From NCBI GenBank assembly GCA_021731025.1, contig JAKFYD010000029.1, positions 1-63,951 on the forward strand: 63,951 nucleotides of DNA, written 5' to 3'. The notes below the pieces were generated by a model, which was not told the DNA's origin, searched no databases, and saw nothing but the letters and a program-made list of their open reading frames with translations. Numbering within the stretch: position 1 is the stretch's first letter; each line of letters begins with the position of its first letter. This document shows positions 1-63,951 of the stretch, in pieces. The position numbers were made by a program, and so were the translations under genes. The DNA is from Pseudobdellovibrionaceae bacterium. GTDB taxonomy: Bacteria; Bdellovibrionota; Bdellovibrionia; Bdellovibrionales; Bdellovibrionaceae.

Positions 1-2
1 AA

Positions 3-509
3 GAAAGGCTTTCACTCAATGTCAGAGGCGAAGTCGTTTACAGATTCAAAAAACCCTGGGACGACGGCACTACCGCCATCAAGATAACTCAAATGGAAAT
101 GATGGAAAAGTTAGCGGCCCTTGTTCCTAGGCCACGGGTGCATCTGACAAGATTCCACGGAGTGCTGGCTCCGCACTACAAGTTCAGAAAAATGATTGTC
201 CCAGAGAAAAAACAAGAACCAATCTTAAGTGCCGCCAATGACACTAACGAAGAAGAAAAGCAAAAATCCAAAATACAACGAATTTCCTGGGCAAGACTTC
301 TCAAACGGGTCTTCAACATCGACATCGAAGCCTGCCCCAAGTGCCGCGGAAAAATCAAAATCATTGCCGCCATCGAAGATCCCAAAGTCATCAAGAAAAT
401 CCTCGATCACATGAACCTGCCATCAGCTCCACCAGCACTACTTCCCGCAAGAGGACCGCCGATTTCAGATCAAGGCGATCTCTTCGCCCAGGAATTTTAC
501 AACGAATAA
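3..509 (+). mobile_element. IS91-family transposase, C-terminal part (cut by window edge)
   Basis: The reading frame is open from the first bases of the window, so the gene starts outside it; the ATG at 93 is internal. The frame reads RLSLNVRGEVVYRFKKPWDD, then KLAALVPRPRVHLTRFHGVL and later SWARLLKRVFNIDIEACPKC. These match the conserved C-terminal part of IS91/IS801-type transposases, which move by a rolling-circle mechanism using tyrosine residues. The CPKCRGKI pair of cysteines is the usual zinc-binding tail. The catalytic tyrosines would lie upstream of the window and cannot be checked. The element boundary must lie between 510 and about 720, where a cytidylate kinase remnant begins. The family assignment is firm; whether the copy is active is unknown. 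Confidence 0.85.
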
Positions 510-724
510 TTTCAGCTGCAGTTCAAAATAACAGTGGCAAGGCACAGCTTTATCAAAACAAGCTGCAGACACAGATGACTTACGAAAAAAATCAGAATTT
601 CGTGTTCATAAGCGGTTTCACAAGGGGAATTTGCTTGAATTCGAGACCAATCAATGCGGAAATTAATTTAACTGTGGCTGGACATACTTCGTTCCAAGCA
701 CAAAAATGGCTTTTATATCACCTA

Positions 725-943
725 TCCCCCAGTGAACATCGTGCTGCTCGACGAGCCGCCGAGCAGGGAGCCTCCGCTGATGAAATTAAAGAAGCGCAAA
801 AAGTTCGGGATCAGCAAGATCAAACACGTAAGACAGCTCCGCTGCAAATCCCCGACGGGGCTTTTGTCGTGGATGCTTCCGATTTAACTCTGTCTGAAGT
901 TGTCGATAGAGTCCAGGCTCACGTTCAATCACAATTGATTTAA
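725..943 (+). pseudogene. Cytidylate kinase C-terminal remnant
   Basis: Seen: from about 725 the frame reads SPSEHRAARRAAEQG, then RDQQDQTRKTAPLQIPDGAF and VVDASDLTLSEVVDRVQ. This is the conserved end of CMP kinase: the S-x-E-x-R-x-x-RR segment, the D-x-x-R-x-x-APL substrate/lid segment and the V-(V/I)-D-x-S-x-L strand. The P-loop and the first two thirds are missing, and no start codon belongs to this fragment. The upstream sequence in the same frame is transposase shadow and unrelated. Inference: the IS91-type element just upstream either truncated the gene or carried this fragment in. CMP kinase is normally essential, so an intact copy should exist elsewhere in the genome. Confidence 0.7.
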
Positions 944-1042
944 TTTTGTTAAAAAAAATTATGTGTTTCAAACCGAGACAATTGTTTATTTAGTTTCCCT
1001 AGGACTTTGCATTTCGATTATCCTAAGAGAGTCGGGGGAATT

Positions 1043-2122
1043 ATGAAATCCAGAGTTCTGGTTTCTGTTGTTGTGATGACAGGGATCATTGTGCTTTCTT
1101 ATTCGGCTTGCTCGCCTTTTCACTCGCTTGATTCGGTGAATAATTCATTGTCTACAAGTACAGATTTGAACAGTTCAAATGTTCCCATTGATCAAAATAA
1201 TCAGAACGGCAATCAAAATGGCAACAGTCCCATGGTCACCCCAATGCCATTACCTTCACCGCAAACACAAAATCCTACACCCACTCCAATGCCAAACACT
1301 GGTGGGAACACTTCGACTCCTATAGCCTGTCCCAATATGCCAAGCGGAGCAACAGTGGTTATGGAAACTCCGTTCAACACCACCGATGGAGAAGGTCAAC
1401 TTTGGGAAGTCTATCCTGGGGCAGGAAAAATCATGCAGCCCACAGGTGTTAATGGTAATGCAAACGCCTCTGTTCTTTCTGCAGGTCAAGGTGTTGGTGG
1501 ACAGCAAACCATTTGGCCTAAAATTGGAAAAGAACAGCCTCTATCTAACCTTTATGTATGCATGCGATGGAAAATGAATAAGGACTTTATTGGTTTGCGT
1601 ACAAATAACAAATTGATATTTATAGCGGCTCAAGATTTTCCTTTTGGTCAAGCAGAGTCGAATGGAGTTTTGTCTGTTCCCGCGCGAGATGGATATCCTT
1701 TGCACGCTTCTTATCAAATGGTTTTTGGTCATAATTCGGGTAATCTTAACAATGCCCATGCCTGTACTTATGGGATTGGTGAAGTTTGTTATCCCAATGC
1801 TAAAGACACGCCCATTTATCCTGACACTTGGTACATCATTGAAGCCTATGTAGCTTCTTCAACCTGTATCACATGCCGTAATGCCACAGTGAAGTGGTGG
1901 GTGAACGGTGAGCTTAATGGGAATTACACCAATTTAAATTATGGCAGCGGTATAGTGAATGAATTTCAAATCAATCACACTTGGGATGGTGGTTCGGATA
2001 AGCAGTGTGGGCCGCCAACAAATCCTTCAAATGTTAATGGTCGAGATTGTCGGAAAGATCAAATCCATTATTTTGATCACGTAATTTTAGCTTCTGTGGG
2101 TGGAAAAGCTTCTGGTAAATAG
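1043..2122 (+). CDS. Secreted lipoprotein, lectin/lyase-like fold (paralogue 1)
   Basis: I start it at the ATG at 1043, preceded by GGGGGAATT, rather than at 1007, because this puts a signal peptide first (MKSRVLVSVVVMTGIIVLSY) with the lipobox YSAC. A low-complexity Asn/Gln/Pro/Thr linker covers about residues 30-95. The C-terminal 250 residues hold a globular domain with aromatic, Gly-rich strands (GEGQLWEVYPGAG, DTWYIIEAYV, VKWWVNGELNGNY) and several cysteines. These patterns recall concanavalin-like lectin or polysaccharide-lyase folds, but no catalytic motif is recognised. The protein is very close to the next gene, 25 bp downstream, which indicates tandem duplication. It is predicted to be anchored in the envelope. 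Function unknown. Confidence 0.75.
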   Translation: MKSRVLVSVVVMTGIIVLSYSACSPFHSLDSVNNSLSTSTDLNSSNVPIDQNNQNGNQNGNSPMVTPMPLPSPQTQNPTPTPMPNTGGNTSTPIACPNMPSGATVVMETPFNTTDGEGQLWEVYPGAGKIMQPTGVNGNANASVLSAGQGVGGQQTIWPKIGKEQPLSNLYVCMRWKMNKDFIGLRTNNKLIFIAAQDFPFGQAESNGVLSVPARDGYPLHASYQMVFGHNSGNLNNAHACTYGIGEVCYPNAKDTPIYPDTWYIIEAYVASSTCITCRNATVKWWVNGELNGNYTNLNYGSGIVNEFQINHTWDGGSDKQCGPPTNPSNVNGRDCRKDQIHYFDHVILASVGGKASGK

Positions 2123-2147
2123 AAAATAGTTTAGATCGGGGGAATTT

Positions 2148-3212
2148 ATGAAAATGAAACGAATTGGAGTTTGGGCGATGATTGTCGGGGGAATTGCGAC
2201 CTCTTACTCGGCCTGCTCGCCGTTCCATAGTCTTGATTCAGTAAACAATTCTTTATCTACGAACGCAGATTTGAACAGTTCGAATACTCCAGTAGATCAG
2301 AACAATAATTCATCTAATAATCAAAATGGCAATAGCCCAATGGTTACTCCAAATCCAAACCTAAATCCAACGCCTATACCCAACCCGATGCCAAATACGG
2401 GAGGAAACTCCACAGCGCCTGTAGGCTGCCCGAATATGCCAAGTGGCGCTACCATTGTGATGGAAACTCAGTTCAATACTTCTGATGGCGAAGGTCAGCT
2501 GTGGGAAATATATCCTGGAGCAGGAAAAATCATGCAACCTGCAGGGGCGACAGGAAATGCAAGTGCTTCGATTTTATCTGCTGGTCAGCCAACAGGTGGA
2601 CAACAAACCATTTGGCCAAAGCCGGGTAAAGAGCAAGCTCTCAACAATATTTATATGTGCATGAGATTTAAAATGAATGCTGATTATGTAGGGCAACAGA
2701 CAGCAAATAAATTATTTTTCCTTGCTGCACAGGACTTCCCCTTCGGACATACTGCAAACAATGGGTTTTTTGGTTTAGGAGGATCAGGCAGTTATCCCTC
2801 TCCAACTTTCTCTCTGTATTTTGGGCATAACTCTGGAAATCTGGATAATTCTCATGCTTGTATAGCTGATCTAGGACTCGGGTGCATTCCCAACGTCAAC
2901 AAAACTGAAATGAAACCTGACACTTGGTATACGATTGAAGCTTATATTATATCTTCAACTTGTATTACATGTCGAAATGGGACAGTTAAATGGTGGATTG
3001 ATGGCTTACTTCAGGGAAATTATACTAATTTAAATTATGGTGATGGTGTGGTTAATCAGTGGCAATTGAATCACACATGGGATCGTGGGTCTGCTGTTCA
3101 ATGCGGTCCTCCAACGAATCCCTCAAATAAAAGCGGAAGAGACTGTCGTAAAGATCAGATTTATTATTTTGATCATGTTCTTCTCGCGGCAAAAGGTGGA
3201 AAAGCTCCTTGA
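2148..3212 (+). CDS. Secreted lipoprotein, lectin/lyase-like fold (paralogue 2)
   Basis: Tandem paralogue of the gene ending at 2122. It has the same signal peptide plan with lipobox YSAC, the same SPFHSLDSVNNSLST mature start, an Asn/Pro linker, and then the domain with GEGQLWEIYPGAGKIMQP, DTWYTIEAYI and KDQIYYFDHVLLA. A GGGGGAATTT ribosome-binding stretch precedes the ATG, as in the first copy, so the duplication unit included the translation start. The copies differ mostly in the middle, at surface-like segments. No enzymatic residues can be assigned. Inference: an envelope protein, perhaps carbohydrate-binding, with divergence between the two copies. Confidence 0.75.
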   Translation: MKMKRIGVWAMIVGGIATSYSACSPFHSLDSVNNSLSTNADLNSSNTPVDQNNNSSNNQNGNSPMVTPNPNLNPTPIPNPMPNTGGNSTAPVGCPNMPSGATIVMETQFNTSDGEGQLWEIYPGAGKIMQPAGATGNASASILSAGQPTGGQQTIWPKPGKEQALNNIYMCMRFKMNADYVGQQTANKLFFLAAQDFPFGHTANNGFFGLGGSGSYPSPTFSLYFGHNSGNLDNSHACIADLGLGCIPNVNKTEMKPDTWYTIEAYIISSTCITCRNGTVKWWIDGLLQGNYTNLNYGDGVVNQWQLNHTWDRGSAVQCGPPTNPSNKSGRDCRKDQIYYFDHVLLAAKGGKAP

Positions 3213-3280
3213 AATTTGAGAAATTTTACAACGTGGAGCCTAATCTCCAGTGCAATTCTTAAAAACTAAAATTTGTTTAC

Positions 3281-3571
3281 TTAGCTCAAAGCCTTTTCCA
3301 AAGCTTGGCTGATCACTTGGATCGCTTTCACCGAACGCATTTCCGCGCGATAAACCAAACAGACTTCATCATTAAAAATAGGCGAGTTCTTAGCTCGCTC
3401 AAGTGAGCCAACTCGTAATGCGACTCGCTGAGGGAGAATGCCAATGCCAGCTCTTTCGCGCGTAAGGGCAGCGATAACCTCAAGATTAGGTGAGGAGATG
3501 AATCTTTTAAAATCATACTTCGCCTTACGTAGTTTTTTAATCTGGATTGGGTACTTTTCTTTAACAAGTAT
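3281..3571 (-). pseudogene. LysR-type regulator, C-terminal remnant
   Basis: On the minus strand, in a frame without a start codon, the sequence reads YDFKRFISSPNLEVIAALTR, then ERAGIGILPQRVALRVGSLE and FNDEVCLVYRAEMRSVKAIQ, ending at a stop at 3281-3283. This is the C-terminal half of a LysR effector-binding domain: the GIGILPxR segment and the D-E-x-C-L-V-Y-R strand are typical. The frame closes upstream at 3574, so the HTH and the first part of the effector domain are missing. The longest ORF on this strand here (3328-3567) is in another frame and is not the gene. The fragment probably marks old damage at the left edge of the conjugative element. Confidence 0.7.
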
Positions 3572-3710
3572 TTAATTCATTTAGGAATTCAAAAATTATT
3601 CCCAGAAAAATTCAACTCTGCATTATTAATAACACTGGGATTTGAAGTTACCGCTTAAATTTTAACTGCGATAAATCGCCCGCGTAGAACGGGGATCAAA
3701 TCACCAACCG

Positions 3711-3737
3711 GAAGGTCAGCCTAAAATGCTGGCCTTC
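3711..3737. terminator. Hairpin, probable terminator
   Basis: GAAGGTCAGC and GCTGGCCTTC pair over ten bases around a seven-base loop, with one G-T wobble. The plus-strand tail is only weakly T-rich (TGTTCGTTTT). It could end transcription on either strand or belong to the transfer origin. Confidence 0.4.
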
Positions 3738-3780
3738 TGTTCGTTTTGGGCTGCCGATCGGCGGTTTCCAACATTTGCCA

Positions 3781-3856
3781 TTCTTCCATAAATGGAAACT
3801 CCGTAAGTATCTAACAACAGCCAAATCCAGAAAAAAAGTTTCCATTTATGGAAGAA
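3781..3856. promoter_or_regulatory. Inverted-repeat operator pair
   Basis: TTCTTCCATAAATGGAAACT at 3781-3800 is repeated exactly in inverse orientation at 3837-3856. Each arm is itself nearly palindromic (TTCCAT-AA-ATGGAA), so the site looks like two dimer-binding operators with centres about 56 bp apart. A third, weaker copy (GCCATTTTTGGAAATT) starts near 3869. The site lies about 120-200 bp upstream of the first gene of the conjugative operon. The likely ligand is a repressor or activator of the element, perhaps its own first gene product (inference). Confidence 0.6.
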
Positions 3857-4022
3857 ATCAGTGTTTTTGCCATTTTTGGAAATTCCCTTAAAAATTCAAA
3901 AATCCTTATTTCATTTAAGAACTTAATCACGTTGGCATCAGGTGATGCCGTTCTCGCATTAGTAACCCCACAAGAAAATGCCGCGAAATCAATCGCTAGC
4001 TAAAATTTTAGGGGTTAGGAAA

Positions 4023-4826
4023 ATGAGAAAAAAATTAACTCAGCCATGGCTGACAGTTTCAGGAGTCGAAAGACCGACTGCGGAACTGAAAGAAATTTCA
4101 AAATCTTGGGATGAGCAGATCTGGGGTGAATATTTAAATTGGTTTGAAACAGGAAGAAAGGACAAACTTGTTTCGCCTGTTTTATATGACGCCATTGCCG
4201 ACTCAATCGAAAAAAATATTTTCGAAGAGCTTGAACAAAAAAACTGTCCTGAACTTCGGAGTTATTGTGACCAGCTTTTAGCCGAATTACCGAAGCATCA
4301 AGAATTTATTTTGCGCTCGATTTTCTTCGAGGGAAAGACTCAAAGTCAGATTGCCGTCGAACTTAATCGCACGAAGGCCTGCATCAGCCAAAACAAATTT
4401 AAGGCTCTTACAAGGCTTAAACGGGAATACGACGGGGAAATACTTTCCGCCCGCCGTATTATGAGGGGTGCAAAATTTTTTATTCCTGAAGCAGAGAATT
4501 CAATCTGGGATGAAAAGCTGTCAAACCAAATCCGCGATCACCGCCCTTACGGCATTTCTGATCACGATAAAGAACTTTTAGGCCACAAGTGCCGAGAGCT
4601 TCGAGAAGTGTTCAAAGAACTGAGTGAAAGGTCCCGCCAAGTTATTTATTTAAAATTTTGGTGTGACTTTAGGAATTCTCAGATCGCTCGTAAATACTCA
4701 ATCGGACTGAATAACGTGGACACGATCATTGATGCCACAGTTTTCAAAATTAAATCGAAAATCGTAGAAAATTTAATCGCTGATAAAAAGGCTATCCAAG
4801 CCACGTCTTTACTAAAAGGGGAATAA
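4023..4826 (+). CDS. Sigma-like regulator with two region-4-type HTH domains
   Basis: First gene of the element. Two segments look like sigma-70 region 4 / FixJ-like HTHs: LPKHQEFILRSIFFEGKTQS followed by QIAVELNRTKACISQNKFKA, and LSERSRQVIYLKFWCDFRNS followed by QIARKYSIGLNNVDTI. No region 2 is seen, so it is not a complete sigma factor; a transcription activator of the transfer operon is more likely. I prefer the ATG at 4023 (after TAGGGGTTAGGAAA); an in-frame ATG at 3978 would add 15 residues. The gene is followed directly by 4828. It may read the inverted repeats at 3781-3856 (inference). Confidence 0.55.
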   Translation: MRKKLTQPWLTVSGVERPTAELKEISKSWDEQIWGEYLNWFETGRKDKLVSPVLYDAIADSIEKNIFEELEQKNCPELRSYCDQLLAELPKHQEFILRSIFFEGKTQSQIAVELNRTKACISQNKFKALTRLKREYDGEILSARRIMRGAKFFIPEAENSIWDEKLSNQIRDHRPYGISDHDKELLGHKCRELREVFKELSERSRQVIYLKFWCDFRNSQIARKYSIGLNNVDTIIDATVFKIKSKIVENLIADKKAIQATSLLKGE

Positions 4827-4827
4827 A

Positions 4828-5145
4828 ATGTTTTTAAATCAAGAGTTACTCAATACATGTGAAGAATTTTTTGATCAGATAGCTAACGATGAAGGAAATG
4901 AAGACTTGGATCAAGCTATCGACGATCTTCGATCATTTTTAGAAAAAGACGTAGACGGATTCACGCAGCTTCCTGAAGACGAAATTTCATATTTTACACA
5001 ATCACGTCTTGAAGAAATATGGATGCTCATTTCAAAAGAAGAAAAAAAGATGAATCCCGATCTTTCCGAAATGTACCAAGAAATTTTAGAAGTCACTGAG
5101 GATGCCTGTGGTTTTCAGGCAGAAAGCAGTGAGGACGGGGAATGA
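4828..5145 (+). CDS. Small acidic protein of the transfer operon
   Basis: 105 residues, strongly acidic, without cysteine pairs, membrane segments or a recognised domain. It starts one base after the stop of the sigma-like gene (TAA-A-ATG), so translation is probably coupled. Its stop overlaps the next start (ATGA at 5142). The Asp/Glu-rich helices suggest a small partner or regulator, perhaps of the upstream HTH protein. No homologue is recognised and the function is unknown. Confidence 0.6.
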   Translation: MFLNQELLNTCEEFFDQIANDEGNEDLDQAIDDLRSFLEKDVDGFTQLPEDEISYFTQSRLEEIWMLISKEEKKMNPDLSEMYQEILEVTEDACGFQAESSEDGE

Positions 5146-5345
5146 AATCACATTTTTTTCGTCTACTTAGAAAATACAAACCGTTCCTGGAAAAACTAAC
5201 AACGCTCTCAAAGGGGGAAATGTCCTATGAAGAATTTGAAAAACTTGAATCTAAAAAATATCCGCGCGAATGCAAAACAAATTATGAAGGTCCTAAAACT
5301 CATCATTCTTATTACTATACCTATGATTGCTGTCGCAAGTGTTGA
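5142..5345 (+). CDS. Short ORF overlapping the VirB2-like gene
   Basis: 67 codons that begin in an ATGA overlap with the previous gene and have a good ribosome-binding stretch (GAGGACGGGGA) just upstream. The last 119 bases run in another frame through the start of the pilin-like gene. The basic N-terminal half (HFFRLLRKYKPFLEKLTTLS) could be a genuine small peptide or a leader whose translation couples to the pilin gene. The C-terminal half is probably only a shadow of the pilin signal sequence. Retained at low confidence because of position and ribosome-binding site. Confidence 0.35.
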   Translation: MKSHFFRLLRKYKPFLEKLTTLSKGEMSYEEFEKLESKKYPRECKTNYEGPKTHHSYYYTYDCCRKC

Positions 5346-5547
5346 GAGTTCGCTTGCCGCAGTTCAAGACAAACTCGTTGGAACGCTACTTCCGTTAGCT
5401 GCCATGTGCGGGCTTGTGTTTGCCGGTCTAAGTTTTGTTGCCGGTCAACCCAATGCCAGGATGCACCTGATCTACGCCATTTTCGGAGCCGCTATCGGAT
5501 TCGGAGCTGAAAGTATTATTTCGCTCGTCAGAAGCCTTGTGCATTAA
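5227..5547 (+). CDS. VirB2/TrbC-like pilin subunit
   Basis: 106 residues with a long basic start, a signal/membrane segment (LIILITIPMIAVASV), a cleavage-like A-x-A region, and two further hydrophobic helices (TLLPLAAMCGLVFAGLSFVA and LIYAIFGAAIGFGAESIISL). This is the VirB2/TrbC prepilin plan. A strong AGGGGG stretch lies about nine bases before the ATG. In type IV secretion the product forms the conjugative pilus. Its position directly before VirB3- and VirB4-like genes supports the call. Confidence 0.75.
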   Translation: MKNLKNLNLKNIRANAKQIMKVLKLIILITIPMIAVASVESSLAAVQDKLVGTLLPLAAMCGLVFAGLSFVAGQPNARMHLIYAIFGAAIGFGAESIISLVRSLVH

Positions 5548-5562
5548 GAAAAGGTTTAACCA

Positions 5563-5883
5563 ATGGGACTTAAAACATCAACCGTCTATCGTTGCCTGGA
5601 CAAAAAAACCTACATCTTTGGCTTTGAAGTCATTGATCTGTTTTTAGTGTTCACGGTTCTTGCGCTCTTAAATTTTATTTTAGGTCATGTGCCGTATAAA
5701 TTTTTATTCACCTGGGGACCGACACTTGGTCTTGCAGTTTTTATAAAAATCATTAAGCGTGGAAAACCTGAAAACTATTTACAGCACCTGATCCGTTCTT
5801 ATTTTCAACCAAAAGTTCTTTCAGCCTTCGCTTTGGCGAAGAGAAGACCAAAATTTGTTAAACTTAAAGGAAGTAAACTATGA
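5563..5883 (+). CDS. VirB3/TraL-like inner-membrane protein
   Basis: 106 residues. It has a short cytoplasmic start (YRCLDKKTYIFGFEVIDLFL), two hydrophobic segments (about 22-40 and 45-62), and a basic tail (KRGKPENYLQHLIRSYFQPK) typical of the VirB3/TraL group. The stop overlaps the VirB4-like start by four bases (ATGA at 5880), a frequent arrangement because VirB3 works with and is sometimes fused to VirB4. It is predicted to sit in the inner membrane and help pilus assembly. Confidence 0.7.
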   Translation: MGLKTSTVYRCLDKKTYIFGFEVIDLFLVFTVLALLNFILGHVPYKFLFTWGPTLGLAVFIKIIKRGKPENYLQHLIRSYFQPKVLSAFALAKRRPKFVKLKGSKL

Positions 5884-8276
5884 ATTCAAAACTAGTGGAT
5901 CAGCTTCAAGTCTGGGGCTTTGAAGAAGGAAAACTTATTTTCAAGGACTTATCTTTGGGATCGGTTTTGGAACTGACGGCGAAGGACATTTCTTGCAGTA
6001 CGGATGAATATCTAAACTCTTTAAAAAGTGTGACCTGTGATTTTCTAAACGGTTTGCCAGAGAAATTATCCATTCAGTTTGTGCAGATGACAGCCGGAGG
6101 ATCAAGTCAGATGTCAGAAGATCACGCGAGTCTTTTGAAAGATTCAGCAAGTCGCCTTTCAAAGTCGCTTCTCAATGAGCGTGTTCAAAAAATTTCAGAT
6201 CTGAATTCAAAAAACGAAATCATTGATCAAAAGTTATATGTCGTTATCCGTCGAAGCTTTGTAAATAAGATCAAGACTAAGAAAAAAAGATTCAGACTTT
6301 TTAAAAAGGACGATAGTTCTGAAGAGTACTTCGCCCGCTCGATCCTTGAGCCAGAGCTCAAGCTTTTTAGTCAAATGGAACTAAATATTCAAAAAGGTTT
6401 TGAGACTTTAGGAATTAAAACCAGAACTTTAAGCGAAGGTGAAACGTATTCTCTTTTGTATAAGCAGTGGAACCCTGATGGACTTATGCCAGAGAACTCT
6501 TTTGATTCGGAAGACTTTCGTGATGGTTTGCTTTTGAACGATTTCGTCATCACGTCGCGCGGATTTATGCTAGGCCAGACTCATCACAGGGTTTTATCGT
6601 TAAAAATCATGCCCGAGCGGACTTTTGCGTCGATGGCCGAAAAATTGCGGGAGCTTCCGTTTGGATCAAATTTATTTCTAACGATTCAAGTTCTAGATCA
6701 GGCGAGTGAGGACTTAGCCTTAAAAACTCAGCGTCGGATTGCGTATTCAATGTACTCCGGCCAAAAAGGCATCCAGGATTTAGACAGTGCTGCGAAGCTG
6801 CAAGATATCGAGGCCGTTCTTTCAAAACGTGTCAGTGGCGAAACGAAAATCTTCTCGGTTTCATTAACTGTCCTTCTAAAGAGTGAAAACGAGCACGACT
6901 TAGATTCGCAGGTGGCGAGTGTATTAGCGAAGTTCCGAGAGCTTTCGGGCTCTGAAGGAATGCTTGAATCATTAGCTGCAAGCCCAATTTTTTTTGATCT
7001 AGCAATGCCAAACGCTAGATGCAGAGACCGGAGTCGTCGTATGAACACGGAAGTGCTCGCGGATTTCTTACCCATTTTTGGAGACTGGAAAGGGCATCAA
7101 ATCCCTCGCCTGTTACTCCGTAATAGATCAAGTGGACTTATCGGCTTTGATCCTTTCTCGCCAACGCTCACAAACTTTAATCAGGTCATCAGTGGTGGAA
7201 GTGGGGCTGGAAAAAGTTTTTCAATCAATGTTCTTATTACTCATCTGATGAAAGAAGATCCAAAAGTTTTCATTTTGGACATTGGAGGCTCGTATAAAAA
7301 AACGACGGAGAATTTTGGTGGTCAGTACATTCCGATTGGAGCGGATTCAAAAATTTCTATTAACCCCTTTGATTTGAGTGACCAGTCGATTGAAGCGATG
7401 GACCAGAAAATCAAGTTTTTGACCTCACTCGTGGAACTAATGACGAAGGAAGATGATGAAAAAGGCATTCGAAAACTTGAACGCTCCGAGATCGAAACGA
7501 TCATTAAAATGATTTTGCGGGATAAGGCTGAGCCCAAGCTTTCAGATTTAAAAGAGGTTTTGCTCACGCATGAAGAGCCAAGTCTTAAGAAAATGGGAAA
7601 AATCTTAGAGCCTTGGTGTGGGGATTCTCCCTATGGGAAATTCATTGATCAAAAATCAAACCTAACGCTCAGTCAGAAAATTGTCTGTTTTGATTTAAAG
7701 GGACTTGAGTCCCAGCCCGATCTTCAGGCAGTGTGCTTATTCCTGATCACTGATCTCATCTGGCGTGAAGTTCAAAAAGATCGAATCAATGCAAAGTTCG
7801 TGGTGTTCGATGAGTGCTGGCAATTGTTAGAGAGCGACGCCGGGGCCAGATTTTTAGAGAGCGTTTTTAGAACCTTTCGAAAATACAAAGCGAGCGCCAT
7901 TGCGATTTCACAAGCGATGGAGGATTTTTCAAATTCTAAAGTCTCTAGCGCAATCTTGCCGAATTCCTCAGTGAAATGGATTTTAAAACAGACCGGCGGA
8001 GATTTAGGTTCTTTACAAAAAGTTCTGAATCTGAATTCAAGAGAGATAAAGCTCGTTGAGAGTGTTACTTCAAAAAAAGGATTTTACTCGGAAGCATTTC
8101 TCATTGCGGGAGATGATAAACAGCTTGTAAAAATCGAAAGTACCCCTTTGGAATACTGGCTTTCGACAACGGACCCGGTGGATCTTAAAGCGCTTGATGA
8201 CCACAGACTCGAGTATCCAAACAATTTGGATTTGTTCCGAATGATGGCAAATAAATATCCAAACGGCGCGTTTTAG
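5880..8276 (+). CDS. VirB4/TraC-like conjugative ATPase
   Basis: 798 residues, the usual size for VirB4/TraC. The Walker A box ISGGSGAGKSFSIN lies at about residue 437, followed by VFILDIGGSYKKTTENFGGQ. The Walker B box KFVVFDECWQLLE lies near 638, then FRTFRKYKASAIAISQAMED, the usual motif after it. The N-terminal 400 residues correspond to the VirB4 scaffold domain. The protein energises pilus assembly and substrate transfer at the inner membrane. It is the most diagnostic gene of the secretion operon; all boxes are intact. Confidence 0.9.
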   Translation: MNSKLVDQLQVWGFEEGKLIFKDLSLGSVLELTAKDISCSTDEYLNSLKSVTCDFLNGLPEKLSIQFVQMTAGGSSQMSEDHASLLKDSASRLSKSLLNERVQKISDLNSKNEIIDQKLYVVIRRSFVNKIKTKKKRFRLFKKDDSSEEYFARSILEPELKLFSQMELNIQKGFETLGIKTRTLSEGETYSLLYKQWNPDGLMPENSFDSEDFRDGLLLNDFVITSRGFMLGQTHHRVLSLKIMPERTFASMAEKLRELPFGSNLFLTIQVLDQASEDLALKTQRRIAYSMYSGQKGIQDLDSAAKLQDIEAVLSKRVSGETKIFSVSLTVLLKSENEHDLDSQVASVLAKFRELSGSEGMLESLAASPIFFDLAMPNARCRDRSRRMNTEVLADFLPIFGDWKGHQIPRLLLRNRSSGLIGFDPFSPTLTNFNQVISGGSGAGKSFSINVLITHLMKEDPKVFILDIGGSYKKTTENFGGQYIPIGADSKISINPFDLSDQSIEAMDQKIKFLTSLVELMTKEDDEKGIRKLERSEIETIIKMILRDKAEPKLSDLKEVLLTHEEPSLKKMGKILEPWCGDSPYGKFIDQKSNLTLSQKIVCFDLKGLESQPDLQAVCLFLITDLIWREVQKDRINAKFVVFDECWQLLESDAGARFLESVFRTFRKYKASAIAISQAMEDFSNSKVSSAILPNSSVKWILKQTGGDLGSLQKVLNLNSREIKLVESVTSKKGFYSEAFLIAGDDKQLVKIESTPLEYWLSTTDPVDLKALDDHRLEYPNNLDLFRMMANKYPNGAF

Positions 8277-8319
8277 ATTTTTCATCCTTAGAGCTAATTT
8301 TAAAATAAAAGAGGTAGAA

Positions 8320-9012
8320 ATGAAAAAAAAGATCATAGCCGTTTTTACGGCTTTCAGCCTTGTCTTTTCTTATTCGCAGCCTGGACGCTGCGATGCTTGG
8401 GGCGCTGATATTCCGATTCTCTTAGAGATCTTAGCTCAGTCGATCCAGCAGCTTATTCAGCTTAAAGCGATGCTGCAAAATAGTGACGATACTTTGAATC
8501 TTCTTCAAGACGTCAATCGCGGTATTAATGATTCGCTCTATTTAGCACAGACCCTTGGTCTTCGCATTGACCCTGGCATTTATCGGGATCTGCGAACCAT
8601 TGATCAGGCGGCTCAAAGTTTAGATCGTATTTACGGCGTAGTGACAGATTCAAAGCTTGCAACCGTACAGCGAAATACTGATCAAACGGTGGCTGAGGCG
8701 ATTTCTTTTAACAATGATTTAAATGAGTATGCTTTCAGACTTGATCAGATTGGCGAAGAAATAAAACAGTATTCCCATGCCGTATCTCCTGGAGGGGCGG
8801 CAAAATTAACTGCTGAAAGTCTTGGTGTAATGATTCATGTCTTAAACCAGCAAATGCGGGCTCAAGGGCAAGGCCTCAAACTTCAAGCTCAGGCGATGGC
8901 CGTCGCCAATAAAAAAGACAAAGATCAAACGGATCAGTATTTGCGTGAGGGGCAAGGATTAAAAATGAAGATGATGAATCTCAATCCTGAATTCAAAGTG
9001 ATGAGGTTTTAA
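8320..9012 (+). CDS. VirB5/TrbJ-like periplasmic transfer protein
   Basis: 230 residues with a clear signal peptide (MKKKIIAVFTAFSLVFSYSQ) and a long helical mature part rich in Gln and Leu (LAQSIQQLIQLKAMLQNSDD). This resembles VirB5/TrbJ minor pilus subunits. A ribosome-binding stretch AGAGGTAGAA precedes the ATG. It lies between VirB4- and VirB6-like genes, the canonical place for VirB5. Sequence similarity in this group is low, so the assignment rests on topology and context. Confidence 0.6.
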   Translation: MKKKIIAVFTAFSLVFSYSQPGRCDAWGADIPILLEILAQSIQQLIQLKAMLQNSDDTLNLLQDVNRGINDSLYLAQTLGLRIDPGIYRDLRTIDQAAQSLDRIYGVVTDSKLATVQRNTDQTVAEAISFNNDLNEYAFRLDQIGEEIKQYSHAVSPGGAAKLTAESLGVMIHVLNQQMRAQGQGLKLQAQAMAVANKKDKDQTDQYLREGQGLKMKMMNLNPEFKVMRF

Positions 9013-9014
9013 AT

Positions 9015-9896
9015 ATGGATGCGAATTGGCTATCGTCACAGGCGAGACTTATCCACGAAATTTTCTCATCGTTTTTTTATTCAATCGTGCTGCTTATGAT
9101 TACTTTAGGGGTAGTAATCAATTTTTTTAAAATGCCACTCGGTCAAGTGCCTGAATTTTTTCAGTTCGTGGGACGAGCTATAATTGCTGCATTTATTTTG
9201 GCCGCGTTTCCGGAGATCATGAACTTTTTAGCTGACACTACAGACGCACTCGCAAAAGAAATCGGACAGATAAATAATTTTGCACTCGTCGTCCATAAGC
9301 TTGGTGAAAAAATAGGGACCATGACTTGGTCATGGGTGAGTGTAAAAGATTCTATTCTTCTATTGATCAGCTATCTGACATTTTTCCTGCTTTATATTTC
9401 CGTGTATGTTGTCGATAGCATGTACCTATTAGTTTGGACGCTGATTTTTATTTTTTCACCACTTCTGATTGCAGCGTTCACTCTTCCTTCGACCGCAGCT
9501 GCGACAAAAGGACTTTTTCAAAGTCTGATTGAGGTGTGTCTGTGGAAAGTCTGTTGGAGTGTGCTTGCGGCCCTGCTTTGGAGTTTCGCCCTGTCAGAAA
9601 TTAACAAACCAGAATACGACGTCGATTTTTTAACGGCGATCATTCTGAATTTGATGCTGGCGTTTTCTGTTTTACTCACACCCATGATAGTTAGCAGTCT
9701 TCTTAAAGGTGGTCTTGCCAGTCAGGGAAGTTTTATGGGAAGTGCGGTTTTGGCAGCTGCGGCTCTTACACCGACCGGCATCCTTGGCAAAATTAAATCT
9801 GGCGGCGCAAAAGTAGCCTCTGGCTTTAAAAGTAGTGGGAAAGAAGAAACAGAGCCGGATGAAATCGAAAGAAAAGATCCGAAGCAAGCTCCTTAA
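9015..9896 (+). CDS. VirB6/TrbL-like polytopic membrane protein
   Basis: 293 residues with about six to seven hydrophobic segments (for example FYSIVLLMITLGVVINFF, ILLLISYLTFFLLYISVYVV, ALLWSFALSE and FSVLLTPMIVSSLL) and a soluble charged tail from about residue 260. This is the TrbL/VirB6 plan, the inner-membrane channel component of type IV secretion. It starts two bases after the preceding gene. The Trp in the central loop (TWSWVSVKDS) fits the family. The tail (EETEPDEIERKDPKQ) is likely cytoplasmic or periplasmic and disordered. Confidence 0.7.
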   Translation: MDANWLSSQARLIHEIFSSFFYSIVLLMITLGVVINFFKMPLGQVPEFFQFVGRAIIAAFILAAFPEIMNFLADTTDALAKEIGQINNFALVVHKLGEKIGTMTWSWVSVKDSILLLISYLTFFLLYISVYVVDSMYLLVWTLIFIFSPLLIAAFTLPSTAAATKGLFQSLIEVCLWKVCWSVLAALLWSFALSEINKPEYDVDFLTAIILNLMLAFSVLLTPMIVSSLLKGGLASQGSFMGSAVLAAAALTPTGILGKIKSGGAKVASGFKSSGKEETEPDEIERKDPKQAP

Positions 9897-9925
9897 CAAA
9901 TATTTTAACAATAAAGGTTCATTTT

Positions 9926-10465
9926 ATGAAAATTTCATTAAGTATTGATTCTCTATTAAAAGAAAATAAATTCCTGAAACTTGTCACAAAGTTGCTCTTT
10001 GGCTTGGTTTTCATTTTACTGTTGCAGGTGATTTCCCTCTATAGTCGTGACCCGATTATCATTCAAAGCTCAACGCGGGGTCGTGAAATTTTAGAGCCAA
10101 TGACGGTGTCTCGAACAAACTTAGATCTCAGAGTCGCAGCCCGAAATATGCTTAGGGCCCGTTTTGATACGGAAACACATTCTCCAGAATTATTTTTATC
10201 CGACAAGCAAAAAGCTCTTCGTGAGAATGAGCAGCGAGATCTTAAAAGCCGAAATATGACTCAGGTGATTGTAATTAGAGATATCGCATTGGCAAAAGAG
10301 CAAGCCTTTGTCGATTTGGACCGCGTGATTGCGGTCGGTGATCTTCGCTCAGCGATCCGTGCAAAAATTAAAATCGCATTTGAAGAATCAGAGGCTAACG
10401 AGCTTAACCCTTATGGCTTGGTTTTAAGCCTTGCCGAGGTTCAATCGAATGAGGTGAAGAAATGA
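9926..10465 (+). CDS. VirB8/TraE-like bitopic membrane protein
   Basis: 179 residues. A short cytoplasmic part is followed by one membrane helix at about 22-40 (LLFGLVFILLLQVISLY), and then a periplasmic domain with alternating strands and helices. Size, topology and position between VirB6- and VirB9-like genes match VirB8/TraE, the assembly hub in the inner membrane. The sequence alone would not be decisive. The stop overlaps the next start by four bases (ATGA), so it is translated with the following gene. Confidence 0.55.
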   Translation: MKISLSIDSLLKENKFLKLVTKLLFGLVFILLLQVISLYSRDPIIIQSSTRGREILEPMTVSRTNLDLRVAARNMLRARFDTETHSPELFLSDKQKALRENEQRDLKSRNMTQVIVIRDIALAKEQAFVDLDRVIAVGDLRSAIRAKIKIAFEESEANELNPYGLVLSLAEVQSNEVKK

Positions 10466-10854
10466 GATTGTTGATATTTTTTATAACCATGATTCTGAGT
10501 CTGTTATTTACCGATTTCGCTAAGGCTAAAAATTTGCCAAAAGTTGACGAGGGTAAATCCATTACTTGTGATGATAAAAAGCCAAAACCCGTCCGCGTGA
10601 CATTTGGTAGGGTCACAGTTTTAAATTTTCCGTTTAAACCGAAGGATGTGGTCCCTGGAAACCAGTCATTTGATTTTAAGCAAATCAAAAATGACTTAAT
10701 AATTATGGCGACAAGCTTCACAGGTAAAACAAATGCCGTTGTTTATCTAGAGGATCGGCGGTGCTCGTTTGATTTAATCACGGTAAAATCCGGCGGAGAC
10801 GACATTCTCACCGTCAAAGACCCGAAAGATTCACAGTATGAAATGAGGTTCTGA
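10462..10854 (+). CDS. Small secreted VirB9/TraK-like protein
   Basis: 130 residues: a signal peptide (MRLLIFFITMILSLLFTDFA) followed by a beta-rich domain (KPVRVTFGRVTVLNFPFKPK, then NDLIIMATSFTGKTNAVVYL). The N-terminal domain of VirB9/TraK proteins has this strand pattern, including the phrase 'fG..tvi.fp'. The protein is much shorter than classical VirB9 and lacks the C-terminal domain that contacts VirB7 and VirB10, so the outer-membrane ring may be reduced. It overlaps the VirB10-like gene by one base. Confidence 0.5.
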   Translation: MRLLIFFITMILSLLFTDFAKAKNLPKVDEGKSITCDDKKPKPVRVTFGRVTVLNFPFKPKDVVPGNQSFDFKQIKNDLIIMATSFTGKTNAVVYLEDRRCSFDLITVKSGGDDILTVKDPKDSQYEMRF

Positions 10855-11750
10855 TGACTGATGAAACCAAAACTGTTGAAGTTAAAGCTGATACAGGCAC
10901 GGCATCCATAGGTGTTAGCTCTTATTTTGAAAATGAAGGAAATTTTGGTAAACGGCATTTTAAAGTGACAAGCTTTATAACTATTGCACTGATTCTGTCG
11001 GTTTTTGTGACGGGATTATTCAATAAACGAAAAATACTGGGAAAAAACTCAAAAGAAATGCCTGCTCCGAATTTTAGCCGAGAAGTTCCAATCACAGCGC
11101 CGCAGATTTTAAACAATGTAAATTCCGTAAATGTTATTGGTCGAAGAGGAAATGGATCTTCTCAAGGAAAAATTAAAGTCCTAACTCTTCGCGGCCTTTC
11201 TGAAATACCGATTGGCTCCGAAGCAAAGGCTATTCTCGTGAGTGGCGGTACAGATGGCATGATCAAGGCAAGGCTTACACAGCCTCTTATCGCAGATGGT
11301 GAGCCGATTGTGCCAGAAAATTCTATTTTATTCGGTAAAGGAAAATCCGGTGATGAGAGACTGTATGTTGAATTTAGTAAAGTGATTTTCCCAACGGGGG
11401 AAAGTTATTCCATTTTAGCTCAGGCTTTTGATCAATCCGATAAGATCCAGGGTTTAAAAGGTTCAGTCGTGGGCTCACGCTCAAAAAAAATGGGAATGGC
11501 TATGGGACTTGGGCTTTTGGGTGGCATGGCTGACGGTCTTCGTGAAACGAGTGGTTCAAGTTTTTTCATTGCTCAAAAGCCAAGCATGAGAGACGCAGCC
11601 CTTGGAGGAGCGTCGAGAGCTGCGCTTGATCAGAGCGCTACCTATCTGGAAGAAATGAAAAAATCTCCGAATATTATTGAAGTTAAATCTGGCTCTGAAT
11701 TCTTCATCATTATTGATGAGCCAAAAAAGAAGGACAACGTGTATGATTAA
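10854..11750 (+). CDS. VirB10/TrbI-like scaffold protein
   Basis: 298 residues with one membrane segment at about 42-58 (TSFITIALILSVFVTGLF), a proline/asparagine stretch and a C-terminal domain. That domain has the VirB10/TraB pattern: PIGSEAKAILVSGGTDGMIK, VPENSILFGKGKSGDERLYV, SKVIFPTGESYSILAQAFDQ, then a Gly/Met-rich helix (GMAMGLGLLGGMADGL) resembling the outer-membrane antenna. The product spans the periplasm and links the inner-membrane ATPases to the outer-membrane pore. It overlaps the coupling ATPase gene by eight bases. Confidence 0.7.
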   Translation: MTDETKTVEVKADTGTASIGVSSYFENEGNFGKRHFKVTSFITIALILSVFVTGLFNKRKILGKNSKEMPAPNFSREVPITAPQILNNVNSVNVIGRRGNGSSQGKIKVLTLRGLSEIPIGSEAKAILVSGGTDGMIKARLTQPLIADGEPIVPENSILFGKGKSGDERLYVEFSKVIFPTGESYSILAQAFDQSDKIQGLKGSVVGSRSKKMGMAMGLGLLGGMADGLRETSGSSFFIAQKPSMRDAALGGASRAALDQSATYLEEMKKSPNIIEVKSGSEFFIIIDEPKKKDNVYD

Positions 11751-13134
11751 TGACCCCAGCGATAAAAATAAATTTCCCATAGCTGATAAAATCTTCAAGG
11801 TCTTTAGGTTTTTATGGATCTCGGTTTTGGAAATTTATCGCGGTATTGAAACAGAATCTTTTCCGCTTTGGCAATACTGCGGTGGTGGAATTTTGTTCTC
11901 ATATTACCTATTATTTAATCTCGATATCTGGCTTGCTCACCTTATTGAAAGTGAGCTTTACCTTGAGCAAGGTCCGGCAAAGCTTTGCCTTATTCTTTTT
12001 TCAGCGTCGAGTGGTTTGATTTTCTATGGGTGTAGTCGTGCTGTGGACCGAATGAAATTGGTTGAGCGTCTTAAAAAAGCCTTTGATTACTGTGATCTAA
12101 AATCTGGAGGACTCTATCCGTCTTTCATCAGTGATGAACCAATTGACGAGTTCGTTCGGCAAATGAAGCTTTTTGTCCCTGGAATTCCACTTCAACGGTT
12201 TAAAGACAAAAAACTGGAACTTGAGGCGCATTTCAATGTGACGATTGTTAAATTCTTTGAGGAAGAAAATGATAAGACCCGGATCAATCTAATTTATTCG
12301 ATGCGTGATTTACCTTCAAGCCTTGTCTTAGAAAACCCACAGGATTTCGTTGATTGCGACATTCCGATTGGGAAAGGTTATGCCTCACAATTAAAAATCA
12401 ACTTAAAAGACATGGGCCACATGATGGTGGCGGGCCAAACCGGCGGTGGTAAATCGAATTTTCTAAAGACCGTGACTTCAATTCTTTGCTTAAACAATCA
12501 GAATGCGGACGTTCACTTTTTGGATTTCAAGGAAGGTGTTGAGATGATGGCTCTAAAAAATAAGCTTGGTAGCGAGCAAAAGAATTTTCACACTCATGAT
12601 GGTGCGGAAAAAGCCATAGAATATTTGGCGGGGCTAACAGATCTTTTAACTGAAAGGCTTAACCAGATTAAGATCTCTGGTGCGATTAACTTCGATGAGT
12701 ACTTAAAAAAATCTGTAGCAGTTCAACCAAGCACTGAGACTTTTTCAAAGAGCGAAGCGCAGAACAAAAAAGAAAAGCTAAGTCGTCTTTTCATTGTTGT
12801 TGATGAAATCGCACAAGTTTACGTAAAAGATAATTCTTCAACCAAGGAACTTAAGAACAAAGCCCGCGAGGCCCTTAACAAAATCGCAAGGCAAGGGCGC
12901 GCGGCAGGTGTGCATTTGATCGTGGCCACCCAGAAGCCAGATGCTCAAAGTTTTGATCAAACTGTCAAAGCCAATATGCCAGCCGTACTTTGTTTCCCGA
13001 TGCCAAGCCAGGTGGCTAGCGTCTCCGTACTTGGTACGAAGCGAGCCTACGACTTAAATCCCGAAATTAAGGGCCGAGCGATTTACAAGTTTGGTCCTAC
13101 CTTGCACGAGGTTCAAACATACTATTTCCAATAG
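11743..13134 (+). CDS. FtsK/SpoIIIE-type coupling ATPase of the conjugative element
   Basis: I start it at the ATG at 11743 (MINDPSDKNKFPIADKIF), just inside the previous gene; the longer frame to 11677 lies in the VirB10-like sequence. Two membrane segments (about 40-60 and 75-95) are followed by an FtsK/SpoIIIE motor: Walker A GHMMVAGQTGGGKSNFLKTV near residue 228, DVHFLDFKEGVEMM, Walker B RLFIVVDEIAQVY near 350, then RQGRAAGVHLIVATQKPDAQ. The family drives double-stranded DNA, whereas VirD4/TraG couplers are a different branch. It probably feeds the element DNA to the secretion channel. Elements of Gram-positive bacteria also use FtsK-type couplers. Confidence 0.8.
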   Translation: MINDPSDKNKFPIADKIFKVFRFLWISVLEIYRGIETESFPLWQYCGGGILFSYYLLFNLDIWLAHLIESELYLEQGPAKLCLILFSASSGLIFYGCSRAVDRMKLVERLKKAFDYCDLKSGGLYPSFISDEPIDEFVRQMKLFVPGIPLQRFKDKKLELEAHFNVTIVKFFEEENDKTRINLIYSMRDLPSSLVLENPQDFVDCDIPIGKGYASQLKINLKDMGHMMVAGQTGGGKSNFLKTVTSILCLNNQNADVHFLDFKEGVEMMALKNKLGSEQKNFHTHDGAEKAIEYLAGLTDLLTERLNQIKISGAINFDEYLKKSVAVQPSTETFSKSEAQNKKEKLSRLFIVVDEIAQVYVKDNSSTKELKNKAREALNKIARQGRAAGVHLIVATQKPDAQSFDQTVKANMPAVLCFPMPSQVASVSVLGTKRAYDLNPEIKGRAIYKFGPTLHEVQTYYFQ

Positions 13135-13146
13135 AGGTGACTTTAG

Positions 13147-14070
13147 ATGAGAACTGAAAATCAAAATTTAATTGGCTCTGGCAGAAGCACCAAGGCTAAA
13201 CCCAGAAAAATCGGACGTTCGGAGTATCTTACCCATCGCGATAGTAAAATCCTAACATACCTCTGGCGCTGGAAGATCGCATCAACCACTTCGATCCATG
13301 AGGCAATCAATAAAATTTCGTCTAAGTATTCAACTTATAAGATTCTGGATAAGCTTGAGCGGTCAGGATTTATCGGAAGCTATTTTGATTACGAAGAGCG
13401 CTTCTACGTCTGGCAGCTCACGAGCAAAGGATTTACAGTGATTCGGAAAAAATTCGATGAGTTAGCTGAAGAAGGATTTTTATCTGAAAACCCAAATCAT
13501 GATCGCCTTGTTCAGGCTTTTCATTTAGGTGAATGGGTGACATATCATAGTCCGAATATCATTTTTTGGACTGAGCAGGAAATGCGCAGGTTTGATGTGG
13601 CTGATTATCCCGAATGGGTGCCAAGATCCAAAGAGCACCGGCCCGATGGATACACCAGAGTGGTCGGTGCAAATAAAGCCTACACTTTTGCTTTTGAAGT
13701 TGAGCTTTCGACAAAACGGATTTCAAAGTACGAAACAACTATGCAGTTTTATAAACACGCTAAACAAATTGATCGTGTGTATTGGCTGGTGGATCAGAGC
13801 TACACCCGAGAACAAATTCTTAAGGCAAAGGCTTGCGTGAATGACGAATCGTTTAACTATCATGTGTTCATTGAACTGGAAGATTTCAAGAAAAACGGCT
13901 GGGATGTGATGATTACCAACGAACGCTCGGAAAAGGTTCACACGATCCGTGAAAATATGCAGGAAATTTGCGGGGATTTTTACAGGGATCTGATGGAGAC
14001 CTACAGGGGACGCTCCACGGTTCATGTCCATTTGAACAATTTAAAAGTCATCGGTAAAACAAAGACTTAG
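13147..14070 (+). CDS. Replic_Relax-type DNA-processing protein (candidate relaxase)
   Basis: 307 residues. The first 120 are winged-helix-like (LTHRDSKILTYLWRWKIAST, TYKILDKLERSGFIGSYFDY, FYVWQLTSKGFTVIRKKF), as in the Replic_Relax family. The following part has a PD-(D/E)XK-like pattern: EHRPDGYTRV, then about 13 residues later FAFEVELSTKRISKYE, that is D, E-x-E and K at the usual spacing. The gene lies directly after the coupling ATPase, where a relaxase is expected, and no classical MOB histidine-cluster relaxase is present in the element. Inference: it nicks or processes transfer DNA. A purely regulatory role is also possible. Confidence 0.55.
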   Translation: MRTENQNLIGSGRSTKAKPRKIGRSEYLTHRDSKILTYLWRWKIASTTSIHEAINKISSKYSTYKILDKLERSGFIGSYFDYEERFYVWQLTSKGFTVIRKKFDELAEEGFLSENPNHDRLVQAFHLGEWVTYHSPNIIFWTEQEMRRFDVADYPEWVPRSKEHRPDGYTRVVGANKAYTFAFEVELSTKRISKYETTMQFYKHAKQIDRVYWLVDQSYTREQILKAKACVNDESFNYHVFIELEDFKKNGWDVMITNERSEKVHTIRENMQEICGDFYRDLMETYRGRSTVHVHLNNLKVIGKTKT

Positions 14071-14176
14071 CGCGATTCGGCCGCGGGGACGTCTTCATGA
14101 CTGACTACCCCTACGCTCCTTATTCGCTCCTATGCCTCTTATCATTCTATCAACTCTAAACCTACGAGGTCTATTC

Positions 14177-14407
14177 ATGAAAAGGTTTGAAAAATCTTTT
14201 TTACTTTGTATTTTTATTATCATCACTGGGTGTCAGAACATGAAAAATAAATCTGACAATAAAACTCAAAACCAGATGCCGCCCAAATTATTAAAACCTG
14301 AAATTAAGAAAATTTGGATTCCAGAAGTGATTAAAAACGGCGGCACTGAATGGGAAGAAGGTCATTATCTTTACCGAATTCAGAGGGACACGTCATGGAG
14401 TCGGTAA
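14177..14407 (+). CDS. Small lipoprotein, VirB7-like
   Basis: I start it at the ATG at 14177 (after CGAGGTCTATTC): MKRFEKSFLLCIFIIITGCQ is a lipoprotein signal peptide with lipobox ITGC. The mature part is about 58 residues, Pro/Lys-rich (PPKLLKPEIKKIWIPEVIKN) with an aromatic end. Size and position are like VirB7/TraV-type lipoproteins that anchor the outer-membrane ring, or like entry-exclusion lipoproteins. The sequence is too short to decide. The stop overlaps the next gene by 13 bases. Confidence 0.5.
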   Translation: MKRFEKSFLLCIFIIITGCQNMKNKSDNKTQNQMPPKLLKPEIKKIWIPEVIKNGGTEWEEGHYLYRIQRDTSWSR

Positions 14408-14916
14408 ATAATAATTTTACCAGCGAAGTTCAAGCGGTGGATGTAACAGCTGAAAACATTTTAAAACAGAAAGAAAAAATTCAGATAGAAAGGGTCTCCC
14501 TTGGTAAAGAGGAATCTGATATTCTAAATAAGTGGCTTATGCAGATTAAAGGTTCAACCAAGGGCTTTTTGGATTTAACTAAATCTGATCTCGTTAATTT
14601 CTTGATTAAGTCTCACAGCGAAGATTTGTCGGCAAAAGAAATTAAGAAGATCCGTCTTAGTCATTACAGTCTGATTAAGCATTTAAACTGGATTACGCCG
14701 CAGTTAAAGAAAGCCTTTGAAGAAAATAATCTTGAGCAGGTCAGAAGCTTACAGCTTGAACTTCGTAGCCTTGAGCTTGGAATCATCAAGGGAGCGGAGA
14801 ACAAGAATTCCACTTTAGTGGCGGACGTTTCCGACAGAGCGGAAAAACAGCGCGTAAAAAAACATAAAAACAAATCCATCACAGATAAAAACGAACCACA
14901 TCAATCCCAAGAATAA
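14395..14916 (+). CDS. Helical accessory protein, possibly mobilization-related
   Basis: 173 residues from the ATG at 14395, which lies inside the end of the lipoprotein gene. The protein is basic and almost entirely helical (FLDLTKSDLVNFLIKSHSED, LSAKEIKKIRLSHYSLIKHL) with a Lys-rich tail (RVKKHKNKSITDKNEPHQSQ). Small basic helical proteins next to relaxase-like genes are often DNA-binding relaxosome accessories (MobC-like), but I see no ribbon-helix-helix signature that would prove it. No other function is recognised. Confidence 0.5.
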   Translation: MESVNNNFTSEVQAVDVTAENILKQKEKIQIERVSLGKEESDILNKWLMQIKGSTKGFLDLTKSDLVNFLIKSHSEDLSAKEIKKIRLSHYSLIKHLNWITPQLKKAFEENNLEQVRSLQLELRSLELGIIKGAENKNSTLVADVSDRAEKQRVKKHKNKSITDKNEPHQSQE

Positions 14917-14976
14917 TTTTTCAAATCTCGAAATTTTAAAAACGTGGAATTGATTTATTTTAGGAGTTGTGAGACT

Positions 14977-15195
14977 ATGAAATTAATAAAGTTTGATGAT
15001 GTTCATCAAAAAAAGTTCTTTGAAAATATAGAAGTATGGTTGTCAACAAAAGACGTAGCAAGGTTTCTTTCGGTTTCACCAAACGCGGTCAGGATCATGG
15101 TTTGTAGGGGCTTACTTCCCAGTTACAAATTCAAGGGCCGACTTCGTTTTTTGAAAAAAGATTGTGTCGCTCTAGTCCAAAAAACTGGAGCATAA
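14977..15195 (+). CDS. Excisionase-like MerR/AlpA-type HTH protein
   Basis: 72 residues from the ATG at 14977 (TAGGAG twelve bases before); the GTG at 14944 would add 11. The core EVWLSTKDVARFLSVSPNAV followed by RIMVCRGLLPSYKFKGRLRF is the compact winged HTH of the excisionase / helix_turn_helix_17 group: 'L(S)TKDVA..L.VS...V..M...G.LP..K..GR.RF'. It ends three bases before the integrase start. Inference: recombination directionality factor for the integrase. Confidence 0.8.
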   Translation: MKLIKFDDVHQKKFFENIEVWLSTKDVARFLSVSPNAVRIMVCRGLLPSYKFKGRLRFLKKDCVALVQKTGA

Positions 15196-15197
15196 AA

Positions 15198-16292
15198 ATG
15201 GCTATTAAAAGTTACACATTAAAAGGAAAGAAATTATTTGAGGTTTATGTCAATGGATCAGATCTTCGCGGCAAACGTGTTCAGATGCGAAAACGCGGAG
15301 TCGAGTCCATTACAAAAGCAAAAGATCTTGAATTTGAATTTGAGCGGGACCTTGCAAAACAGAAAGAAGGCGAAATTCATTTACGCTGGCATGAATGGTT
15401 CACGGAATGCATGAATCTTATGAAGGTCTCTTACAGAAATTCGACCTGTTACAGTTATGAAAAAACCTGCGGTAAATGGGTAAATCAACATTTAGAAAAT
15501 AAAGAGCTTCGGAAAATCACGAAATTTGATATTCATGAAATTCTTTACGAAAAGATTGTTGGTGAGCGGGTCACTGATCACACTCGAAAATTCACCTTGA
15601 AAATTATTAAGCGAATTTTCCAGATGGCGGTCGACCACGGTAAACTTGATCGTAACCCCTGCCAAGGGATGACGATTAAAGTTCCCGAGACAGAGCAGAA
15701 AGTTTTAACGAACGCTGAGGTTGAAAAACTTTTGTTTGAGGCAAAGGTTACGGATCACAGGTTTTATCCGATTTGGATTTTAGCCTTATTCACAGGGATG
15801 CGTTCCGGCGAATTGTATGCGCTAAAGTGGTCAAATGTCGATTTCGAGGCGCGAACGATCAGTGTTTCAAGAAGTTGGAACAGCAAAAATGGTTTTACTC
15901 CGACGAAGAATCAAAAATCCAGAATCGTCCCTATCAGTGATGAGCTTTTAGTTTTTCTAAAAGAGCTTAAACTTAAATCGGGCGATGAGGAGTTTGTTCT
16001 TCCCCATCTTAATGAATGGAGCCGGGGTGATGCCGCTTATGTGCTGAAGGATTTCTGCAAAACGCTCGGTATTACTCAAATCAGGTTCCATGATCTACGA
16101 GCGACATTTATCACCAATCTGCTGGCTAGAGGTGAATCCCTGGCCCGCGTGATGGCGATAGTTGGTCACTCGGACATAGAAACCACGAACGTCTACGTGC
16201 GCAAAGCTGGGATCGAATTAACTGGTGGAACTGAGAAGCTTGGCTTTAAGGTGCCAACGGATCGGGCCGCCAAGGTTCTTCGGCTTGTTTAG
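15198..16292 (+). CDS. Tyrosine recombinase (integrase) of the conjugative element
   Basis: I start it at the ATG at 15198, directly after the excisionase stop, rather than at 15162 inside it. 364 residues. An Arm-like N-terminus (YTLKGKKLFEVYVNGSDLRG) and a SAM-like core-binding domain (WHEWFTECMNLMKVSYRNST) precede the catalytic domain. That domain has Arg in GMRSGELYALKW (about 199), His-x-x-Arg in RFHDLRATF (about 297), His in VGHSDIETT (about 321) and the nucleophile Tyr in TNVYVRKAG (about 331). All catalytic residues are present. It marks the right end of the conjugative element. Confidence 0.9.
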   Translation: MAIKSYTLKGKKLFEVYVNGSDLRGKRVQMRKRGVESITKAKDLEFEFERDLAKQKEGEIHLRWHEWFTECMNLMKVSYRNSTCYSYEKTCGKWVNQHLENKELRKITKFDIHEILYEKIVGERVTDHTRKFTLKIIKRIFQMAVDHGKLDRNPCQGMTIKVPETEQKVLTNAEVEKLLFEAKVTDHRFYPIWILALFTGMRSGELYALKWSNVDFEARTISVSRSWNSKNGFTPTKNQKSRIVPISDELLVFLKELKLKSGDEEFVLPHLNEWSRGDAAYVLKDFCKTLGITQIRFHDLRATFITNLLARGESLARVMAIVGHSDIETTNVYVRKAGIELTGGTEKLGFKVPTDRAAKVLRLV

Positions 16293-16432
16293 CGCAATTA
16301 TGGGTTTTTCGTGTGTTGCAATTTGTGGTTTGCTACAGATTGCTACAACCCGAAAGACCGTGTTGAATTTCAACTGTATTTTCTGTAGGTTAGCTTATGA
16401 GCGGTGAGGATTCTCCCTCCCTACCAATAATT

Positions 16433-16465
16433 TCCCAAGTGCTTAAATGACTTGGGATTTTTTTT
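16433..16465. terminator. Rho-independent terminator between converging integrases
   Basis: TCCCAAGT and ACTTGGGA form a perfect eight-base stem around GCTTAAATG, followed by eight T on the plus strand. It ends transcription from the first integrase. It lies in the 190-bp stretch where both integrases converge, so it is also close to an attachment site. Confidence 0.75.
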
Positions 16466-16485
16466 GCCCAAAATCCATTTGCGAA

Positions 16486-17679
16486 CTATTGCGAACCATC
16501 CCTAGTAAAAATTCTTTCTCCAACTTGCATTTGTACTTCTTTGATCCGGCTGTTTCGTGCTTTAGCATATCTATCCGTCGTGGATATATTCTTGTGGCCA
16601 GCGAGCGTTTGGGTAATCTTGATGTCACCAGACGCCTCCTGAGCTTCAGAGAGCGAGGCATGCCTTAGTATGTGAGTCCCAGAAAAAGGAATGTCAGCGT
16701 TCTTGAAAGCTTTGTCGTAGGCATGTTGAATGGACCTGTAAGAAGGCCATCCATCATCACGCCTAAACAAAGGACCATGTCGAACTCCTGCCTTTAGTGT
16801 CCACTCCCGAAATAACTTTATAAGCTGAGGACTTAACGTGATCCTTTTTCCAGTACTACTTTTAGATCCTTGAATCAGTTCACGGGTACAATCTTTCACT
16901 CTTCTAAAAATTATCTTTTTATCGAGTTTTAACGAACCCGCGGCAAAATCAAAATCTTCATAGTGCAAAGCCACGACATCTTGAATCCGCGAAAATGAAA
17001 AATACTGCATTCCTGCTAGGTAATAGTAGAAATCGTCATCAGCCTTCTTTAACTCTTCAAAAAAACGTCTTACTTGATCTGGAGTTAAATCTTTTTGAAT
17101 CATCACGATTTCTTTGATTTTAAGATTTTCCTTATGCCGTTTGAGAAATGGCATTCGGTATTCGTAATCAATAGTTTCGTGATAGTATCCGAGAAGTACT
17201 TTTAAAAAAGTATACTCATGTTCAAAATTACAACGTCGTGTACTATGCAGAGCCCTCTGTTCAGGGCTTTTAAGCCAAGCCAACCACGAATCAATTTGAA
17301 TTGGTCCAATTGCTTTAATTGTTCTATCCCAAAGAGGAAGAAAAAATCGGCAATAACTTTTGTACTTATCTTGAGTGTTGATAGCTCGGTGGATAAGCTG
17401 ATTTGCTTCGTAGAAACTAAAAAGTTCTCGCAAAGTCATTCCATCAGCCGGTGACTGGTCTAAATTTGCAAAGCCCATTCGATCTTCTTTAAAACTTTTA
17501 GCTTCATCAAAACTATCAAAATGTCTTTTCAATCGTTGAAGAGATTTTCCATTCCCTTCATACCGAGCAGCCGCAAACTTAGAACCTCGTTCAGGTTCAA
17601 CCCATTTTTTGCCGTCCATTGAAACTAAAACTCGATAGATGCCGGGAAAATTTTTAATTTTCTGATACTTTCTTTTCAT
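16486..17679 (-). CDS. Tyrosine recombinase (integrase) of the second element
   Basis: Reads on the minus strand from the ATG at 17679, which overlaps the upstream AlpA-like stop (ATGA). About 397 residues. The N-terminal part (NFPGIYRVLVSMDGKKWVEP) is Arm-like. The catalytic domain has Arg in FSFSRIQDVVALH (about 228), His-x-x-Arg in THILRHASLSEA (about 333), His in LAGHKNISTTD and Tyr in RYAKAR (about 370). It is only distantly similar to the other integrase and points towards it, so it belongs to a separate element extending to the right. All catalytic residues are present. Confidence 0.88.
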   Translation of the reverse strand: MKRKYQKIKNFPGIYRVLVSMDGKKWVEPERGSKFAAARYEGNGKSLQRLKRHFDSFDEAKSFKEDRMGFANLDQSPADGMTLRELFSFYEANQLIHRAINTQDKYKSYCRFFLPLWDRTIKAIGPIQIDSWLAWLKSPEQRALHSTRRCNFEHEYTFLKVLLGYYHETIDYEYRMPFLKRHKENLKIKEIVMIQKDLTPDQVRRFFEELKKADDDFYYYLAGMQYFSFSRIQDVVALHYEDFDFAAGSLKLDKKIIFRRVKDCTRELIQGSKSSTGKRITLSPQLIKLFREWTLKAGVRHGPLFRRDDGWPSYRSIQHAYDKAFKNADIPFSGTHILRHASLSEAQEASGDIKITQTLAGHKNISTTDRYAKARNSRIKEVQMQVGERIFTRDGSQ

Positions 17680-17978
17680 TTGATCTCTCTTTCCGCAATC
17701 CAAGAATCGAGAGAAGCAATTTTAAAGCGAATGCCCCTTATGCCAATTTGAACAAACGGTATTTTGCCTGTTGCTTTTAATCGACGTAAATAGGATTCGC
17801 ATATCGAGAGATACTTAGAGGCCCCTTTGTAGTCTAATAATTGATTTTCAAAGAACAAATCCTCTTTACCAACATTTTTAGGCAAAGAAAGATTTGAACT
17901 TCTGTCATTTATCCTAAACTGGTCAATGGAAGCTGTATTTTTTTCTCTGAAAATAGGGGTATTTTTATTGGTAATCAT
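17676..17978 (-). CDS. AlpA/excisionase-like HTH protein
   Basis: 100 residues. The first 45 are unconserved, and then LLDYKGASKYLSICESYLRR followed by LKATGKIPFVQIGIRGIRFK forms the winged HTH of the AlpA/excisionase group (DNA-binding helix around ESYLRRLK; wing with IRGIRFK). It overlaps the integrase start by four bases. In satellites such as PICIs the AlpA protein often controls induction and excision. Inference for this element. Confidence 0.7.
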   Translation of the reverse strand: MITNKNTPIFREKNTASIDQFRINDRSSNLSLPKNVGKEDLFFENQLLDYKGASKYLSICESYLRRLKATGKIPFVQIGIRGIRFKIASLDSWIAEREIK

Positions 17979-18012
17979 GTATTTCTCACTTTAAAGGGCT
18001 TAAATATTAAAA

Positions 18013-19827
18013 TTATAGTTCTTCGTCCTTATAACTTTCGGGATCGTTGAAGTGTATTGTCCGGATCGGTTGAGATTCTTGACTATCTTGAGATCCTTTA
18101 ACATCGCTTTTGATCGTCGGGGAATGGTTAGGCAGTGACCAGTTCCAAACCATTGTTGATCCAGAATCAGTAGCTCGCTTTGATCGGATACGGACTTTTT
18201 TCTTTGCTCGTGTGAGAGTTTGTTTAGAAATTCCGGCATTCTTAGCTTCCTTAAGGACTTCTAAGGCATGCATGGGTCCGTCTTTAAGGGCATCTTCAAG
18301 AAATTCACATGCTCTCTCAAGTTCGCTAGCCAATTCTTCTTCCGTGTCTTCAACAGTATCTTCAAGCTCGCCCATAAAATGAAATATGCCTTCATCTAGC
18401 CGATATCCAAACGGCTTTGCTTTCATGCCTATATTACTTTTTACGTGTAAAACTTTTTTTAAGCCTTTATCTTTATCGTCCTCACACACTTGAAGGATGG
18501 AACGAACAGCGGCGGAAATATCAATTGAGCCAAGACCTTTAGTTATACCCTTTTGTTCATTACTTTTAGAAAGATGACGAGTAACTATAATAGCGCAACC
18601 AAATTCATTCGCGAACTGAGAAAGTTTTTTAAAAAAAGGCCGCATATCACTTGCCTTATTAGAATCCTTTTTCCCCTCAAGAAAGGGCATCAAAGGGTCT
18701 ATTATCACAAGGCCAGGTTGATATTTTTTTATTAAATTTTTTAGTTTCTCAAATCCGTCGTCATCAAGAGTAAAAAGATCTTTTGGGACCAAAACTTTGG
18801 AAAGGTCTGCATCCATTTTCTCAATTCTGGGACGTATAGTGTCTTCTAGCCCATCTTCTGCGCTCATTAATAAGACATTAGCGGCTTCAAACAACGATTG
18901 ATTTTGAAAGTGCTTTCCACCACGAGTAACGGCAGCCGCAATCCACAATATTAAAAAAGTTTTACCTGTTCCTGGATGTCCTTCGATTAGGGTTGTTTTA
19001 GATTTGGCAATGTACTTTTCAAAAAGCCAATCAATGGAAGTAGGCATTACTTCATCCAGAGATATAACTTCTCTATATTTTTTTGATGTACCAATTATTC
19101 GCATCAATCCACTAGGACCGTTTTTTTTCAATTCATCAGTAACATCATAAGCAACTGGAGTTTCTGTCGACCATTCTACAAATCTAGCGTCGACATCGTA
19201 TGACAATAAACTTTCGCCGCGAATGGTAGTTCCTTCAATTCCGGCTATATCGGCATCTAGTGTAATAATGATTGGAATTTCTATAGCAGTCAGTTGTTCT
19301 GAAAAATCATCCTTCCAAACGTTGGCCCCGCATGTATTTGTTATTGCAAGAAAGCCCTGCGAAATAGCTGCAAGAGCATCCATTTCACCTTCAACTAATA
19401 AGACGAGAGTCCAATCCTTAATGCTAAGATAAATTTTTTCAAGTGGATCAACAATGTCAACCTTCTCAAGGTTCTCAGTGGTATTGCAGTTCTCGTCATA
19501 TTGTCTTTTTTGCTTCATCTCTAGAAGTGTAAAGATTTCTTGCGGATAAAGCTTAGGAGTTCCATTGCCTCCTTTCAATGACAAAATTTTCTGGGCCTTT
19601 TTTCGCCGTTTATTTGGTGGTAAGTACTCGCGCACATCTGCGTACAATCCGTCTGAGTCCCGAACAGGAATGCTAATACGTGATCCATTTTCACCGATAT
19701 TAAAAGCATCGATGATTTCCGCTGATAGCATCCGATCATTAATTAAAAAATTAACTGTTTCCGGTTTAATATTCTTTTTAAAATCGATAATTTTTCTCTC
19801 TAGTTCTAGAAAATTTGAATTAGACAT
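18013..19827 (-). CDS. TOPRIM-AAA primase-helicase (RepA-like)
   Basis: Starts at the ATG at 19827 (MSNSNFLELERKIIDFKKNI, after GGAGCAAAAA); the open frame to 20010 is a shadow of the zinc-finger gene. 604 residues. The TOPRIM region has LVEGEMDALAAISQGFLAIT at about 142 and IITLDADIAGIEGT at about 185. An AAA_25/RepA-type ATPase follows, with Walker A IEGHPGTGKTFLILW (about 280), LVIIDPLMPFLEG (about 375) and VTRHLSKSNEQKGITKGLGS. The C-terminus (ALEVLKEAKNAGISKQTLTR) is a winged-helix-like tail. It probably primes and unwinds the element DNA. It carries no CHC2 finger; that is the separate upstream gene. Confidence 0.8.
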   Translation of the reverse strand: MSNSNFLELERKIIDFKKNIKPETVNFLINDRMLSAEIIDAFNIGENGSRISIPVRDSDGLYADVREYLPPNKRRKKAQKILSLKGGNGTPKLYPQEIFTLLEMKQKRQYDENCNTTENLEKVDIVDPLEKIYLSIKDWTLVLLVEGEMDALAAISQGFLAITNTCGANVWKDDFSEQLTAIEIPIIITLDADIAGIEGTTIRGESLLSYDVDARFVEWSTETPVAYDVTDELKKNGPSGLMRIIGTSKKYREVISLDEVMPTSIDWLFEKYIAKSKTTLIEGHPGTGKTFLILWIAAAVTRGGKHFQNQSLFEAANVLLMSAEDGLEDTIRPRIEKMDADLSKVLVPKDLFTLDDDGFEKLKNLIKKYQPGLVIIDPLMPFLEGKKDSNKASDMRPFFKKLSQFANEFGCAIIVTRHLSKSNEQKGITKGLGSIDISAAVRSILQVCEDDKDKGLKKVLHVKSNIGMKAKPFGYRLDEGIFHFMGELEDTVEDTEEELASELERACEFLEDALKDGPMHALEVLKEAKNAGISKQTLTRAKKKVRIRSKRATDSGSTMVWNWSLPNHSPTIKSDVKGSQDSQESQPIRTIHFNDPESYKDEEL

Positions 19828-20050
19828 TTTTTGCTCCTTGGTTCCACAAACCCAATTTTTTGAACTCATTAATGATTGACTCTTTCGAACATCCAGCAAA
19901 ACAGTGAAAGAGTATTTTGTTATTTCCGTCTGAAATAGAAAGCGATGGATTTTTATCGTTATGGGCAGGGCAATGAACCATAAAACTTGTTGGGGTACGT
20001 TGTATGCCACGTAACCTTTTGAAGAAGTCTTTAGCTGTTAGGTGACTCAT
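19820..20050 (-). CDS. Stand-alone CHC2-type primase zinc-binding protein
   Basis: 76 residues: FMVHCPAHNDKNPSLSISDG followed by NNKILFHCFAGCSKESIINE is the CHC2 primase zinc finger (Cys-x-x-His and Cys-x-x-x-Cys ligands). It overlaps the primase-helicase start by eight bases and its own start overlaps the upstream HTH gene by four. In most element primases this finger is fused to the TOPRIM domain; here the two parts are separate ORFs in different frames. Clean coupling signals at both ends argue for a natural split rather than a sequencing error. Confidence 0.8.
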   Translation of the reverse strand: MSHLTAKDFFKRLRGIQRTPTSFMVHCPAHNDKNPSLSISDGNNKILFHCFAGCSKESIINEFKKLGLWNQGAKNV

Positions 20051-20241
20051 TTATCGCCTCCTTCTTCAAGGTCGGAAGTACTGCAGTCTAGAATTTTGCA
20101 AATCTTCAACTTATGTTTATATGGGATGCTAACTCCCCATTTGATCCATTTAGATACAGACGCATCCGTAATTTCGAGCTTTTTTGCCAATTCTATTTGG
20201 CTTATATTCTTTTCCCTTAAGAGGGTTTTTAGTTTGTTCAT
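20047..20241 (-). CDS. Cro/CI-type HTH protein
   Basis: 64 residues that are a single XRE/Cro HTH: LREKNISQIELAKKLEITDA followed by SVSKWIKWGVSIPYKHKLKI. It is the first gene of the minus-strand replication operon (HTH, zinc finger, primase-helicase) and overlaps the zinc-finger gene by four bases. It probably controls its own operon through the AT-rich 120 bp between 20242 and 20361. There is no C-terminal peptidase domain, so control by cleavage is not expected. Confidence 0.75.
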   Translation of the reverse strand: MNKLKTLLREKNISQIELAKKLEITDASVSKWIKWGVSIPYKHKLKICKILDCSTSDLEEGGDK

Positions 20242-20361
20242 GTTTTCTCCTTTCGAACAATTTCGAGGAAAATAACAACAACAAGCTGCAACTGAATAGG
20301 GAAGTGGGAGAACTGAAGATTATAGTAGAGGTGAAATTAAAAACCTATTTATTTCAATAGT

Positions 20362-21375
20362 TTAAGGAGTGGGAGCATTCTTATGAAAATCTTTGATTAA
20401 TGTTTTGAGCTTTTGATGGTTGAGCTGAAATGGAAGTTCTAATTCAACTTGAGAGTCTAAAGGATAAAACATTTCGTTCAATTTCATAGTCAAACTCAAT
20501 GTGCCAAGATCGTATTTCAAGGAGATATTAGTTTTTGTTTGAGCTGCATAATCTGACAAGATAAAAAAGTAAGTAAAGAAAAGATTCTGACGAAAGCGAA
20601 AGTAAGGTCTATTTTCGCGGTATGCGGAATTAAAACTAAACTTATTTTCAAGAATTTCGTGAATTCCGACCATTTTGATTTTAAAAATTCTGCTATCATG
20701 TTGTTCGCTTATCGAATAAAGATTTTTTGTTAAAACGTCTCGTACAAGAAATTTAAACGTGTTTTGAAAAAATGGGTCATAAAGGATTAATTTTATCGTT
20801 TTTATATCGGGCTTATTTTTTTGTGGAGACCAAATATTTTTTGAATCTACAATTTTTTCTAACAGCAGCTGTTTAGTTTCTGTTAACTCGCGAAAGATCT
20901 GGTAACACTCATAACTATTTAGTAGTTCAGGTAAAAGGGGGCATATTGAAGAACCTTTTAAATAAGAATGTTCCTCAAAACAGAATAGAGGATAGTATGG
21001 ATCAGGTTCTGATGTTTTCGGTATCACACTAGAATAAAATTTAAAGTATTCCTCAAGGACAATAATCTTAAATCCAATTGGAAGCCCTTTGCTATTTAAA
21101 ACTGATGTAAGTGTTTCTTCTTTGCTTTCCTTGAAGCACTTATAAATAAAATTAGCTGTTTCGTTAAAATCTAATTTGCTGTCGTGAAGACCTGTAACAA
21201 CGCTTTTATAATTTAAATTTTTTAACGCCTTAATAATTGAAGTTTTATCATTTTGGTTATTCCATGTCTGATTCGAAAGTTTATTGATTAACTCTGTAAT
21301 CCTTTGGTCATTTCTTAACTGTTCTTCAAAAAGGTATTCTGGGCAGTGATATTTCTGATTTTTCATGTTGAGCAA
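20362..21375 (-). CDS. Uncharacterised cargo protein of the second element
   Basis: 337 residues, not recognised. It is soluble and mostly helical in the first half (ITELINKLSNQTWNNQNDKT, VLNSKGLPIGFKIIVLEEYF), with an aromatic middle (YFRFRQNLFFTYFFILSDYA) and a beta-rich end (NISLKYDLGTLSLTMKLNEM). There are no cysteine pairs, nucleotide-binding boxes or signal peptide. It sits between the replication operon and the terminase-like gene, where satellites carry accessory or interference genes. A role in phage interference is possible but not shown. Confidence 0.55.
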   Translation of the reverse strand: MLNMKNQKYHCPEYLFEEQLRNDQRITELINKLSNQTWNNQNDKTSIIKALKNLNYKSVVTGLHDSKLDFNETANFIYKCFKESKEETLTSVLNSKGLPIGFKIIVLEEYFKFYSSVIPKTSEPDPYYPLFCFEEHSYLKGSSICPLLPELLNSYECYQIFRELTETKQLLLEKIVDSKNIWSPQKNKPDIKTIKLILYDPFFQNTFKFLVRDVLTKNLYSISEQHDSRIFKIKMVGIHEILENKFSFNSAYRENRPYFRFRQNLFFTYFFILSDYAAQTKTNISLKYDLGTLSLTMKLNEMFYPLDSQVELELPFQLNHQKLKTLIKDFHKNAPTP

Positions 21376-21481
21376 GCTACAACAACAACAATTTATTTAC
21401 TAGTTTCATTCAATTTTAAGGGAAGAGTATAAGATAGATAGTTATCTTATAAACAATTTGCAGATATAGTTAATTGTAGTT

Positions 21482-21836
21482 ATGACTTTGAAGCAAAAGC
21501 GCTTTATTGAATCCTATCAAGGAAACGGAGTTGTGGCCGCCAAAAAATCTGGGTTCTAATGCCGTTCTTTCGCAAGTTGCTTATGAGAACCTGAGAAAAC
21601 CTGAGATTGGGAGGTCAACAGCTTTAAAGAGTAGTGCGGAGTGGGAAAGAGATCAGCAATCTCGAATAGCCAGATTGGAGTTTTGGTCTAGGATAATTTT
21701 CGATGAAAGCGTTAAAATGAGCCTGATGTTGAAGACAAGCTATCTGTTAGGGAAATGCCAAGGTGATTTTATACCAAGAAATGGACCCTCGGGCGTCGAA
21801 AAAACTTTGTCAGAAATCATTGAATCTATAAATTAA
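21482..21836 (+). pseudogene. Phage terminase small subunit, frameshifted
   Basis: The ATG at 21482 opens MTLKQKRFIESYQGNGVVAA followed by KKSGF, then a stop at 21557. One frame over, the sequence continues directly with SNAVLSQVAYENLRKPEIGR and later RIARLEFWSRIIFDESVKMS followed by LMLKTSYLLGKCQGDFI. Together these form a small terminase subunit of the Terminase_2 type: the 'T.kQ..F...Y' start, the G-F/Y-S repeat motif and the 'R..FW......d....M..RLKAS.LLGK..GDF' end. One frameshift at about 21555-21558 separates the halves. The annotated downstream start at 21507 would drop the DNA-binding start. No large terminase subunit is present. Confidence 0.7.
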
Positions 21837-21850
21837 ACTTAAACGAATGG

Positions 21851-22054
21851 TCAGAATAGCTCTTTAATATCAATTTCAAGAGCATCTGAAATTTTAGCAA
21901 GCATTTTAAGAGATGGAAGTTTTTTCCCCGCTTCAATCTCAGATAAGAACCCTTTTGAGATATCATTTTCATAGGCCAACTTTTCCATTGAAAGGCCGAC
22001 CTGTAGGCGTCGCTCCTTAATCTTTCTTCCAATTCTTTTGGCCAGTTTGTTCAT
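21851..22054 (-). CDS. XRE-family repressor-like protein
   Basis: 67 residues from the ATG at 22054 (a TTG at 22090 would add 12). RRLQVGLSMEKLAYENDISK followed by GFLSEIEAGKKLPSLKMLAK is a typical XRE HTH with the 'S.G.LS.IE.GK..PS...L.KI..AL' pattern. It is convergent with the terminase fragment and divergent from the membrane protein at 22217. It is probably a CI-like repressor of the element. It lacks any sensing domain. Confidence 0.75.
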   Translation of the reverse strand: MNKLAKRIGRKIKERRLQVGLSMEKLAYENDISKGFLSEIEAGKKLPSLKMLAKISDALEIDIKELF

Positions 22055-22216
22055 TGATAAACTCTTCGTCAGTAGATCTACCTTGAACAATACGTGATAA
22101 TTTTAATGGGATAGTTCTCTGACAGAGAACTACAATGCAAAAGTATAATTAATCTGATGTTGTCGGTAAATTTAGGGCTGAAGTGGACGTCAAGCGGTTA
22201 AAGATTGGAATGGAAG

Positions 22217-22618
22217 ATGCCTGAGCAAAAAAATGAATATAAGTATGAAAATGAATATACGAAATTGATTGAAGAAAATAATCGAATTGTACAGCCGACA
22301 ACAACTCCAGAGTTGAAAGTTCATTTCACACAGGGAGATGCGATTATATCGTTTTTTCTCTTTAGTTCGATGATCTCAATTATTTTTCTAGTAAAAAAAT
22401 ATAGAGGTGGCTGGAGGCCGCATTTTTCAAATCTAATAAGGCTAACTTTAGCGTTAACTTCTTCTTGGGTCATATTAATCTCAGGAATTGATTTTATTTT
22501 TGAACTATATGACAAAGAAGTTTTTTTGAAGTTTATAATAGTTCCTCCTGTAATAATTTTAGCAATTACACTTATTGGAAAATGGGCTATGAAGAGAAGC
22601 TCTGATTTTTGGACTTAA
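22217..22618 (+). CDS. Small membrane protein
   Basis: 133 residues from the ATG at 22217. A charged N-terminus of about 45 residues is followed by three hydrophobic segments (IISFFLFSSMISIIFLV, LTLALTSSWVILISG, FLKFIIVPPVIILAITLIGK). No family is recognised. It is transcribed away from the XRE gene. Element-encoded small membrane proteins often act in superinfection exclusion, abortive infection or immunity, but nothing in the sequence decides this. A TTG at 22205 is an alternative start. Confidence 0.5.
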   Translation: MPEQKNEYKYENEYTKLIEENNRIVQPTTTPELKVHFTQGDAIISFFLFSSMISIIFLVKKYRGGWRPHFSNLIRLTLALTSSWVILISGIDFIFELYDKEVFLKFIIVPPVIILAITLIGKWAMKRSSDFWT

Positions 22619-23057
22619 TTCATTTGGGGTAATTTCCAAATTTGCAGTCACTTTCCGCTTTTAGAGCCTAAGAAAGCCAGATGTTGGTCTTTAACTTTTA
22701 ATTTGGTTCATAATCAAATGTAGTATTCGAACGGCATTTTAATCAATAATAGCCTCATTTTGAGATCATTATTATAAAACCTAAAATTGTTAGTGATTTC
22801 AGCAGTTTAACATGTCAGCTTATATAAAATTTTATTTTTTGTAAGATTTACATATTATGCTTTATTATGATTAACAAAATACATTACTATTATTAAAGTC
22901 TGCCTAGACACATAACGTATTTTTAGAGTACAAATTTTTTAATTGTGATAAATTAGTTTTAAGGATAAATATACGTATATGTATGTATACCTATATTTTT
23001 TTTTAAAATGTATATGTATATACATTTCCACTTAAATGACTGCTAAAGAAAAGAACA
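22619..23057. promoter_or_regulatory. AT-rich gene-free stretch with palindromic operator-like sites
   Basis: About 440 bp, very AT-rich and without a credible ORF. The last 90 bp before the phosphatase gene hold repeated TATATGTAT-type units: the perfect palindromes ATATACGTATAT at 22969-22980 and ATGTATATACAT at 23014-23025, with GTATGTATAC between them. These are good candidates for binding sites of the HTH domain of the adjacent gene, which would make the operon self-regulated (inference). No clear -35/-10 pair can be singled out in so AT-rich a sequence. Confidence 0.5.
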
Positions 23058-24026
23058 ATGCAAGCAAAAGATTTAGCTAAAATTTTGAAAGATTATCGTG
23101 AAAGAAATGAAATATCTCAAATTGATATGGCCAAAAGACTTAGCTTTACTCAGGCAACTATTTCAAGAATAGAAGCTGGGAAACAATTGCCACGAAAAGC
23201 GCAGATCCGGAAAATTTTAGACTTAGTGCTCGCTAATAGTGAATTAATGAAAGCCCAATTTGAATCAAATTTTGAAGAAGTAGGAAGCTTTAGTAACAAG
23301 ATAGTTTTTAATGAAAATTATTACGCTTATCATAAATCTGAATGGAATTGTTTTATGGCAAGTAGGCCCCATGGATCGGCTACAGGGGGAGATGTTCTCT
23401 TATTAAGAGAATTGAAAAAACACTCTCAAATTGGAGTATTGGTTGGAGACAGTGTTGGGCATGGCACCAGTTCTGCCTATATGTCTTTTGCATTAGAATT
23501 TGCATACACCGCTATTGCGTCCATGTTAAACCCAATGCTGCTGAACCCAGAGCTTTTCGATAAGGCTATAGCTACGGGAATAGTTAAAACAGCTAAAAAT
23601 TGGCGTGGCGAACCTAGCATGATTATACTGCAGCTTGATATGGAAAAAGCACAGTTGTCTCTTGTCAACAGAGGCATGCCCCATCCAATTTTAATGGACG
23701 GAGAAAAGGCAAATTTTATAACCGAAAAGAGAGCGAGCGCATTTAGTTTGCAAAATATTAGTTCAGCTAAACTGTCATTTGATCAAAAGTTTGAACCTGC
23801 GCAGTCAATTTTTCTATACAGTGACGGATTATTGGACCTAATACCTGAAAACAATCTTTTACAGACTATGCAGAAGCTAAATAAAGTTTTTAAAGGGGAC
23901 TCTCGAGCTATTGGAAGAAATTTAATAAGGCAAATGGAGAAGAACTCAGCAGATAAACAATTTGATGACGTGAGTTTTACAATAATCTCCAGAGCAATTA
24001 AGAGGAAGAAAAATAATGTCGTTTAG
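23058..24026 (+). CDS. XRE HTH fused to SpoIIE/RsbU-type PP2C phosphatase
   Basis: 322 residues. Residues about 5-55 are an XRE HTH (RERNEISQIDMAKRLSFTQA followed by TISRIEAGKQLPRKAQIRK). From about 85 a PP2C phosphatase domain of the SpoIIE/RsbU type follows: ATGGDVLLL (about 110), GVLVGDSVGHGTSSA (about 130), NRGMPHPIL (about 203), LYSDGLLD (about 252) and DDVSFTII (about 302). The metal-binding aspartates are all present, so it should be active. Phosphatases of this group normally dephosphorylate a STAS anti-anti-sigma factor in a partner switch. Here the enzyme carries its own DNA-binding domain. It is the first gene of a three-gene operon and overlaps the next by 11 bases. Confidence 0.85.
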   Translation: MQAKDLAKILKDYRERNEISQIDMAKRLSFTQATISRIEAGKQLPRKAQIRKILDLVLANSELMKAQFESNFEEVGSFSNKIVFNENYYAYHKSEWNCFMASRPHGSATGGDVLLLRELKKHSQIGVLVGDSVGHGTSSAYMSFALEFAYTAIASMLNPMLLNPELFDKAIATGIVKTAKNWRGEPSMIILQLDMEKAQLSLVNRGMPHPILMDGEKANFITEKRASAFSLQNISSAKLSFDQKFEPAQSIFLYSDGLLDLIPENNLLQTMQKLNKVFKGDSRAIGRNLIRQMEKNSADKQFDDVSFTIISRAIKRKKNNVV

Positions 24027-24435
24027 AAAAGAGTGGAAAAGAAATCAAATTAACAGGGAGCTTTTAAATGAGGAAGTATATATTTTCATTGAAGATACTC
24101 TCAAGGCATACAAAACGAAGCCACTTGCTGACAGTTATAATGATGCTCGCCTTATTACAAGAGAGCTCGTAGATAACATATATGTACATAATACCGCTCT
24201 TACAATTATAGTTACACTTTCAATTAGCAATCATGAACTCACGATAGGGATTTTTCATGATGGTGGAGAGTTTGATCCCTTTGATCCGAGTAATAAATGT
24301 GATCTTTTAAAAGCCAGGGACCAAGAGTATAAATTTAATACTACTTTTAAGCCTAACCAAAATGGTAACTATGAATTAATTTTGAAAATTGATCTTAGTC
24401 ATATAGTTGACACAGGAGCTTCAGATGGACATTAA
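24016..24435 (+). CDS. RsbW/SpoIIAB-like GHKL ATPase (anti-sigma-like kinase)
   Basis: 139 residues. The N box is ARLITRELVDNIYVHN (Glu and Asn of E-x-x-x-N near 48-52) and the G1 box is GIFHDGGEFDPFDP (Asp-x-Gly near 80). The lid and G2 box are not obvious, so the fold is diverged. Small stand-alone GHKL proteins of this size phosphorylate STAS partners and sequester a sigma factor or another target. It lies between the PP2C phosphatase and a STAS-like gene, the RsbU-RsbW-RsbV set. It overlaps both neighbours (11 bases each). Confidence 0.7.
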   Translation: MSFRKEWKRNQINRELLNEEVYIFIEDTLKAYKTKPLADSYNDARLITRELVDNIYVHNTALTIIVTLSISNHELTIGIFHDGGEFDPFDPSNKCDLLKARDQEYKFNTTFKPNQNGNYELILKIDLSHIVDTGASDGH

Positions 24436-24799
24436 ACATTTTAAATTTCAATTGAATGACGAAATATCGACATTAGAAATTTTCTTTTCTGGAGAATTGA
24501 AGGGTATTGATGATTTCAAAACGGATACTTTCACAAAATTAGTAAGAAAGATTAAATCAGATGCCGAAAGTAAATTAGTTTATCTCAATTTAAACGACAT
24601 ACAGTTTTGGGATACTGAAGGAATGAGGCAAACGCTTATACTAGCTCATGATATTAATTCTAAGGTAGGAAATGATCTTAGAGTGGCTATAGTTGCTCCT
24701 CGTGATGGTTATTTGTATAAAAGAGCTATCGAAAAATACAAAGATATTGTTGATAAAACAGTAAAGTGGAAAATTACTTCCACCAGTGACTTAATTTAA
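24425..24799 (+). CDS. STAS-like anti-anti-sigma protein
   Basis: 124 residues from the ATG at 24425, preceded by AGGAG at a six-base spacing. The core KLVYLNLNDIQFWDTEGMRQ followed by TLILAHDINSKVGNDLRVAI corresponds to the STAS strand-loop-helix 'v.lDl..v.fiDS.Gl..L'. The usual phosphorylated Ser is replaced by Thr (D-T-E-G, about residue 61). The N-terminal strand region (STLEIFFSGELKGIDDFKTD) also fits. It would be the phosphorylation switch between the upstream kinase and phosphatase. No sigma factor gene is adjacent, so the final target is unknown. Confidence 0.65.
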   Translation: MDIKHFKFQLNDEISTLEIFFSGELKGIDDFKTDTFTKLVRKIKSDAESKLVYLNLNDIQFWDTEGMRQTLILAHDINSKVGNDLRVAIVAPRDGYLYKRAIEKYKDIVDKTVKWKITSTSDLI

Positions 24800-25037
24800 C
24801 TAATTTTAATCGTGAAGTTTGAATAAGAATAAATTGATATGCAAAATATGCGAACTGTATAGAGCTACAAGAGGCCTACTTGGTATCGCTCTGTGACGCT
24901 TCTCAAAACTCAACTGCTTGATAATGTTATATTACTGAATAAGGCCAGTTATTTAAGGAGCACGCATTATAGACCTGTACTCCCTACCAACTTTTTCCTC
25001 GTTTATACTCAGATTTTTCAGATATCAGAACAGCTTT

Positions 25038-25076
25038 CAGTATTCGGTTTCAGTATTCGGTTTCAGTATTCGGTTT
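25038..25076 (+). repeat. Three perfect tandem copies of a 13-bp unit
   Basis: CAGTATTCGGTTT occurs three times without gaps at 25038, 25051 and 25064, followed by a partial fourth copy (CAGTA). The unit shares CAGTAT with the quasi-palindrome that follows at 25101, so the whole block may have arisen by slippage from one sequence. An array of protein-binding iterons is an alternative. Confidence 0.85.
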
Positions 25077-25100
25077 CAGTACGGTATTCTGAATGCAGCA

Positions 25101-25138
25101 CAGTATCCTGGATGCTGGGCCCGGTATCCGGGATACTG
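25101..25138. repeat. 38-bp loop-free quasi-palindrome
   Basis: The first 19 bases (25101-25119, CAGTATCC...CTGGG) pair with the next 19 (25120-25138, CCCGG...GGATACTG). All positions are Watson-Crick except three, and each of the three is a G-T pair on the strand shown. The centre is GGGCCC. A weaker outer pair, GTATTC near 25085 and GAATAC near 25143, extends it. It could be a transcription terminator without a T-run, a cruciform-forming recombination site or a structured RNA. Confidence 0.8.
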
Positions 25139-25206
25139 GGTTGAATACAGGAAGCTGAGCTACTTTATCCCCAACAGGAAAACCCTAATCCTTCGAAAGA
25201 AAAGTA

Positions 25207-25698
25207 ATGCAAAAAATATATCTCAAAGAAATGTTAGAAGAAGAATTTGAATCCTTTTTTAAACAAAGTGTAGAAGCCTACTCCTCAGATCTTTCAATTG
25301 AGGAAAACATCTTAATTGATGAAGCCCGTGCAGCTGCCGAAAAACAGTTTGCTCAGCTCTTGCCCAACAAAATTACGACTCCGGAGAACTTCTTCTATAA
25401 AATTTATGACAACGATAAATCTATCGGCCACCTCTGGTTTTCAATTCGAAAAAATTTTGGAAAAGAACGTATTTTTATATGTGACATTTTTGTTCAGGAA
25501 TCTCAAAGAGGGAAAGGCTTTGGCACTTTTGCATTAAAGTGGCTTGATTCAAAAGCGCAAGAACTGGGATTTTTAGAAATCGGACTTCATGCATTTGCAC
25601 AAAATACTAAAGCGCAATCATTATATAGACAACTAGGTTACAAGTTGACGAGTGTTTATATGAAGAAGAATTTATCTAAAGAAGCCAATAATCTTTGA
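25207..25698 (+). CDS. GNAT-family N-acetyltransferase
   Basis: 163 residues. The acetyl-CoA-binding segment is FICDIFVQESQRGKGFGTFA followed by LKWLDSKAQELGF, with the Q/R-x-x-G-x-G/A pattern (QRGKGFG, about 105-111). It is followed by the usual NTKAQSLYRQLGYK end of GNAT domains. The N-terminus (EEEFESFFKQSVEAYSSDLS) is the common helix pair. The substrate cannot be predicted. It lies just outside the presumed right edge of the second element and is transcribed on its own. Confidence 0.85.
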   Translation: MQKIYLKEMLEEEFESFFKQSVEAYSSDLSIEENILIDEARAAAEKQFAQLLPNKITTPENFFYKIYDNDKSIGHLWFSIRKNFGKERIFICDIFVQESQRGKGFGTFALKWLDSKAQELGFLEIGLHAFAQNTKAQSLYRQLGYKLTSVYMKKNLSKEANNL

Positions 25699-25733
25699 AT
25701 GACAAAAGACCGAATTAAGTTAAAACTCTAAGA

Positions 25734-26360
25734 ATGCAAACACACTTCACCTTAGCTGAAGCTAAACAAATTCTCGTTCAACAGGTTCATGAAATGTTCG
25801 AGTGGGTTGGATTCGAAACCCGAAATAAATATCGAATCATCGATTCGCAGGGGCACGAGATCGCTTTTGCGGCCGAACAGCAAAAAGGATTATTGAATCT
25901 TCTTTTTAGACAGTGGCTCGGTCATTGGAGGAAGTTCGATGTTCATTTTTTCTCGAATGATCGAGTGATTTTTATGATTGGTCATCATCCTTTTCGGTGG
26001 TTCTTTCAGCGTCTTGAGTTGAAAGACACTCACGGACGCTTTCTTGGTGCTATTCAACGTCGTTTTTCGATTTTATCCAAAAGATTTGATGTTGAAAATG
26101 AGCATGGAATTGTGATTATGGAAGTTTCCTCGCCTATTTGGAGAATATGGAATTTTACATTCTTGAGTCGGGGACGAGCCGTGGCCGTTATCAATAAAAA
26201 ATGGTCTGGTTTATTTTCTGAAGCGCTTACAGACCGGGATAATTTTTTGATTGATTACTCGGATCCTTCGCTTTCAGAAACCTCAAAGAAGCTGGTCTTA
26301 GCGGCTGCAATTTTTGTGGATCTGATGTTTTTTGAAAGAAAAGCAGGTTCCAGTAGATAA
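25734..26360 (+). CDS. Phospholipid-scramblase/LURP-one-like protein
   Basis: 208 residues. The alternating strands VGFETRNKYRIIDSQGHEIA, LKDTHGRFLGAIQRRFSILS, RFDVENEHGIVIMEVSSPIW and GRAVAVINKKWSGLFSEALT follow the twelve-stranded Tubby/LURP-one barrel. The final hydrophobic helix (KKLVLAAAIFVDLMFF) is the usual buried or membrane-associated C-terminus. In bacteria this family has no established activity; true scrambling of lipids is not implied. A converging terminator follows at 26413. Confidence 0.75.
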   Translation: MQTHFTLAEAKQILVQQVHEMFEWVGFETRNKYRIIDSQGHEIAFAAEQQKGLLNLLFRQWLGHWRKFDVHFFSNDRVIFMIGHHPFRWFFQRLELKDTHGRFLGAIQRRFSILSKRFDVENEHGIVIMEVSSPIWRIWNFTFLSRGRAVAVINKKWSGLFSEALTDRDNFLIDYSDPSLSETSKKLVLAAAIFVDLMFFERKAGSSR

Positions 26361-26412
26361 ACTACTAGCTTGTTATGTCTGAGCCATTTTTAAAATTCCA
26401 AATTCATCTCTG

Positions 26413-26445
26413 AAAATATCTGAAGCAAAGAGCTTCAGATATTTT
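26413..26445. terminator. Bidirectional terminator
   Basis: AAAATATCTGAAGC and GCTTCAGATATTTT pair perfectly over 14 bases around a five-base loop. The A-run and T-run give U-rich tails on both strands. It separates the converging scramblase-like gene and the small exported protein gene. Confidence 0.85.
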
Positions 26446-26452
26446 CTAGTTG

Positions 26453-26761
26453 TTATTTATCTTTCTTTGTATCGCTCTTTTTATGGTGTTTATGCATTCC
26501 TTTTCCCATCTTGCCCATCATCGAACAATGACCTTTATCTTTCATGTCATGACATTGACCGCGCATCTGTTCGTGGCAATCTTCAATAGATGAATCTGAT
26601 CGAAGGCACTGAGCCATTTTCTCGTGAGTTACTGCCATCTCTTCCCGAGACTCTTTTGAGGGCGCCGATTTCGAATCTTTTTGCGCCGGCGATGATTCGT
26701 TAGCCATAACTCCCATGCTAAAAGCTAAGACCATTGAAGCTGTAAGTAGACTTTTTTTCAT
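26453..26761 (-). CDS. Small exported Met/His/Cys-rich protein
   Basis: 102 residues: a signal peptide (MKKSLLTASMVLAFSMGVMA) then a charged region with four cysteines (MAQCLRSDSSIEDCHEQMRG followed by QCHDMKDKGHCSMMGKMG) and a His/Met/Lys tail (MGKGMHKHHKK). The composition suggests periplasmic metal binding, for example copper, but there is no recognised domain. It lies downstream of the OsmC-like gene on the same strand, 27 bp away, so it may belong to the stress operon. Confidence 0.65.
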   Translation of the reverse strand: MKKSLLTASMVLAFSMGVMANESSPAQKDSKSAPSKESREEMAVTHEKMAQCLRSDSSIEDCHEQMRGQCHDMKDKGHCSMMGKMGKGMHKHHKKSDTKKDK

Positions 26762-26788
26762 TTGCTCTCCTTTGAGATAGTTATTAAT

Positions 26789-27226
26789 TTAAAATTTAGC
26801 ACTGCCTTTTCCAATTTCCTTTCCATTTAGGATCACATGATATTCAATCGGGAATGCTTTCGCAAGCATGGCACTCACTCCGCAGTATTTTGTTTGTGAA
26901 AGACTAACAGCTTCATTGATTTTTTCTGCATCCACGGCGCCGTCGACCACGAAGGTTAAAATTGCTTTTTCAAAAACGATAGGGTGTGAGCCAGTTGAAG
27001 GTATGATCTCAACATCCACGCGAAAATTTGCCGGAGGCTGCTTGTATTTTTTCAAAAGAGCAATGACATCCATGGCAGTGCATCCGCCTAAACCCATGGC
27101 TACGAGCTCTTTGGGAGAGGCGCCCGAATCTTTTCCGAGAGGTGATTTGGCATCCATGGGGACAATGTGATCATCAACACTGCCCTCAAACTTCATCCCA
27201 TCTTTCCAAATGATTGCTGTCTTCAT
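26789..27226 (-). CDS. OsmC/Ohr-family protein
   Basis: 145 residues: GLGGCTAMDVIALLKKYKQP with the first catalytic Cys, and SLSQTKYCGVSAMLAKAFPI with the second, as in OsmC-type peroxidatic thiol proteins. The N-terminal Gly/Asp loop (DAKSPLGKDSGASPKELVAM) is typical of the YhfA/OsmC branch rather than Ohr. The family reduces organic peroxides and, in persulfide contexts, handles sulfane sulfur. Its neighbours (persulfide dioxygenase, sulfite exporter, sulfur importers) suggest that second role (inference). Confidence 0.85.
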   Translation of the reverse strand: MKTAIIWKDGMKFEGSVDDHIVPMDAKSPLGKDSGASPKELVAMGLGGCTAMDVIALLKKYKQPPANFRVDVEIIPSTGSHPIVFEKAILTFVVDGAVDAEKINEAVSLSQTKYCGVSAMLAKAFPIEYHVILNGKEIGKGSAKF

Positions 27227-27338
27227 ATTTCACTCCGTTACATTATGTAAAAGCAACTTATGGGCCATCTTAAACAGACCATTAAGAGTTTTTCGCTCGA
27301 TCTTTCGAGCTAATTTGTCTCTGAGGCTGCCAATTTGT

Positions 27339-27373
27339 CCCATTAACTGATTGCACGAAAATCAGTTAATGGG
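27339..27373. repeat. Perfect 14-bp hairpin overlapping the end of the persulfide dioxygenase gene
   Basis: CCCATTAACTGATT (27339-27352) pairs exactly with AATCAGTTAATGGG (27360-27373) around seven bases, and the stop codon at 27362-27364 lies in the stem. There is no T-run on the minus strand after it, so a classical terminator is doubtful. An mRNA 3'-end stabiliser or attenuator before the downstream OsmC gene is possible. Confidence 0.75.
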
Positions 27374-28219
27374 GATGCGTAAGTACCGTTGACCATTCTT
27401 TTCTGGTCTAGGAAGTTTACCTGCATCAATATTGACCTGGACTGATGGCAGTAACAACTTGGGCGCAGCAAGAGTGCGATCCCGCTCTGTGCGAAAGCGC
27501 ACAAAATCTTCAAGCGAAGTCTCTACTTTCAACTGAATGTTTTCCTTTTTTTCCTCTGCGATTGTTGCCATGAATCTCAATGGGCGGCCGTTTGGCAAGT
27601 AATCATGGCAGGTGTACACTTTCGTGTTATCGGGAAGTTTGTAGAGCCGGTCGTGCACCGAGTGATAGAGCTCGACCGCACTTCCTGCTGGAAAGTCACA
27701 TCGGCCAGTTCCATAATCAGGCATAAAAAGAGCATCACCAACAAAAACATTTCCATCGATGTAATAGGAAGCACATGCCGGGGTATGACCCGGAGTGAAA
27801 AGCGTCTTGATTTTTATCGATCCCGCTTGAAACACTTCTTCATTTTTCAGGAGCCGATCAAACTGTGACCCATCGGTTTTGAAACCCTCTGGCAGATTAA
27901 AAATTTCTTTAAAGATTTCCTGCACCTTGGTAATTTTTTCGCCAATGGCAATGCGAGCGTTTGGGAATTCTTTTTTGATGATCTGTGAGCCACTCATGTG
28001 ATCGGCGTGGGCGTGGGTTTCTAAGATAAAATGAAGCTTGAGTTCCTTTGAATGCAAAAACTCAATAACCGACTTTCCCGATTCTTCGCTGGTTTTAGAA
28101 GCTGCGGGATCATAGTCTAAAACTGGGTCAATAACGATAGCATCTTTAGTTTTTTCATCCCAGACAACGTATGTAAGGGTCCAAGTTTTTTGATCGAAGA
28201 ATTCTTTAACTTGTGTCAT
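27362..28219 (-). CDS. Persulfide dioxygenase (ETHE1/Blh-type metallo-beta-lactamase fold)
   Basis: 285 residues with the full MBL metal set: LETHAHADHMSGS, FTPGHTPACASYYIDG, VGDALFMPDYGTGRCDFP and YTCHDYLPNGR. The GTGRCDFP segment and the CHDY end are diagnostic of the ETHE1/Blh persulfide dioxygenase group, which oxidises glutathione persulfide to sulfite with one non-haem iron. Downstream and upstream genes (TauE, two YeeE parts, OsmC, divergent ArsR) match the known bigR-type sulfide detoxification operons. All metal ligands are present. Confidence 0.88.
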   Translation of the reverse strand: MTQVKEFFDQKTWTLTYVVWDEKTKDAIVIDPVLDYDPAASKTSEESGKSVIEFLHSKELKLHFILETHAHADHMSGSQIIKKEFPNARIAIGEKITKVQEIFKEIFNLPEGFKTDGSQFDRLLKNEEVFQAGSIKIKTLFTPGHTPACASYYIDGNVFVGDALFMPDYGTGRCDFPAGSAVELYHSVHDRLYKLPDNTKVYTCHDYLPNGRPLRFMATIAEEKKENIQLKVETSLEDFVRFRTERDRTLAAPKLLLPSVQVNIDAGKLPRPEKNGQRYLRIPIN

Positions 28220-28231
28220 GACATGTCTCCT

Positions 28232-29038
28232 TTAATTCAATGATAGATGGCGACCCTGCTCAAATAAAATGGCGATTCCCATAGCGAGAACGAACCAACC
28301 AAAGCTGATTTTTAATTTTTGCTCTTCAATTTTGCTTGCAAAAGTAGAACCGATAACAATTCCAAGGATGGCAATCACAGAAACGATCAATAAAAGAGGC
28401 CAATCGATAAAGGCACCTCGCAAAATATCACCAGCAAATCCTATCAGTGACTGGAGTGCAATAATCATCAACGATGTGCCGATGGCAACACGCATATGGA
28501 GCCCAATCACTAGGACAAGAGCGGGGATTATCAGGAATCCACCACCAGCACCGACAAATCCAGCAATGACTCCGACAATAAAGCCTTCAACAACAACGAA
28601 TGCCTTATGTAAGATAGAAGAATTTTCTATCGCCTTTCGTTCGCTGCGCTTCCTGATCATCGAGTATGAGGCCGCAATCATCAGAAGAGCAAAGGTGGCC
28701 ATTATCAAAATCTCTTTTGTTAAATTAAAACCGCTGAAGCTGAGGATAACATCTGGAACTCTTGGAAGAATGAAGCCACGCGAAAGAGTCACTCCGATAA
28801 TGCTAGGAATTGCGAACGAGAAACCAGCTCTAAAATCAATTTCTCCTTTTCTGATAGACATGGCGCTGCCGATGAGAGCCGTCACGCCAACAATGAAAAG
28901 TGAATAGCCCGCAGCTACAGTTGGTGGAAAATGAAAGAAGTAAACCATAATTGGAACAGTCAAGATGGATCCCCCGCCGCCCATCAGACCAAGAATGATT
29001 CCCATTGCAAGGCTTGCAATGTAACCAAGGATTTCCAT
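28232..29038 (-). CDS. Sulfite exporter TauE/SafE-family permease
   Basis: 268 residues with about eight hydrophobic segments and the paired family motifs: IILGLMGGGGSILTVPIMVY near the start and VIAGFVGAGGGFLIIPALVL in the second half. The family exports sulfite or other sulfur anions. It lies 13 bp from the persulfide dioxygenase, whose product is sulfite, so a dedicated exporter in the same operon is the natural reading. The long antisense frame over this gene is an artefact of its Ile/Ala codons. Confidence 0.85.
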   Translation of the reverse strand: MEILGYIASLAMGIILGLMGGGGSILTVPIMVYFFHFPPTVAAGYSLFIVGVTALIGSAMSIRKGEIDFRAGFSFAIPSIIGVTLSRGFILPRVPDVILSFSGFNLTKEILIMATFALLMIAASYSMIRKRSERKAIENSSILHKAFVVVEGFIVGVIAGFVGAGGGFLIIPALVLVIGLHMRVAIGTSLMIIALQSLIGFAGDILRGAFIDWPLLLIVSVIAILGIVIGSTFASKIEEQKLKISFGWFVLAMGIAILFEQGRHLSLN

Positions 29039-29040
29039 AA

Positions 29041-29481
29041 TTAATCCCGCAACTTTAAGTAAGGTTCGGTTTTCTTAAAGAGGAACATGCCAAAAATCAT
29101 CGCTGCAACAAAGGCGATCGAGCGAATGTCAGTTGATGCGATTGAGACTACCCCCGGTCCAGGGCAATATCCTCCAAGTCCCCAACCAATCCCAAACAAG
29201 GACGAGCCCAAAATCAATCTTGGTGTAAGTTCTTTGCGCGTGGGTATGTGCCACTTTGTATCCAGCAACGGGGATGGTCTGCGCTTTATGAACGGGTAAC
29301 TGGCCGCATGGACTGCGACAGCTCCTACCATAACGAACAGAAGGGATGGATCCCAATCTGATGGATTTAAGAATGCGATAATTTTCTGGGGTTGTGTCAT
29401 GCCCGAGATTGCAAGACCAATTGCGAAGAGAAGACCTACAGCAAAGGAAACGGCATTTTGTTTTGCAAAATTCGATTTCAT
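29041..29481 (-). CDS. YeeE/YedE-family sulfur transporter subunit (second half)
   Basis: 146 residues, three or four hydrophobic segments. The conserved segments are FAIGLAISGMTQPQKIIAFL and GIGWGLGGYCPGPGVVSIAS with the family Cys in GYCPGPG. It corresponds to the C-terminal half of YeeE/YedE (TsuA-type thiosulfate importer). Overlaps the other half by four bases (29478-29481), so they act as a split transporter. Substrate is thiosulfate or sulfide-derived sulfur (family knowledge). Confidence 0.8.
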   Translation of the reverse strand: MKSNFAKQNAVSFAVGLLFAIGLAISGMTQPQKIIAFLNPSDWDPSLLFVMVGAVAVHAASYPFIKRRPSPLLDTKWHIPTRKELTPRLILGSSLFGIGWGLGGYCPGPGVVSIASTDIRSIAFVAAMIFGMFLFKKTEPYLKLRD

Positions 29482-29909
29482 AATGAGTCTCCAGCAAAAT
29501 AGCGAACAAGTTGCACGGTCATAAATCCGAAAAGTATAAATGTCAGCGTAGCAATGATTGACCTGATTGATAGACGACTTATTCCGCAGACTCCGTGACC
29601 ACTGGTGCAGCCACTGCCCATCACTGTTCCGTATCCAACAACAAGACCTGCAATAAGTACCTGTAGTGTGCTGCGATCAGAGATATTGACGAGAAGATCA
29701 GGCCGCTTAAGTTTCATTAAGACACCGCCTGCAACTAGGCCCGCCAGAAAAAACCATCGCCACAGTCCTTCCCGGTTTGGCTTTGCCAGAGAAGAGTTAA
29801 TGATTCCGCTGATTCCAGTAACTCGTCCATTAAAAAGCAGCATAATTGTTACCGAAAGACCGATAAGACAGCCTCCGACCAGAGAATAAAATATTGAATT
29901 CCATTCCAT
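29478..29909 (-). CDS. YeeE/YedE-family sulfur transporter subunit (first half)
   Basis: 143 residues; first gene of the minus-strand sulfur operon. LVGGCLIGLSVTIMLLFNGR, then VGYGTVMGSGCTSGHGVCGI with the Cys-rich loop typical of YeeE/YedE (GSGCTSGHGVCG), the thiosulfate-handling motif. Together with the next gene it rebuilds a full transporter of about 290 residues. The start lies about 90 bp from the divergent ArsR-type regulator, so both share a control region. Confidence 0.82.
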   Translation of the reverse strand: MEWNSIFYSLVGGCLIGLSVTIMLLFNGRVTGISGIINSSLAKPNREGLWRWFFLAGLVAGGVLMKLKRPDLLVNISDRSTLQVLIAGLVVGYGTVMGSGCTSGHGVCGISRLSIRSIIATLTFILFGFMTVQLVRYFAGDSL

Positions 29910-29978
29910 TTTTGTTCCTCATTTAAATGCATTAAGCAGGCCTTCAGCGATTATTCTTCGCTTGCCGTTTAATTTAAT

Positions 29979-29990
29979 ATATTATAATAT
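29979..29990. promoter_or_regulatory. AT palindrome in the divergent sulfur-operon control region
   Basis: ATATTATAATAT is a perfect 12-bp palindrome, seven bases before the start codon of the ArsR-type regulator and about 70 bp before the divergent transporter gene. BigR-type repressors are known to bind AT-rich palindromes in such positions. A probable operator (inference). Confidence 0.6.
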
Positions 29991-29996
29991 CATAAT

Positions 29997-30311
29997 ATGA
30001 ATAGTCAAGGTGCTATTAAAAACTTGTCGAATCTGAGGCGCAATAGTGAAGAAGTGGCTGCTTTACTTAAGCAATTATCTCACCCACAAAGGCTATTGAT
30101 TCTTTGTAGCCTAGCTGAAGGAGAAAAATCAGTTGGAGACATCGAAAGAGCTTGTGGAGCTTCTCAGTCTGCTGTTTCTCAATTTTTGAAGGGTATGCGT
30201 TTAGAGGGCCTTATTGTTGCCCGGCGCGAAGGGAAGCAAGTTTACTATAAAATTGTAGATAAAAGAGTTCTTAAACTTATCAAGTCGCTTTATTTTATTT
30301 TCTGCAAATAG
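29997..30311 (+). CDS. ArsR-family repressor, BigR/SqrR-like
   Basis: 104 residues, a winged helix: VAALLKQLSHPQRLLILCSL, then GDIERACGASQSAVSQFLKG and GLIVARREGKQVYYKIVDKR. Cysteines sit in the first helix region (LILCSL), in RACGA and at the C-terminus (FIFCK). BigR/SqrR sense persulfides through a cysteine pair; the exact pair here is not certain. It is divergent from the sulfur operon. No Shine-Dalgarno stretch precedes the ATG, which sits against an AT palindrome; a leaderless message or a later start is possible. Confidence 0.82.
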   Translation: MNSQGAIKNLSNLRRNSEEVAALLKQLSHPQRLLILCSLAEGEKSVGDIERACGASQSAVSQFLKGMRLEGLIVARREGKQVYYKIVDKRVLKLIKSLYFIFCK

Positions 30312-30361
30312 TTAGGTGACCGTCTAACGCCTCAGAAATGTTTTGAGCCTTCTTTATTTGG

Positions 30362-30403
30362 GACAAATTGTCATAGGCCAATCACTATTTTTGACAATTT
30401 GTC
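30362..30403. promoter_or_regulatory. Two palindromic operator-like sites, 31 bp apart
   Basis: GACAAATTGTC at 30362-30372 and GACAATTTGTC at 30393-30403, each followed by ATA. The centres are 31 bp apart, close to three helical turns, so two dimers would bind on one face. The sites lie about 100-140 bp upstream of the CBS-domain gene. The inner TTGACA could serve as a -35 element. The binding protein is unknown. Confidence 0.55.
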
Positions 30404-30504
30404 ATAAGAGCTAAGCTCATTGTCAATTCAATTGGTTCTCCATTTGGCAGGCAATTTGGAATGGTTTCTGTGCAAGAAAATCTTTCTCAACTAAGGAGTG
30501 AAAA

Positions 30505-30912
30505 ATGAAAGCAATCCCCACAGTTCAAAAATTTATGACTCATGTTCCTAAATCTATTGGCTTTGATCAAACTATCGCACAGGCTAGCGAGTTTATGCAA
30601 AAGCTCCATCTGAGACATTTACCTGTTCTTAAAGGTGGTCAGTTAATTGGCATTCTTACGGATCGGGATATTAATCTTGTACTGGGATTCAAAGATGTTG
30701 ACGCTTCGGTGATGAAAGTGGAAGAAGCTTTTACACCCGATCCCTATTTTACCAGTCCAACGGCGCCGCTCAATGAGGTCGTTGCACAAATGGCTGAAAA
30801 AAAATATGGCTGCGCATTGGTTGTCGATAACGGAAAATTAGTTGGCATTTTTACAGAGGTCGATGCTTATAAAGCATTAGCTGAGCTTCTTGAAACTCGC
30901 TTGAAACATTAA
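30505..30912 (+). CDS. Two-CBS-domain protein
   Basis: 135 residues made only of a CBS pair: LRHLPVLKGGQLIGILTDRD in the first and YGCALVVDNGKLVGIFTEVD in the second, with the GILT-D-R-D and GIFT-E-V-D ends that bind adenosine nucleotides. AAGGAG precedes the ATG at a good distance. Such proteins sense the energy state and often partner with other enzymes or channels; no partner is evident here. The palindromic sites upstream suggest regulation. Confidence 0.88.
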   Translation: MKAIPTVQKFMTHVPKSIGFDQTIAQASEFMQKLHLRHLPVLKGGQLIGILTDRDINLVLGFKDVDASVMKVEEAFTPDPYFTSPTAPLNEVVAQMAEKKYGCALVVDNGKLVGIFTEVDAYKALAELLETRLKH

Positions 30913-30949
30913 CGATTAACTATCGCAAACTCAGTCAGAACATTAGGGG

Positions 30950-31599
30950 TTCCATTCTTTTATGGATCAAAAGGTGCACAATGCGGTTCTTGTTTAGAAG
31001 GAGCGCATTCCCAATGCGGGGGTAAACCAATGGGTGGGTGGCGTTTTGGTAATACCATAGATGGAGCTCAAGCCGAATATCTGCTTGTGCCCAATGCAAT
31101 AGCGAATTTGGCTCTGATTCCTGATCATTTGACTGATGAAGAAGTTCTTATGTGTCCCGATATTATGAGCACAGGTTTTAGTGGAGCGGAAAGTGGAAAA
31201 GTAAAAATCGGAGACACCGTCGCAGTATTTGCCCAAGGACCTATCGGTTTGTGTGCAACCGCAGGAGCAAAGCTCAGCGGGGCGAGTTTAATCATAACTG
31301 TTGATAGCCACGAAATCCGCTTGAAAATGTCAAGACAAGTGGGCGCGGACGTGACTATCAATTTTAAAGAAAAGGATCTAGATGCCTTCTCGGCAGGTCT
31401 TGGTGATCAAACCTTGATCACCACGTTGTGCCCTGGAGGTAAAGAAAGAATGCGAAGACTAATGACGGTCTTAAGCACAAAAAGACCTGATTTGAAACCA
31501 ATGGTAACTCATCGGTTTAAGTTAAACCAAATCTTAGAAGCTTATGATATTTTTTCGAATCAAAGAGATGGAGTTCTTAAGGTCGCCATCGCACCCTAG
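30950..31599 (+). pseudogene. Zinc-dependent alcohol dehydrogenase remnant
   Basis: Frame open from the CBS stop but without a plausible start; homology begins near 30950 with GSKGAQCGSCLEGAHSQCGG, the structural-zinc loop. It continues through FGNTIDGAQAEYLLVPNA and IGDTVAVFAQGPIGLCATAG, then jumps at about 31380 to the C-terminal MVTHRFKLNQILEAYDIFSN. The catalytic-zinc N-terminal part is missing and an internal piece of the nucleotide-binding domain appears deleted. It is a decayed gene; the first in-frame ATG at 31030 is internal to the fold. Confidence 0.8.
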
Positions 31600-31656
31600 T
31601 CCAATTGAATTTTTTTTCAGCCTATTTTGGTCACAACCTTTGTTCTGGAATTCAAA

Positions 31657-33036
31657 TTATTTCTCTTTATTTAGAACCTTTTTCAAACTGTTTTGGCCTT
31701 TTCGTGTATTGTCGATAGATAGACCAAGGACTCTTAAAGCTTCTCCCGGAGCATGAAAGCCCATTGAATTCTCGGCTTCAATAAAGTCCAATAAAAATTG
31801 GGCCTTTTTCTGATACTTATAGGCCTCAGCTAATTCCGAAGGTGCTTTAACTTTGTTTTTTGCTTCACCTAACTGTCCAATGAATTCATTGAGGGCATCC
31901 ATTGCAACGCCGCGGATTTCGAAGGTGCGATCTTGAATCGTTTCAATACGAGTTTTCAATTCAGCTTCCGACTGACGATGGCAGGTCTGACAAGAGTGAG
32001 AAAGGTTTAGAACTGGGCTGCGCACATGATGATTGGTCATTTTTGAAGCGCCTACTTTTTGGTAAGGCATGTGACAATCAACGCAACTGACACCACTTCG
32101 GGCATGTATGCCTTGAGAGTAAAGTTCAAATTCAGGATGTTGCGCTTTAAGGACATCAGCTCCACTGATCTTATGTGTCCAATCCTTATGATTGACCTCT
32201 TCGTAATAGCTAAGAATTTGATCAGCCTTAAGACCCTTGTGCCAAGGGAAAGTTAAACGCTTTTCAGCTCCTTTAAAATAATATTCAACGTGGCACTGAG
32301 CGCAGACATAGGTACGCATTTCTTGTGGAGTGGCCATTTTATTAATGTCATACTCAGTAATCCCTTCTTTAGCTTTGACCAATTTAATTCCTTCCATGAA
32401 AGCAGGGCGAGTCACGCGAAGTTTCATTGTTTTCGGAGTGTGACAGTCAATGCAAGACACGGGATGAGAAACATGTTTTGCAGCGTCGAAATAGGGTAAT
32501 TTGTTTAGGGCATCGAAACCCTTCAAGAGATCACCTTGTCCTAACTTTTTCATCGCGACGTAAGTTGAAGCATGACAGTTGATACAAGTGCCAGGTTGTT
32601 TAACGACCTTTTGGCGCTCAGTTACCATCTGATCAATCAGCATGTAAGCATGTCCACGCTCTTCGCGAAAGTCGACGGCAAAAGCATAGCCTGCCCACAT
32701 CGTTTTAAGTCGTGGATCTTCTTCTAATCGCGATTGCGACATCTGAGTAGGCTGATGTTTTCCTGGAGAATTATGGGGAAAGGCTTCGCTTCCGCCGTAT
32801 TTAGTTCGAACTTGATCAACAGTTTTAAGGTAACTTGCATAATGATGTGGAAAATTACTTCCCCAAATTGCGGGATCTTCAGTATCGTCCGTGATTTCGA
32901 CGACGGTTTGGTAAACGTTATTGGATTCCATTTTCTTTGTGAAAATGTCGATCAAAATGTAAATGATTAAGAAAGTTATAATGAAGGAAGAAAAAAGGGC
33001 TAATAAAAATCTTTTTCTTTTAAGCATAGCTTTCAT
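31657..33036 (-). CDS. nrfA: Cytochrome c nitrite reductase, catalytic subunit (NrfA-like)
   Basis: 459 residues from the ATG at 33036, just after nrfH; the longer frame overlaps nrfH. One membrane anchor (FLLALFSSFIITFLIIYILI) is followed by five haem motifs: CINCH (about 151), CIDCH (195), CAQCHVEYYF (245), CVDCHMPYQK (318) and CQTCH (349). The CxQCHVEYYF block and the HVRSPV segment are diagnostic of NrfA, which reduces nitrite to ammonium in the periplasm. The active-site haem motif is CxxCH, as in Campylobacter-type enzymes, instead of the common CxxCK. The uncleaved anchor is also like NrfA forms bound to NrfH. Confidence 0.88.
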   Translation of the reverse strand: MKAMLKRKRFLLALFSSFIITFLIIYILIDIFTKKMESNNVYQTVVEITDDTEDPAIWGSNFPHHYASYLKTVDQVRTKYGGSEAFPHNSPGKHQPTQMSQSRLEEDPRLKTMWAGYAFAVDFREERGHAYMLIDQMVTERQKVVKQPGTCINCHASTYVAMKKLGQGDLLKGFDALNKLPYFDAAKHVSHPVSCIDCHTPKTMKLRVTRPAFMEGIKLVKAKEGITEYDINKMATPQEMRTYVCAQCHVEYYFKGAEKRLTFPWHKGLKADQILSYYEEVNHKDWTHKISGADVLKAQHPEFELYSQGIHARSGVSCVDCHMPYQKVGASKMTNHHVRSPVLNLSHSCQTCHRQSEAELKTRIETIQDRTFEIRGVAMDALNEFIGQLGEAKNKVKAPSELAEAYKYQKKAQFLLDFIEAENSMGFHAPGEALRVLGLSIDNTRKGQNSLKKVLNKEK

Positions 33037-33043
33037 GGATGGT

Positions 33044-33550
33044 TCACTTTCTATGTCCAACTTCGCGGTGACAATTGAGACAATTTTTTTCTGAGATATT
33101 GACTTGACCAACGTCGCTAGCGTGGACCAGCTGAGAATGGCATTCTAAACACGCCTTTTTGGTGATATTTAAATTGAAGTTTTTAATTCGAATTGGCTCG
33201 TGAAAATAACCCGTAGTGAATGCGAATGAATGATTAAAACCATTAATACCCTTTTGAACATAGCGAGACAGAGCGTTTCCATTAGAATGGCAATCGTTGC
33301 ATCGAGCGAATGTGTGGTGGGACGAGGCTTGCCAAGAATCATATTGGGATTTCATAACATGGCAGTTAATGCAAGCCTCGGGGCGCTTCGAGAGATAGGA
33401 TAATCCATCTGCGTAAATAAAAGTAGCTACAGCAGTTCCTGTTGGAACTCCGAAAAAAATTCCTAGTAAAACTAAAAAAATGGTCCGCAGCTGGCTTTGA
33501 CTTGTCACAATAGGTTTAATAAGCGCGAATCTGAACTTAGAGCAAGTCAA
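33044..33550 (-). CDS. nrfH: Nitrite reductase membrane subunit (NrfH-like tetrahaem cytochrome)
   Basis: About 168 residues: one membrane helix (TIFLVLLGIFFGVPTGTAVA) and four haem motifs, CINCHVM, CNDCHS, CLECHS and CLNCHRE. This is the NapC/NirT family, NrfH branch; the methionine after the first motif is the usual axial ligand. It passes electrons from menaquinol to NrfA, whose gene begins seven bases downstream. The start is uncertain (TTG at 33550; no strong ribosome-binding site). Confidence 0.85.
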   Translation of the reverse strand: MTCSKFRFALIKPIVTSQSQLRTIFLVLLGIFFGVPTGTAVATFIYADGLSYLSKRPEACINCHVMKSQYDSWQASSHHTFARCNDCHSNGNALSRYVQKGINGFNHSFAFTTGYFHEPIRIKNFNLNITKKACLECHSQLVHASDVGQVNISEKNCLNCHREVGHRK

Positions 33551-33641
33551 ATTTATTTAAAGGTAAAGGTAGACTCGAACGATGAAAGAATAAGGATTCT
33601 CGAAGTGAGAATCCTTATGTGATGTAAATTACAAATTTGGC

Positions 33642-34409
33642 TTACTGATAAGCTTGAACGATATCGTCAGGATAGATAACTGGTGTTGTGTCAGTTGGCA
33701 TATCAGGGTCAAAACCACTGCCATCACCACCATCAGTGTTGGTGTTTTCAGTTCCATCCGTCATATCTTCAGGAGTTTCTTCTCCTCCAGATTGGGCTTG
33801 CTGTTCAGACACTCGAGTTGCTGATTTTAATTTAAGAACGGGTTTCAGAAGGCAGTTTCCGTTTCCTTGCAGGACAACAGACTTTTCTGCATCAAAATCG
33901 ACGATAATGGAATAACTGTATCCGTTTTCAAACTGGACGGGATTTTTTAAGATCAGTTTGATTCCCGTGTGCTGAGCGCTCGGAGTTTTCAGCTCGCAAA
34001 TGCTGTCATCAGATTTTGTAATTGAATTCCCAGAGCTCTTTAAAATTAAGCGGATTTGTTTAACCGCAACACCTTGTGGGATATTCGCATCCAAAAGAGG
34101 AAGTTTAACTCCATTGCGCAGTTGAAATAAATCGATGATGCCAAGATCAGCGGCGGCGATGACTCTTGCTTGTTTGCCACCTTTTTCAAGGAGGATTTCG
34201 ACATGATCCACATTAACATTGACCGCCTTAATATCGTCTTTAGGCGCATCAACTAAACTTAAGCGGAAGTTGTTAGGTGTTTGGCTAAAAGAGCTTTGCG
34301 TCTCACTTTGAGGCGAAGCCGAGTACGGATTCACTGAAGGCGAGCAAGCAACCAATCCTAGAACACCTAAAGAGGCAAAACCAAATCTAATATTTAACGT
34401 CCTATTCAT
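33642..34409 (-). CDS. DUF4382 lipoprotein
   Basis: 255 residues. The signal peptide ends with the lipobox LVAC (LGVLGLVACSPSVNPY). A DUF4382 domain follows: FRLSLVDAPKDDIKAVNVNV, DHVEILLEKGG, GVAVKQIRLILKSSGNSITK and IKLILKNPVQFENGYSYSII, then VLQGNGNCLLKPVLKLKSA. The C-terminal 50 residues are an acidic Gly/Asp/Thr tail. The family is a beta-sandwich surface protein of unknown role. It is divergent from the DUF2239 gene. Confidence 0.82.
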   Translation of the reverse strand: MNRTLNIRFGFASLGVLGLVACSPSVNPYSASPQSETQSSFSQTPNNFRLSLVDAPKDDIKAVNVNVDHVEILLEKGGKQARVIAAADLGIIDLFQLRNGVKLPLLDANIPQGVAVKQIRLILKSSGNSITKSDDSICELKTPSAQHTGIKLILKNPVQFENGYSYSIIVDFDAEKSVVLQGNGNCLLKPVLKLKSATRVSEQQAQSGGEETPEDMTDGTENTNTDGGDGSGFDPDMPTDTTPVIYPDDIVQAYQ

Positions 34410-34532
34410 AATTCACTCCTTTGAAAGTGCACAGTCAGTTTATTTTAGATTCCTCTTTCAAACAAATTTTCGATCTGGCGACGACTCAGCTTAGTAATGG
34501 CCACGAAACAGAAGAACTTTTAGACAGTCAAT

Positions 34533-34580
34533 AATATTACCCGGGTGATATTGACAAATGAATTAAACCCGGGTAATATT
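34533..34580 (+). promoter_or_regulatory. Promoter with paired ACCCGGGT operators
   Basis: TTGACA (34551-34556), a 17-bp spacer and TAATAT (34574-34579) form a near-consensus sigma-70 promoter. Around it lies a 14-bp perfect inverted repeat: AATATTACCCGGGT at 34533-34546 and ACCCGGGTAATATT at 34567-34580. Each arm has the palindrome ACCCGGGT; the centres are 28 bp apart. One operator is just upstream of -35 and the other overlaps -10, so a repressor would block the promoter of the DUF2239 gene. The repressor is unknown. Confidence 0.8.
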
Positions 34581-34602
34581 AGTTTTATAAGCGAGGTCAA
34601 TT

Positions 34603-35205
34603 ATGGAACAGCATACGACATACACGGCTTTTGAAGGATCAGATTTACTTTTTCGGGGTTCGCTTCATGAAGTTGTCACTAAAATCAAAAAAAGAATGGG
34701 GAAAACTTCTCACAGCGAAGTTTTTTTATTCAGTGATGAAACCGGGAAGCTGATGGATTTTAATTTTCATGGAACTGAAAAGGATGTTCAGAAGCGGTTG
34801 GAAGTTTTTTCTACAGTGCCAGAAAGACAGGGCGAAGAAGAAAGTAAATCTTTGGCTGGACCTGGCCGCCCGAAGCTAGGAGTGATTTCACGCGAAGTTT
34901 CCTTGCTGCCCCGGCACTGGGAATGGCTCGCGGCCCAACCTTCCGGAGCCTCGGCGACATTGCGAAAGTTGATCGAAGAAGCGAAAAAGAAATCGGCAGG
35001 TGGGGCTAGCCTTAAACAGTTGCAGGAAAGATGTTATAAAGTGATGTCGGTCTTAGCAGGTGATCGTTCCGGTTACGAAGAAGCTTTGCGTGCTCTCTAT
35101 AAAAAAGACCAGGAAAGTTTTCTAATGCACATCAATGATTGGCCGAAAGATATTCGTAAACATATTGCAGAGCTAGCGCAGCCTGTCTTTGGGGAAAATT
35201 CATAA
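34603..35205 (+). CDS. DUF2239-family protein
   Basis: 200 residues. Family segments: TAFEGSDLLFRGSLHEVVTK, FLFSDETGKLMDFNFHGTEK, GRPKLGVISREVSLLPRHWE followed by WLAAQPSGASATLRKLIEEA, and AGDRSGYEEALRALYKKD. The middle GRPKLGV...LLPRHWEWL segment resembles a ribbon-helix-helix or AT-hook-like DNA-binding segment, so the protein could autoregulate through the operators at 34533-34580 (inference). The family is uncharacterised. It is the only gene behind that promoter. Confidence 0.8.
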   Translation: MEQHTTYTAFEGSDLLFRGSLHEVVTKIKKRMGKTSHSEVFLFSDETGKLMDFNFHGTEKDVQKRLEVFSTVPERQGEEESKSLAGPGRPKLGVISREVSLLPRHWEWLAAQPSGASATLRKLIEEAKKKSAGGASLKQLQERCYKVMSVLAGDRSGYEEALRALYKKDQESFLMHINDWPKDIRKHIAELAQPVFGENS

Positions 35206-35375
35206 AGACATAACTCTGCGAAAAAGTGCTTTGCGTGACAAATTTCCTAACTTGTCGGGGAAGGAAACCCCTTGTTAATTTTTAAATTAAAATAGAACGG
35301 TGCTCATGCAGGAAGCAATTTTGCAGGTGTAGTAAAGCAGAAGTAACGGATTAACAACCACTCAAGGAGTTAGAG

Positions 35376-35579
35376 ATGACAAACACACAGCAAAAGCCAA
35401 ATCAAAAAAATAAACAGGACAATATGAATCCTTCAAGCAATCAAGGCGGAAGAGATTTCAATCGTCCAAACCAAAATCAAAATACTGGAAATACTTCTGA
35501 ACAACAAACGCCTCGTGGAAGAGATTCAGTAAATCCGGGTCAAAAAATGAAAGATGGTTTTAAGTACGAAGAAATTTAA
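35376..35579 (+). CDS. Small disordered Asn/Gln-rich protein
   Basis: 67 residues, wholly hydrophilic and rich in Asn, Gln, Gly and Arg (NQGGRDFNRPNQNQNTGNTS), without hydrophobic core or signal peptide. AAGGAG precedes the ATG at a good distance and a terminator follows at 35612, so it is probably expressed on its own. Such compositions occur in stress or desiccation proteins, but no family is recognised. Confidence 0.6.
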   Translation: MTNTQQKPNQKNKQDNMNPSSNQGGRDFNRPNQNQNTGNTSEQQTPRGRDSVNPGQKMKDGFKYEEI

Positions 35580-35611
35580 CATTTCTTGCATTTTAAATGT
35601 TGTTTAGAATT

Positions 35612-35652
35612 TATGGCCACTTCTGCTTTCAAGCGTTGTGGCCATATTTTTA
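35612..35652 (+). terminator. Rho-independent terminator
   Basis: TATGGCCAC (35612-35620) pairs with GTGGCCATA (35638-35646), followed by TTTTTAT. The loop is 17 bases. It ends the message of the small disordered protein. Confidence 0.75.
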
Positions 35653-35724
35653 TTATGCCCATTGACAATAGTGTGACCCCGACGTACCACGCTTAAATCC
35701 ACTCTTTAGGCATGGAGATCGATT

Positions 35725-36369
35725 TTGGAAGATTTGCAAATTCATGAACTGGTTAATACTCCGGAAGAAAAACGCGACACTCACTGGGAAAATTTGTTCT
35801 TCCACAAACTTTCTCAATCACCTTTGAATCTTCTTTCCGAAGAACCTCAAACTGGCCCTGATGGCTGGCCTTATTTGTTGACGCAAATTTCTGAAAAAGC
35901 CACCGAACCTGCAAGCAAGATTATAACTTGGTTAGCTGATAAAGGGATTGGCCTCGTTGTTAATCCCATGAAGGAATATCCTGATTATGTTTTTACCTAT
36001 GGAATGATTTGGCATTTTAAAGAGACAGGATATTTTTATCACGTTGCAGACCAAAGAAAAACAGGCACTGTGGAAATCCAAGTGGATAACAAACATCACT
36101 ATGGTGAACCCACTAAAGAATATCTACCGGACTACGTTCGAAAAATCTTGCGTGAATTCTTTCGTGACCAAGGGCTTTTCGCGATAAAAATTTTAATGCT
36201 TTCCCCAGATGGAAAAAATTTTGATCTGGCCGTTTCCCTTGAATCCTTGGGAAATCCACCCTCACATGAACATCAAGGCATTGCTGAAGCGATCAGCTGG
36301 TTCTTGCCACCGCATTACTCTTTGCTTTTGATTAGCGAAAGAGATCTCCCCAAATTCATTGAGCTTTAG
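35725..36369 (+). CDS. Uncharacterised cytoplasmic protein
   Basis: 214 residues, not recognised. A TTG start is likely, with GGAG seven bases before; an ATG at 35712 is out of frame. It has no signal peptide or membrane segment. Segments such as DGWPYLLTQISEKATEPASK, ITWLADKGIGLVVNPMKEYP and AISWFLPPHYSLLLISERDL suggest an alpha/beta fold. It ends 18 bp before the converging polymerase gene. No functional residues stand out. Confidence 0.6.
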   Translation: MEDLQIHELVNTPEEKRDTHWENLFFHKLSQSPLNLLSEEPQTGPDGWPYLLTQISEKATEPASKIITWLADKGIGLVVNPMKEYPDYVFTYGMIWHFKETGYFYHVADQRKTGTVEIQVDNKHHYGEPTKEYLPDYVRKILREFFRDQGLFAIKILMLSPDGKNFDLAVSLESLGNPPSHEHQGIAEAISWFLPPHYSLLLISERDLPKFIEL

Positions 36370-36387
36370 CAGTAAAGTCAGAAAAGT

Positions 36388-37605
36388 TCAGTTATCATCC
36401 AATTCATCAAGTTCAGGAATGCGGCTAAAAGCAATATGAGTTCGTGCCGAGCTAATGTGCTCATGCAATGAAGCTAAGTGCACAGTGTCTTTTCCGTATT
36501 TGTCATTGATCTGATCAATAATTTTAAAGAAAGAATTTTTTTTCTCGCTCTCGAAAAAAGAGAGCTGATGTGCGCTCTCTGATGAAAAATCAAACAGGGC
36601 GACTCCGACCTTGATAGGCCTCGCTTGGCGTGGGCAATTTTTGTAGGATTTGATCAGGTGTGAAATCATCAAACTGGTGTCTTGGGTTTCATGAAATGAA
36701 ATTTCGAATTTCCATTTCGTTCCATTGATAAATCGCACAGACACTTGCATCCGTTTCGTCATCCATTGACCTCGACGCAATCGTTGCGCCGCTTTCACCA
36801 GTAATTTTTGCAAAATAATTCCTGCTGAGGTGTAGTCTCTTTCCTGTGGAGGCAAAACATGTTCATGACTGATGGATTTTTGTTCAGTTTCGGCCACTGG
36901 GCGAAAAGATTCCCCTTTCAATAAACGAAAATAGCGAGCACCGACAATGCTCTTCCACAGGCCTCGCATTTGTCTTTCATTCAGAGAAAGCAATTGTTCC
37001 ATGGTGGTAATTCCCTGTTGAGCCAATCGCCATTCCATCTTTGGACCAATGCCAGGAATATCTCGAGGACGAAGAGAAAAAAGTTTTTGCGGCAATTCTT
37101 CTTTTTCAATCCAAGTCACGCCATTGGGTTTTTGCATATCTGCCGCCATTTTTGCCAGAAGCATATTTGGTCCCAGACCAATGGAGACGGTGAGGCTAAC
37201 CCCTAATTTTTCAGCGAGAGTTTGTTTGATTTTTCGACTCTGTTCTTGAGCGACTTCGAGTCGTTTGTGAGAACCAGTCAGTTCGCAACACATTTCATCG
37301 ATAGAGCACACACGATGAATAGGGAGGCAACTGTCGATGACCTCTATCGCACGATGATGGTAGCGAGTGTAAGTCGCATGACGCGAAGGCACCAAGACTA
37401 AACCTGGGCACATTTTTTTAGCTTCACCGACTTTGGTCCCTGTGCGAACTCCAAACGCTTTAGCTTCGTAACTTGCAGCTAAACAACTGGTCGAGTCAGC
37501 CATCATCGGCACGACAGCAATGGGTTTGCCTCGGAGTTTTGGATTATCTTGTTGCTCACAAGATGCGAAATAAGAATTAAAATCGATGTAAAGCCAATCC
37601 ACCAT
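36388..37605 (-). CDS. Y-family DNA polymerase (DinB/UmuC-like)
   Basis: 405 residues. The catalytic metal residues are in WLYIDFNSYFASCEQQDNPK (first Asp) and VCSIDEMCCELTG (Asp-Glu). The fingers have AASYEAKAFGVRTGTKVGEA; LTVSIGLGPNMLLAKMAADM and PRDIPGIGPKMEWRLAQQGI are the palm end and thumb helix-hairpin-helix. This is a complete translesion polymerase. The tail (LDELDDN) has no clear clamp-binding motif; QLSFFE near the C-terminus could serve as a beta-clamp peptide. No LexA-like site is clear upstream. Confidence 0.9.
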   Translation of the reverse strand: MVDWLYIDFNSYFASCEQQDNPKLRGKPIAVVPMMADSTSCLAASYEAKAFGVRTGTKVGEAKKMCPGLVLVPSRHATYTRYHHRAIEVIDSCLPIHRVCSIDEMCCELTGSHKRLEVAQEQSRKIKQTLAEKLGVSLTVSIGLGPNMLLAKMAADMQKPNGVTWIEKEELPQKLFSLRPRDIPGIGPKMEWRLAQQGITTMEQLLSLNERQMRGLWKSIVGARYFRLLKGESFRPVAETEQKSISHEHVLPPQERDYTSAGIILQKLLVKAAQRLRRGQWMTKRMQVSVRFINGTKWKFEISFHETQDTSLMISHLIKSYKNCPRQARPIKVGVALFDFSSESAHQLSFFESEKKNSFFKIIDQINDKYGKDTVHLASLHEHISSARTHIAFSRIPELDELDDN

Positions 37606-37673
37606 TTCTGAACTATAGAATTACAAATGATGGAATGTCTTTAAAAATTTACACAAAATTTACACATCTAGAC

Positions 37674-38072
37674 TTAGTCGAGCTCACCGGGTCGGGGTAA
37701 GAGATCCATTAAACATTCACGCCAATATTCAGGAGCGTCATCACTGTAATCAACAGCAATGTAATAGCCCTTTTTACCTAAAAGCTGGGTGCGCGCGACT
37801 GTACCTGAAATTTCAAGTTCCATATCGGTAAGGCGTAAAAAAACGTGGTCGCCAATCAGGACGTCGATATTCAAGTTTTTACGTAAGGCTTGGGGAACCA
37901 AATCCTCGCGTCGCACTAATATCAGTAAGCCCGAGGCTGAAGCCTCGACGACTTCTCCGCTTTTTAAAATTTTTGTGAAGTCACTCAAGGTGGTCATGGA
38001 AGAAACGTGAACGGGAGAGGTTTCCTTTCGTGGCGCTAATCTTTTCTTTCTTTCCGCTGCTGGCTTTTTCAT
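37674..38072 (-). CDS. PilZ-domain protein
   Basis: 132 residues. A basic start (RKKRLAPRKETSPVHVSSMT) is followed by a small beta-barrel (GEVVEASASGLLILVRREDL, GDHVFLRLTDMELEISGTVA, GYYIAVDYSDDAPEYWRECL). PilZ domains bind cyclic di-GMP with an R-x-x-x-R and a D/N-x-S-x-x-G motif; here EASASGLL is a reduced second motif, so binding is uncertain. Bdellovibrio-type bacteria use many PilZ proteins in motility and predation (family knowledge). Confidence 0.6.
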   Translation of the reverse strand: MKKPAAERKKRLAPRKETSPVHVSSMTTLSDFTKILKSGEVVEASASGLLILVRREDLVPQALRKNLNIDVLIGDHVFLRLTDMELEISGTVARTQLLGKKGYYIAVDYSDDAPEYWRECLMDLLPRPGELD

Positions 38073-38179
38073 ATCGTTCTCCTCAAAGGTCTTGTCGGCC
38101 AGCCACTGGCCTAAGTTAAGAGTTAAAATGATATGGTTGGAAAAAAGAAGTGCAAAACTTCTCTACAGATGAGCCTAAA

Positions 38180-38776
38180 TTAGTGATTCAGAATCACCAG
38201 GCTGAAGGAGTGAGCCTCAGATAAAATTGTAAGGCCTTTGCAAGTTATTTTTTTATTTGTCTGATTATGAGACGCTTGAAAATATTCGCCCTGATCTAAG
38301 CCACTAGCTTTCACCCAGCGAATCTCAATTTCAGACATTAATTGAATTTCGCTGATTTGGCTGAAGGCTTTAAAGGCGGATTCCTTCGCTGTCCACAAAG
38401 GTTTCCAGTTTCCTATCGCGGTTTTAGCCAATGACATTTCATTTTGCGAGCTGATTCGCTCAATAAGTTTTTCACTCAGCCGCGAACTCTGTTCAATGTC
38501 AACACCGACCGCATGAGGCCCAACGACCCACACCCCTAAATCAGTCGTGTGGGAAATGCTTAAAAATAATCTTGGTATTTGGGGAATTTGTTTCAGATCG
38601 AAAAAAGTTTCTTTTTCGCTCGAGGTGAATTGATAACCGAAGCGATCAAAAATATCCTGGCGAATCAGATTGCGATGCCCTGCTTTTTCAGAACCATACT
38701 CTGCGGAAAACTTGATGATAAAATCGTCTTTTAAAAAAGTTCTTAAATTGTTTTCGGCAGGGGCGGAAAAATTCAT
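38180..38776 (-). CDS. 4'-phosphopantetheinyl transferase (Sfp/AcpT type)
   Basis: 198 residues. The magnesium and CoA motifs are present: AVGVDIEQSSRLSEKLIERI and NWKPLWTAKESAFKAF (the W-x-x-KES-x-x-K signature). SISHTTDLGVWVVGPHAVGV is the usual strand before. It transfers phosphopantetheine to carrier proteins. The start overlaps the nadA stop by four bases, so the two are co-transcribed. Whether it serves the fatty-acid or another carrier protein cannot be seen. Confidence 0.85.
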   Translation of the reverse strand: MNFSAPAENNLRTFLKDDFIIKFSAEYGSEKAGHRNLIRQDIFDRFGYQFTSSEKETFFDLKQIPQIPRLFLSISHTTDLGVWVVGPHAVGVDIEQSSRLSEKLIERISSQNEMSLAKTAIGNWKPLWTAKESAFKAFSQISEIQLMSEIEIRWVKASGLDQGEYFQASHNQTNKKITCKGLTILSEAHSFSLVILNH

Positions 38777-39753
38777 AGAGCTAAAGCCTTCTCGTTAAAA
38801 TGTTCGGGCCAAGTCACTGACTTTCCACTGGTGATCGCCATCATGCGATCCAAACTGGTTTGTGCTTTCAGGCGAAGATTCTCTGGCAATTGAACTTCGG
38901 GTTTACCCGTTTCAAGGGCTCGCGCGATTTTTTCCAAGGTGTTCATCTTCATGTAAGGACAATTGTTGCAAAGACAGTTTTGATCGACCACAGGTGCCTG
39001 AATCAATTCAACATCGGGACGAAGTTTTTTCATTTGGTGAAAAATTCCAGCTTCGGTGGCCACGATGAATTTTTTCGCAGGATGCTTTTGAACTTCTTCC
39101 AGTAGACGTGAAGTCGATCCCACCACGTGAGCCATTTTCAAAACGCTTTCATCACATTCAGGATGTGCAATTACACGCGCCTCGGGATGATCTAAGATTA
39201 AATCTTGCAGTCGTTTCGCATTAAAGAGGACATGGACTTCACAGGCTCCTGGCCACAGCAAAAATTCTCGGCCTGTTTGTTTACTCAAGAAGCGACCCAA
39301 GTGTTGATCAGGACCAAATAAAATTTTTCGCTCGCGAGGAATTGCATCGATGATTTGTGCCGCATTCGAAGATGTCACGATCACATCCGAGATCGCTTTC
39401 ACTTCTGCACTGGAGTTGATGTAAGTCACTGCGATCCCATCGGGATGCTGATTTCTCCAAGCCAGATATTTTTCGAAAGGTGCACCTTCAACTAAAGAGC
39501 AACCCGCTTGCAAATCGGGAACTAAAACCTTTTTAGTGGGATTCAAGATTTTCACACTCTCAGCCATGAAGACCACACCGGCTAGAAGGATGACATCTTG
39601 CTGAGCTTTCTGACCCATCTTCGCCAGGTAGAAACTATCGCCAACGTGATCAGCAATGTCTTGAATGTCGCCCTCTTCATAAAAGTGAGCTAAGAGGAGA
39701 GCGTTTTTCTCCTTTTTAAGGCGATGAATTTTTTCGGTTATGGATTCAGGCAT
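38773..39753 (-). CDS. nadA: Quinolinate synthase
   Basis: 326 residues, full length. Iron-sulfur cysteines appear in PDLQAGCSLVEGAPFEKYLA, LLWPGACEVHVLF and NCLCNNCPYMKMNTLEKIAR. Substrate loops LLAHFYEEGDIQDIADHVGD, VTYINSSAEVKAISDVIVTS, IAHPECDESVLKMAHVVGST and FIVATEAGIFHQMKKL are all typical of NadA. It condenses iminoaspartate with dihydroxyacetone phosphate to quinolinate for NAD synthesis. Followed in the same operon by the phosphopantetheinyl transferase gene. Confidence 0.95.
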   Translation of the reverse strand: MPESITEKIHRLKKEKNALLLAHFYEEGDIQDIADHVGDSFYLAKMGQKAQQDVILLAGVVFMAESVKILNPTKKVLVPDLQAGCSLVEGAPFEKYLAWRNQHPDGIAVTYINSSAEVKAISDVIVTSSNAAQIIDAIPRERKILFGPDQHLGRFLSKQTGREFLLWPGACEVHVLFNAKRLQDLILDHPEARVIAHPECDESVLKMAHVVGSTSRLLEEVQKHPAKKFIVATEAGIFHQMKKLRPDVELIQAPVVDQNCLCNNCPYMKMNTLEKIARALETGKPEVQLPENLRLKAQTSLDRMMAITSGKSVTWPEHFNEKALAL

Positions 39754-39906
39754 GGGAAACCTCGGTTGGTTGGTAGGTTCTTACCACAAATTGGTTATTG
39801 TAGAAAACTAATGCAACGCAAAAACTCTAATGGCTCATGAACTAAGGTCGAGCAAAGGGGTTTAGTTCTCAATGACTTTCTAAATCCCTGATAGGCTTAT
39901 TTATAT

Positions 39907-41601
39907 ATGAAGTTTCATTTGATTCTCATTCTTTTAAATCTCTTTATGACCTTTATTGCCCATGCCGATTCTCCAGAGCATTCAACATTGAATTTGATTG
40001 AAAAAGGGACAGTTGAGTTAAGGCAAATAGTGACCCCAAGAGCTGTTTGTAAAAATCAAACAGGTAAGATCTGTTCCTTTAAAGATTTCTGCAAAGAGTT
40101 TGAAGGAAATGAAACTAAAGAAACGCTTTATGAAAATGAACTTGGCGAGCGTATTGTCAACGGCCAATTCATGGTTATGGGACAAAACTTAAATAATTGT
40201 AAATTAGGAATAGAAGATAAAACTAAAAGTCTTTTAGCAAAACAATCTATCGTTAAACTGAAGCGGGACTTGTATGCCCAAGCTAAGTCCTTGAATGCGA
40301 CAGATGATTTGATTCAATTTGAGTTAACTTTAGCCCAGTATATGGCTGATGCCCCCGATGTTAAAAAAAACAAAGAGGGACATACAACTGATTATTGGAT
40401 ACGAAAGGCTGAAACAGATAATCATAAAAAGTTGCCAGAGCCCTTGACGGCTACATTAGAAAGATATCTTCAAGAATCTGCGTTTGATGGTTATAAAGTG
40501 GGAAAAAAAGACCTTTACGAGTTAGAAGAAGAAAGATTGCTCATTCAATTTAGTGAAGATCCTTATGTAGATCCATTAGCCTTTTCGAAGAAAAGGAAAG
40601 CGAAAGACTTAAAATTTTTAAAGGATTTCAAAGAAAGATCAGACAAAGTTAATAAAGTTTTTGAAGAAACAAGGGCTCGCGTCATCAAATTTCTGGAAAA
40701 AAATCGAACAGCTGATAATTCAATTGAAATCGATAGTATGATTGAGAGGGTGAAAATAATTCGGATGTCTGAAAACCCGCATCTCGCGGGCTGTCCGAAT
40801 GCAGCTTTCAATCCCGATGAATATAAAATTTCAATTTGTCCAAATTATTACGTAGCCCCTGAATTAACTTTAATGAAAGTTTTAGGACACGAAATTACTC
40901 ACAGTATAGATCCCTGTAATTCTTTGATGCTTCCACAGATAACTCGTAGAAGTAGCACTGTTTGCACTCCACAAGGTTGTACGCAGGAAATCTTTAAAGA
41001 TCCTTTAGAAAAAATAAAAGTAATCAAGAAAAATCCCTTTTCTAAAACTATTTCCTGTTTAAAACAAAAAAATTCAGTTTGGGCTATGAGCCCTGATGAT
41101 CATGTCTACGAGAGGCACGAACGGGAGCGTGAACATTTAAGGGAACTCGATCAGAAAGAGACTTTGGCAGAATTTGAAAGCCATCTCCAGTCCGAAAGAG
41201 TAATGAAGGATAAATTTTGCTCTTCAAAAGAAGGAAACTCTCAGTTGGGCGAGTCGTTTTCAGATTGGCTTTCTGGAGAAGTCATTGGAGAAAAAGTTGC
41301 AGAATTGGAAAATATAAATCCAGCTTCTGCAGCTCAAAGAGCGAAAGAAGCACTGATGGTTTTCCCAACAACTCATTGTTCGAATGTAAAAAAGCCATTT
41401 AATGATCTCAGGAAAAAAATAAATACGGATTTCAAATGCGCAAACAACCTTGCTGAAGTTGAAATGTTGGAATCCCGCGAAGATCCACATCCATTCGCTA
41501 CGGCTCGCATAAACAAAATTTTTCTTGCTCAACCACAAATTAAAAAAGCTCTCAAATGTAGCGACGATCCAGGAGTGATTCATTGTGAAAACACAAAGTA
41601 A
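39907..41601 (+). CDS. Secreted putative zinc metallopeptidase
   Basis: 564 residues: a signal peptide (MKFHLILILLNLFMTFIAHA), a helical region of about 280 residues, then a segment with the zinc motif LMKVLGHEITHSIDPCNSLM (HEITH at about 328-332) and four or more cysteines around it (RAVCKNQTGKICSFKDFCKE near the start; PQGCTQEI). A possible third ligand is in the C-terminal region near DWLSGEVIGEKVAELEN. No known family is certain. The protein is probably exported and could act as a hydrolase. It overlaps the next gene by 17 bases. Confidence 0.65.
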   Translation: MKFHLILILLNLFMTFIAHADSPEHSTLNLIEKGTVELRQIVTPRAVCKNQTGKICSFKDFCKEFEGNETKETLYENELGERIVNGQFMVMGQNLNNCKLGIEDKTKSLLAKQSIVKLKRDLYAQAKSLNATDDLIQFELTLAQYMADAPDVKKNKEGHTTDYWIRKAETDNHKKLPEPLTATLERYLQESAFDGYKVGKKDLYELEEERLLIQFSEDPYVDPLAFSKKRKAKDLKFLKDFKERSDKVNKVFEETRARVIKFLEKNRTADNSIEIDSMIERVKIIRMSENPHLAGCPNAAFNPDEYKISICPNYYVAPELTLMKVLGHEITHSIDPCNSLMLPQITRRSSTVCTPQGCTQEIFKDPLEKIKVIKKNPFSKTISCLKQKNSVWAMSPDDHVYERHEREREHLRELDQKETLAEFESHLQSERVMKDKFCSSKEGNSQLGESFSDWLSGEVIGEKVAELENINPASAAQRAKEALMVFPTTHCSNVKKPFNDLRKKINTDFKCANNLAEVEMLESREDPHPFATARINKIFLAQPQIKKALKCSDDPGVIHCENTK

Positions 41602-41965
41602 AATAATATTTATCCTGTGCCTTTGTTTATTTTCAGCAAAAGAAGTTTCTGCTAAAGATTGGAAGATTTTGATTAATACGAAAAATCATATGGGTTATGA
41701 AATTAAAGAGCTTGTGTCGTTCACTAAAAAGAAACTTTCTATTAACGGTGCTGTAGTAGATCCTCTTCTATATCCAAAAGCTTTTTCATACATCTCATCA
41801 CTTAACTCACGCCATAATGGTAAGACTGTTTGCTATGAAGGCACCTATATTGTGAAATTAAACAATAAGACTCAAAGTAATGGTTGTATGGAAAATACAG
41901 AATATAAGATTATAAAGAGAAGTTTTAACCAGCTCAAATATCTAGCAATGCTTTCGTCCAATTAA
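41585..41965 (+). CDS. Small exported protein
   Basis: 126 residues from a GTG start inside the end of the metallopeptidase-like gene. The start (KTQSKIIFILCLCLFSAKEV) is a signal peptide. The rest has two cysteines (KTVCYEGTY and NGCMENTEY) that may form a disulfide. Translation coupling to the upstream gene suggests a partner, for example an inhibitor or chaperone of the peptidase (inference). No family recognised. Confidence 0.6.
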   Translation: MKTQSKIIFILCLCLFSAKEVSAKDWKILINTKNHMGYEIKELVSFTKKKLSINGAVVDPLLYPKAFSYISSLNSRHNGKTVCYEGTYIVKLNNKTQSNGCMENTEYKIIKRSFNQLKYLAMLSSN

Positions 41966-41970
41966 AATCC

Positions 41971-41987
41971 ACTGCCACGGTGGCAGT
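41971..41987. terminator. Short hairpin between converging genes
   Basis: ACTGCCA and TGGCAGT pair around CGG. It lies between the stop of the small exported protein gene and the converging mglA stop. It is a weak terminator without a T-run. Confidence 0.4.
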
Positions 41988-41993
41988 AAAATC

Positions 41994-42587
41994 CTAAAGT
42001 GTCGCCCCACCCTTAAGAACATTGATTATCGATTTTGAAACACTCTTCAAAGATTCAAACACCCCCCGGCCTTCAGAAGCTGTCGCTTCAAATTCAGGAG
42101 CATTGTAAGAGTTTAATGCGCTGCGCAGCTCTGACATGGAAGCCGCATTGGGAAGATCCCGCTTATTATACTGCATGATCAAGGGGATTTCGTGAATGTC
42201 GTAACCTTGTTGCTCGAGATTTGTTTCCAGATTGTGAAGAGCTTCGCGATTTTCTTCCATGCGTTCATGCTGAGAATCGGCGACGAAGATAACTCCATCC
42301 AAGCCTTTCAGAATCAATTTTCGGGAAGCATCGTAAACCACTTGGCCGGGAACAGTGTAAAGATGAAAGCGAGTTTTAAAACCGCGAATATCACCGATAT
42401 TCAGAGGAAGAAAATCAAAGAACAAAGTTCTTTCGATGTCGGTGTTCAATGCAATCAGTTTGGATTTTTGATCTTCCGTCGTTTGCTGATAGACCCATTG
42501 GATATTGGTCGTTTTTCCACCCAATGAAGGGCCGTAGTAAACAACTTTGCAGTGAATCTCTTTAGCGTTGTAATTAATAAACGACAT
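41994..42587 (-). CDS. mglA: MglA-type Ras-like GTPase
   Basis: 197 residues. The P-loop is YYGPSLGGKTTNIQWVYQQT; the switch II region FHLYTVPGQVVYDASRKLIL carries the Thr and Pro typical of MglA, and LKGLDGVIFVADSQ and IMQYNKRDLPN (N-K-x-D) complete the G domain. MglA sets the polarity of motility machinery in myxobacteria and controls prey invasion in Bdellovibrio. No MglB is adjacent. It overlaps recR by one base, so it is expressed with the DNA repair genes. Confidence 0.93.
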   Translation of the reverse strand: MSFINYNAKEIHCKVVYYGPSLGGKTTNIQWVYQQTTEDQKSKLIALNTDIERTLFFDFLPLNIGDIRGFKTRFHLYTVPGQVVYDASRKLILKGLDGVIFVADSQHERMEENREALHNLETNLEQQGYDIHEIPLIMQYNKRDLPNAASMSELRSALNSYNAPEFEATASEGRGVFESLKSVSKSIINVLKGGATL

Positions 42588-43201
42588 TAAAGCTCCACAC
42601 GATTTTCAAGGGCTCTCCCCATAGTTCGATCGTCGATAAAATCGATATCTCCTCCTATGGGAACACCGTGGGCGATGCGAGTCAAGGTGACAGCTTTTCC
42701 CTGCATTTGTTTCGTCAGGTAAAGAACCGTGGTGTCGCCTTCAAGGTCGGCATCCAAAGCTAAAATGACTTCTTTAATGCTGGTGCCTTCGCCGCGAAGG
42801 CCAGCATCGATTCTTTCCATCAGCTCTTTGATTCGTAAATCTTGGGGGCCAACGCCTTCCAAAGGAGAAAGTGAGCCTTGAAGAACATGATAGCGACCTC
42901 GGAAAGCCCCCGAAGCTTCGATGCGCGAAATGTCTGCAGGTTCTTCAACCACGCAGAGTAAATTGTCGATGCGATGGGGATCCGTGCAGAACTTGCAAAG
43001 ATCGGCGTCGGTGTAGTTGAAGCAGCGAGGACAAGTGTGAACTTCCGCTTTCACTCGGGTCAAAGCATCGACGAGGCGATCTGAGTAATCACCTTTTGCA
43101 CGAAGAATATAATAAGCTAGGCGCTGAGCCGTCTTAGGCCCAATGCCGGGAAGCCGACTGAGTTCGTGCACTAATTTTTCGAGTGCGGGAATATTCAACA
43201 T
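42587..43201 (-). CDS. recR: Recombination protein RecR
   Basis: 204 residues. An HhH region (LSRLPGIGPKTAQRLAYYIL), a four-cysteine zinc finger (CPRCFNYTDADLCKFC) and a TOPRIM domain (LCVVEEPADISRIEASGAFR, VILALDADLEGDTTVLYLTK) are in the standard order. It acts with RecF/RecO in gap repair. The order dnaX-ybaB-recR is widely conserved. Full length. Confidence 0.95.
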   Translation of the reverse strand: MLNIPALEKLVHELSRLPGIGPKTAQRLAYYILRAKGDYSDRLVDALTRVKAEVHTCPRCFNYTDADLCKFCTDPHRIDNLLCVVEEPADISRIEASGAFRGRYHVLQGSLSPLEGVGPQDLRIKELMERIDAGLRGEGTSIKEVILALDADLEGDTTVLYLTKQMQGKAVTLTRIAHGVPIGGDIDFIDDRTMGRALENRVEL

Positions 43202-43210
43202 AAATTTTAA

Positions 43211-43534
43211 TTAGAACATACCAGGGACAGGCATTCCCCCGGTGACTTTTTCCATTTCTTTATTGTTTGTGTCTTTCGCAGTTTTAATCGCGTCGTTGGT
43301 TGCGGTTAAAATGAGATCTTGAAGCATTTCGGCGTCGCCCGATTTAATGACTTCGGGATCGATAGTTAAACCAACAATAAGGTGTTCCCCATTAACTTTA
43401 ACTTTAACGGCGCCACCGCCAGAAGTTCCTTCGAACTCGCGTTTAGCCATTTCTTCTTGGACTTTTTTCATGCGCATTTGCATTTGGTTGGCTTGCTTCA
43501 TCAGCTGAGCCATTCCTCCGGGCATACCTTTCAT
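43211..43534 (-). CDS. ybaB: YbaB/EbfC nucleoid-associated protein
   Basis: 107 residues: AQLMKQANQMQMRMKKVQEE and VKVNGEHLIVGLTIDPEVIK with NDAIKTAKDTNNKEMEKVTG are the YbaB dimer fold. It binds DNA as a homodimer. It overlaps the dnaX stop by four bases and precedes recR, the standard arrangement. Confidence 0.93.
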   Translation of the reverse strand: MKGMPGGMAQLMKQANQMQMRMKKVQEEMAKREFEGTSGGGAVKVKVNGEHLIVGLTIDPEVIKSGDAEMLQDLILTATNDAIKTAKDTNNKEMEKVTGGMPVPGMF

Positions 43535-45213
43535 GTCTTCCCTCTTTCCTTTCCGTTAGCTTGGCCTGATATCTGAGTTACACTTTTGATCTGCCCTTTA
43601 AACACATTTTGTGCGGCTTTGATCATCGGGTGTTCAGCCAAGTTTTTTTTCAACTCCTCATCGGCCTTGAGTTGACTCTTTTGTGTCATGGTATGAACCG
43701 ATTCCGCCTGGGCCGCATCTTTCGTTACGATGACTTCAAAAGCATATCCAGAGCCCCAATGGGAATCAATGGTTCCTTGCAATTTATTTTTGGTGTCTTT
43801 TTCATTCATTTGATCTTTCAGAAAGACCAATTTTGTAGGCACTCCCAGGAATAATTTTTGTTTTTCTTCTTTGATGAAAAGCAAATTTTCCAGCTTGGCC
43901 GCAAACAGAGCATCAGTTTGGCGAACACTTTCCACAAGCTTAAGCCAGCGCTCTTGAGGAGATAAATTTTTAGCGGGAATTACTGGCTTAGCTGCGACCG
44001 GCGCTGCTTTCGGAGCAGGGGCTGGTGTTGGTGTTGTCGCTTGAGTCTGCGCTCGAACTTGAACTTGAGCCTGAGGTTGTGACGCAGAAGGTTCTTGGAT
44101 CAAGCTTTTCAGCTCCACCAAAGTGGGCGCGGCAGCCATACGGATTAAAGCCATTTCCAATACCAAGCGGGGATCCTGAGCGCGGTGAATATCCTGAGAA
44201 GACTTCAACGCCATATCAAAAAGCAATTGAACTTCATCGGGAAGAATCTGTGCACCCAACTCTGCCAGGGTAGTGAGTTCAGAATCAGGAAGGTCCACCA
44301 GTTGGCGAAGTTGAGCGCCCGCAATTTTAGCGAACAAAAGATTTCGGATCATCTCTAAAAGTTCCATCGAGAAAAGGCTGGGCTCGACACCGGCTTGGTT
44401 CAGCTTCGTGAGCAAAGTTAAAATTTGCGATTCGTCCCTTTCGACAAGGGCTTTCAGAGTTTCGGTTAATAAAGTTCGATCGGTTAAGCCTAAAATTCCG
44501 GTAACACTTTGAATAGTCATCTTGCCATTCGCGAAAGTGATCACCTGATCCAACAAGCTTTGAGAATCCCGCATGGAGCCGTCGCCTTGTTTCGCGATCA
44601 ACCACAGAGCTTCTTCATCAATGTCCAGTTTTTCACTGAGACTGATTTGTTGAAGGTGCTGAGTGATCTGCCGAGTAGGAATGCGGCGAAAATCAAATCT
44701 TTGGCAGCGAGAAAGAATGGTTGCAGGAATTTTGTGAACCTCAGTGGTCGCCATGATAAAAATCACGTGCGCCGGTGGTTCTTCCAAGGTTTTCAGAAGA
44801 GCATTGAAGGCGCTGGTCGACAGCATGTGAACTTCATCGATGATGTAGACTTTGTATTTTCCCGTAGCGGGGCGATAGCTGACAGAATCGCGAAGTTCAC
44901 GAATGGAATCCACGCCATTGTTTGAAGCTCCATCAATTTCAATCACATCAACACTGCGACTTTGAGAAATCTCGATGCAAGAGTGGCATTGATCGCAGGG
45001 AACAAAATCCACAGCGTTAGGGCAACGTAAACTTTTTGCCAGAATGCGAGCGCTGGAAGTTTTACCTGTTCCCCGCGGTCCCGTAAAAACCAAAGCGTGG
45101 GGAAGTCGATCATTTTTAAGGGCATTCACCAGAGTCTGAGTAATATGATCTTGTCCGACCATGTCGGCAAAAGAACGGGGCCGCCATTTTCTTGCTATCA
45201 CTTGATAAGACAT
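43531..45213 (-). CDS. dnaX: DNA polymerase III tau/gamma subunit
   Basis: About 560 residues from the ATG at 45213 (AAGTGAG just upstream; a GTG at 45222 adds three). MVGQDHITQTLVNALKNDRL, the P-loop VFTGPRGTGKTSSARILAKS, the zinc Cys set (CPNAVDFVPCDQCHSC), YIIDEVHMLSTSAFNALLKT and IPATILSRCQRFDFRRI are canonical. An Ala/Pro/Gln linker (about 375-415) precedes the C-terminal domain V. It is the clamp-loader subunit. A poly-Lys slippage site for a short form is not obvious. Confidence 0.95.
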   Translation of the reverse strand: MSYQVIARKWRPRSFADMVGQDHITQTLVNALKNDRLPHALVFTGPRGTGKTSSARILAKSLRCPNAVDFVPCDQCHSCIEISQSRSVDVIEIDGASNNGVDSIRELRDSVSYRPATGKYKVYIIDEVHMLSTSAFNALLKTLEEPPAHVIFIMATTEVHKIPATILSRCQRFDFRRIPTRQITQHLQQISLSEKLDIDEEALWLIAKQGDGSMRDSQSLLDQVITFANGKMTIQSVTGILGLTDRTLLTETLKALVERDESQILTLLTKLNQAGVEPSLFSMELLEMIRNLLFAKIAGAQLRQLVDLPDSELTTLAELGAQILPDEVQLLFDMALKSSQDIHRAQDPRLVLEMALIRMAAAPTLVELKSLIQEPSASQPQAQVQVRAQTQATTPTPAPAPKAAPVAAKPVIPAKNLSPQERWLKLVESVRQTDALFAAKLENLLFIKEEKQKLFLGVPTKLVFLKDQMNEKDTKNKLQGTIDSHWGSGYAFEVIVTKDAAQAESVHTMTQKSQLKADEELKKNLAEHPMIKAAQNVFKGQIKSVTQISGQANGKERGKT

Positions 45214-45242
45214 CGAACTCACTTTAGAAGAAATTAAAAAGC

Positions 45243-45339
45243 GGCCAGGCGACCCATATCACATTGTCCTTCGTACTACCGTTGCTTCCTTCCGGACCTA
45301 GCGGGATTCGTCAAAGGCGCAATTGTACAGGACCTGGCC
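45243..45339 (-). ncRNA. ffs: 4.5S signal recognition particle RNA
   Basis: On the minus strand the 97 bases start GGCCAGG and end CCTGGCC, which pair. The apical part holds GGTCCGGAAGGAAGCAACGG, the invariant SRP domain IV with the GGAA tetraloop and the asymmetric loop for Ffh binding. It lies 30 bp upstream of dnaX on the same strand, a common bacterial arrangement. Confidence 0.95.
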
Positions 45340-45430
45340 AATCAAGGATCTAACCTAGGGGCGGGCTTAATACACGAAATAACGCACGCTATAACGAAGG
45401 CTTTCTGAAGGTCTATCCTGTGGGTTTGCT

Positions 45431-45526
45431 CCTCAGGGATTTTACAGCTTGTAGGCTGTAAAATCCCTGAGGACAGAAATTGTTCCTCAGAGATTGTGCA
45501 AGCTATAACTTGCATAATCTCTGAGG
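45431..45526. repeat. Two tandem long hairpins sharing stem sequence
   Basis: Hairpin 1: CCTCAGGGATTTTACAGC (45431-45448) pairs perfectly over 18 bases with 45455-45472, loop TTGTAG. Hairpin 2: CCTCAGAGATTGTGCAAG (45485-45502) pairs with 45509-45526, 17 of 18 plus one G-T pair, loop CTATAA. The stems share CCTCAG(A/G)GATT but differ at their tops, with complementary changes on the other arm. They lie between ffs and the converging-side end of the papain-like gene (both on the minus strand). Confidence 0.85.
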
Positions 45527-45605
45527 CTTTAGCATTGCGGGAATCAATGGTTATTTTTAGCTTTTCTTGTTCATAGCAAGACCGTAAGGGCACCAGCTTA
45601 ACACT

Positions 45606-46667
45606 TTAATACTCTAAGTTAGCAATCATATCTGGGAGTATATTTTTTGATTTTAGCATTTCGTAATTTCCAAGCATAATATCAATTTTTTTATGAATCT
45701 CTATTTCATTGACCCAAAAGTCACCTGGGGAGTTAAAAACCTGTGTTCCTGAATCTCTTAAAAGAAACTGTAAGTGACATTCCTTTGAACTATCCTTACA
45801 GATTTTTCTCCAGCCGGTTATCAAAAGTACATGTTGTTGATCACAATTTAAATTAATACAAAAGGCCCAACTCAGCGGTCGGTTGCGATTTAATGTTTCT
45901 ATAAAATAATTTGATATGAGCGAACGATTTGACGAATTTACTTTTATTTGTGCGACGTTAAACTCAGGAATTTTAACACGTTCGTTAACACATTTCTTAG
46001 GCACAACCATTTTTGCCATTAGCGAAAGTACATCTTCAAACGATTGAACTTTGGCATTAGATAGTATTTCTTCTACTTCTGTTTTTGTTAAACCTAGTTT
46101 CGGCTCTAGAGTAAGAATTTGATCAGCAGCTGAAGATTTACTTATAATTTTTGTGGGGTCGATAGAGAATGGTAAAGCTAATGAAAGACTAAAATTCTGA
46201 AAACTATCAGATCTTTTTGGATTTGAACTTTTTAAAAAATTAAGTCGATCGAAAGGCATGCAGCTCTCGTGTGCGACTTGCTTTTTTAGCTTTCCATAGA
46301 TAAGAACTCGATAAAAATTCCCAAGGTCATCGAAAGTCGGTTTGGGCTCCATACTTTCACCCATCAGCATTTCCGCAACTCCCATTCCAAGACCGTTGAC
46401 AGATAAATCTAGCATCGAGATTGGTTCATAGGACTGAGAATTCTTTAAAAAGAGCATTTGATTAATTAATGAAGCTGCAGAAAATCCGTAGCAAAAACTA
46501 ATGTCTTGGCTTTCGTTACTATAAGATTTTGGCATTTCAACAGCATGGCCTTCTGCCTTTACCCAATCTCCAGATAGATTTTGGGTAGGACTAGCAAGAT
46601 AAGCCTTCTGTCCAAAAGCAGATAAAGAGACAAAAATTGTCAGCACACAGATCGATTTAAAGCGCAT
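45606..46667 (-). CDS. Secreted papain-like cysteine peptidase candidate
   Basis: 353 residues from the ATG at 46667, which gives the signal peptide MRFKSICVLTIFVSLSAFGQ; the longer frame adds an unlikely 20 residues. The segment SNESQDISFCYGFSAASLIN resembles the papain active site (Q...CxxFAAxxxI). NLNCDQQHVLLITGWRK supplies a His strand like HxVLLVGW, and FLLRDSGTQVFNSPGDFWVN resembles the final Asn/Asp strand. Overall homology is faint. Export and possible peptidase activity fit a predatory lifestyle, but both are inferences. Confidence 0.6.
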   Translation of the reverse strand: MRFKSICVLTIFVSLSAFGQKAYLASPTQNLSGDWVKAEGHAVEMPKSYSNESQDISFCYGFSAASLINQMLFLKNSQSYEPISMLDLSVNGLGMGVAEMLMGESMEPKPTFDDLGNFYRVLIYGKLKKQVAHESCMPFDRLNFLKSSNPKRSDSFQNFSLSLALPFSIDPTKIISKSSAADQILTLEPKLGLTKTEVEEILSNAKVQSFEDVLSLMAKMVVPKKCVNERVKIPEFNVAQIKVNSSNRSLISNYFIETLNRNRPLSWAFCINLNCDQQHVLLITGWRKICKDSSKECHLQFLLRDSGTQVFNSPGDFWVNEIEIHKKIDIMLGNYEMLKSKNILPDMIANLEY

Positions 46668-46763
46668 ATACTTACCTATACAAAAATTATGAAAGTTTAT
46701 TGCCGTAAACTGCAAATCAAAATCCAAAAACTCACGGACTTGGCAATGCTCAGAAGTTAGGTA

Positions 46764-48044
46764 CTAGGACTTACGAGAATCGATGATTCTTTTTAATTTG
46801 CCTGTGCGGGCGTTCTTTTCGAATTCTTGAAGATCACAAAAGTTAATTTTCAGTGGATGAACCAAACCCTTTTTTTCGGCATCGGCGAAGCTGGGTTTTT
46901 GGCGATGGAACTCTTGAATAATTTCCTTTTTAAACTCTTCAGCGTTTTGTTGATCCAGCAGGGAAATTCTCAGCTCGAGTTGATCTTTTTGTTTCGAGTG
47001 GGACAAGAGCATCTGAAATTGAAAACCTGGGTGGCTGACCAGCATTTGCTGCAGAAAAAGACGAACCTCTTCGAAATCTACAGTCACAGTTCCAACTCTG
47101 GCGCCTTCTTCGCTTCGACCTAAGATTTTAAATTTGCGATTCTTACTTCCTACAGGCTCGATCCAAATGGCGCGGTCTCCGACGGGGTAGCGAAGAATGG
47201 GCATTAGCTTTCGAGTCAAATTCGTGACGAAAAGTCGGCCGGGTAGATTGACCTCGGTGATGGGTTCATTGGTGGACTCATCTAAAATTTCCATTAGCGT
47301 GGCGGGTTCGAAGCAACGGTGTTCATCGATAGCGCAGTCTTGAGCGCAGTAACCTAACAAGCCCGCATCGACGCTGGCGTAACCTACCGAAGCAATTTGT
47401 AAGCCGGGCAGTAGGGATTGCAGCCATTCTTGTTGGTCCAAGTACATGGACTCGCCCCCGTAAAGAATTTTTTTCAGTGGTTGTAAGCAAGCGGGATTTT
47501 TTTCGTGCAGTTCGCTGATGAGTTGAATGATGGCAGTGGGGACTCCGCACAAGGTTGTCAGTTTAAATTCTAAGAGCTGCTGTTCTAAAGTTTTTGCGGT
47601 GACTCCTCCGCCAACGGGGAGTTGAAGAAATTTTTTCGGAACTGCTTGGAAGGAGTCTTTGATAAAAATAAAGGAGGCGTAAAGATCGCCGGCATAAAAC
47701 ATGTTTGAGACGCGATCTCCCTCGTCCAAAATTCCTTGGCCGATGCCCCAGCCGAAAAGTTTGCAGAAGGTGTCCCACTCGCTGGAAGCGTAATAAGAAA
47801 ATTTGGGGTGGCCGGTGCTGCCGCCGCTTTTAAATAAAATTCCGTGAGCTTCTTCGGTGGTCAGGGGATTTTCAAGAAATTGGTGGGAGGCCCAATACTT
47901 TTGGTGATCGGTCAGGGGCAAGGCTTGTAAAAGATCTTGATCATTTTTAAATTTCTTCAGATCAATACTTTTAAATTCGCTGCGGAAATAGGAAGAATTT
48001 TTTTGAGCCGCTTCAACAATTTCGACAAGAGAATAGAGTTTCAT
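46764..48044 (-). CDS. AMP-forming ligase, phenylacetate-CoA ligase/LuxE-like (copy B)
   Basis: About 426 residues; I start it at the ATG at 48044 with AAGGA before it. The AMP-binding loop is GILFKSGGSTGHPKFSYYAS; LKKILYGGESMYLDQQEWLQ and GYASVDAGLLGYCAQDC form the adenylate pocket, and LPGRLFVTNLTRKLMPILRY then PVGDRAIWIEP and GRSEEGARVGTVTVDFEEVR continue the fold. This is the phenylacetate-CoA ligase-type ANL superfamily. It is the last gene of a five-gene operon. It is a paralogue of the next gene. Substrate unknown. Confidence 0.75.
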   Translation of the reverse strand: MKLYSLVEIVEAAQKNSSYFRSEFKSIDLKKFKNDQDLLQALPLTDHQKYWASHQFLENPLTTEEAHGILFKSGGSTGHPKFSYYASSEWDTFCKLFGWGIGQGILDEGDRVSNMFYAGDLYASFIFIKDSFQAVPKKFLQLPVGGGVTAKTLEQQLLEFKLTTLCGVPTAIIQLISELHEKNPACLQPLKKILYGGESMYLDQQEWLQSLLPGLQIASVGYASVDAGLLGYCAQDCAIDEHRCFEPATLMEILDESTNEPITEVNLPGRLFVTNLTRKLMPILRYPVGDRAIWIEPVGSKNRKFKILGRSEEGARVGTVTVDFEEVRLFLQQMLVSHPGFQFQMLLSHSKQKDQLELRISLLDQQNAEEFKKEIIQEFHRQKPSFADAEKKGLVHPLKINFCDLQEFEKNARTGKLKRIIDSRKS

Positions 48045-48046
48045 TC

Positions 48047-49192
48047 TCAATGATCCTTCTTTGTTTCTAGGCGATGATCGATCACGCCGCGAATTTTTCC
48101 GCTGCCTGCGGATTTTGTGAAACTGGTGCTATCTACAAGTTCGATTTTGTAATCTAAAGTTTTATCTTTCTTGACGGCATCATTAAGTTCCTTCACTTGA
48201 AAAAGATATTTTTCTAAGTCTGGAACTTGCGCGGCAGAAATTAAATTTTTATCGAACCAAAAGCTCAAACTTTCTTTGGCTAAACCTTTCGCTGGATAAA
48301 GATGGATTTGAAAAGCTCCCGCGTAGTTCAGCTCACCCGCAAAGGATTTCAGAAGTACTTGATAATTCATGAAGGTAGCGCCAATGCGAAAGACATCTCC
48401 GGTTCGGCCCATCAGTTCGAAACGGGGTTGAGTTCTCCCGCAAGGGCAGGGGCCCTGGACCCAGCGGCCCAGATCGCCAATTTCGTAGCGCTCGATCTTT
48501 TGTCCTTTACGCACTTTCGAGGTTACCAGCAAGCGGCCCACTTCATTTCCGCGAATGGCTTCATCGCGATCTATTTCAATGATTTCCAAATCGTGAAGAC
48601 GGTGGTGAAGATGATGAACTCCACCGCTGCTGTGCTGACATTGAAAACCTAAAGGACCGGCGTCGACGCTGCCGTAACTGGCGGACTTGATTATTTCAAC
48701 TTTGAACTGGGTTTTAAAAAATTCTATTTGTGAAGGACTGAAGTGTTCTCCTCCGTAAAATATTTTTTTCACGCAGGCTGTGTCTCGCAATATTTTTTCT
48801 TCGGCTTGGAAAAGTTGCAACAAGTAAGAGGGCATGCCCAGCAGAACATTCACTTTGTTTTTACAAATGGTTTCCGCGACAAATTTGTAATCGGAGTGAG
48901 CTCCCATGGGGAAATGGCGGCATTGCAATTTTTCGAGGATGGTGAAGAAGCTGACGAAGCCTCCGTAAAGAGCGCCTGCATAGAAAAGATTCATCGCTAA
49001 ATCATGGCCAGGATCCAATCCCGCGGCGAAGAGCCCTTCGGCGGCGACCTCCATTTGGCGGTGATAATCTTCGTAAGTGAAAACAGAAATTTTAGGTTCG
49101 CCCGAGCTGCCACCGCTGTGAAAGTACAAATCCGAATCTTCGGGGGCGGGAAGCTGCAATTGGAAATCTTGTTTCGTCATGATTTTTTTCAT
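48047..49192 (-). CDS. AMP-forming ligase, phenylacetate-CoA ligase-like (copy A)
   Basis: 381 residues. LYFHSGGSSGEPKISVFTYE is the AMP-binding loop, followed by VKKIFYGGEHFSPSQIEFFK, SASYGSVDAGPLGFQCQHSS, RLLVTSKVRKGQKIERYEIG and DLGRWVQGPCPCGRTQPRFE (the zinc-like CPCGR of phenylacetate-CoA ligases), then LMGRTGDVFRIGATFMNYQV. It is a paralogue of the downstream gene. It overlaps the LuxC-like gene by four bases. It probably activates an acid as adenylate or thioester for the reductase. Confidence 0.78.
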   Translation of the reverse strand: MKKIMTKQDFQLQLPAPEDSDLYFHSGGSSGEPKISVFTYEDYHRQMEVAAEGLFAAGLDPGHDLAMNLFYAGALYGGFVSFFTILEKLQCRHFPMGAHSDYKFVAETICKNKVNVLLGMPSYLLQLFQAEEKILRDTACVKKIFYGGEHFSPSQIEFFKTQFKVEIIKSASYGSVDAGPLGFQCQHSSGGVHHLHHRLHDLEIIEIDRDEAIRGNEVGRLLVTSKVRKGQKIERYEIGDLGRWVQGPCPCGRTQPRFELMGRTGDVFRIGATFMNYQVLLKSFAGELNYAGAFQIHLYPAKGLAKESLSFWFDKNLISAAQVPDLEKYLFQVKELNDAVKKDKTLDYKIELVDSTSFTKSAGSGKIRGVIDHRLETKKDH

Positions 49193-50541
49193 TGCTGAGA
49201 CCTCTCGATCATTTCCAATGAAACATAATCGCTTAAGCCAAAGTCATCTGTAAAGCTGACTTTTTTACAAAACTGCGAAAGAGCATAAAGTCCATCGTGA
49301 GGTTCGCCCGTGTAAGAGTCGGTCATCTTCCCAATGGGATTGATGCGCAAAAATCCTACGCGATAAAACAAGGGCAACAAATCTATGGTTTCTAATTTTG
49401 TGGCGGCAAGGCCTATGGTCTGCAAATATTTTTTCAGCGGCGAAAGCACGGGTAAAATTTTTGATCGCGTCAGCGGTTTGATCCACAATGTGCGAAACAG
49501 AGGAGAAGCTCGAAGGCCCGAATTGTTTTCAATAAGCAAACGCCAATCGTATCGTGGCGACTGAATCAGTTTTCCTTCGTCAAGGGCCTCGGCCAAGCGC
49601 ATTTGTTCACACTGAACCGTGATCTCCGCTTGTTCAGCGGGAGCCAAATCTGGAAAAGCTTGCTGATCGCTAATCTCATCCAAGATGGGAGCAAAGAGGC
49701 TAGCCCATGCCTGGAGAGCTTGCGGATCTTCGGTTTCAAGATAAACCACTTGAGGGCTGGAACAGGATTGCTGTTCGTTCAGGCAAATTTCTTTGGCCAA
49801 TTGTCGAGCCACTTCCGAATTTTTCATTTGAGACTTTGTGATGTAAGCCACAGAAATTTTGTGGCCCCATTCGACCAGCCGAGCGCTCGCAGGAATTAAA
49901 TTCTTAATTGAAGCTAAACTTTCTTCATTGCCCCAAGCGGAAACAACGTCGGCTACCGAAAGAAAACGTTTTAAATCTTCAACCGATTTCGAAGAGACTT
50001 TGTGAATGTAAATGTAATTTTTCAGCTGATGGGAATCATCAAGGCCAACCAATTCGGCAAAGAATATTTCCGCCAAAGCCGTATCTTTGCGCGAAAGTTT
50101 TAATAGATTCACATTGCCGCTGAGCAAGCCTTCAATTAGGGCAAAGATATTGAGCATCGGAGAATTACTGGGAGTCATGTGAACCAAAGTCCCCAAAGGA
50201 AACCAACACTCAAAATGATTTTCTCGAGGAGAAATCCGGCGAAGCTCGAAGGGGAAATCTGTTCCCAGCTCGCGCCGCATTTTCGTGCGCAAATGAATCG
50301 GCGAAATAAAATCAATTAAGGCCTGCAAAGAACTTTGCACTTCGCTCGCAGGAACAATTTGAGAAATTTCGCCGAGAATTTTTTTCTGCAACGAAGACTT
50401 ATCTTGCAATTGCATGCGCATTTTTTCCAAACAAGAAAAAAGAATTTCGTGATTTAACGGAGGTAAAGTCCACTCTGTTTGTTGCGAAAATTCCTGCCAG
50501 AATTTTTCAGCGCTGAGGATCTGCCCTTTCCACAAACTCAT
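49189..50541 (-). CDS. LuxC-like acyl-CoA reductase
   Basis: 450 residues. VHMTPSNSPMLNIFALIEGL, LLSGNVNLLKLSRKDTALAE, EWGHKISVAYITKSQM and KEICLNEQQSCSSPQVVYLE (catalytic Cys near 257) are the LuxC/aldehyde-dehydrogenase-like pattern. LuxC reduces LuxE-bound acyl groups to aldehydes with NADPH. There is no luxAB in the window, so the aldehyde is not used for light here. It overlaps its neighbours by four bases at each end. Confidence 0.85.
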   Translation of the reverse strand: MSLWKGQILSAEKFWQEFSQQTEWTLPPLNHEILFSCLEKMRMQLQDKSSLQKKILGEISQIVPASEVQSSLQALIDFISPIHLRTKMRRELGTDFPFELRRISPRENHFECWFPLGTLVHMTPSNSPMLNIFALIEGLLSGNVNLLKLSRKDTALAEIFFAELVGLDDSHQLKNYIYIHKVSSKSVEDLKRFLSVADVVSAWGNEESLASIKNLIPASARLVEWGHKISVAYITKSQMKNSEVARQLAKEICLNEQQSCSSPQVVYLETEDPQALQAWASLFAPILDEISDQQAFPDLAPAEQAEITVQCEQMRLAEALDEGKLIQSPRYDWRLLIENNSGLRASPLFRTLWIKPLTRSKILPVLSPLKKYLQTIGLAATKLETIDLLPLFYRVGFLRINPIGKMTDSYTGEPHDGLYALSQFCKKVSFTDDFGLSDYVSLEMIERSQQ

Positions 50542-51713
50542 GAAGGCCTCCCGGCAATGGCTTTCAGCAATTCACCGGCAGCAACGGCGCAGGATTTGTT
50601 CGAAGACAATCCCGCACGGCCCTCAATCACAAAATAATCCGTCGTTATGCCACAACCGCATTGCGAACCTGGAAATAAAGTGGCGGCATCGCCCATGGTC
50701 ACGGCGTGAGCTGGCATCGATGTAATGTAAGGAGAAACAAAATGCAAAAATCCCGTTTGACCGTGGGGTAAAGGCTGCAAAGTTTTAAAGTCGCGAATAA
50801 AAACTCGCGACCACACCGGAACATGAAGCTGATGATTTTTGCACTCGATGTAAGGAATGCAGTGCTCGGTGGAACCAAAACCGTCTCGCAGTCTTTCATT
50901 GGGAATTCCTAAGGTCTCTTCGACCAAAGAATAAAATTCAGTCTTAGAAATCTTCTTCGAGTCATGACTTTTCCAGCCGCCCCCAGAAAACAGTAAACTT
51001 TCGGGATGAAGTTTCAAATTTTTTAAACCCAAATCTTTCATGCGCAGGCAAGTGAAGTACAAAAAGGCGGGGAATCCAAAGATGCGCACGGGCTTTCCTT
51101 GCTTTTCGTAGTCTTGTAAAGTGCGAATGGTGCCAAACAAGTCGAACTCGTGACCGCCTTGACCGTTTCTCTTCAGAGCGTAAAAAACACTTTCGATGGG
51201 CGCGTACTTGCAAAGAAAATTATCGGTGTAAGCCGTGCCCAGTTTTGCGCTGGCTTCAGTTTCGTAGCTAAACAACAAATAGTTTGTCTTTTGACCGGCG
51301 TCGATCCATCCGTAATGTTCAAATATCCAATCCACCATGCGTTGAGCTGACTGCAAAGACCACTCGTCAAAGAAGACCTGGGATTTTTGCCCTTGAGTCC
51401 CTGAAGACGTTAAATGCAAGAAGACATCTTTAGGGTTGATAGAAAGTATCTCGTGAGATTTAAAAAAATGGGCCCACAAGCCAGGAATAGAAATCAGGTC
51501 CGAAATTTTTTTCAACTGATCCACTCGAAAATTATTTTTTGCTAAAAGATTTTTGTAAAACGGGCTACGGGATTCGTGCCACTGAATGATTTCTTTCATG
51601 GCCTCTAGAAAAAGCTGATCCAACTGCGATGAAACAGCGTAAGGTGTTTTCACCTCACACAATCTTTGCACGTCCGATTGGGGACCCAGTGGAGACTGTA
51701 AAGTCTTTGTCAT
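50538..51713 (-). CDS. LuxE-like acyl-protein synthetase
   Basis: 391 residues. DVFLHLTSSGTQGQKSQVFF is the adenylation loop; IFGFPAFLYFTCLRMKDLGL, LHPESLLFSGGGWKSHDSKK and LRDGFGSTEHCIPYIECKNH are the LuxE family blocks. AGLSSNKSCAVAAGELLKAI has the C-terminal Cys that carries the acyl group in LuxE. It activates a fatty acid with ATP and passes it to LuxC. Second gene of the operon, three bases after the GNAT gene. Confidence 0.85.
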   Translation of the reverse strand: MTKTLQSPLGPQSDVQRLCEVKTPYAVSSQLDQLFLEAMKEIIQWHESRSPFYKNLLAKNNFRVDQLKKISDLISIPGLWAHFFKSHEILSINPKDVFLHLTSSGTQGQKSQVFFDEWSLQSAQRMVDWIFEHYGWIDAGQKTNYLLFSYETEASAKLGTAYTDNFLCKYAPIESVFYALKRNGQGGHEFDLFGTIRTLQDYEKQGKPVRIFGFPAFLYFTCLRMKDLGLKNLKLHPESLLFSGGGWKSHDSKKISKTEFYSLVEETLGIPNERLRDGFGSTEHCIPYIECKNHQLHVPVWSRVFIRDFKTLQPLPHGQTGFLHFVSPYITSMPAHAVTMGDAATLFPGSQCGCGITTDYFVIEGRAGLSSNKSCAVAAGELLKAIAGRPS

Positions 51714-51716
51714 AGG

Positions 51717-52880
51717 CTACTCTTCGCTAATGATTTCCAAACTGTCTAAATTCATTTTTTTCCAAAGCTCAACATACTGATCAATAAAAGGCTTAAAGTG
51801 GGAAATGATCGCCATGCCTTTGAAATTCAAAGGCTCCATGGTTCTGGACATCACGATGTAATCTTCGTAATTTTTATCCTGGGTCTCGCGCATGGCCGGG
51901 TAAATGGCTGAAGGAAGAAAATTTCCCTTCAGTAAAGTTTCAATGCTGCGTTTTGCTTTCGCGTTCACGAGAGCTTCTAAATAAGTCACGCCGATATCAT
52001 GAAGTTGCAAATACAAACTGGTGAAATGACCATGCAACAAAAATAATGGAATCGACGATTTCACGATGGTGCAATAGCCATCACGACGGCTAAAGTGAGC
52101 AAAGATTTCCACGCGACCTTTTTTGTCGGCCACTAAAATATTAGGTTCGTGGAAAGGATAAAAGCGATCGCTGGGTTCAGGATAAGTTTCCAGAAATTTT
52201 CTTTTCACGTAGTGATCGCCCTGAATCACTTCGTACTCCCAATCTTCTTCCACCACAGCTTCTTCAAGCTCGAGAGGATTGGCTCGAGGAATATCTAAGG
52301 CTGGAACCTTAGTTTTAATAATATTGTAGAGAGGAATTATCTTTGGAGAAATCCCATGAACGCTTTTGCGATTTTCCAAAATGCCTTTGCGGTATTTCGC
52401 GAACAGAGTCACCGTTTCGTAACGGGCCAATCGATGCGCATTCGGCAAAATCCCCAAAGGCAAAAAATTATTTTTTACGAAAATCACTTGCGGGCCCACA
52501 TTGACCGTACGAGTGGTTGCATACAAAGAATTCAATTCATTTTCATCTTCAAGGTGTCTCTTGGTCTGCATAGCCACCAAGTGATAAGCTATCTTGTGAT
52601 TGCGGTATTCGGGTAGAACCACCAATCCCAACAGAGATCCAATTCGATTAAAGAGATCTTTCTCTAAAACCAAGGCACCGATGACGATTTTCTTTGTTAA
52701 ATCCCGAGCCACCAGCACGGTATGGCTTGATGGCGTGGAAATGGCGTTCTCTAAAAGTTCAGGATCATTGCCGTAAGAGATGGGATAGTTTTTCCCATAG
52801 ATCAATTGATAGATCTTTAAGATTTGGTCAACCTCATTGGGTCTTGCAGGACTGATCTCAATGGAGTCACCAATTTTCAT
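51717..52880 (-). CDS. GNAT-like acyltransferase, operon leader
   Basis: 387 residues. The N-terminal half is a GNAT domain (IEISPARPNEVDQILKIYQL, IGSLLGLVVLPEYRNHKIAY followed by HLVAMQTKRHL), where R-N-H-K-I-A sits at the acetyl-CoA loop. The second half (FAHFSRRDGYCTIVKSSIPL, LYLQLHDIGVTYLEALVNAK) is also GNAT-like in strand order, so it may be a double domain. It is the first gene of the lux-like operon and lies 21 bp after icd. An acyl- or amino-acyl-transferase using the operon's aldehyde or acyl product is possible. Confidence 0.65.
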   Translation of the reverse strand: MKIGDSIEISPARPNEVDQILKIYQLIYGKNYPISYGNDPELLENAISTPSSHTVLVARDLTKKIVIGALVLEKDLFNRIGSLLGLVVLPEYRNHKIAYHLVAMQTKRHLEDENELNSLYATTRTVNVGPQVIFVKNNFLPLGILPNAHRLARYETVTLFAKYRKGILENRKSVHGISPKIIPLYNIIKTKVPALDIPRANPLELEEAVVEEDWEYEVIQGDHYVKRKFLETYPEPSDRFYPFHEPNILVADKKGRVEIFAHFSRRDGYCTIVKSSIPLFLLHGHFTSLYLQLHDIGVTYLEALVNAKAKRSIETLLKGNFLPSAIYPAMRETQDKNYEDYIVMSRTMEPLNFKGMAIISHFKPFIDQYVELWKKMNLDSLEIISEE

Positions 52881-52900
52881 ACTCTAACTTCCTTAAAGGC

Positions 52901-54127
52901 TTACTGTGAAAGGGCCTTTTGCAAATTGCTATTGATCGCTTCCAAGAAAGGCTCGGTGTTTAAATATTTATCAGGAGTGACTTTGTCTCCGTAAATACAA
53001 GCCGCCAAATCTTTTGTCATTTTTCCAGACTCAACAGTTTCAATGCAGACTTTTTCCAAAGTGTCAGCAAAGCGAACCAAGTCCGCATTGCTATCCAATT
53101 TCCCACGATGAGCCAACCCGCGAGTCCAAGCAAAGATCGAAGCAATCGGATTTGTCGAAGTCGGTTTACCCTGTTGGTGCATGCGATAATGTCGAGTCAC
53201 AGTTCCATGAGCAGCTTCAGCCTCCATGGTTTTTCCATCAGGTGTTACCAAGACGGAAGTCATTAGACCCAAAGAACCAAATCCTTGCGCCACAGTGTCG
53301 GACTGCACGTCACCGTCATAGTTTTTACAAGCCCACACGAAAGCGCCTTCCCATTTCAGAGAGCTCGCCACCATGTCATCGATCAAACGATGTTCATAAG
53401 TGATTCCTGCAGCATCGTACTTGGCTTTAAATTCTTTCTCATAAAGTTCTTCGAAAATATCTTTGAAGCGCCCATCGTATTTTTTCAAGATGGTATTTTT
53501 TGTCGAGAAATAAAGAGGCCACTTTTTTTGCAAAGCCATGTTGAAGCAAGATCGCGCAAATCCACGAATAGATTCATCCGTGTTGTACATCGCAAGAGCA
53601 ACCCCATCGCCAGAGAACTTGTAAACTTCATGAGAAATCTTTTCGCCATTTTCAGGTTCGAAGGTGATGGTCAGTTTTCCTTTGCCTTTAGTCACGAAAT
53701 CAGTAGCGCGATACTGATCCCCGAAAGCATGACGGCCAATCACGATAGGCTTTGTCCATCCTGGTACCAAGCGAGGAACATTCTTCATGATGATAGGTTC
53801 ACGGAAAACAGTTCCATCCAAAATATTACGAATAGTTCCGTTCGGTGATTTCCACATTTGTTTTAAGTTGAATTCTTTCACGCGGGCTTCATCAGGAGTG
53901 ATGGTCGCGCATTTGATTCCCACATTGTATTTTTTAATTGCTTCAGCCGCATCAATGGTGATTTGGTCATTCGTTTTGTCCCGAGATTCCATGCCCAAAT
54001 CAAAATATTTTATATCGATGTCCAAATAAGGAAGGATTAGTTTTTCACGAATAAAAGTCCAAATGATTCGAGTCATCTCGTCGCCGTCAAGTTCAACCAC
54101 CGGTTGAGCTACTTTAATTTTTTTCAT
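52901..54127 (-). CDS. icd: NADP-dependent isocitrate dehydrogenase
   Basis: 408 residues. [20 protein letters not shown] and [20 protein letters not shown] (substrate and metal region), [40 protein letters not shown] and [20 protein letters not shown] (NADP site) match the eukaryote-like homodimeric IDH subfamily. It makes 2-oxoglutarate in the citric acid cycle. It precedes the lux-like operon on the same strand by 21 bp, so read-through is possible. Confidence 0.95.
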
Positions 54128-54182
54128 AATGCCCTCTGAAATTGTTTGGTTAAATCTTAGTCAGTTTTTTTGGGGTCGTCAC

Positions 54183-55139
54183 CTATATATTCGCTCTTTG
54201 CCCTAGATTCCAAGCTAATTTTTCAAGCGCTTCGGCCTCTTCAGCCCAGTAGCGATAAGAGTTAAAATCTGGGAAAATACGGGGGAAAGAAGGATCTTCC
54301 CAGCGTTTGGCGATCCAACCCGCATAGGAAATAATGCGCAGACCGCGGTATAAAGGCACCCAATCCCATTGATGATCAGGAAATTCGCGAAGCTCTTCGT
54401 AGCCTTTCACGAAGAAAGCTTTTTCTTCGTCTTCGTATTCTTGGTCTCCGCTGAGCAACATCCAAAAATCTTGGATCACGGGGCCATTGCAAAAATCATC
54501 AAAGTCGACAATGAAAAAACTTTTCCCGTTGTGCAAAAGATTTCCGCGATGGGCATCACCATGAATGCGAATGAATTCGTCTTCGGGCTGCAAATCTTCC
54601 AGGGCTTGCAAGATGGTTTCTGCAGCCTCAGAGTAACGATCGCGAATTTCCGGAGTAATCCACGATTGCAGCATATCGAGAGTTTGCCATCCCCCAGAGT
54701 AAGAGGCATTCAGCTGAGCCCTTGAGGTTGCCACCTTGCGCGCGCCGATATTGTGCAGTTGCGCGAGCAACCGACCAACTTGAACACGCTCTTCATTCAA
54801 TAATTCTTGAGGAAGTCGTCCCAAAACTCGAGGGAAAAATCCCACATGAAATTTTTTAAAATCTAAAATTGTTTTCTGACCCTGCAGAACCAAAGGAGCA
54901 ACGGCCGGAAGCTCTTCATTTTTTAATTCCAGCAAAAAATCGTGTTCGTCCTGGATCGCACTTTTATCCCAGCGACCAGGTCGATAAAATTTCGCGATGA
55001 TGTCAGGGTGATCTTCGCAGCGAATGTGAAAGACGCGATTTTCGTAGGAATTTAATTGAGTGAATTCGCCCGTAGGAATAAAGCCCGCTTCTTCGGTGGC
55101 AGTTAAAACGGCTTGGGGATCTAAAGTCTCGAAATTCAT
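54183..55139 (-). CDS. srkA: SrkA/YihE-like stress response kinase
   Basis: 318 residues. FTQLNSYENRVFHIRCEDHP, IIAKFYRPGRWDKSAIQDEH followed by DFLLELKNEELPAVAPLVLQ, FIRIHGDAHRGNLLHNGKSF (HGDxHRGN catalytic loop) and FFIVDFDDFCNGPVIQDFWM (metal-binding DFDD) are the YihE/SrkA set of the APH fold. It counters stress-induced cell death in E. coli. Length matches the family. The YRPGRW phrase is diagnostic. Confidence 0.93.
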   Translation of the reverse strand: MNFETLDPQAVLTATEEAGFIPTGEFTQLNSYENRVFHIRCEDHPDIIAKFYRPGRWDKSAIQDEHDFLLELKNEELPAVAPLVLQGQKTILDFKKFHVGFFPRVLGRLPQELLNEERVQVGRLLAQLHNIGARKVATSRAQLNASYSGGWQTLDMLQSWITPEIRDRYSEAAETILQALEDLQPEDEFIRIHGDAHRGNLLHNGKSFFIVDFDDFCNGPVIQDFWMLLSGDQEYEDEEKAFFVKGYEELREFPDHQWDWVPLYRGLRIISYAGWIAKRWEDPSFPRIFPDFNSYRYWAEEAEALEKLAWNLGQRANI

Positions 55140-55185
55140 TTCGGCAGCTTGCCACAGCAGAAATAAAAAGGCATTAAATGATTAG

Positions 55186-55755
55186 ATGAGCATCGCAGAG
55201 TTTTTTGGTTTTAAACCTCGCCCACGTCCCCAGCCGCAATTACCGCAGCTGAAACAGGGTGATTCTTTTTTATTTTTAGGTCGCAAAGTGACTCTTCAGT
55301 GCGTAGTGACCTTAAGGAAGAGAGTTTTCTTTTCAGCTTTTGAAGATGTGCTTTTACTTCATGTCCCTCAAGCTCAGTGGCTTGGAGAAGCGCGATACTC
55401 TTATTACGAACTTATGATTCAGTTCTATGAAAAAGAAGGCCGAGCTTGGCTTGGAAAACGCACTGAATTCTGGGCTCAGCAAATGAAGTTGTTTCCTAAA
55501 AAGGTGAAATTTCGTGCACCAAAAACCCGCTGGGGCAGTTGCTCGAGTGCGGGATCCATCAATTTTAATTGGAAGTTGATCGTGTTCACTCCTGAAGTTA
55601 TTGACTATGTGATCATTCACGAGCTGGCTCATTTGCAGCATCTGAATCATTCTCGCGCTTTTTGGGAGTTGGTTGAAAGACATTGTCCTGATTTTAAAGC
55701 TCACGAAAAAAATTTAAAGTTCAATCACGCCGACGTTCAGTTTTTAAAAACTTGA
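55186..55755 (+). CDS. YgjP-like (DUF45) metallopeptidase
   Basis: 189 residues. KTRWGSCSSAGSINFNWKLI and FTPEVIDYVIIHELAHLQHL followed by NHSRAFWELVERHCPDF are the DUF45/WSS1-like core; HELAH...H is the zinc site. The N-terminal 90 residues are a beta-rich extension (LFLGRKVTLQCVVTLRKRVF). The family includes UTP pyrophosphatase YgjP and SprT-like peptidases. The end overlaps the converging PAP2 gene by 19 bases. Confidence 0.87.
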   Translation: MSIAEFFGFKPRPRPQPQLPQLKQGDSFLFLGRKVTLQCVVTLRKRVFFSAFEDVLLLHVPQAQWLGEARYSYYELMIQFYEKEGRAWLGKRTEFWAQQMKLFPKKVKFRAPKTRWGSCSSAGSINFNWKLIVFTPEVIDYVIIHELAHLQHLNHSRAFWELVERHCPDFKAHEKNLKFNHADVQFLKT

Positions 55756-56426
55756 AAACGACTGTAGCGATTCATTAAATACAAGCCCACCAGTGATCCC
55801 GAAATTCCAATGAAAGCTCCGGCGATGATGTCGCTAAGAAAATGGCTGTAAGTCATCACGCGAGTGAATGAAAGTCCAAAGGCCAACAAAAACCATAAAA
55901 ATTTTCGCTTGGGGTCCAAAATGGCCAGCATGGTAGCTACGGTAAATAAAACCTGAGTGTGACCCGAAGGAAAGGATTGGAAATCCCAGTTGTGATTAAA
56001 AAATTCAAAAGTGTTGGGAGCTGAATCCAAAGAAATATGAGGCCTCTGCCGCCCAAAGATAAATTTTCCCAATCTCAATAAAAAGCCCGCACATAAAAGG
56101 GCTGCCAGAAAACTCCAGGTCCATGCCTTCAACCAGTAACTTCGAATCGGATCGAATCCCTGCCGAAAGCGAGGGATATAGTAGTAGAGATAAATCAAAA
56201 ATAAAGCGACGAAGATAAAATAATGCTGGCCCAATCCAATATCGGTGATCTCACGAGCGAACACCCACAAATTCATGTTTTCATCTCTGCGAAAGAAAAG
56301 CGCCAAGCTTTGATCCCACCAAAAATAAGAGAAGAATCCCAGAATCAGGGCCGCCATTAATAGAACCAAAATATGGCCAATGAGCTTCTTCCCATCGAGC
56401 ACAAGTTTTTTTGCGTCGGTAAACAT
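55737..56426 (-). CDS. PAP2-family membrane phosphatase
   Basis: About 229 residues from the ATG at 56426; a GTG at 56501 would add 25. Six hydrophobic segments and the three PAP2 motifs: LGKFIFGRQRPHISLD (KxxxxxxRP), NWDFQSFPSGHTQVLFTVAT (PSGH) and SLSFTRVMTYSHFLSDIIAG (SRxxxxxHxxxD, with TR for SR). It dephosphorylates lipids such as undecaprenyl diphosphate or phosphatidate at the membrane. Confidence 0.85.
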   Translation of the reverse strand: MFTDAKKLVLDGKKLIGHILVLLMAALILGFFSYFWWDQSLALFFRRDENMNLWVFAREITDIGLGQHYFIFVALFLIYLYYYIPRFRQGFDPIRSYWLKAWTWSFLAALLCAGFLLRLGKFIFGRQRPHISLDSAPNTFEFFNHNWDFQSFPSGHTQVLFTVATMLAILDPKRKFLWFLLAFGLSFTRVMTYSHFLSDIIAGAFIGISGSLVGLYLMNRYSRFQVFKN

Positions 56427-56556
56427 GTCAACGATTGTGAAAAAACTACAGCCAAAGTCAAAGAAAGTTTGCGCGGCAAGGGGATAATTTTGATTTCGCA
56501 CTGAATTTCAAGTGGTCCCTGGCTTGCTATGAAAGCGACCTGAATGTGGAGGTTTT

Positions 56557-57810
56557 ATGTATTTCACGAAATCTTTTCTAATAGCAATGGTCGCCGTGGG
56601 GGCTTTGACTTTATCTGCTTGTGGAAAGAAAAAAGAAGAGGCTAAAGATTTAGGAGCTCCTGCTCCTACAGCTCCGGCGCCGACAACTCAACCTGCTGAT
56701 CCTGCTCAGCCACCTGTGCAACAGCAAGGATCTGTTCTTCAAGAGCCGCCGCCAGGCACACCTCCTGCTCCAGGTGCCACGCAAGATCCACGTGCTGATC
56801 GAGGATCATCTGCTGGGCAACCTGGAACTACCGGTCCAAGTGCGGGCCCGGGTGCAACTGAACCTCAGTTAAGTCATTCGCCAACGGTCATGCATAAGAC
56901 TGGTGCAAAAAACCGTGATGGTTTGGTTTATACAGGATCGGGTGTTGACGAGACTTTGGAAATTTTAAAAAGTCGCGAAAGTGCACTTTCACGCGAACAA
57001 CAAAAGAAAAACCAAAAATTAGCGCAATCGATTGAAAGCGTAGAATTCAGTCAGGATTTACACACTCAAGTTGTAAGCCTTTCTGTGCGTTTGAAAGATG
57101 GTAAACAGTCTGAGATTTATAATCTGAGCACGAATCCCTTGGTTGATAACAGTGTCATCGGTGCCGCTTGCGTGAATTCCGCCCTGGGATTTCGCACAAC
57201 AGGAAACGACGAAGTCAGTGGAACGGCTCAATGTCTTGATCTCAGCATGAGCGAATCCCGTTGCAATAACGTTTTAGTGACTTTCGTAGTTAAAAAAGGT
57301 CAGTCAAAATCAGCAGCGCAAATTTTAATCCGTAGCTCTTATGCCGATGTTTATGCTGATCTTAAAGAGGCTTCAAATAATCCTGAATTTGCTGTGTTTA
57401 AAGATTTCCTGGTTAATTCTTATTTGGATCGCGATACTAGAAATAAAGTTGAATCGATCAATATGGTGTCTTACGAAATTCTTAACGGTCGTGCCGCAGT
57501 TGAATTGCAAATCTTAGGATTTAACAAAGAATTTATGGGTTTTGGTGGAGAATTGCTTTCTTCCGAATCAAGCAACAATGTGAATGTGGCGTTTCAGAAA
57601 AGATCGCCCCGTGCTAACAATGAAGGTTTGCACTTGAACTTGTTGAACAGTCTTGGAGATGTGCGTCTTGTTATGAATGATGGAAGAGGAAGATTAACCA
57701 TCAAAGGAACAACTCGCCAGTATAGAAATTATCCTTTGGATCATTTTTCTATGACTTTCGTTCGCCGCACGCATGCTGTTATCCCTGTCGGCGCGACAAG
57801 TTTACATTAG
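56557..57810 (+). CDS. Lipoprotein with proline-rich linker, uncharacterised
   Basis: 417 residues. Signal peptide with lipobox LSAC (LIAMVAVGALTLSACGKKKE), then a Pro/Ala/Gly-rich linker (about 35-110) and a C-terminal domain of about 280 residues. That domain has helical and strand segments (EQQKKNQKLAQSIESVEFSQ, VVSLSVRLKDGKQSEIYNLS, GRAAVELQILGFNKEFMGFG). Four cysteines sit in the middle (GAACVNS, TAQCLD, ESRCNN). GTGGAGG precedes the ATG; the gene is followed by a terminator. Function unknown. Confidence 0.8.
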   Translation: MYFTKSFLIAMVAVGALTLSACGKKKEEAKDLGAPAPTAPAPTTQPADPAQPPVQQQGSVLQEPPPGTPPAPGATQDPRADRGSSAGQPGTTGPSAGPGATEPQLSHSPTVMHKTGAKNRDGLVYTGSGVDETLEILKSRESALSREQQKKNQKLAQSIESVEFSQDLHTQVVSLSVRLKDGKQSEIYNLSTNPLVDNSVIGAACVNSALGFRTTGNDEVSGTAQCLDLSMSESRCNNVLVTFVVKKGQSKSAAQILIRSSYADVYADLKEASNNPEFAVFKDFLVNSYLDRDTRNKVESINMVSYEILNGRAAVELQILGFNKEFMGFGGELLSSESSNNVNVAFQKRSPRANNEGLHLNLLNSLGDVRLVMNDGRGRLTIKGTTRQYRNYPLDHFSMTFVRRTHAVIPVGATSLH

Positions 57811-57832
57811 ACTTTGTTTTAAAAATAACCTT

Positions 57833-57866
57833 AAGCGTCGCTAAGATTTAGCGGCGCTTCTTTTTT
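57833..57866 (+). terminator. Rho-independent terminator
   Basis: AAGCGTCGCTAA and TTAGCGGCGCTT pair over 12 bases with one G-T wobble around GAT, then CTTTTTT. It ends the lipoprotein gene. Confidence 0.85.
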
Positions 57867-57962
57867 AGAGTCATCTTGACCCTGACTTTTTTGGGCACAC
57901 CCCTTGCTGATTAGACTGTCGACGTTGAAAAACGTAAACATAACCACAGAATCGGGGGACAG

Positions 57963-58580
57963 ATGACACCATCAAAACTTTTATTGACAGCCGCAGCAGT
58001 ACTTTTTACAGGAACTCAGACTTTAGCTGATTCGTTCAGCATCATTACGCCAGGTCGCGATCGAGACTATCGAGATAATGCTCGTCGTCCCGGCAATGAT
58101 TATCGCCCAGGTCCAGTTCGTCCTGGCCCGGTGAGACCAGGTCCAGTAAGACCCGGCCCCGTTCGCCCAGGTCCTATCCGTCCTGGCCCAGTTCGTCCCG
58201 GTCCCGTTAGACCTGGTCCAATTTATCCTGGTCCAGTTCGACCAGTTCCAGGTCCTCACTACATCCAAAAAGTTATCTATATTAATCGCTACGTGATGAA
58301 TGAAGCTCTTTATCTTCAAAATTTGAGTGATCTTTTTTATTCAGCACAAGGTTATCGTTTAGAGTCAGTGACTGTTGAAGCCACTCAAATTGGTTACGGA
58401 GCCGCACTGCAATTGTTAGTGAATGGTTACGTTGAAAGCGCTGATTACACTGTTTATGGCTTGTCGACTCTGTATCCTAATTACTCGCGAGTCTTTGGAT
58501 ATGATCTCTCGACTTTAGCCGTGCAAGTTCATGGATCAGCATTCATTAACCGTATTACTGTTAATTTGCGCTTGGATTAA
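57963..58580 (+). CDS. Exported Pro-Gly repeat protein
   Basis: 205 residues with a signal peptide (LLLTAAAVLFTGTQTLADSF), a repeat region and a C-terminal domain. The repeat has eight RPGP(V/I) units and one YPGPV unit, residues about 46-95, DNA 58100-58245. The domain after it (VIYINRYVMNEALYLQNLSD, LESVTVEATQIGYGAALQLL) is a beta-rich fold of about 110 residues found with such repeats. The repeat would be an extended collagen- or polyproline-like stalk. It precedes the TIGR02147 gene by about 60 bp. Confidence 0.8.
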   Translation: MTPSKLLLTAAAVLFTGTQTLADSFSIITPGRDRDYRDNARRPGNDYRPGPVRPGPVRPGPVRPGPVRPGPIRPGPVRPGPVRPGPIYPGPVRPVPGPHYIQKVIYINRYVMNEALYLQNLSDLFYSAQGYRLESVTVEATQIGYGAALQLLVNGYVESADYTVYGLSTLYPNYSRVFGYDLSTLAVQVHGSAFINRITVNLRLD

Positions 58581-58639
58581 TAAAATAGAAATAGACAAAG
58601 TCTTAGGTCTTGGTTGAACTAAGAACAAGGGGGTTTTTA

Positions 58640-59731
58640 ATGAACGTAGAAGCGAATGAGTTTGCGAAAAACAAAGGAAATTCCGATTCTTCTTTAATGG
58701 CCCCTTTGATATCAGATTACCTGGACTACCGTCGGTTCTTAGAGGATTTCTATCTCTACAGAAAGAATAAAACCCGCCGGGATTTGCGCCCTTACAACTA
58801 CCAGATGTTTTCAGCGGCGGCTGATATTAAGTCGCCGAACTACCTGAAAATGATCATCGAAGGACGCAGAAATTTATCTGACGATATGATTGTAAAATTC
58901 GCTAAGGCTTTGGGCCTATCGAAAGAACACACCGAAGAATTTTCTCACTTGGTTCGTTTCTCACAGACTTCTGAACCCGCAGAACGAAATATGCATCTGA
59001 AAAAAATCTCTGAAATGCGGGTGGCTCAAAAACTTCGCAGCGGAGAAATCGACCAAAAAACTTGGAACAAAATTCCAGGCTGGGCCGCGTGGATTATCTA
59101 CGCGATGGTCGACATGCAAGGAGTTAGCTTCGATATCCCTTCACTGAAAAAACTTTTGCGAGGCAAAGCTTCGGAGTACGAAATCGAAACCGCTCTGAAT
59201 AGCCTTCTGAGCAGTGGAGAGTTGGTGAAAGATCCAACGACGGGTGAAATTAAGAAAGCTCGTCACTTGATTGATGATGCTGATGAAATTCCCGTAGCTC
59301 TCGTGCGCAAGTTGCAAACTCAGCTGATGTATTTGGGCTTAGAGTCTTTGTATCAAGATCAACCCACGGAAAGAGAATTTGGAACTTTGACGATGTCTTT
59401 AACAAAAGAAGAGTTCGAAGAAATTAAATTCAAACTTCGTCAGATGAGAAAAAGCATCAACAAAGATAACTCGATCGCGCGTTCTAAATCGAAAGGCGAG
59501 AAAGTTTACCAATTGAATATTCAGTTATTCCCAGTGACCGCAGGACATGTAAACAAGGCCCATTTAGTTTCCAACGAGGCCGTTACAGAAGCAAAACCAG
59601 AAGCTGATACCGAGCTGCTTTCCTTGGAAAAAAATAAGATCAAAGAAGTGATCGCCGAGCCGCAAAAAGTAGGAATTTCTGAACTTGCTGCGGCCGCTTT
59701 GTCATCCCTGGCTGAATTTAAGGAAGCATAG
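58640..59731 (+). CDS. TIGR02147-family regulator
   Basis: 363 residues from the ATG at 58640 (AAGGGGG before). The core SDYLDYRRFLEDFYLYRKNK, FSAAADIKSPNYLKMIIEGR followed by RNLSDDMIVKFAKALGLSKE, then EHTEEFSHLVRFSQTSEP is the TIGR02147 signature (an XRE-like helical domain). The following middle (GWAAWIIYAMVDMQGVSFDI, LRQMRKSINKDNSIARSKSK) completes it. TIGR02147 proteins are abundant in Bdellovibrio-like and Fibrobacter genomes and are thought to act as regulators. The C-terminal 50 residues are a charged tail. Confidence 0.9.
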   Translation: MNVEANEFAKNKGNSDSSLMAPLISDYLDYRRFLEDFYLYRKNKTRRDLRPYNYQMFSAAADIKSPNYLKMIIEGRRNLSDDMIVKFAKALGLSKEHTEEFSHLVRFSQTSEPAERNMHLKKISEMRVAQKLRSGEIDQKTWNKIPGWAAWIIYAMVDMQGVSFDIPSLKKLLRGKASEYEIETALNSLLSSGELVKDPTTGEIKKARHLIDDADEIPVALVRKLQTQLMYLGLESLYQDQPTEREFGTLTMSLTKEEFEEIKFKLRQMRKSINKDNSIARSKSKGEKVYQLNIQLFPVTAGHVNKAHLVSNEAVTEAKPEADTELLSLEKNKIKEVIAEPQKVGISELAAAALSSLAEFKEA

Positions 59732-59987
59732 CGTCGTATTTTCAAATCAAAATAAAGTGGTTTTGAATCTAAATTTTCAGTCTAGCATGTGGAAAAACTT
59801 GTGGAGACGGTTGATAACTTCTGAAAATGCGTTGAATTTTGCGATCCAAGATCGGTGCTTAAAATGCCGACTTTGATGTCAGAAAAAAATTGACTGACTG
59901 ATTTTTTGCCCCAAAAAACGGCGTTTAAATATTAGTCGTTGAAATTTTTTTATAAGCGTTTATCTTCATCTGTTTTTCGTTTTCTGA

Positions 59988-59993
59988 TATACT
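59988..59993 (+). promoter_or_regulatory. Probable ssrA promoter -10 element
   Basis: TATACT lies about 50 bp upstream of the mature tmRNA 5' end. A -35 element at the right distance is weak. The rest of the 312-bp stretch from 59732 to 60043 holds no gene or clear repeat. Confidence 0.4.
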
Positions 59994-60043
59994 TGTTCTT
60001 TAGAATTGATTTTTGTTAGAGAATTGCTGTTTTTGATTTCCCG

Positions 60044-60390
60044 GGGGGCGACATGGCTTCGACGTGGGTGCAGAAGCAGAGGGAGCACACCGAGGCGCCT
60101 GAGGACCTCGTTAAAACGGGCATTTTGTAATTGGCAACGATTACCAACTAGCAGCCTAATTAAGCCGCTCGTTCTTTCGGGTTGTGGTGGCGAACCCGAA
60201 AAGAACGTCATTTAGTCACCTCGGTCAGTGATGGTTTCTCTGGGTCACTGATTTAAAAAACTCCAGGGGAAGGGCCTAAGAGATTTTGTCTTTGGAAGCT
60301 CTTAGAACCAACTAAATCAAAGACTAAGTGTGTAGTCGCCTTCTTGTGGATCGCTTGCGGACGGGGGTTCAATTCCCCCCGCCTCCACCA
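60044..60390 (+). ncRNA. ssrA: Transfer-messenger RNA (tmRNA)
   Basis: The 5' end GGGGGCGACATGGCTTCGAC and the 3' end GGGGGTTCAATTCCCCCCGC followed by CTCCACCA form the tRNA-like domain: acceptor GGGGGCG/CGCCTCC with one G-T pair, a T-arm with GTTCAAT and an encoded CCA. The tag reading frame is at 60133: GGC AAC GAT TAC CAA CTA GCA GCC TAA, giving G-N-D-Y-Q-L-A-A, a normal hydrophobic degradation tag. It rescues stalled ribosomes. Its 3' end is a frequent island integration site. A GC-rich hairpin follows near 60400. Confidence 0.95.
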
Positions 60391-60588
60391 TCTTCAGAGT
60401 TTGAGAACCCGGGTCGTCCCCCGGAGTTCTCGCAACTCAGAACTTGGTTTTTGATACTGGTTTGGATGAGTTAGTCTTCGCCGTCTCTATGAAGCGGCAA
60501 ATCCAAGAATGAAAAATGGGGACGAAAACGTTGAACCCGAAGGGCTGAGACAACACAGACTTTGGGTTTTTTTATGGGGTGGGGACGA

Positions 60589-61233
60589 TTGTCGCTATTG
60601 AAGGAACTAAAGAGACGTGGGTATGCAAATCTCGGGGTTTTGAACCCTGACATGGACACGCTTGATTTAGCTGCAAAAATTGGAACAATCGTTAAAATTC
60701 CAGGTCTTTCAGAAGTTCAGAAACTGACTCCGAAGAGCAAGGAAGACAATCCCAGAAATACCTATAGTGGCAATTACGGGACCGATGAATTCCCAATGCA
60801 TACAGACTTGGCTCATTGGTATCAGCCTCCTCGATATTTTCTTCTTAGATGTAAGGCTCCCGATCCTGAGGTTGGGACATTTTTCTTACCATTCAAGAAA
60901 GCCCTAAAAGGATTGCCAGACGTTACTCAAAAACGGGCGTTATTCAAGCCTCGAAGGAAGCTAGATAGGAAGATGTTCTTCCTGCGATTTACTCAAGACG
61001 AGGTTTTTCGTTGGGACCCGCTGTACATCATCCCAGAAAATCAAGAGGCACGAAATGTTGCGGAACACCTTTGTTCGCTAGAAAAAGAGTGCTTTGATCG
61101 ACTCTATTTAACTCAACGAGCGCAGTCTGTTCTCGTGGATAACTGGAGAGTTCTTCACGGGCGAAGTGATGTGGGAGCCACCGTCAGTTCACGATTGATT
61201 GAGCGAGTATATTTTTCGGAGTTACATCTATGA
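60589..61233 (+). CDS. TauD-like 2-oxoglutarate/Fe(II) dioxygenase
   Basis: About 214 residues from a TTG at 60589 (GGTGGGGACGA before it); the ATG at 60562 has no ribosome-binding site. KELKRRGYANLGVLNPDMDT is the N-terminal helix and strand. The iron ligands are His and Asp in DEFPMHTDLAHWYQPPRYF (about 70-72) and the distal His in NWRVLHGRSDVG (about 187). SSRLIERVYF supplies the arginine for 2-oxoglutarate. Overall it is TauD/TfdA-like but short. It overlaps the HEPN-like gene by four bases. The substrate is unknown; with the partner it may form a two-gene cassette. Confidence 0.8.
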   Translation: MSLLKELKRRGYANLGVLNPDMDTLDLAAKIGTIVKIPGLSEVQKLTPKSKEDNPRNTYSGNYGTDEFPMHTDLAHWYQPPRYFLLRCKAPDPEVGTFFLPFKKALKGLPDVTQKRALFKPRRKLDRKMFFLRFTQDEVFRWDPLYIIPENQEARNVAEHLCSLEKECFDRLYLTQRAQSVLVDNWRVLHGRSDVGATVSSRLIERVYFSELHL

Positions 61234-62180
61234 CAGTAATAAAAACACCTCACGATTGGTCGAAAGACGCTTTACTTAATAAGAGCCAACGTTATGCAGA
61301 GAAAATGTTGGAGCAAGAACGTGATAGTTGGTTATTTGGGTTTTGGTCAGCACTTACCCTGGAGATGTTGGTGAAGGCTGCAATTTCTAATGTTTCGCCG
61401 ACTCTAATAGCAGAAAAGGAATGGAAGAATACCTATTTTGCATTAGGCTACAAGCATCCAGACGGTAAGCCCAAGACAGCTTCAATAACTGACTTGCTGA
61501 ATAGAGCTGAAGTCATTCTTCCCGGGTTTAATCGTGACATGCAGAATTTTTGTACTACGCATGTAGAGCGAAGAAATGCTGAGATCCACAGTGGAGCTTT
61601 ACCTTTTGAGGGTTTGAACTCTTCAAATTGGTTAGCGGAGTTTTATCTAACGTGTGAGTTTCTTTTGAAGACACTTAAAAAATCACCATCTTTCTTATTT
61701 GGCAAAGGAGAGGCCAAAACCGCAAAAGTTTTGATAAAAGCGTTAAAGGATGACGATGCCAAAGTCGTACAAAAGAAGATCAGCAAGCACAAAAAGTTAT
61801 GGGGTAGCAAGACTAAGACTGAGCGTGACCAGCTTACAAAGCAGGCATCAGTTAATGCTTCGCGAGATTTAGGCCATAGAGTTAAATGTCCAGCCTGTGG
61901 GTCAGATGCTGTTGTCAAGGGAACACCTTCAGGTTTACCAACAATGCATACTAGTGAGCAAATTGTAGTGGTGAAAACACCAATGCTTCCGTCTCGATTT
62001 GTTTGTTCCGCTTGTAGACTAAAGGTATTCGGCTATTCAAAGTTAAATGCTTGTGGCCTGGGCGGGGTTTATACATCCACGATCGAGCACGATGCTATAG
62101 ACTACTATGGAGTACATGAAGAAGGTCATCCCCCCAATCAATTCAACGATAGATCAGAGCGCTTAAACGCCTGCTCCTGA
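61230..62180 (+). CDS. HEPN-like protein with C-terminal zinc ribbon
   Basis: 316 residues. The N-terminal part (KMLEQERDSWLFGFWSALTL followed by EMLVKAAISNVSP) is helical as in HEPN and DUF4145-like proteins. CTTHVERRNAEIHSGALPFE has the R-N-x-x-x-H motif (R-x4-H, about 113-118), the RNase signature of HEPN domains. From about 215 a zinc ribbon follows: VKCPACGSDAVVKG and RFVCSACRLKVFGY, a Cys-x-x-Cys pair about 37 residues from the next. It starts within the dioxygenase stop (ATGA). HEPN proteins are often toxins or defence effectors; that role is an inference here. Confidence 0.7.
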   Translation: MTVIKTPHDWSKDALLNKSQRYAEKMLEQERDSWLFGFWSALTLEMLVKAAISNVSPTLIAEKEWKNTYFALGYKHPDGKPKTASITDLLNRAEVILPGFNRDMQNFCTTHVERRNAEIHSGALPFEGLNSSNWLAEFYLTCEFLLKTLKKSPSFLFGKGEAKTAKVLIKALKDDDAKVVQKKISKHKKLWGSKTKTERDQLTKQASVNASRDLGHRVKCPACGSDAVVKGTPSGLPTMHTSEQIVVVKTPMLPSRFVCSACRLKVFGYSKLNACGLGGVYTSTIEHDAIDYYGVHEEGHPPNQFNDRSERLNACS

Positions 62181-62408
62181 TGTTTTGATCGCAGGCCCCA
62201 TCGATTGCCCCTAATCCTTGGGTCATTGTCTGTTCATTTTGATAGAGTTATCATTCCCACAGTTCTGGTAACTATCCTCATAACCGTGTGACTTCTGTAG
62301 GTGTTTGACGAGTGATCAAATTGGTCCGACCTTACCTAGTGATGAACCCGTTACCAGTTGGGAAGATAGTCTTGTGAACCGATAACTACGGCCACAAGGA
62401 GGTTCAAA

Positions 62409-62825
62409 ATGAACCAGAATCCCAAGAACTACGCGCTGACAGAGGACAAGATTCTTTCTGATTCCGAACTTAAACTCATGCTCAAGTCGATCCGACCGTC
62501 GATGGAGCAATCGTTACGAACTGGTCGCCATCTGCATTTTATCAACGACCACTTCCTGATCCTGATTGGTTCATTGACCGGCCTGAGAGTCTCCGAGGCC
62601 GCGAGCATCAGAATCGGCGACATCTCCGAGAACTCCCTTAAAGTGATCGGCAAAGGTCGCCGATTGCGAGTGATCCCGCTCGGCAAGCGGGGCCGTGCCG
62701 CCATCGATGAACTTAACTCTACAAGCTCAGGCGTGGCCGCATTTGAGGCGAATGAGCATAATATAAATGCCGAAAAAAGGGATATGACTATCCTCCAACT
62801 TACTTCGATTTTTTCACTCATATAA
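62409..62825 (+). pseudogene. Truncated tyrosine recombinase
   Basis: 138 residues with AAGGAGG before the ATG. FLILIGSLTGLRVSEAASIR contains the first catalytic Arg and LKVIGKGRRLRVIPLGKRGR the following strand pair with a Lys. The sequence then turns AT-rich after about 62735 and reads out of the family (EANEHNINAEKRDMTILQLT). The H-x-x-R, H/W and Tyr boxes are missing. The N-terminal core-binding domain is also absent or very short. It is a dead fragment, probably from a mobile element at the tmRNA locus. Confidence 0.8.
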
Positions 62826-62850
62826 ACCTCGTTGTTTTAATTTCATATTT

Positions 62851-63219
62851 TCAGTGGCAAGTCACATCGGCTATAATCACACCGTTAACGGCCATAGTTC
62901 CGTTTCTCGAAATGGGTTTTCCCTTTAGCTCAAGGACAAGATGGTCGCGTCCTGAATCAATGGATATTTTTTCATAAATTTCAGTTTTTAAATCTGAAAC
63001 AGGGTTGAGCTTTGAAAACTCTTTTCCAGCAATAAATAGCTTCGAAGAAAGAGGGTCGTTATTGAAGCTTTGATATAACTTGGGGAATTTACTAATTCCA
63101 AAAACACTTTTGGTCGAAAGGACCTTAATAACTGTACATTCAATGCTTGGCTCAAATGGATTGAAAGCTGAGGCCTGGTGTGAACATAGAAGAATTAAAA
63201 CTAATGCTAATCTTGTCAC
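62851..63219 (-). CDS. Small exported protein
   Basis: 122 residues from a GTG at 63219, chosen because AAGGAGG lies four bases before it; the ATG at 63243 lies upstream of that site and adds eight residues. The signal peptide is TRLALVLILLCSHQASAFNP. The mature part has strands (ECTVIKVLSTKSVFGISKFP, RDHLVLELKGKPISRNGTMA) and two Cys (ECTV and VTCH) that could form a disulfide. No family recognised. Confidence 0.65.
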   Translation of the reverse strand: MTRLALVLILLCSHQASAFNPFEPSIECTVIKVLSTKSVFGISKFPKLYQSFNNDPLSSKLFIAGKEFSKLNPVSDLKTEIYEKISIDSGRDHLVLELKGKPISRNGTMAVNGVIIADVTCH

Positions 63220-63286
63220 CCAACCTCCTTCACATGCCCTCATTCGTACTCATCTAGGAAAATTCCAATGCCTAGTTTGTTTCGTG

Positions 63287-63910
63287 TTACTGTCTTTTCT
63301 TAAAGCCACAATAGACAAAGCTCTGAATCGAATGCCACGGTGTTTTGTGATTGTCTTCAAAGCATCTAATGTTCGTAAAACATTTCTCGAAAAGTGTTTT
63401 TAGCTCAACATCCGAGTATCTTGAAATATCCAGTCCACTGCACTTGTCAGGACCGGTCTTTGAAAACGTACTAACGATTAAATATCCATCAGCAGAAATG
63501 CTTTTGTTAGCAATCTCAAGGTAAGATTCAATGTCCTCAGTTTTTATTCGAAAATGAAAGGTCGCTCGGTCGTGCCACAGTCGATATTTCTTCAATGAGT
63601 TAAATTTGGTAACGTCAGAAGCGATGAACTCTATTTTTGAACCTTGGTCAGCCAATCTCAACTTGGCCTTCGCAAGCGCAACAGATGAAATATCTAATAT
63701 TGAAATATCATTAAAGCCTTTACTCAAAAGAGAGTCGGCCAAATGAGAGTCACCGCCGCCAACATCAATGATGCTATCTTTGGCAGTTAAGCCGAGCTCA
63801 TCGATAAGCTCTAAAGAACGAACCGGAACTTCTTGAAACCAACTGACTTCTTTTTCAGATTTATTTTGATAAACATTATCCCAAAATTTAGAACCAGAAC
63901 TCAGTGACAT
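63287..63910 (-). CDS. Class I SAM-dependent methyltransferase
   Basis: 207 residues. KFWDNVYQNKSEKEVSWFQE is the KxVSWFQ start seen in a group of small methyltransferases; SIIDVGGGDSHLADSLLSKG is motif I (D-V-G-G-G); DISILDISSVALAKAKLRL is motif II; EFIASDVTKFNSLKKYRLWH, then DRATFHFRIKTEDIESYLEI is the following part. The catalytic or substrate residue cannot be chosen. It is a complete stand-alone enzyme near the right window edge. Substrate unknown. Confidence 0.85.
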   Translation of the reverse strand: MSLSSGSKFWDNVYQNKSEKEVSWFQEVPVRSLELIDELGLTAKDSIIDVGGGDSHLADSLLSKGFNDISILDISSVALAKAKLRLADQGSKIEFIASDVTKFNSLKKYRLWHDRATFHFRIKTEDIESYLEIANKSISADGYLIVSTFSKTGPDKCSGLDISRYSDVELKTLFEKCFTNIRCFEDNHKTPWHSIQSFVYCGFKKRQ

Positions 63911-63951
63911 CCGTTTTTATGATTTTTTCAGGAGATCACGAATTTCCCGCA

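Follow-up and report, generated by a model that had tools for sequence, protein, structure and literature searches.

A probable mobile partner-switching module built around a DNA-binding PP2C phosphatase in a relative of Bdellovibrio

In the usual account of partner switches such as RsbU-RsbV-RsbW (sigma-B) and SpoIIE-SpoIIAA-SpoIIAB (sigma-F), the last component is a sigma factor or some other, separate effector. SiaABCD of Pseudomonas aeruginosa also switches partners, with a target other than a sigma factor: its output is a diguanylate cyclase, SiaA does not bind DNA and SiaC represents a different substrate family. In ImmR/ImmA of ICEBs1 and in CI-type systems, an XRE repressor with autoregulatory palindromes is carried on an integrative element and controlled by a partner protein. 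In PPM phosphatases the N-terminal domain normally serves as a sensor and works by linker-driven dimerisation, and phosphatases of the RsbU kind are activated when the N-terminal domain and a short linker unite two phosphatase domains (PMC12143880). According to a 2025 survey, the DNA-binding members of the bacterial PP2Cs have hardly been studied and may be activated by DNA (PMC12088040). No report of an HTH-SpoIIE fusion was found in the literature that we covered, most subscription journals falling outside that coverage.

We analysed a 63,951-nucleotide stretch of DNA (the window) from a relative of the predatory Bdellovibrio bacteria, referred to as G000 in our comparison set. An operon at 23058–24799 comprises three genes on the plus strand, encoding an HTH-PP2C, a GHKL-like and a STAS protein in that order (Table 1), and successive genes overlap by 11 nt at both junctions; the start of the STAS gene shifts to 24407 if TTG is used instead of ATG. 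A sequence-only reading of this DNA had described an HTH fused to a phosphatase, together with an RsbW-like GHKL protein and a STAS protein, with overlaps between all three genes, and both the composition (by open reading frames, profiles and motifs) and the overlaps were confirmed. Its statement that no sigma factor is nearby also holds for the operon; about 18 kb upstream, at the start of an ICE-like region, lies a protein (3978–4823) with two sigma-70 region-4-type matches and without region 2, which may be a regulator of that region.

Table 1. Coordinates of the trio, its upstream palindromes and the adjoining mobile-element genes in the window.
Feature	Position	Strand	Details
HTH-PP2C gene	23058–24026	+	322 aa
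HTH-PP2C domains	XRE/Cro-CI HTH, residues 6–57; helical linker, about 62–76 (low confidence); SpoIIE/RsbU-type PP2C, about 85–313		
Gene for short RsbW/SpoIIAB-like GHKL protein	24016–24435	+	139 aa
Gene for STAS-domain protein, RsbV/SpoIIAA-like	24425–24799	+	124 aa; ATG with GGAGC upstream
Predicted operator palindrome AAATGTATATGTATATACATTT	23006–23027	.	contains 14-mer ATATGTATATACAT at 23012–23025, common to two other copies
Second palindromic site TATACGTATATGTATGTATAC	22970–22990	.	TATACGTATA at 22970–22979; GTATAC at 22985–22990
Tyrosine integrase, adjacent integrative element	16486–17703	-	Pfam, PHROGs
Toprim/AAA primase-helicase, adjacent integrative element	18013–20010	-	Pfam, PHROGs
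Neighbouring ICE-like element	3978–16292	+	TraG/VirB4-type ATPase, TrbI, FtsK-like ATPase, integrase 15162–16292; Pfam

One profile per protein was run over 369 genomes of the phylum. Full-length HTH-phosphatase fusions were found in four of them (G000, G003, G171 and G227), the remaining profile matches being HTH-only or phosphatase-only, and the GHKL and STAS profiles, run separately, matched exactly the same four genomes. In each of the four, which represent four genera and two families, the trio genes are adjacent and in identical order, with the proteins of the relatives sharing 18–37% identity with those of the window. The case raised beforehand against the proposal, that the three genes occur separately, was not encountered among the 369 genomes. 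The trio is a real co-conserved module.

By species family, G000 belongs with G003 and G171 with G227. Each trio gene alone gives (G000,G171),(G003,G227), and the pairing by species family is rejected every time (AU p of 0.00026, 0.0014 and 0.0092 for the three genes singly, and far lower for the concatenation). Because every gene on its own rejects the species tree with the same pairing, the trio seems to travel as a unit. From these trees, joint horizontal transfer would be the simplest reading, the alternative being an ancient duplication followed by loss in nearly all genomes; the dataset behind it comprises four sequences from one phylum, analysed by sequence and model alone. Searches by tblastn of plasmids (with the window, G171, G003 and G227 phosphatases) and of phages (with the window and G003 phosphatases) returned no copies, or HTH-only matches, for example to HipB-like and CI-like repressors; viral contigs likewise gave none or HTH-only matches, and scans of genome contigs with a few short patterns recovered only the G171 and G227 records.

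Both domains of the phosphatase score well above the curated cut-offs: HTH_31 covers residues 6–57 (E 4.5e-10) and SpoIIE (PF07228) residues 123–312 (E 2.2e-15), the latter scoring 57.5 bits against a curated cut-off of 25, which the fusions of the three relatives also pass. Its metal motifs are complete (GGD from residue 110, DSVGHG from 131, SDG from 255 and DD from 303) and in the alignment the metal aspartates are kept in all four copies; the G003 phosphatase is without the GHG of DxxGHG. The structural model of the PP2C domain matches the RsbU domain of Rv1364c (Z 24.4), SiaA (Z 24.2) and the RssB PP2C (Z about 22). The best PHROG is phrog_3, ‘transcriptional repressor’, the HTH being nearest to phage repressor families. 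Domains and motifs together bear out the description of a phosphatase with all metal residues and a DNA-binding domain of its own, and this domain sits on the phosphatase itself in all four known copies.

The third protein is a weaker match to its family, with a Pfam STAS E value of 0.026 and a score of 14.7 bits below the curated cut-off of 22.6 (20.6 for the G171 copy). It is supported by the NCBIfam slr1659 and anti-sigma antagonist (ant_ant_sig) superfamilies, and the sole matches of its profile in the PDB, all weak, are SpoIIAA/anti-sigma-F antagonists (best E 0.17; range 0.17–0.22), with the profile aligning to SpoIIAA across the D-S-S-G loop. The predicted phospho-acceptor is T64, within D63-T64-E-G, and D-[S/T] is aligned at this position in all four copies; the STAS-like character first read from the letters is borne out by the NCBIfam match, the SpoIIAA alignment and this conserved pair.

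The GHKL assignment is the least certain of the three. No Pfam family matches the protein, and the assignment draws on the N-box residues E50 and N54 (conserved in all four aligned copies), the G1 Asp (D82 in the window, kept in three of the four copies and replaced by Asn in G171), a weak match of the relative at locus L033 to the RsbW model (E 2.6e-4) and a low-confidence structural model (pLDDT 57.7), whose best VIA matches are UsfX, SpoIIAB, SiaB and RsbW (Z 6.0–7.2), mixed with unrelated entries. The G2 GxG box was found in none of the four aligned copies and the ATP lid is equally unrecognisable. Of the GHKL ATPase proposed by the sequence-only reading, the N-box and D82 stand; kinase activity is uncertain because the G2 box is lacking, and the protein may be a binding protein without kinase activity. 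All other matches to the RsbW-type ATPase family in this genome lie in long open frames (at least 493 codons), so no second stand-alone RsbW-like protein is seen in it.

The palindromes reported directly upstream of the operon, AAATGTATATGTATATACATTT and TATACGTATA, are real (Table 1), and the first of them supplies the strongest of the new evidence. Among the 369 genomes, the 14-mer ATATGTATATACAT occurs nine times; three occurrences lie just upstream of a trio, in the same orientation towards the operon, and the other six, at a background level similar to that of the reversed control, look unrelated. The 12-mer ATGTATATACAT is present once per genome in G000, G003 and G171, always in the region just upstream of the trio, and a 12-mer common to three of four shuffled upstream regions appeared in 0 of 1000 trials; the motif was picked from the data, and the fair reading of these counts is that the window motif recurs in two of three diverged copies and is near-absent from the genomes. 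The window has a single TATACGTATA, and the region upstream of the G003 trio has two. Half-sites are in excess in all four upstream regions, that of G227 having half-sites only, without an exact palindrome; in a promoter scan, sites were no more numerous than in shuffles.

The trio has what is expected of an XRE autoregulator, an HTH domain and a palindromic site upstream of its own gene. Since the HTH is the one conserved DNA-binding part, and the upstream palindrome is shared and almost unique, the HTH of the phosphatase probably acts at this palindrome in its own promoter. This genome holds no second exact operator site apart from that of the operon, and no 12-mer with up to two mismatches lies near the integrase promoters or excisionase genes of the window. 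A wider operator regulon was considered and rejected: most of the G000 sites with one mismatch fall inside coding sequence or are those of other genes, and the exact sites seen in G227 and in further genomes did not look related. Notable among the sites of other genes in G000 is GACATTGTATATACATGTATATACAATGTC (L065, contig C25, about 1501–1522), a long and perfect palindrome around the start of a nucleotidyltransferase-like gene that is followed by a short antitoxin-like gene; it is probably the own operator of this pair, with the same TGTATATACA core as the site of the trio.

The clearest mobile context is that of G003, where the trio is inside a 9.35-kb tRNA-Ser island, between two copies of an 18-bp att-like repeat CCTCTCCGCCAAATTCGT (L034 7029 and 16378). 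CTCTCCGCCA within this repeat is the 3′ end of the tRNA-Ser gene (L034 1057–1149) and recurs at 7030 and 16379. The segment carries an integrase at its end, an excisionase-like HTH and a D5/DUF5906 primase, and another integrase lies between the tRNA and the trio segment, giving one integrase per segment; L034 1057–16396 is probably a tandem array of two integrative islands at the tRNA-Ser gene. The window trio adjoins two integrases, a primase and an ICE-like T4SS region. No borders of a window element were found beyond an 11-bp repeat CTCCCTACCAA (16417 and 24980), which is no longer than chance would produce in a comparison of this kind, and no empty site was found in relatives, where the search did not find the flanking genes together. 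The G227 trio is surrounded by toxin-antitoxin-type genes (HipA, AbiEi/ii) and directly adjoined by a divergent ECF-type sigma gene (L032 9968–10678, Sigma70_r2 E 2e-9). Next after the sigma gene, within L032 9968–11256, comes one whose product may be a membrane protein, of no recognised family, and could be the matching anti-sigma factor.

Among the other loci, the mobile island of G003 has an integrase, and none was recognised on the 16.7-kb contig of G171. No neighbour gene is common to all four trio loci; a sigma gene is linked to the trio neither within the operon nor in common between loci, and adjoins it in the one relative named above. Immediately 3′ of the window trio are tandem 13-bp repeats, TTTCAGTATTCGG (25035–25081). 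Other features of the window are a gene for a bacterial scramblase-family protein at 25734–26360 (PF03803, E 8.2e-33), not found in five relatives tested, two adjoining lipoprotein-like genes at 1007–3212 that are tandem duplicates (DNA blocks 71–82% identical), and a tmRNA gene at 60044–60390 with the tag peptide GNDYQLAA.

We consider it reasonably probable that the trio is a self-contained partner-switching module that moves horizontally and regulates its own expression. In the scheme that we infer, which extends to DNA binding, phosphorylation, their coupling and the direction of regulation, the XRE domain of the phosphatase would recognise, most likely as a dimer, palindromes of the TGTATATACA type in its own promoter. 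From what is known of the families, the PP2C domain would dephosphorylate T64 of the STAS protein; the RsbW-like protein would bind this STAS protein and, if active, phosphorylate it. Because RsbU-kind phosphatases are activated through pairing by the N-terminal domain and linker (PMC12143880), binding to DNA is probably coupled to phosphatase activity; the analogy suggests that operator binding and phosphatase activity of the HTH-PP2C influence each other. Operator-bound dimers would then be in a phosphatase state different from that of the free protein, the GHKL or STAS partner would tip the balance, and the immediate output would be the transcription of the operon itself, with any further target lying outside it. 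A more specific version, which we put forward tentatively, is a three-protein, sigma-free switch on mobile elements that has the DNA-binding domain of its own phosphatase as the regulated target. Operator DNA would dimerise the PP2C and switch it on, and DNA occupancy and the phosphorylation of the STAS protein would each be translated into the other.

Two other accounts are each somewhat unlikely. One is a classical partner switch that acts on a distant target: an unlinked sigma factor, or some other effector, would be held by the GHKL protein and freed by the STAS protein, and the HTH would do no more than autoregulate the operon. The composition of the trio is standard for RsbU-RsbW-RsbV systems, a divergent ECF-type sigma gene adjoins the G227 trio, and the targets of these systems vary, with housekeeping sigma-66 serving in Chlamydia (PMC8256260); against this, the other three loci have no adjacent sigma gene, all four loci together share no neighbour, and movement between families as three genes argues against reliance on one host sigma factor. 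The other account, to which we give equal weight, takes DNA as the input: operator or foreign DNA bound by the HTH would activate the phosphatase, and the trio would sense element copy number or DNA state and pass the signal on, by way of the STAS protein, to an effector of defence or stress. The usual sensor role of PPM N-terminal domains (PMC12143880), the suggestion that DNA-binding PP2Cs may be DNA-activated (PMC12088040) and the toxin-antitoxin-type genes around the G227 copy all fit, but there is no PADLOC family match beyond the HTH and no conserved effector beside the trio. A known anti-phage defence system was rejected on the same HTH-level PADLOC matches.

Slightly less probable is that the HTH is the master repressor of a mobile element and that the STAS and GHKL proteins serve as anti-repressor, the part that ImmA plays towards ImmR in ICEBs1. 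The phage repressor family that is the best PHROG of the HTH, the integrative island around the G003 trio and the integrases and primase beside that of the window speak for it; against it stand the single exact site per genome, the lack of exact or two-mismatch 12-mers near the integrase and excisionase genes of the window, the G171 contig with no recognised integrase and the failure to find element borders in the window. The proposal of the sequence-only reading that the trio controls excision or a lysis-lysogeny-like choice is not supported, as the operator is single in the genome, absent near the integrases and set among neighbours that are not conserved; the lack of a second exact site and of common neighbours argues against a wide direct regulon and against direct integrase control, while indirect control of integrases is conceivable. 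That the trio is a decaying or cryptic cargo remnant without present function, as the missing G2 box and the GHG lost in G003 might imply, is most improbable, given reading frames that are intact and overlap, the retention of metal and acceptor residues at 18–37% identity to the window proteins, a conserved upstream site and joint transfer.

The self-regulating mobile module that we favour shares with the RsbU-RsbV-RsbW and SpoIIE-SpoIIAA-SpoIIAB switches a phosphatase of SpoIIE/RsbU fold, a STAS protein with Asp followed by Ser/Thr, a short GHKL protein and a tight operon. It differs from them in having an XRE HTH as the N-terminal domain of the phosphatase, an operon without a sigma factor, a GHKL protein without a recognisable G2 box or lid, and a unit that moves with its own upstream palindrome. 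Membership of the Rsb/Spo group is incomplete, since there is no linked sigma factor, the STAS match is below the cut-off and the GHKL protein is without G2. SiaA PP2C and SiaB GHKL are among the closest solved structures to the trio models, but no diguanylate cyclase gene is part of the trio. Response regulator phosphatases of the RssB/HsbR type have the same order of signalling domain, linker and PP2C, with a receiver domain where the trio has an HTH. With ImmR/ImmA and CI repressors the trio would share an autoregulated XRE protein in an integrative element, and phage repressor families are the nearest to its HTH; the partners here would work by switching phosphorylation instead of by proteolysis, and no sign was seen that the trio controls element promoters. 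As the system is small, with operator and phospho-acceptor predicted to the residue, the coupling of DNA binding to Ser/Thr dephosphorylation is readily testable. We call the trio a new mobile variant of partner switching, in which the phosphatase, usually the input, is itself predicted to be a regulator that binds DNA. Its operator can be identified, and the three genes move from family to family as a package.
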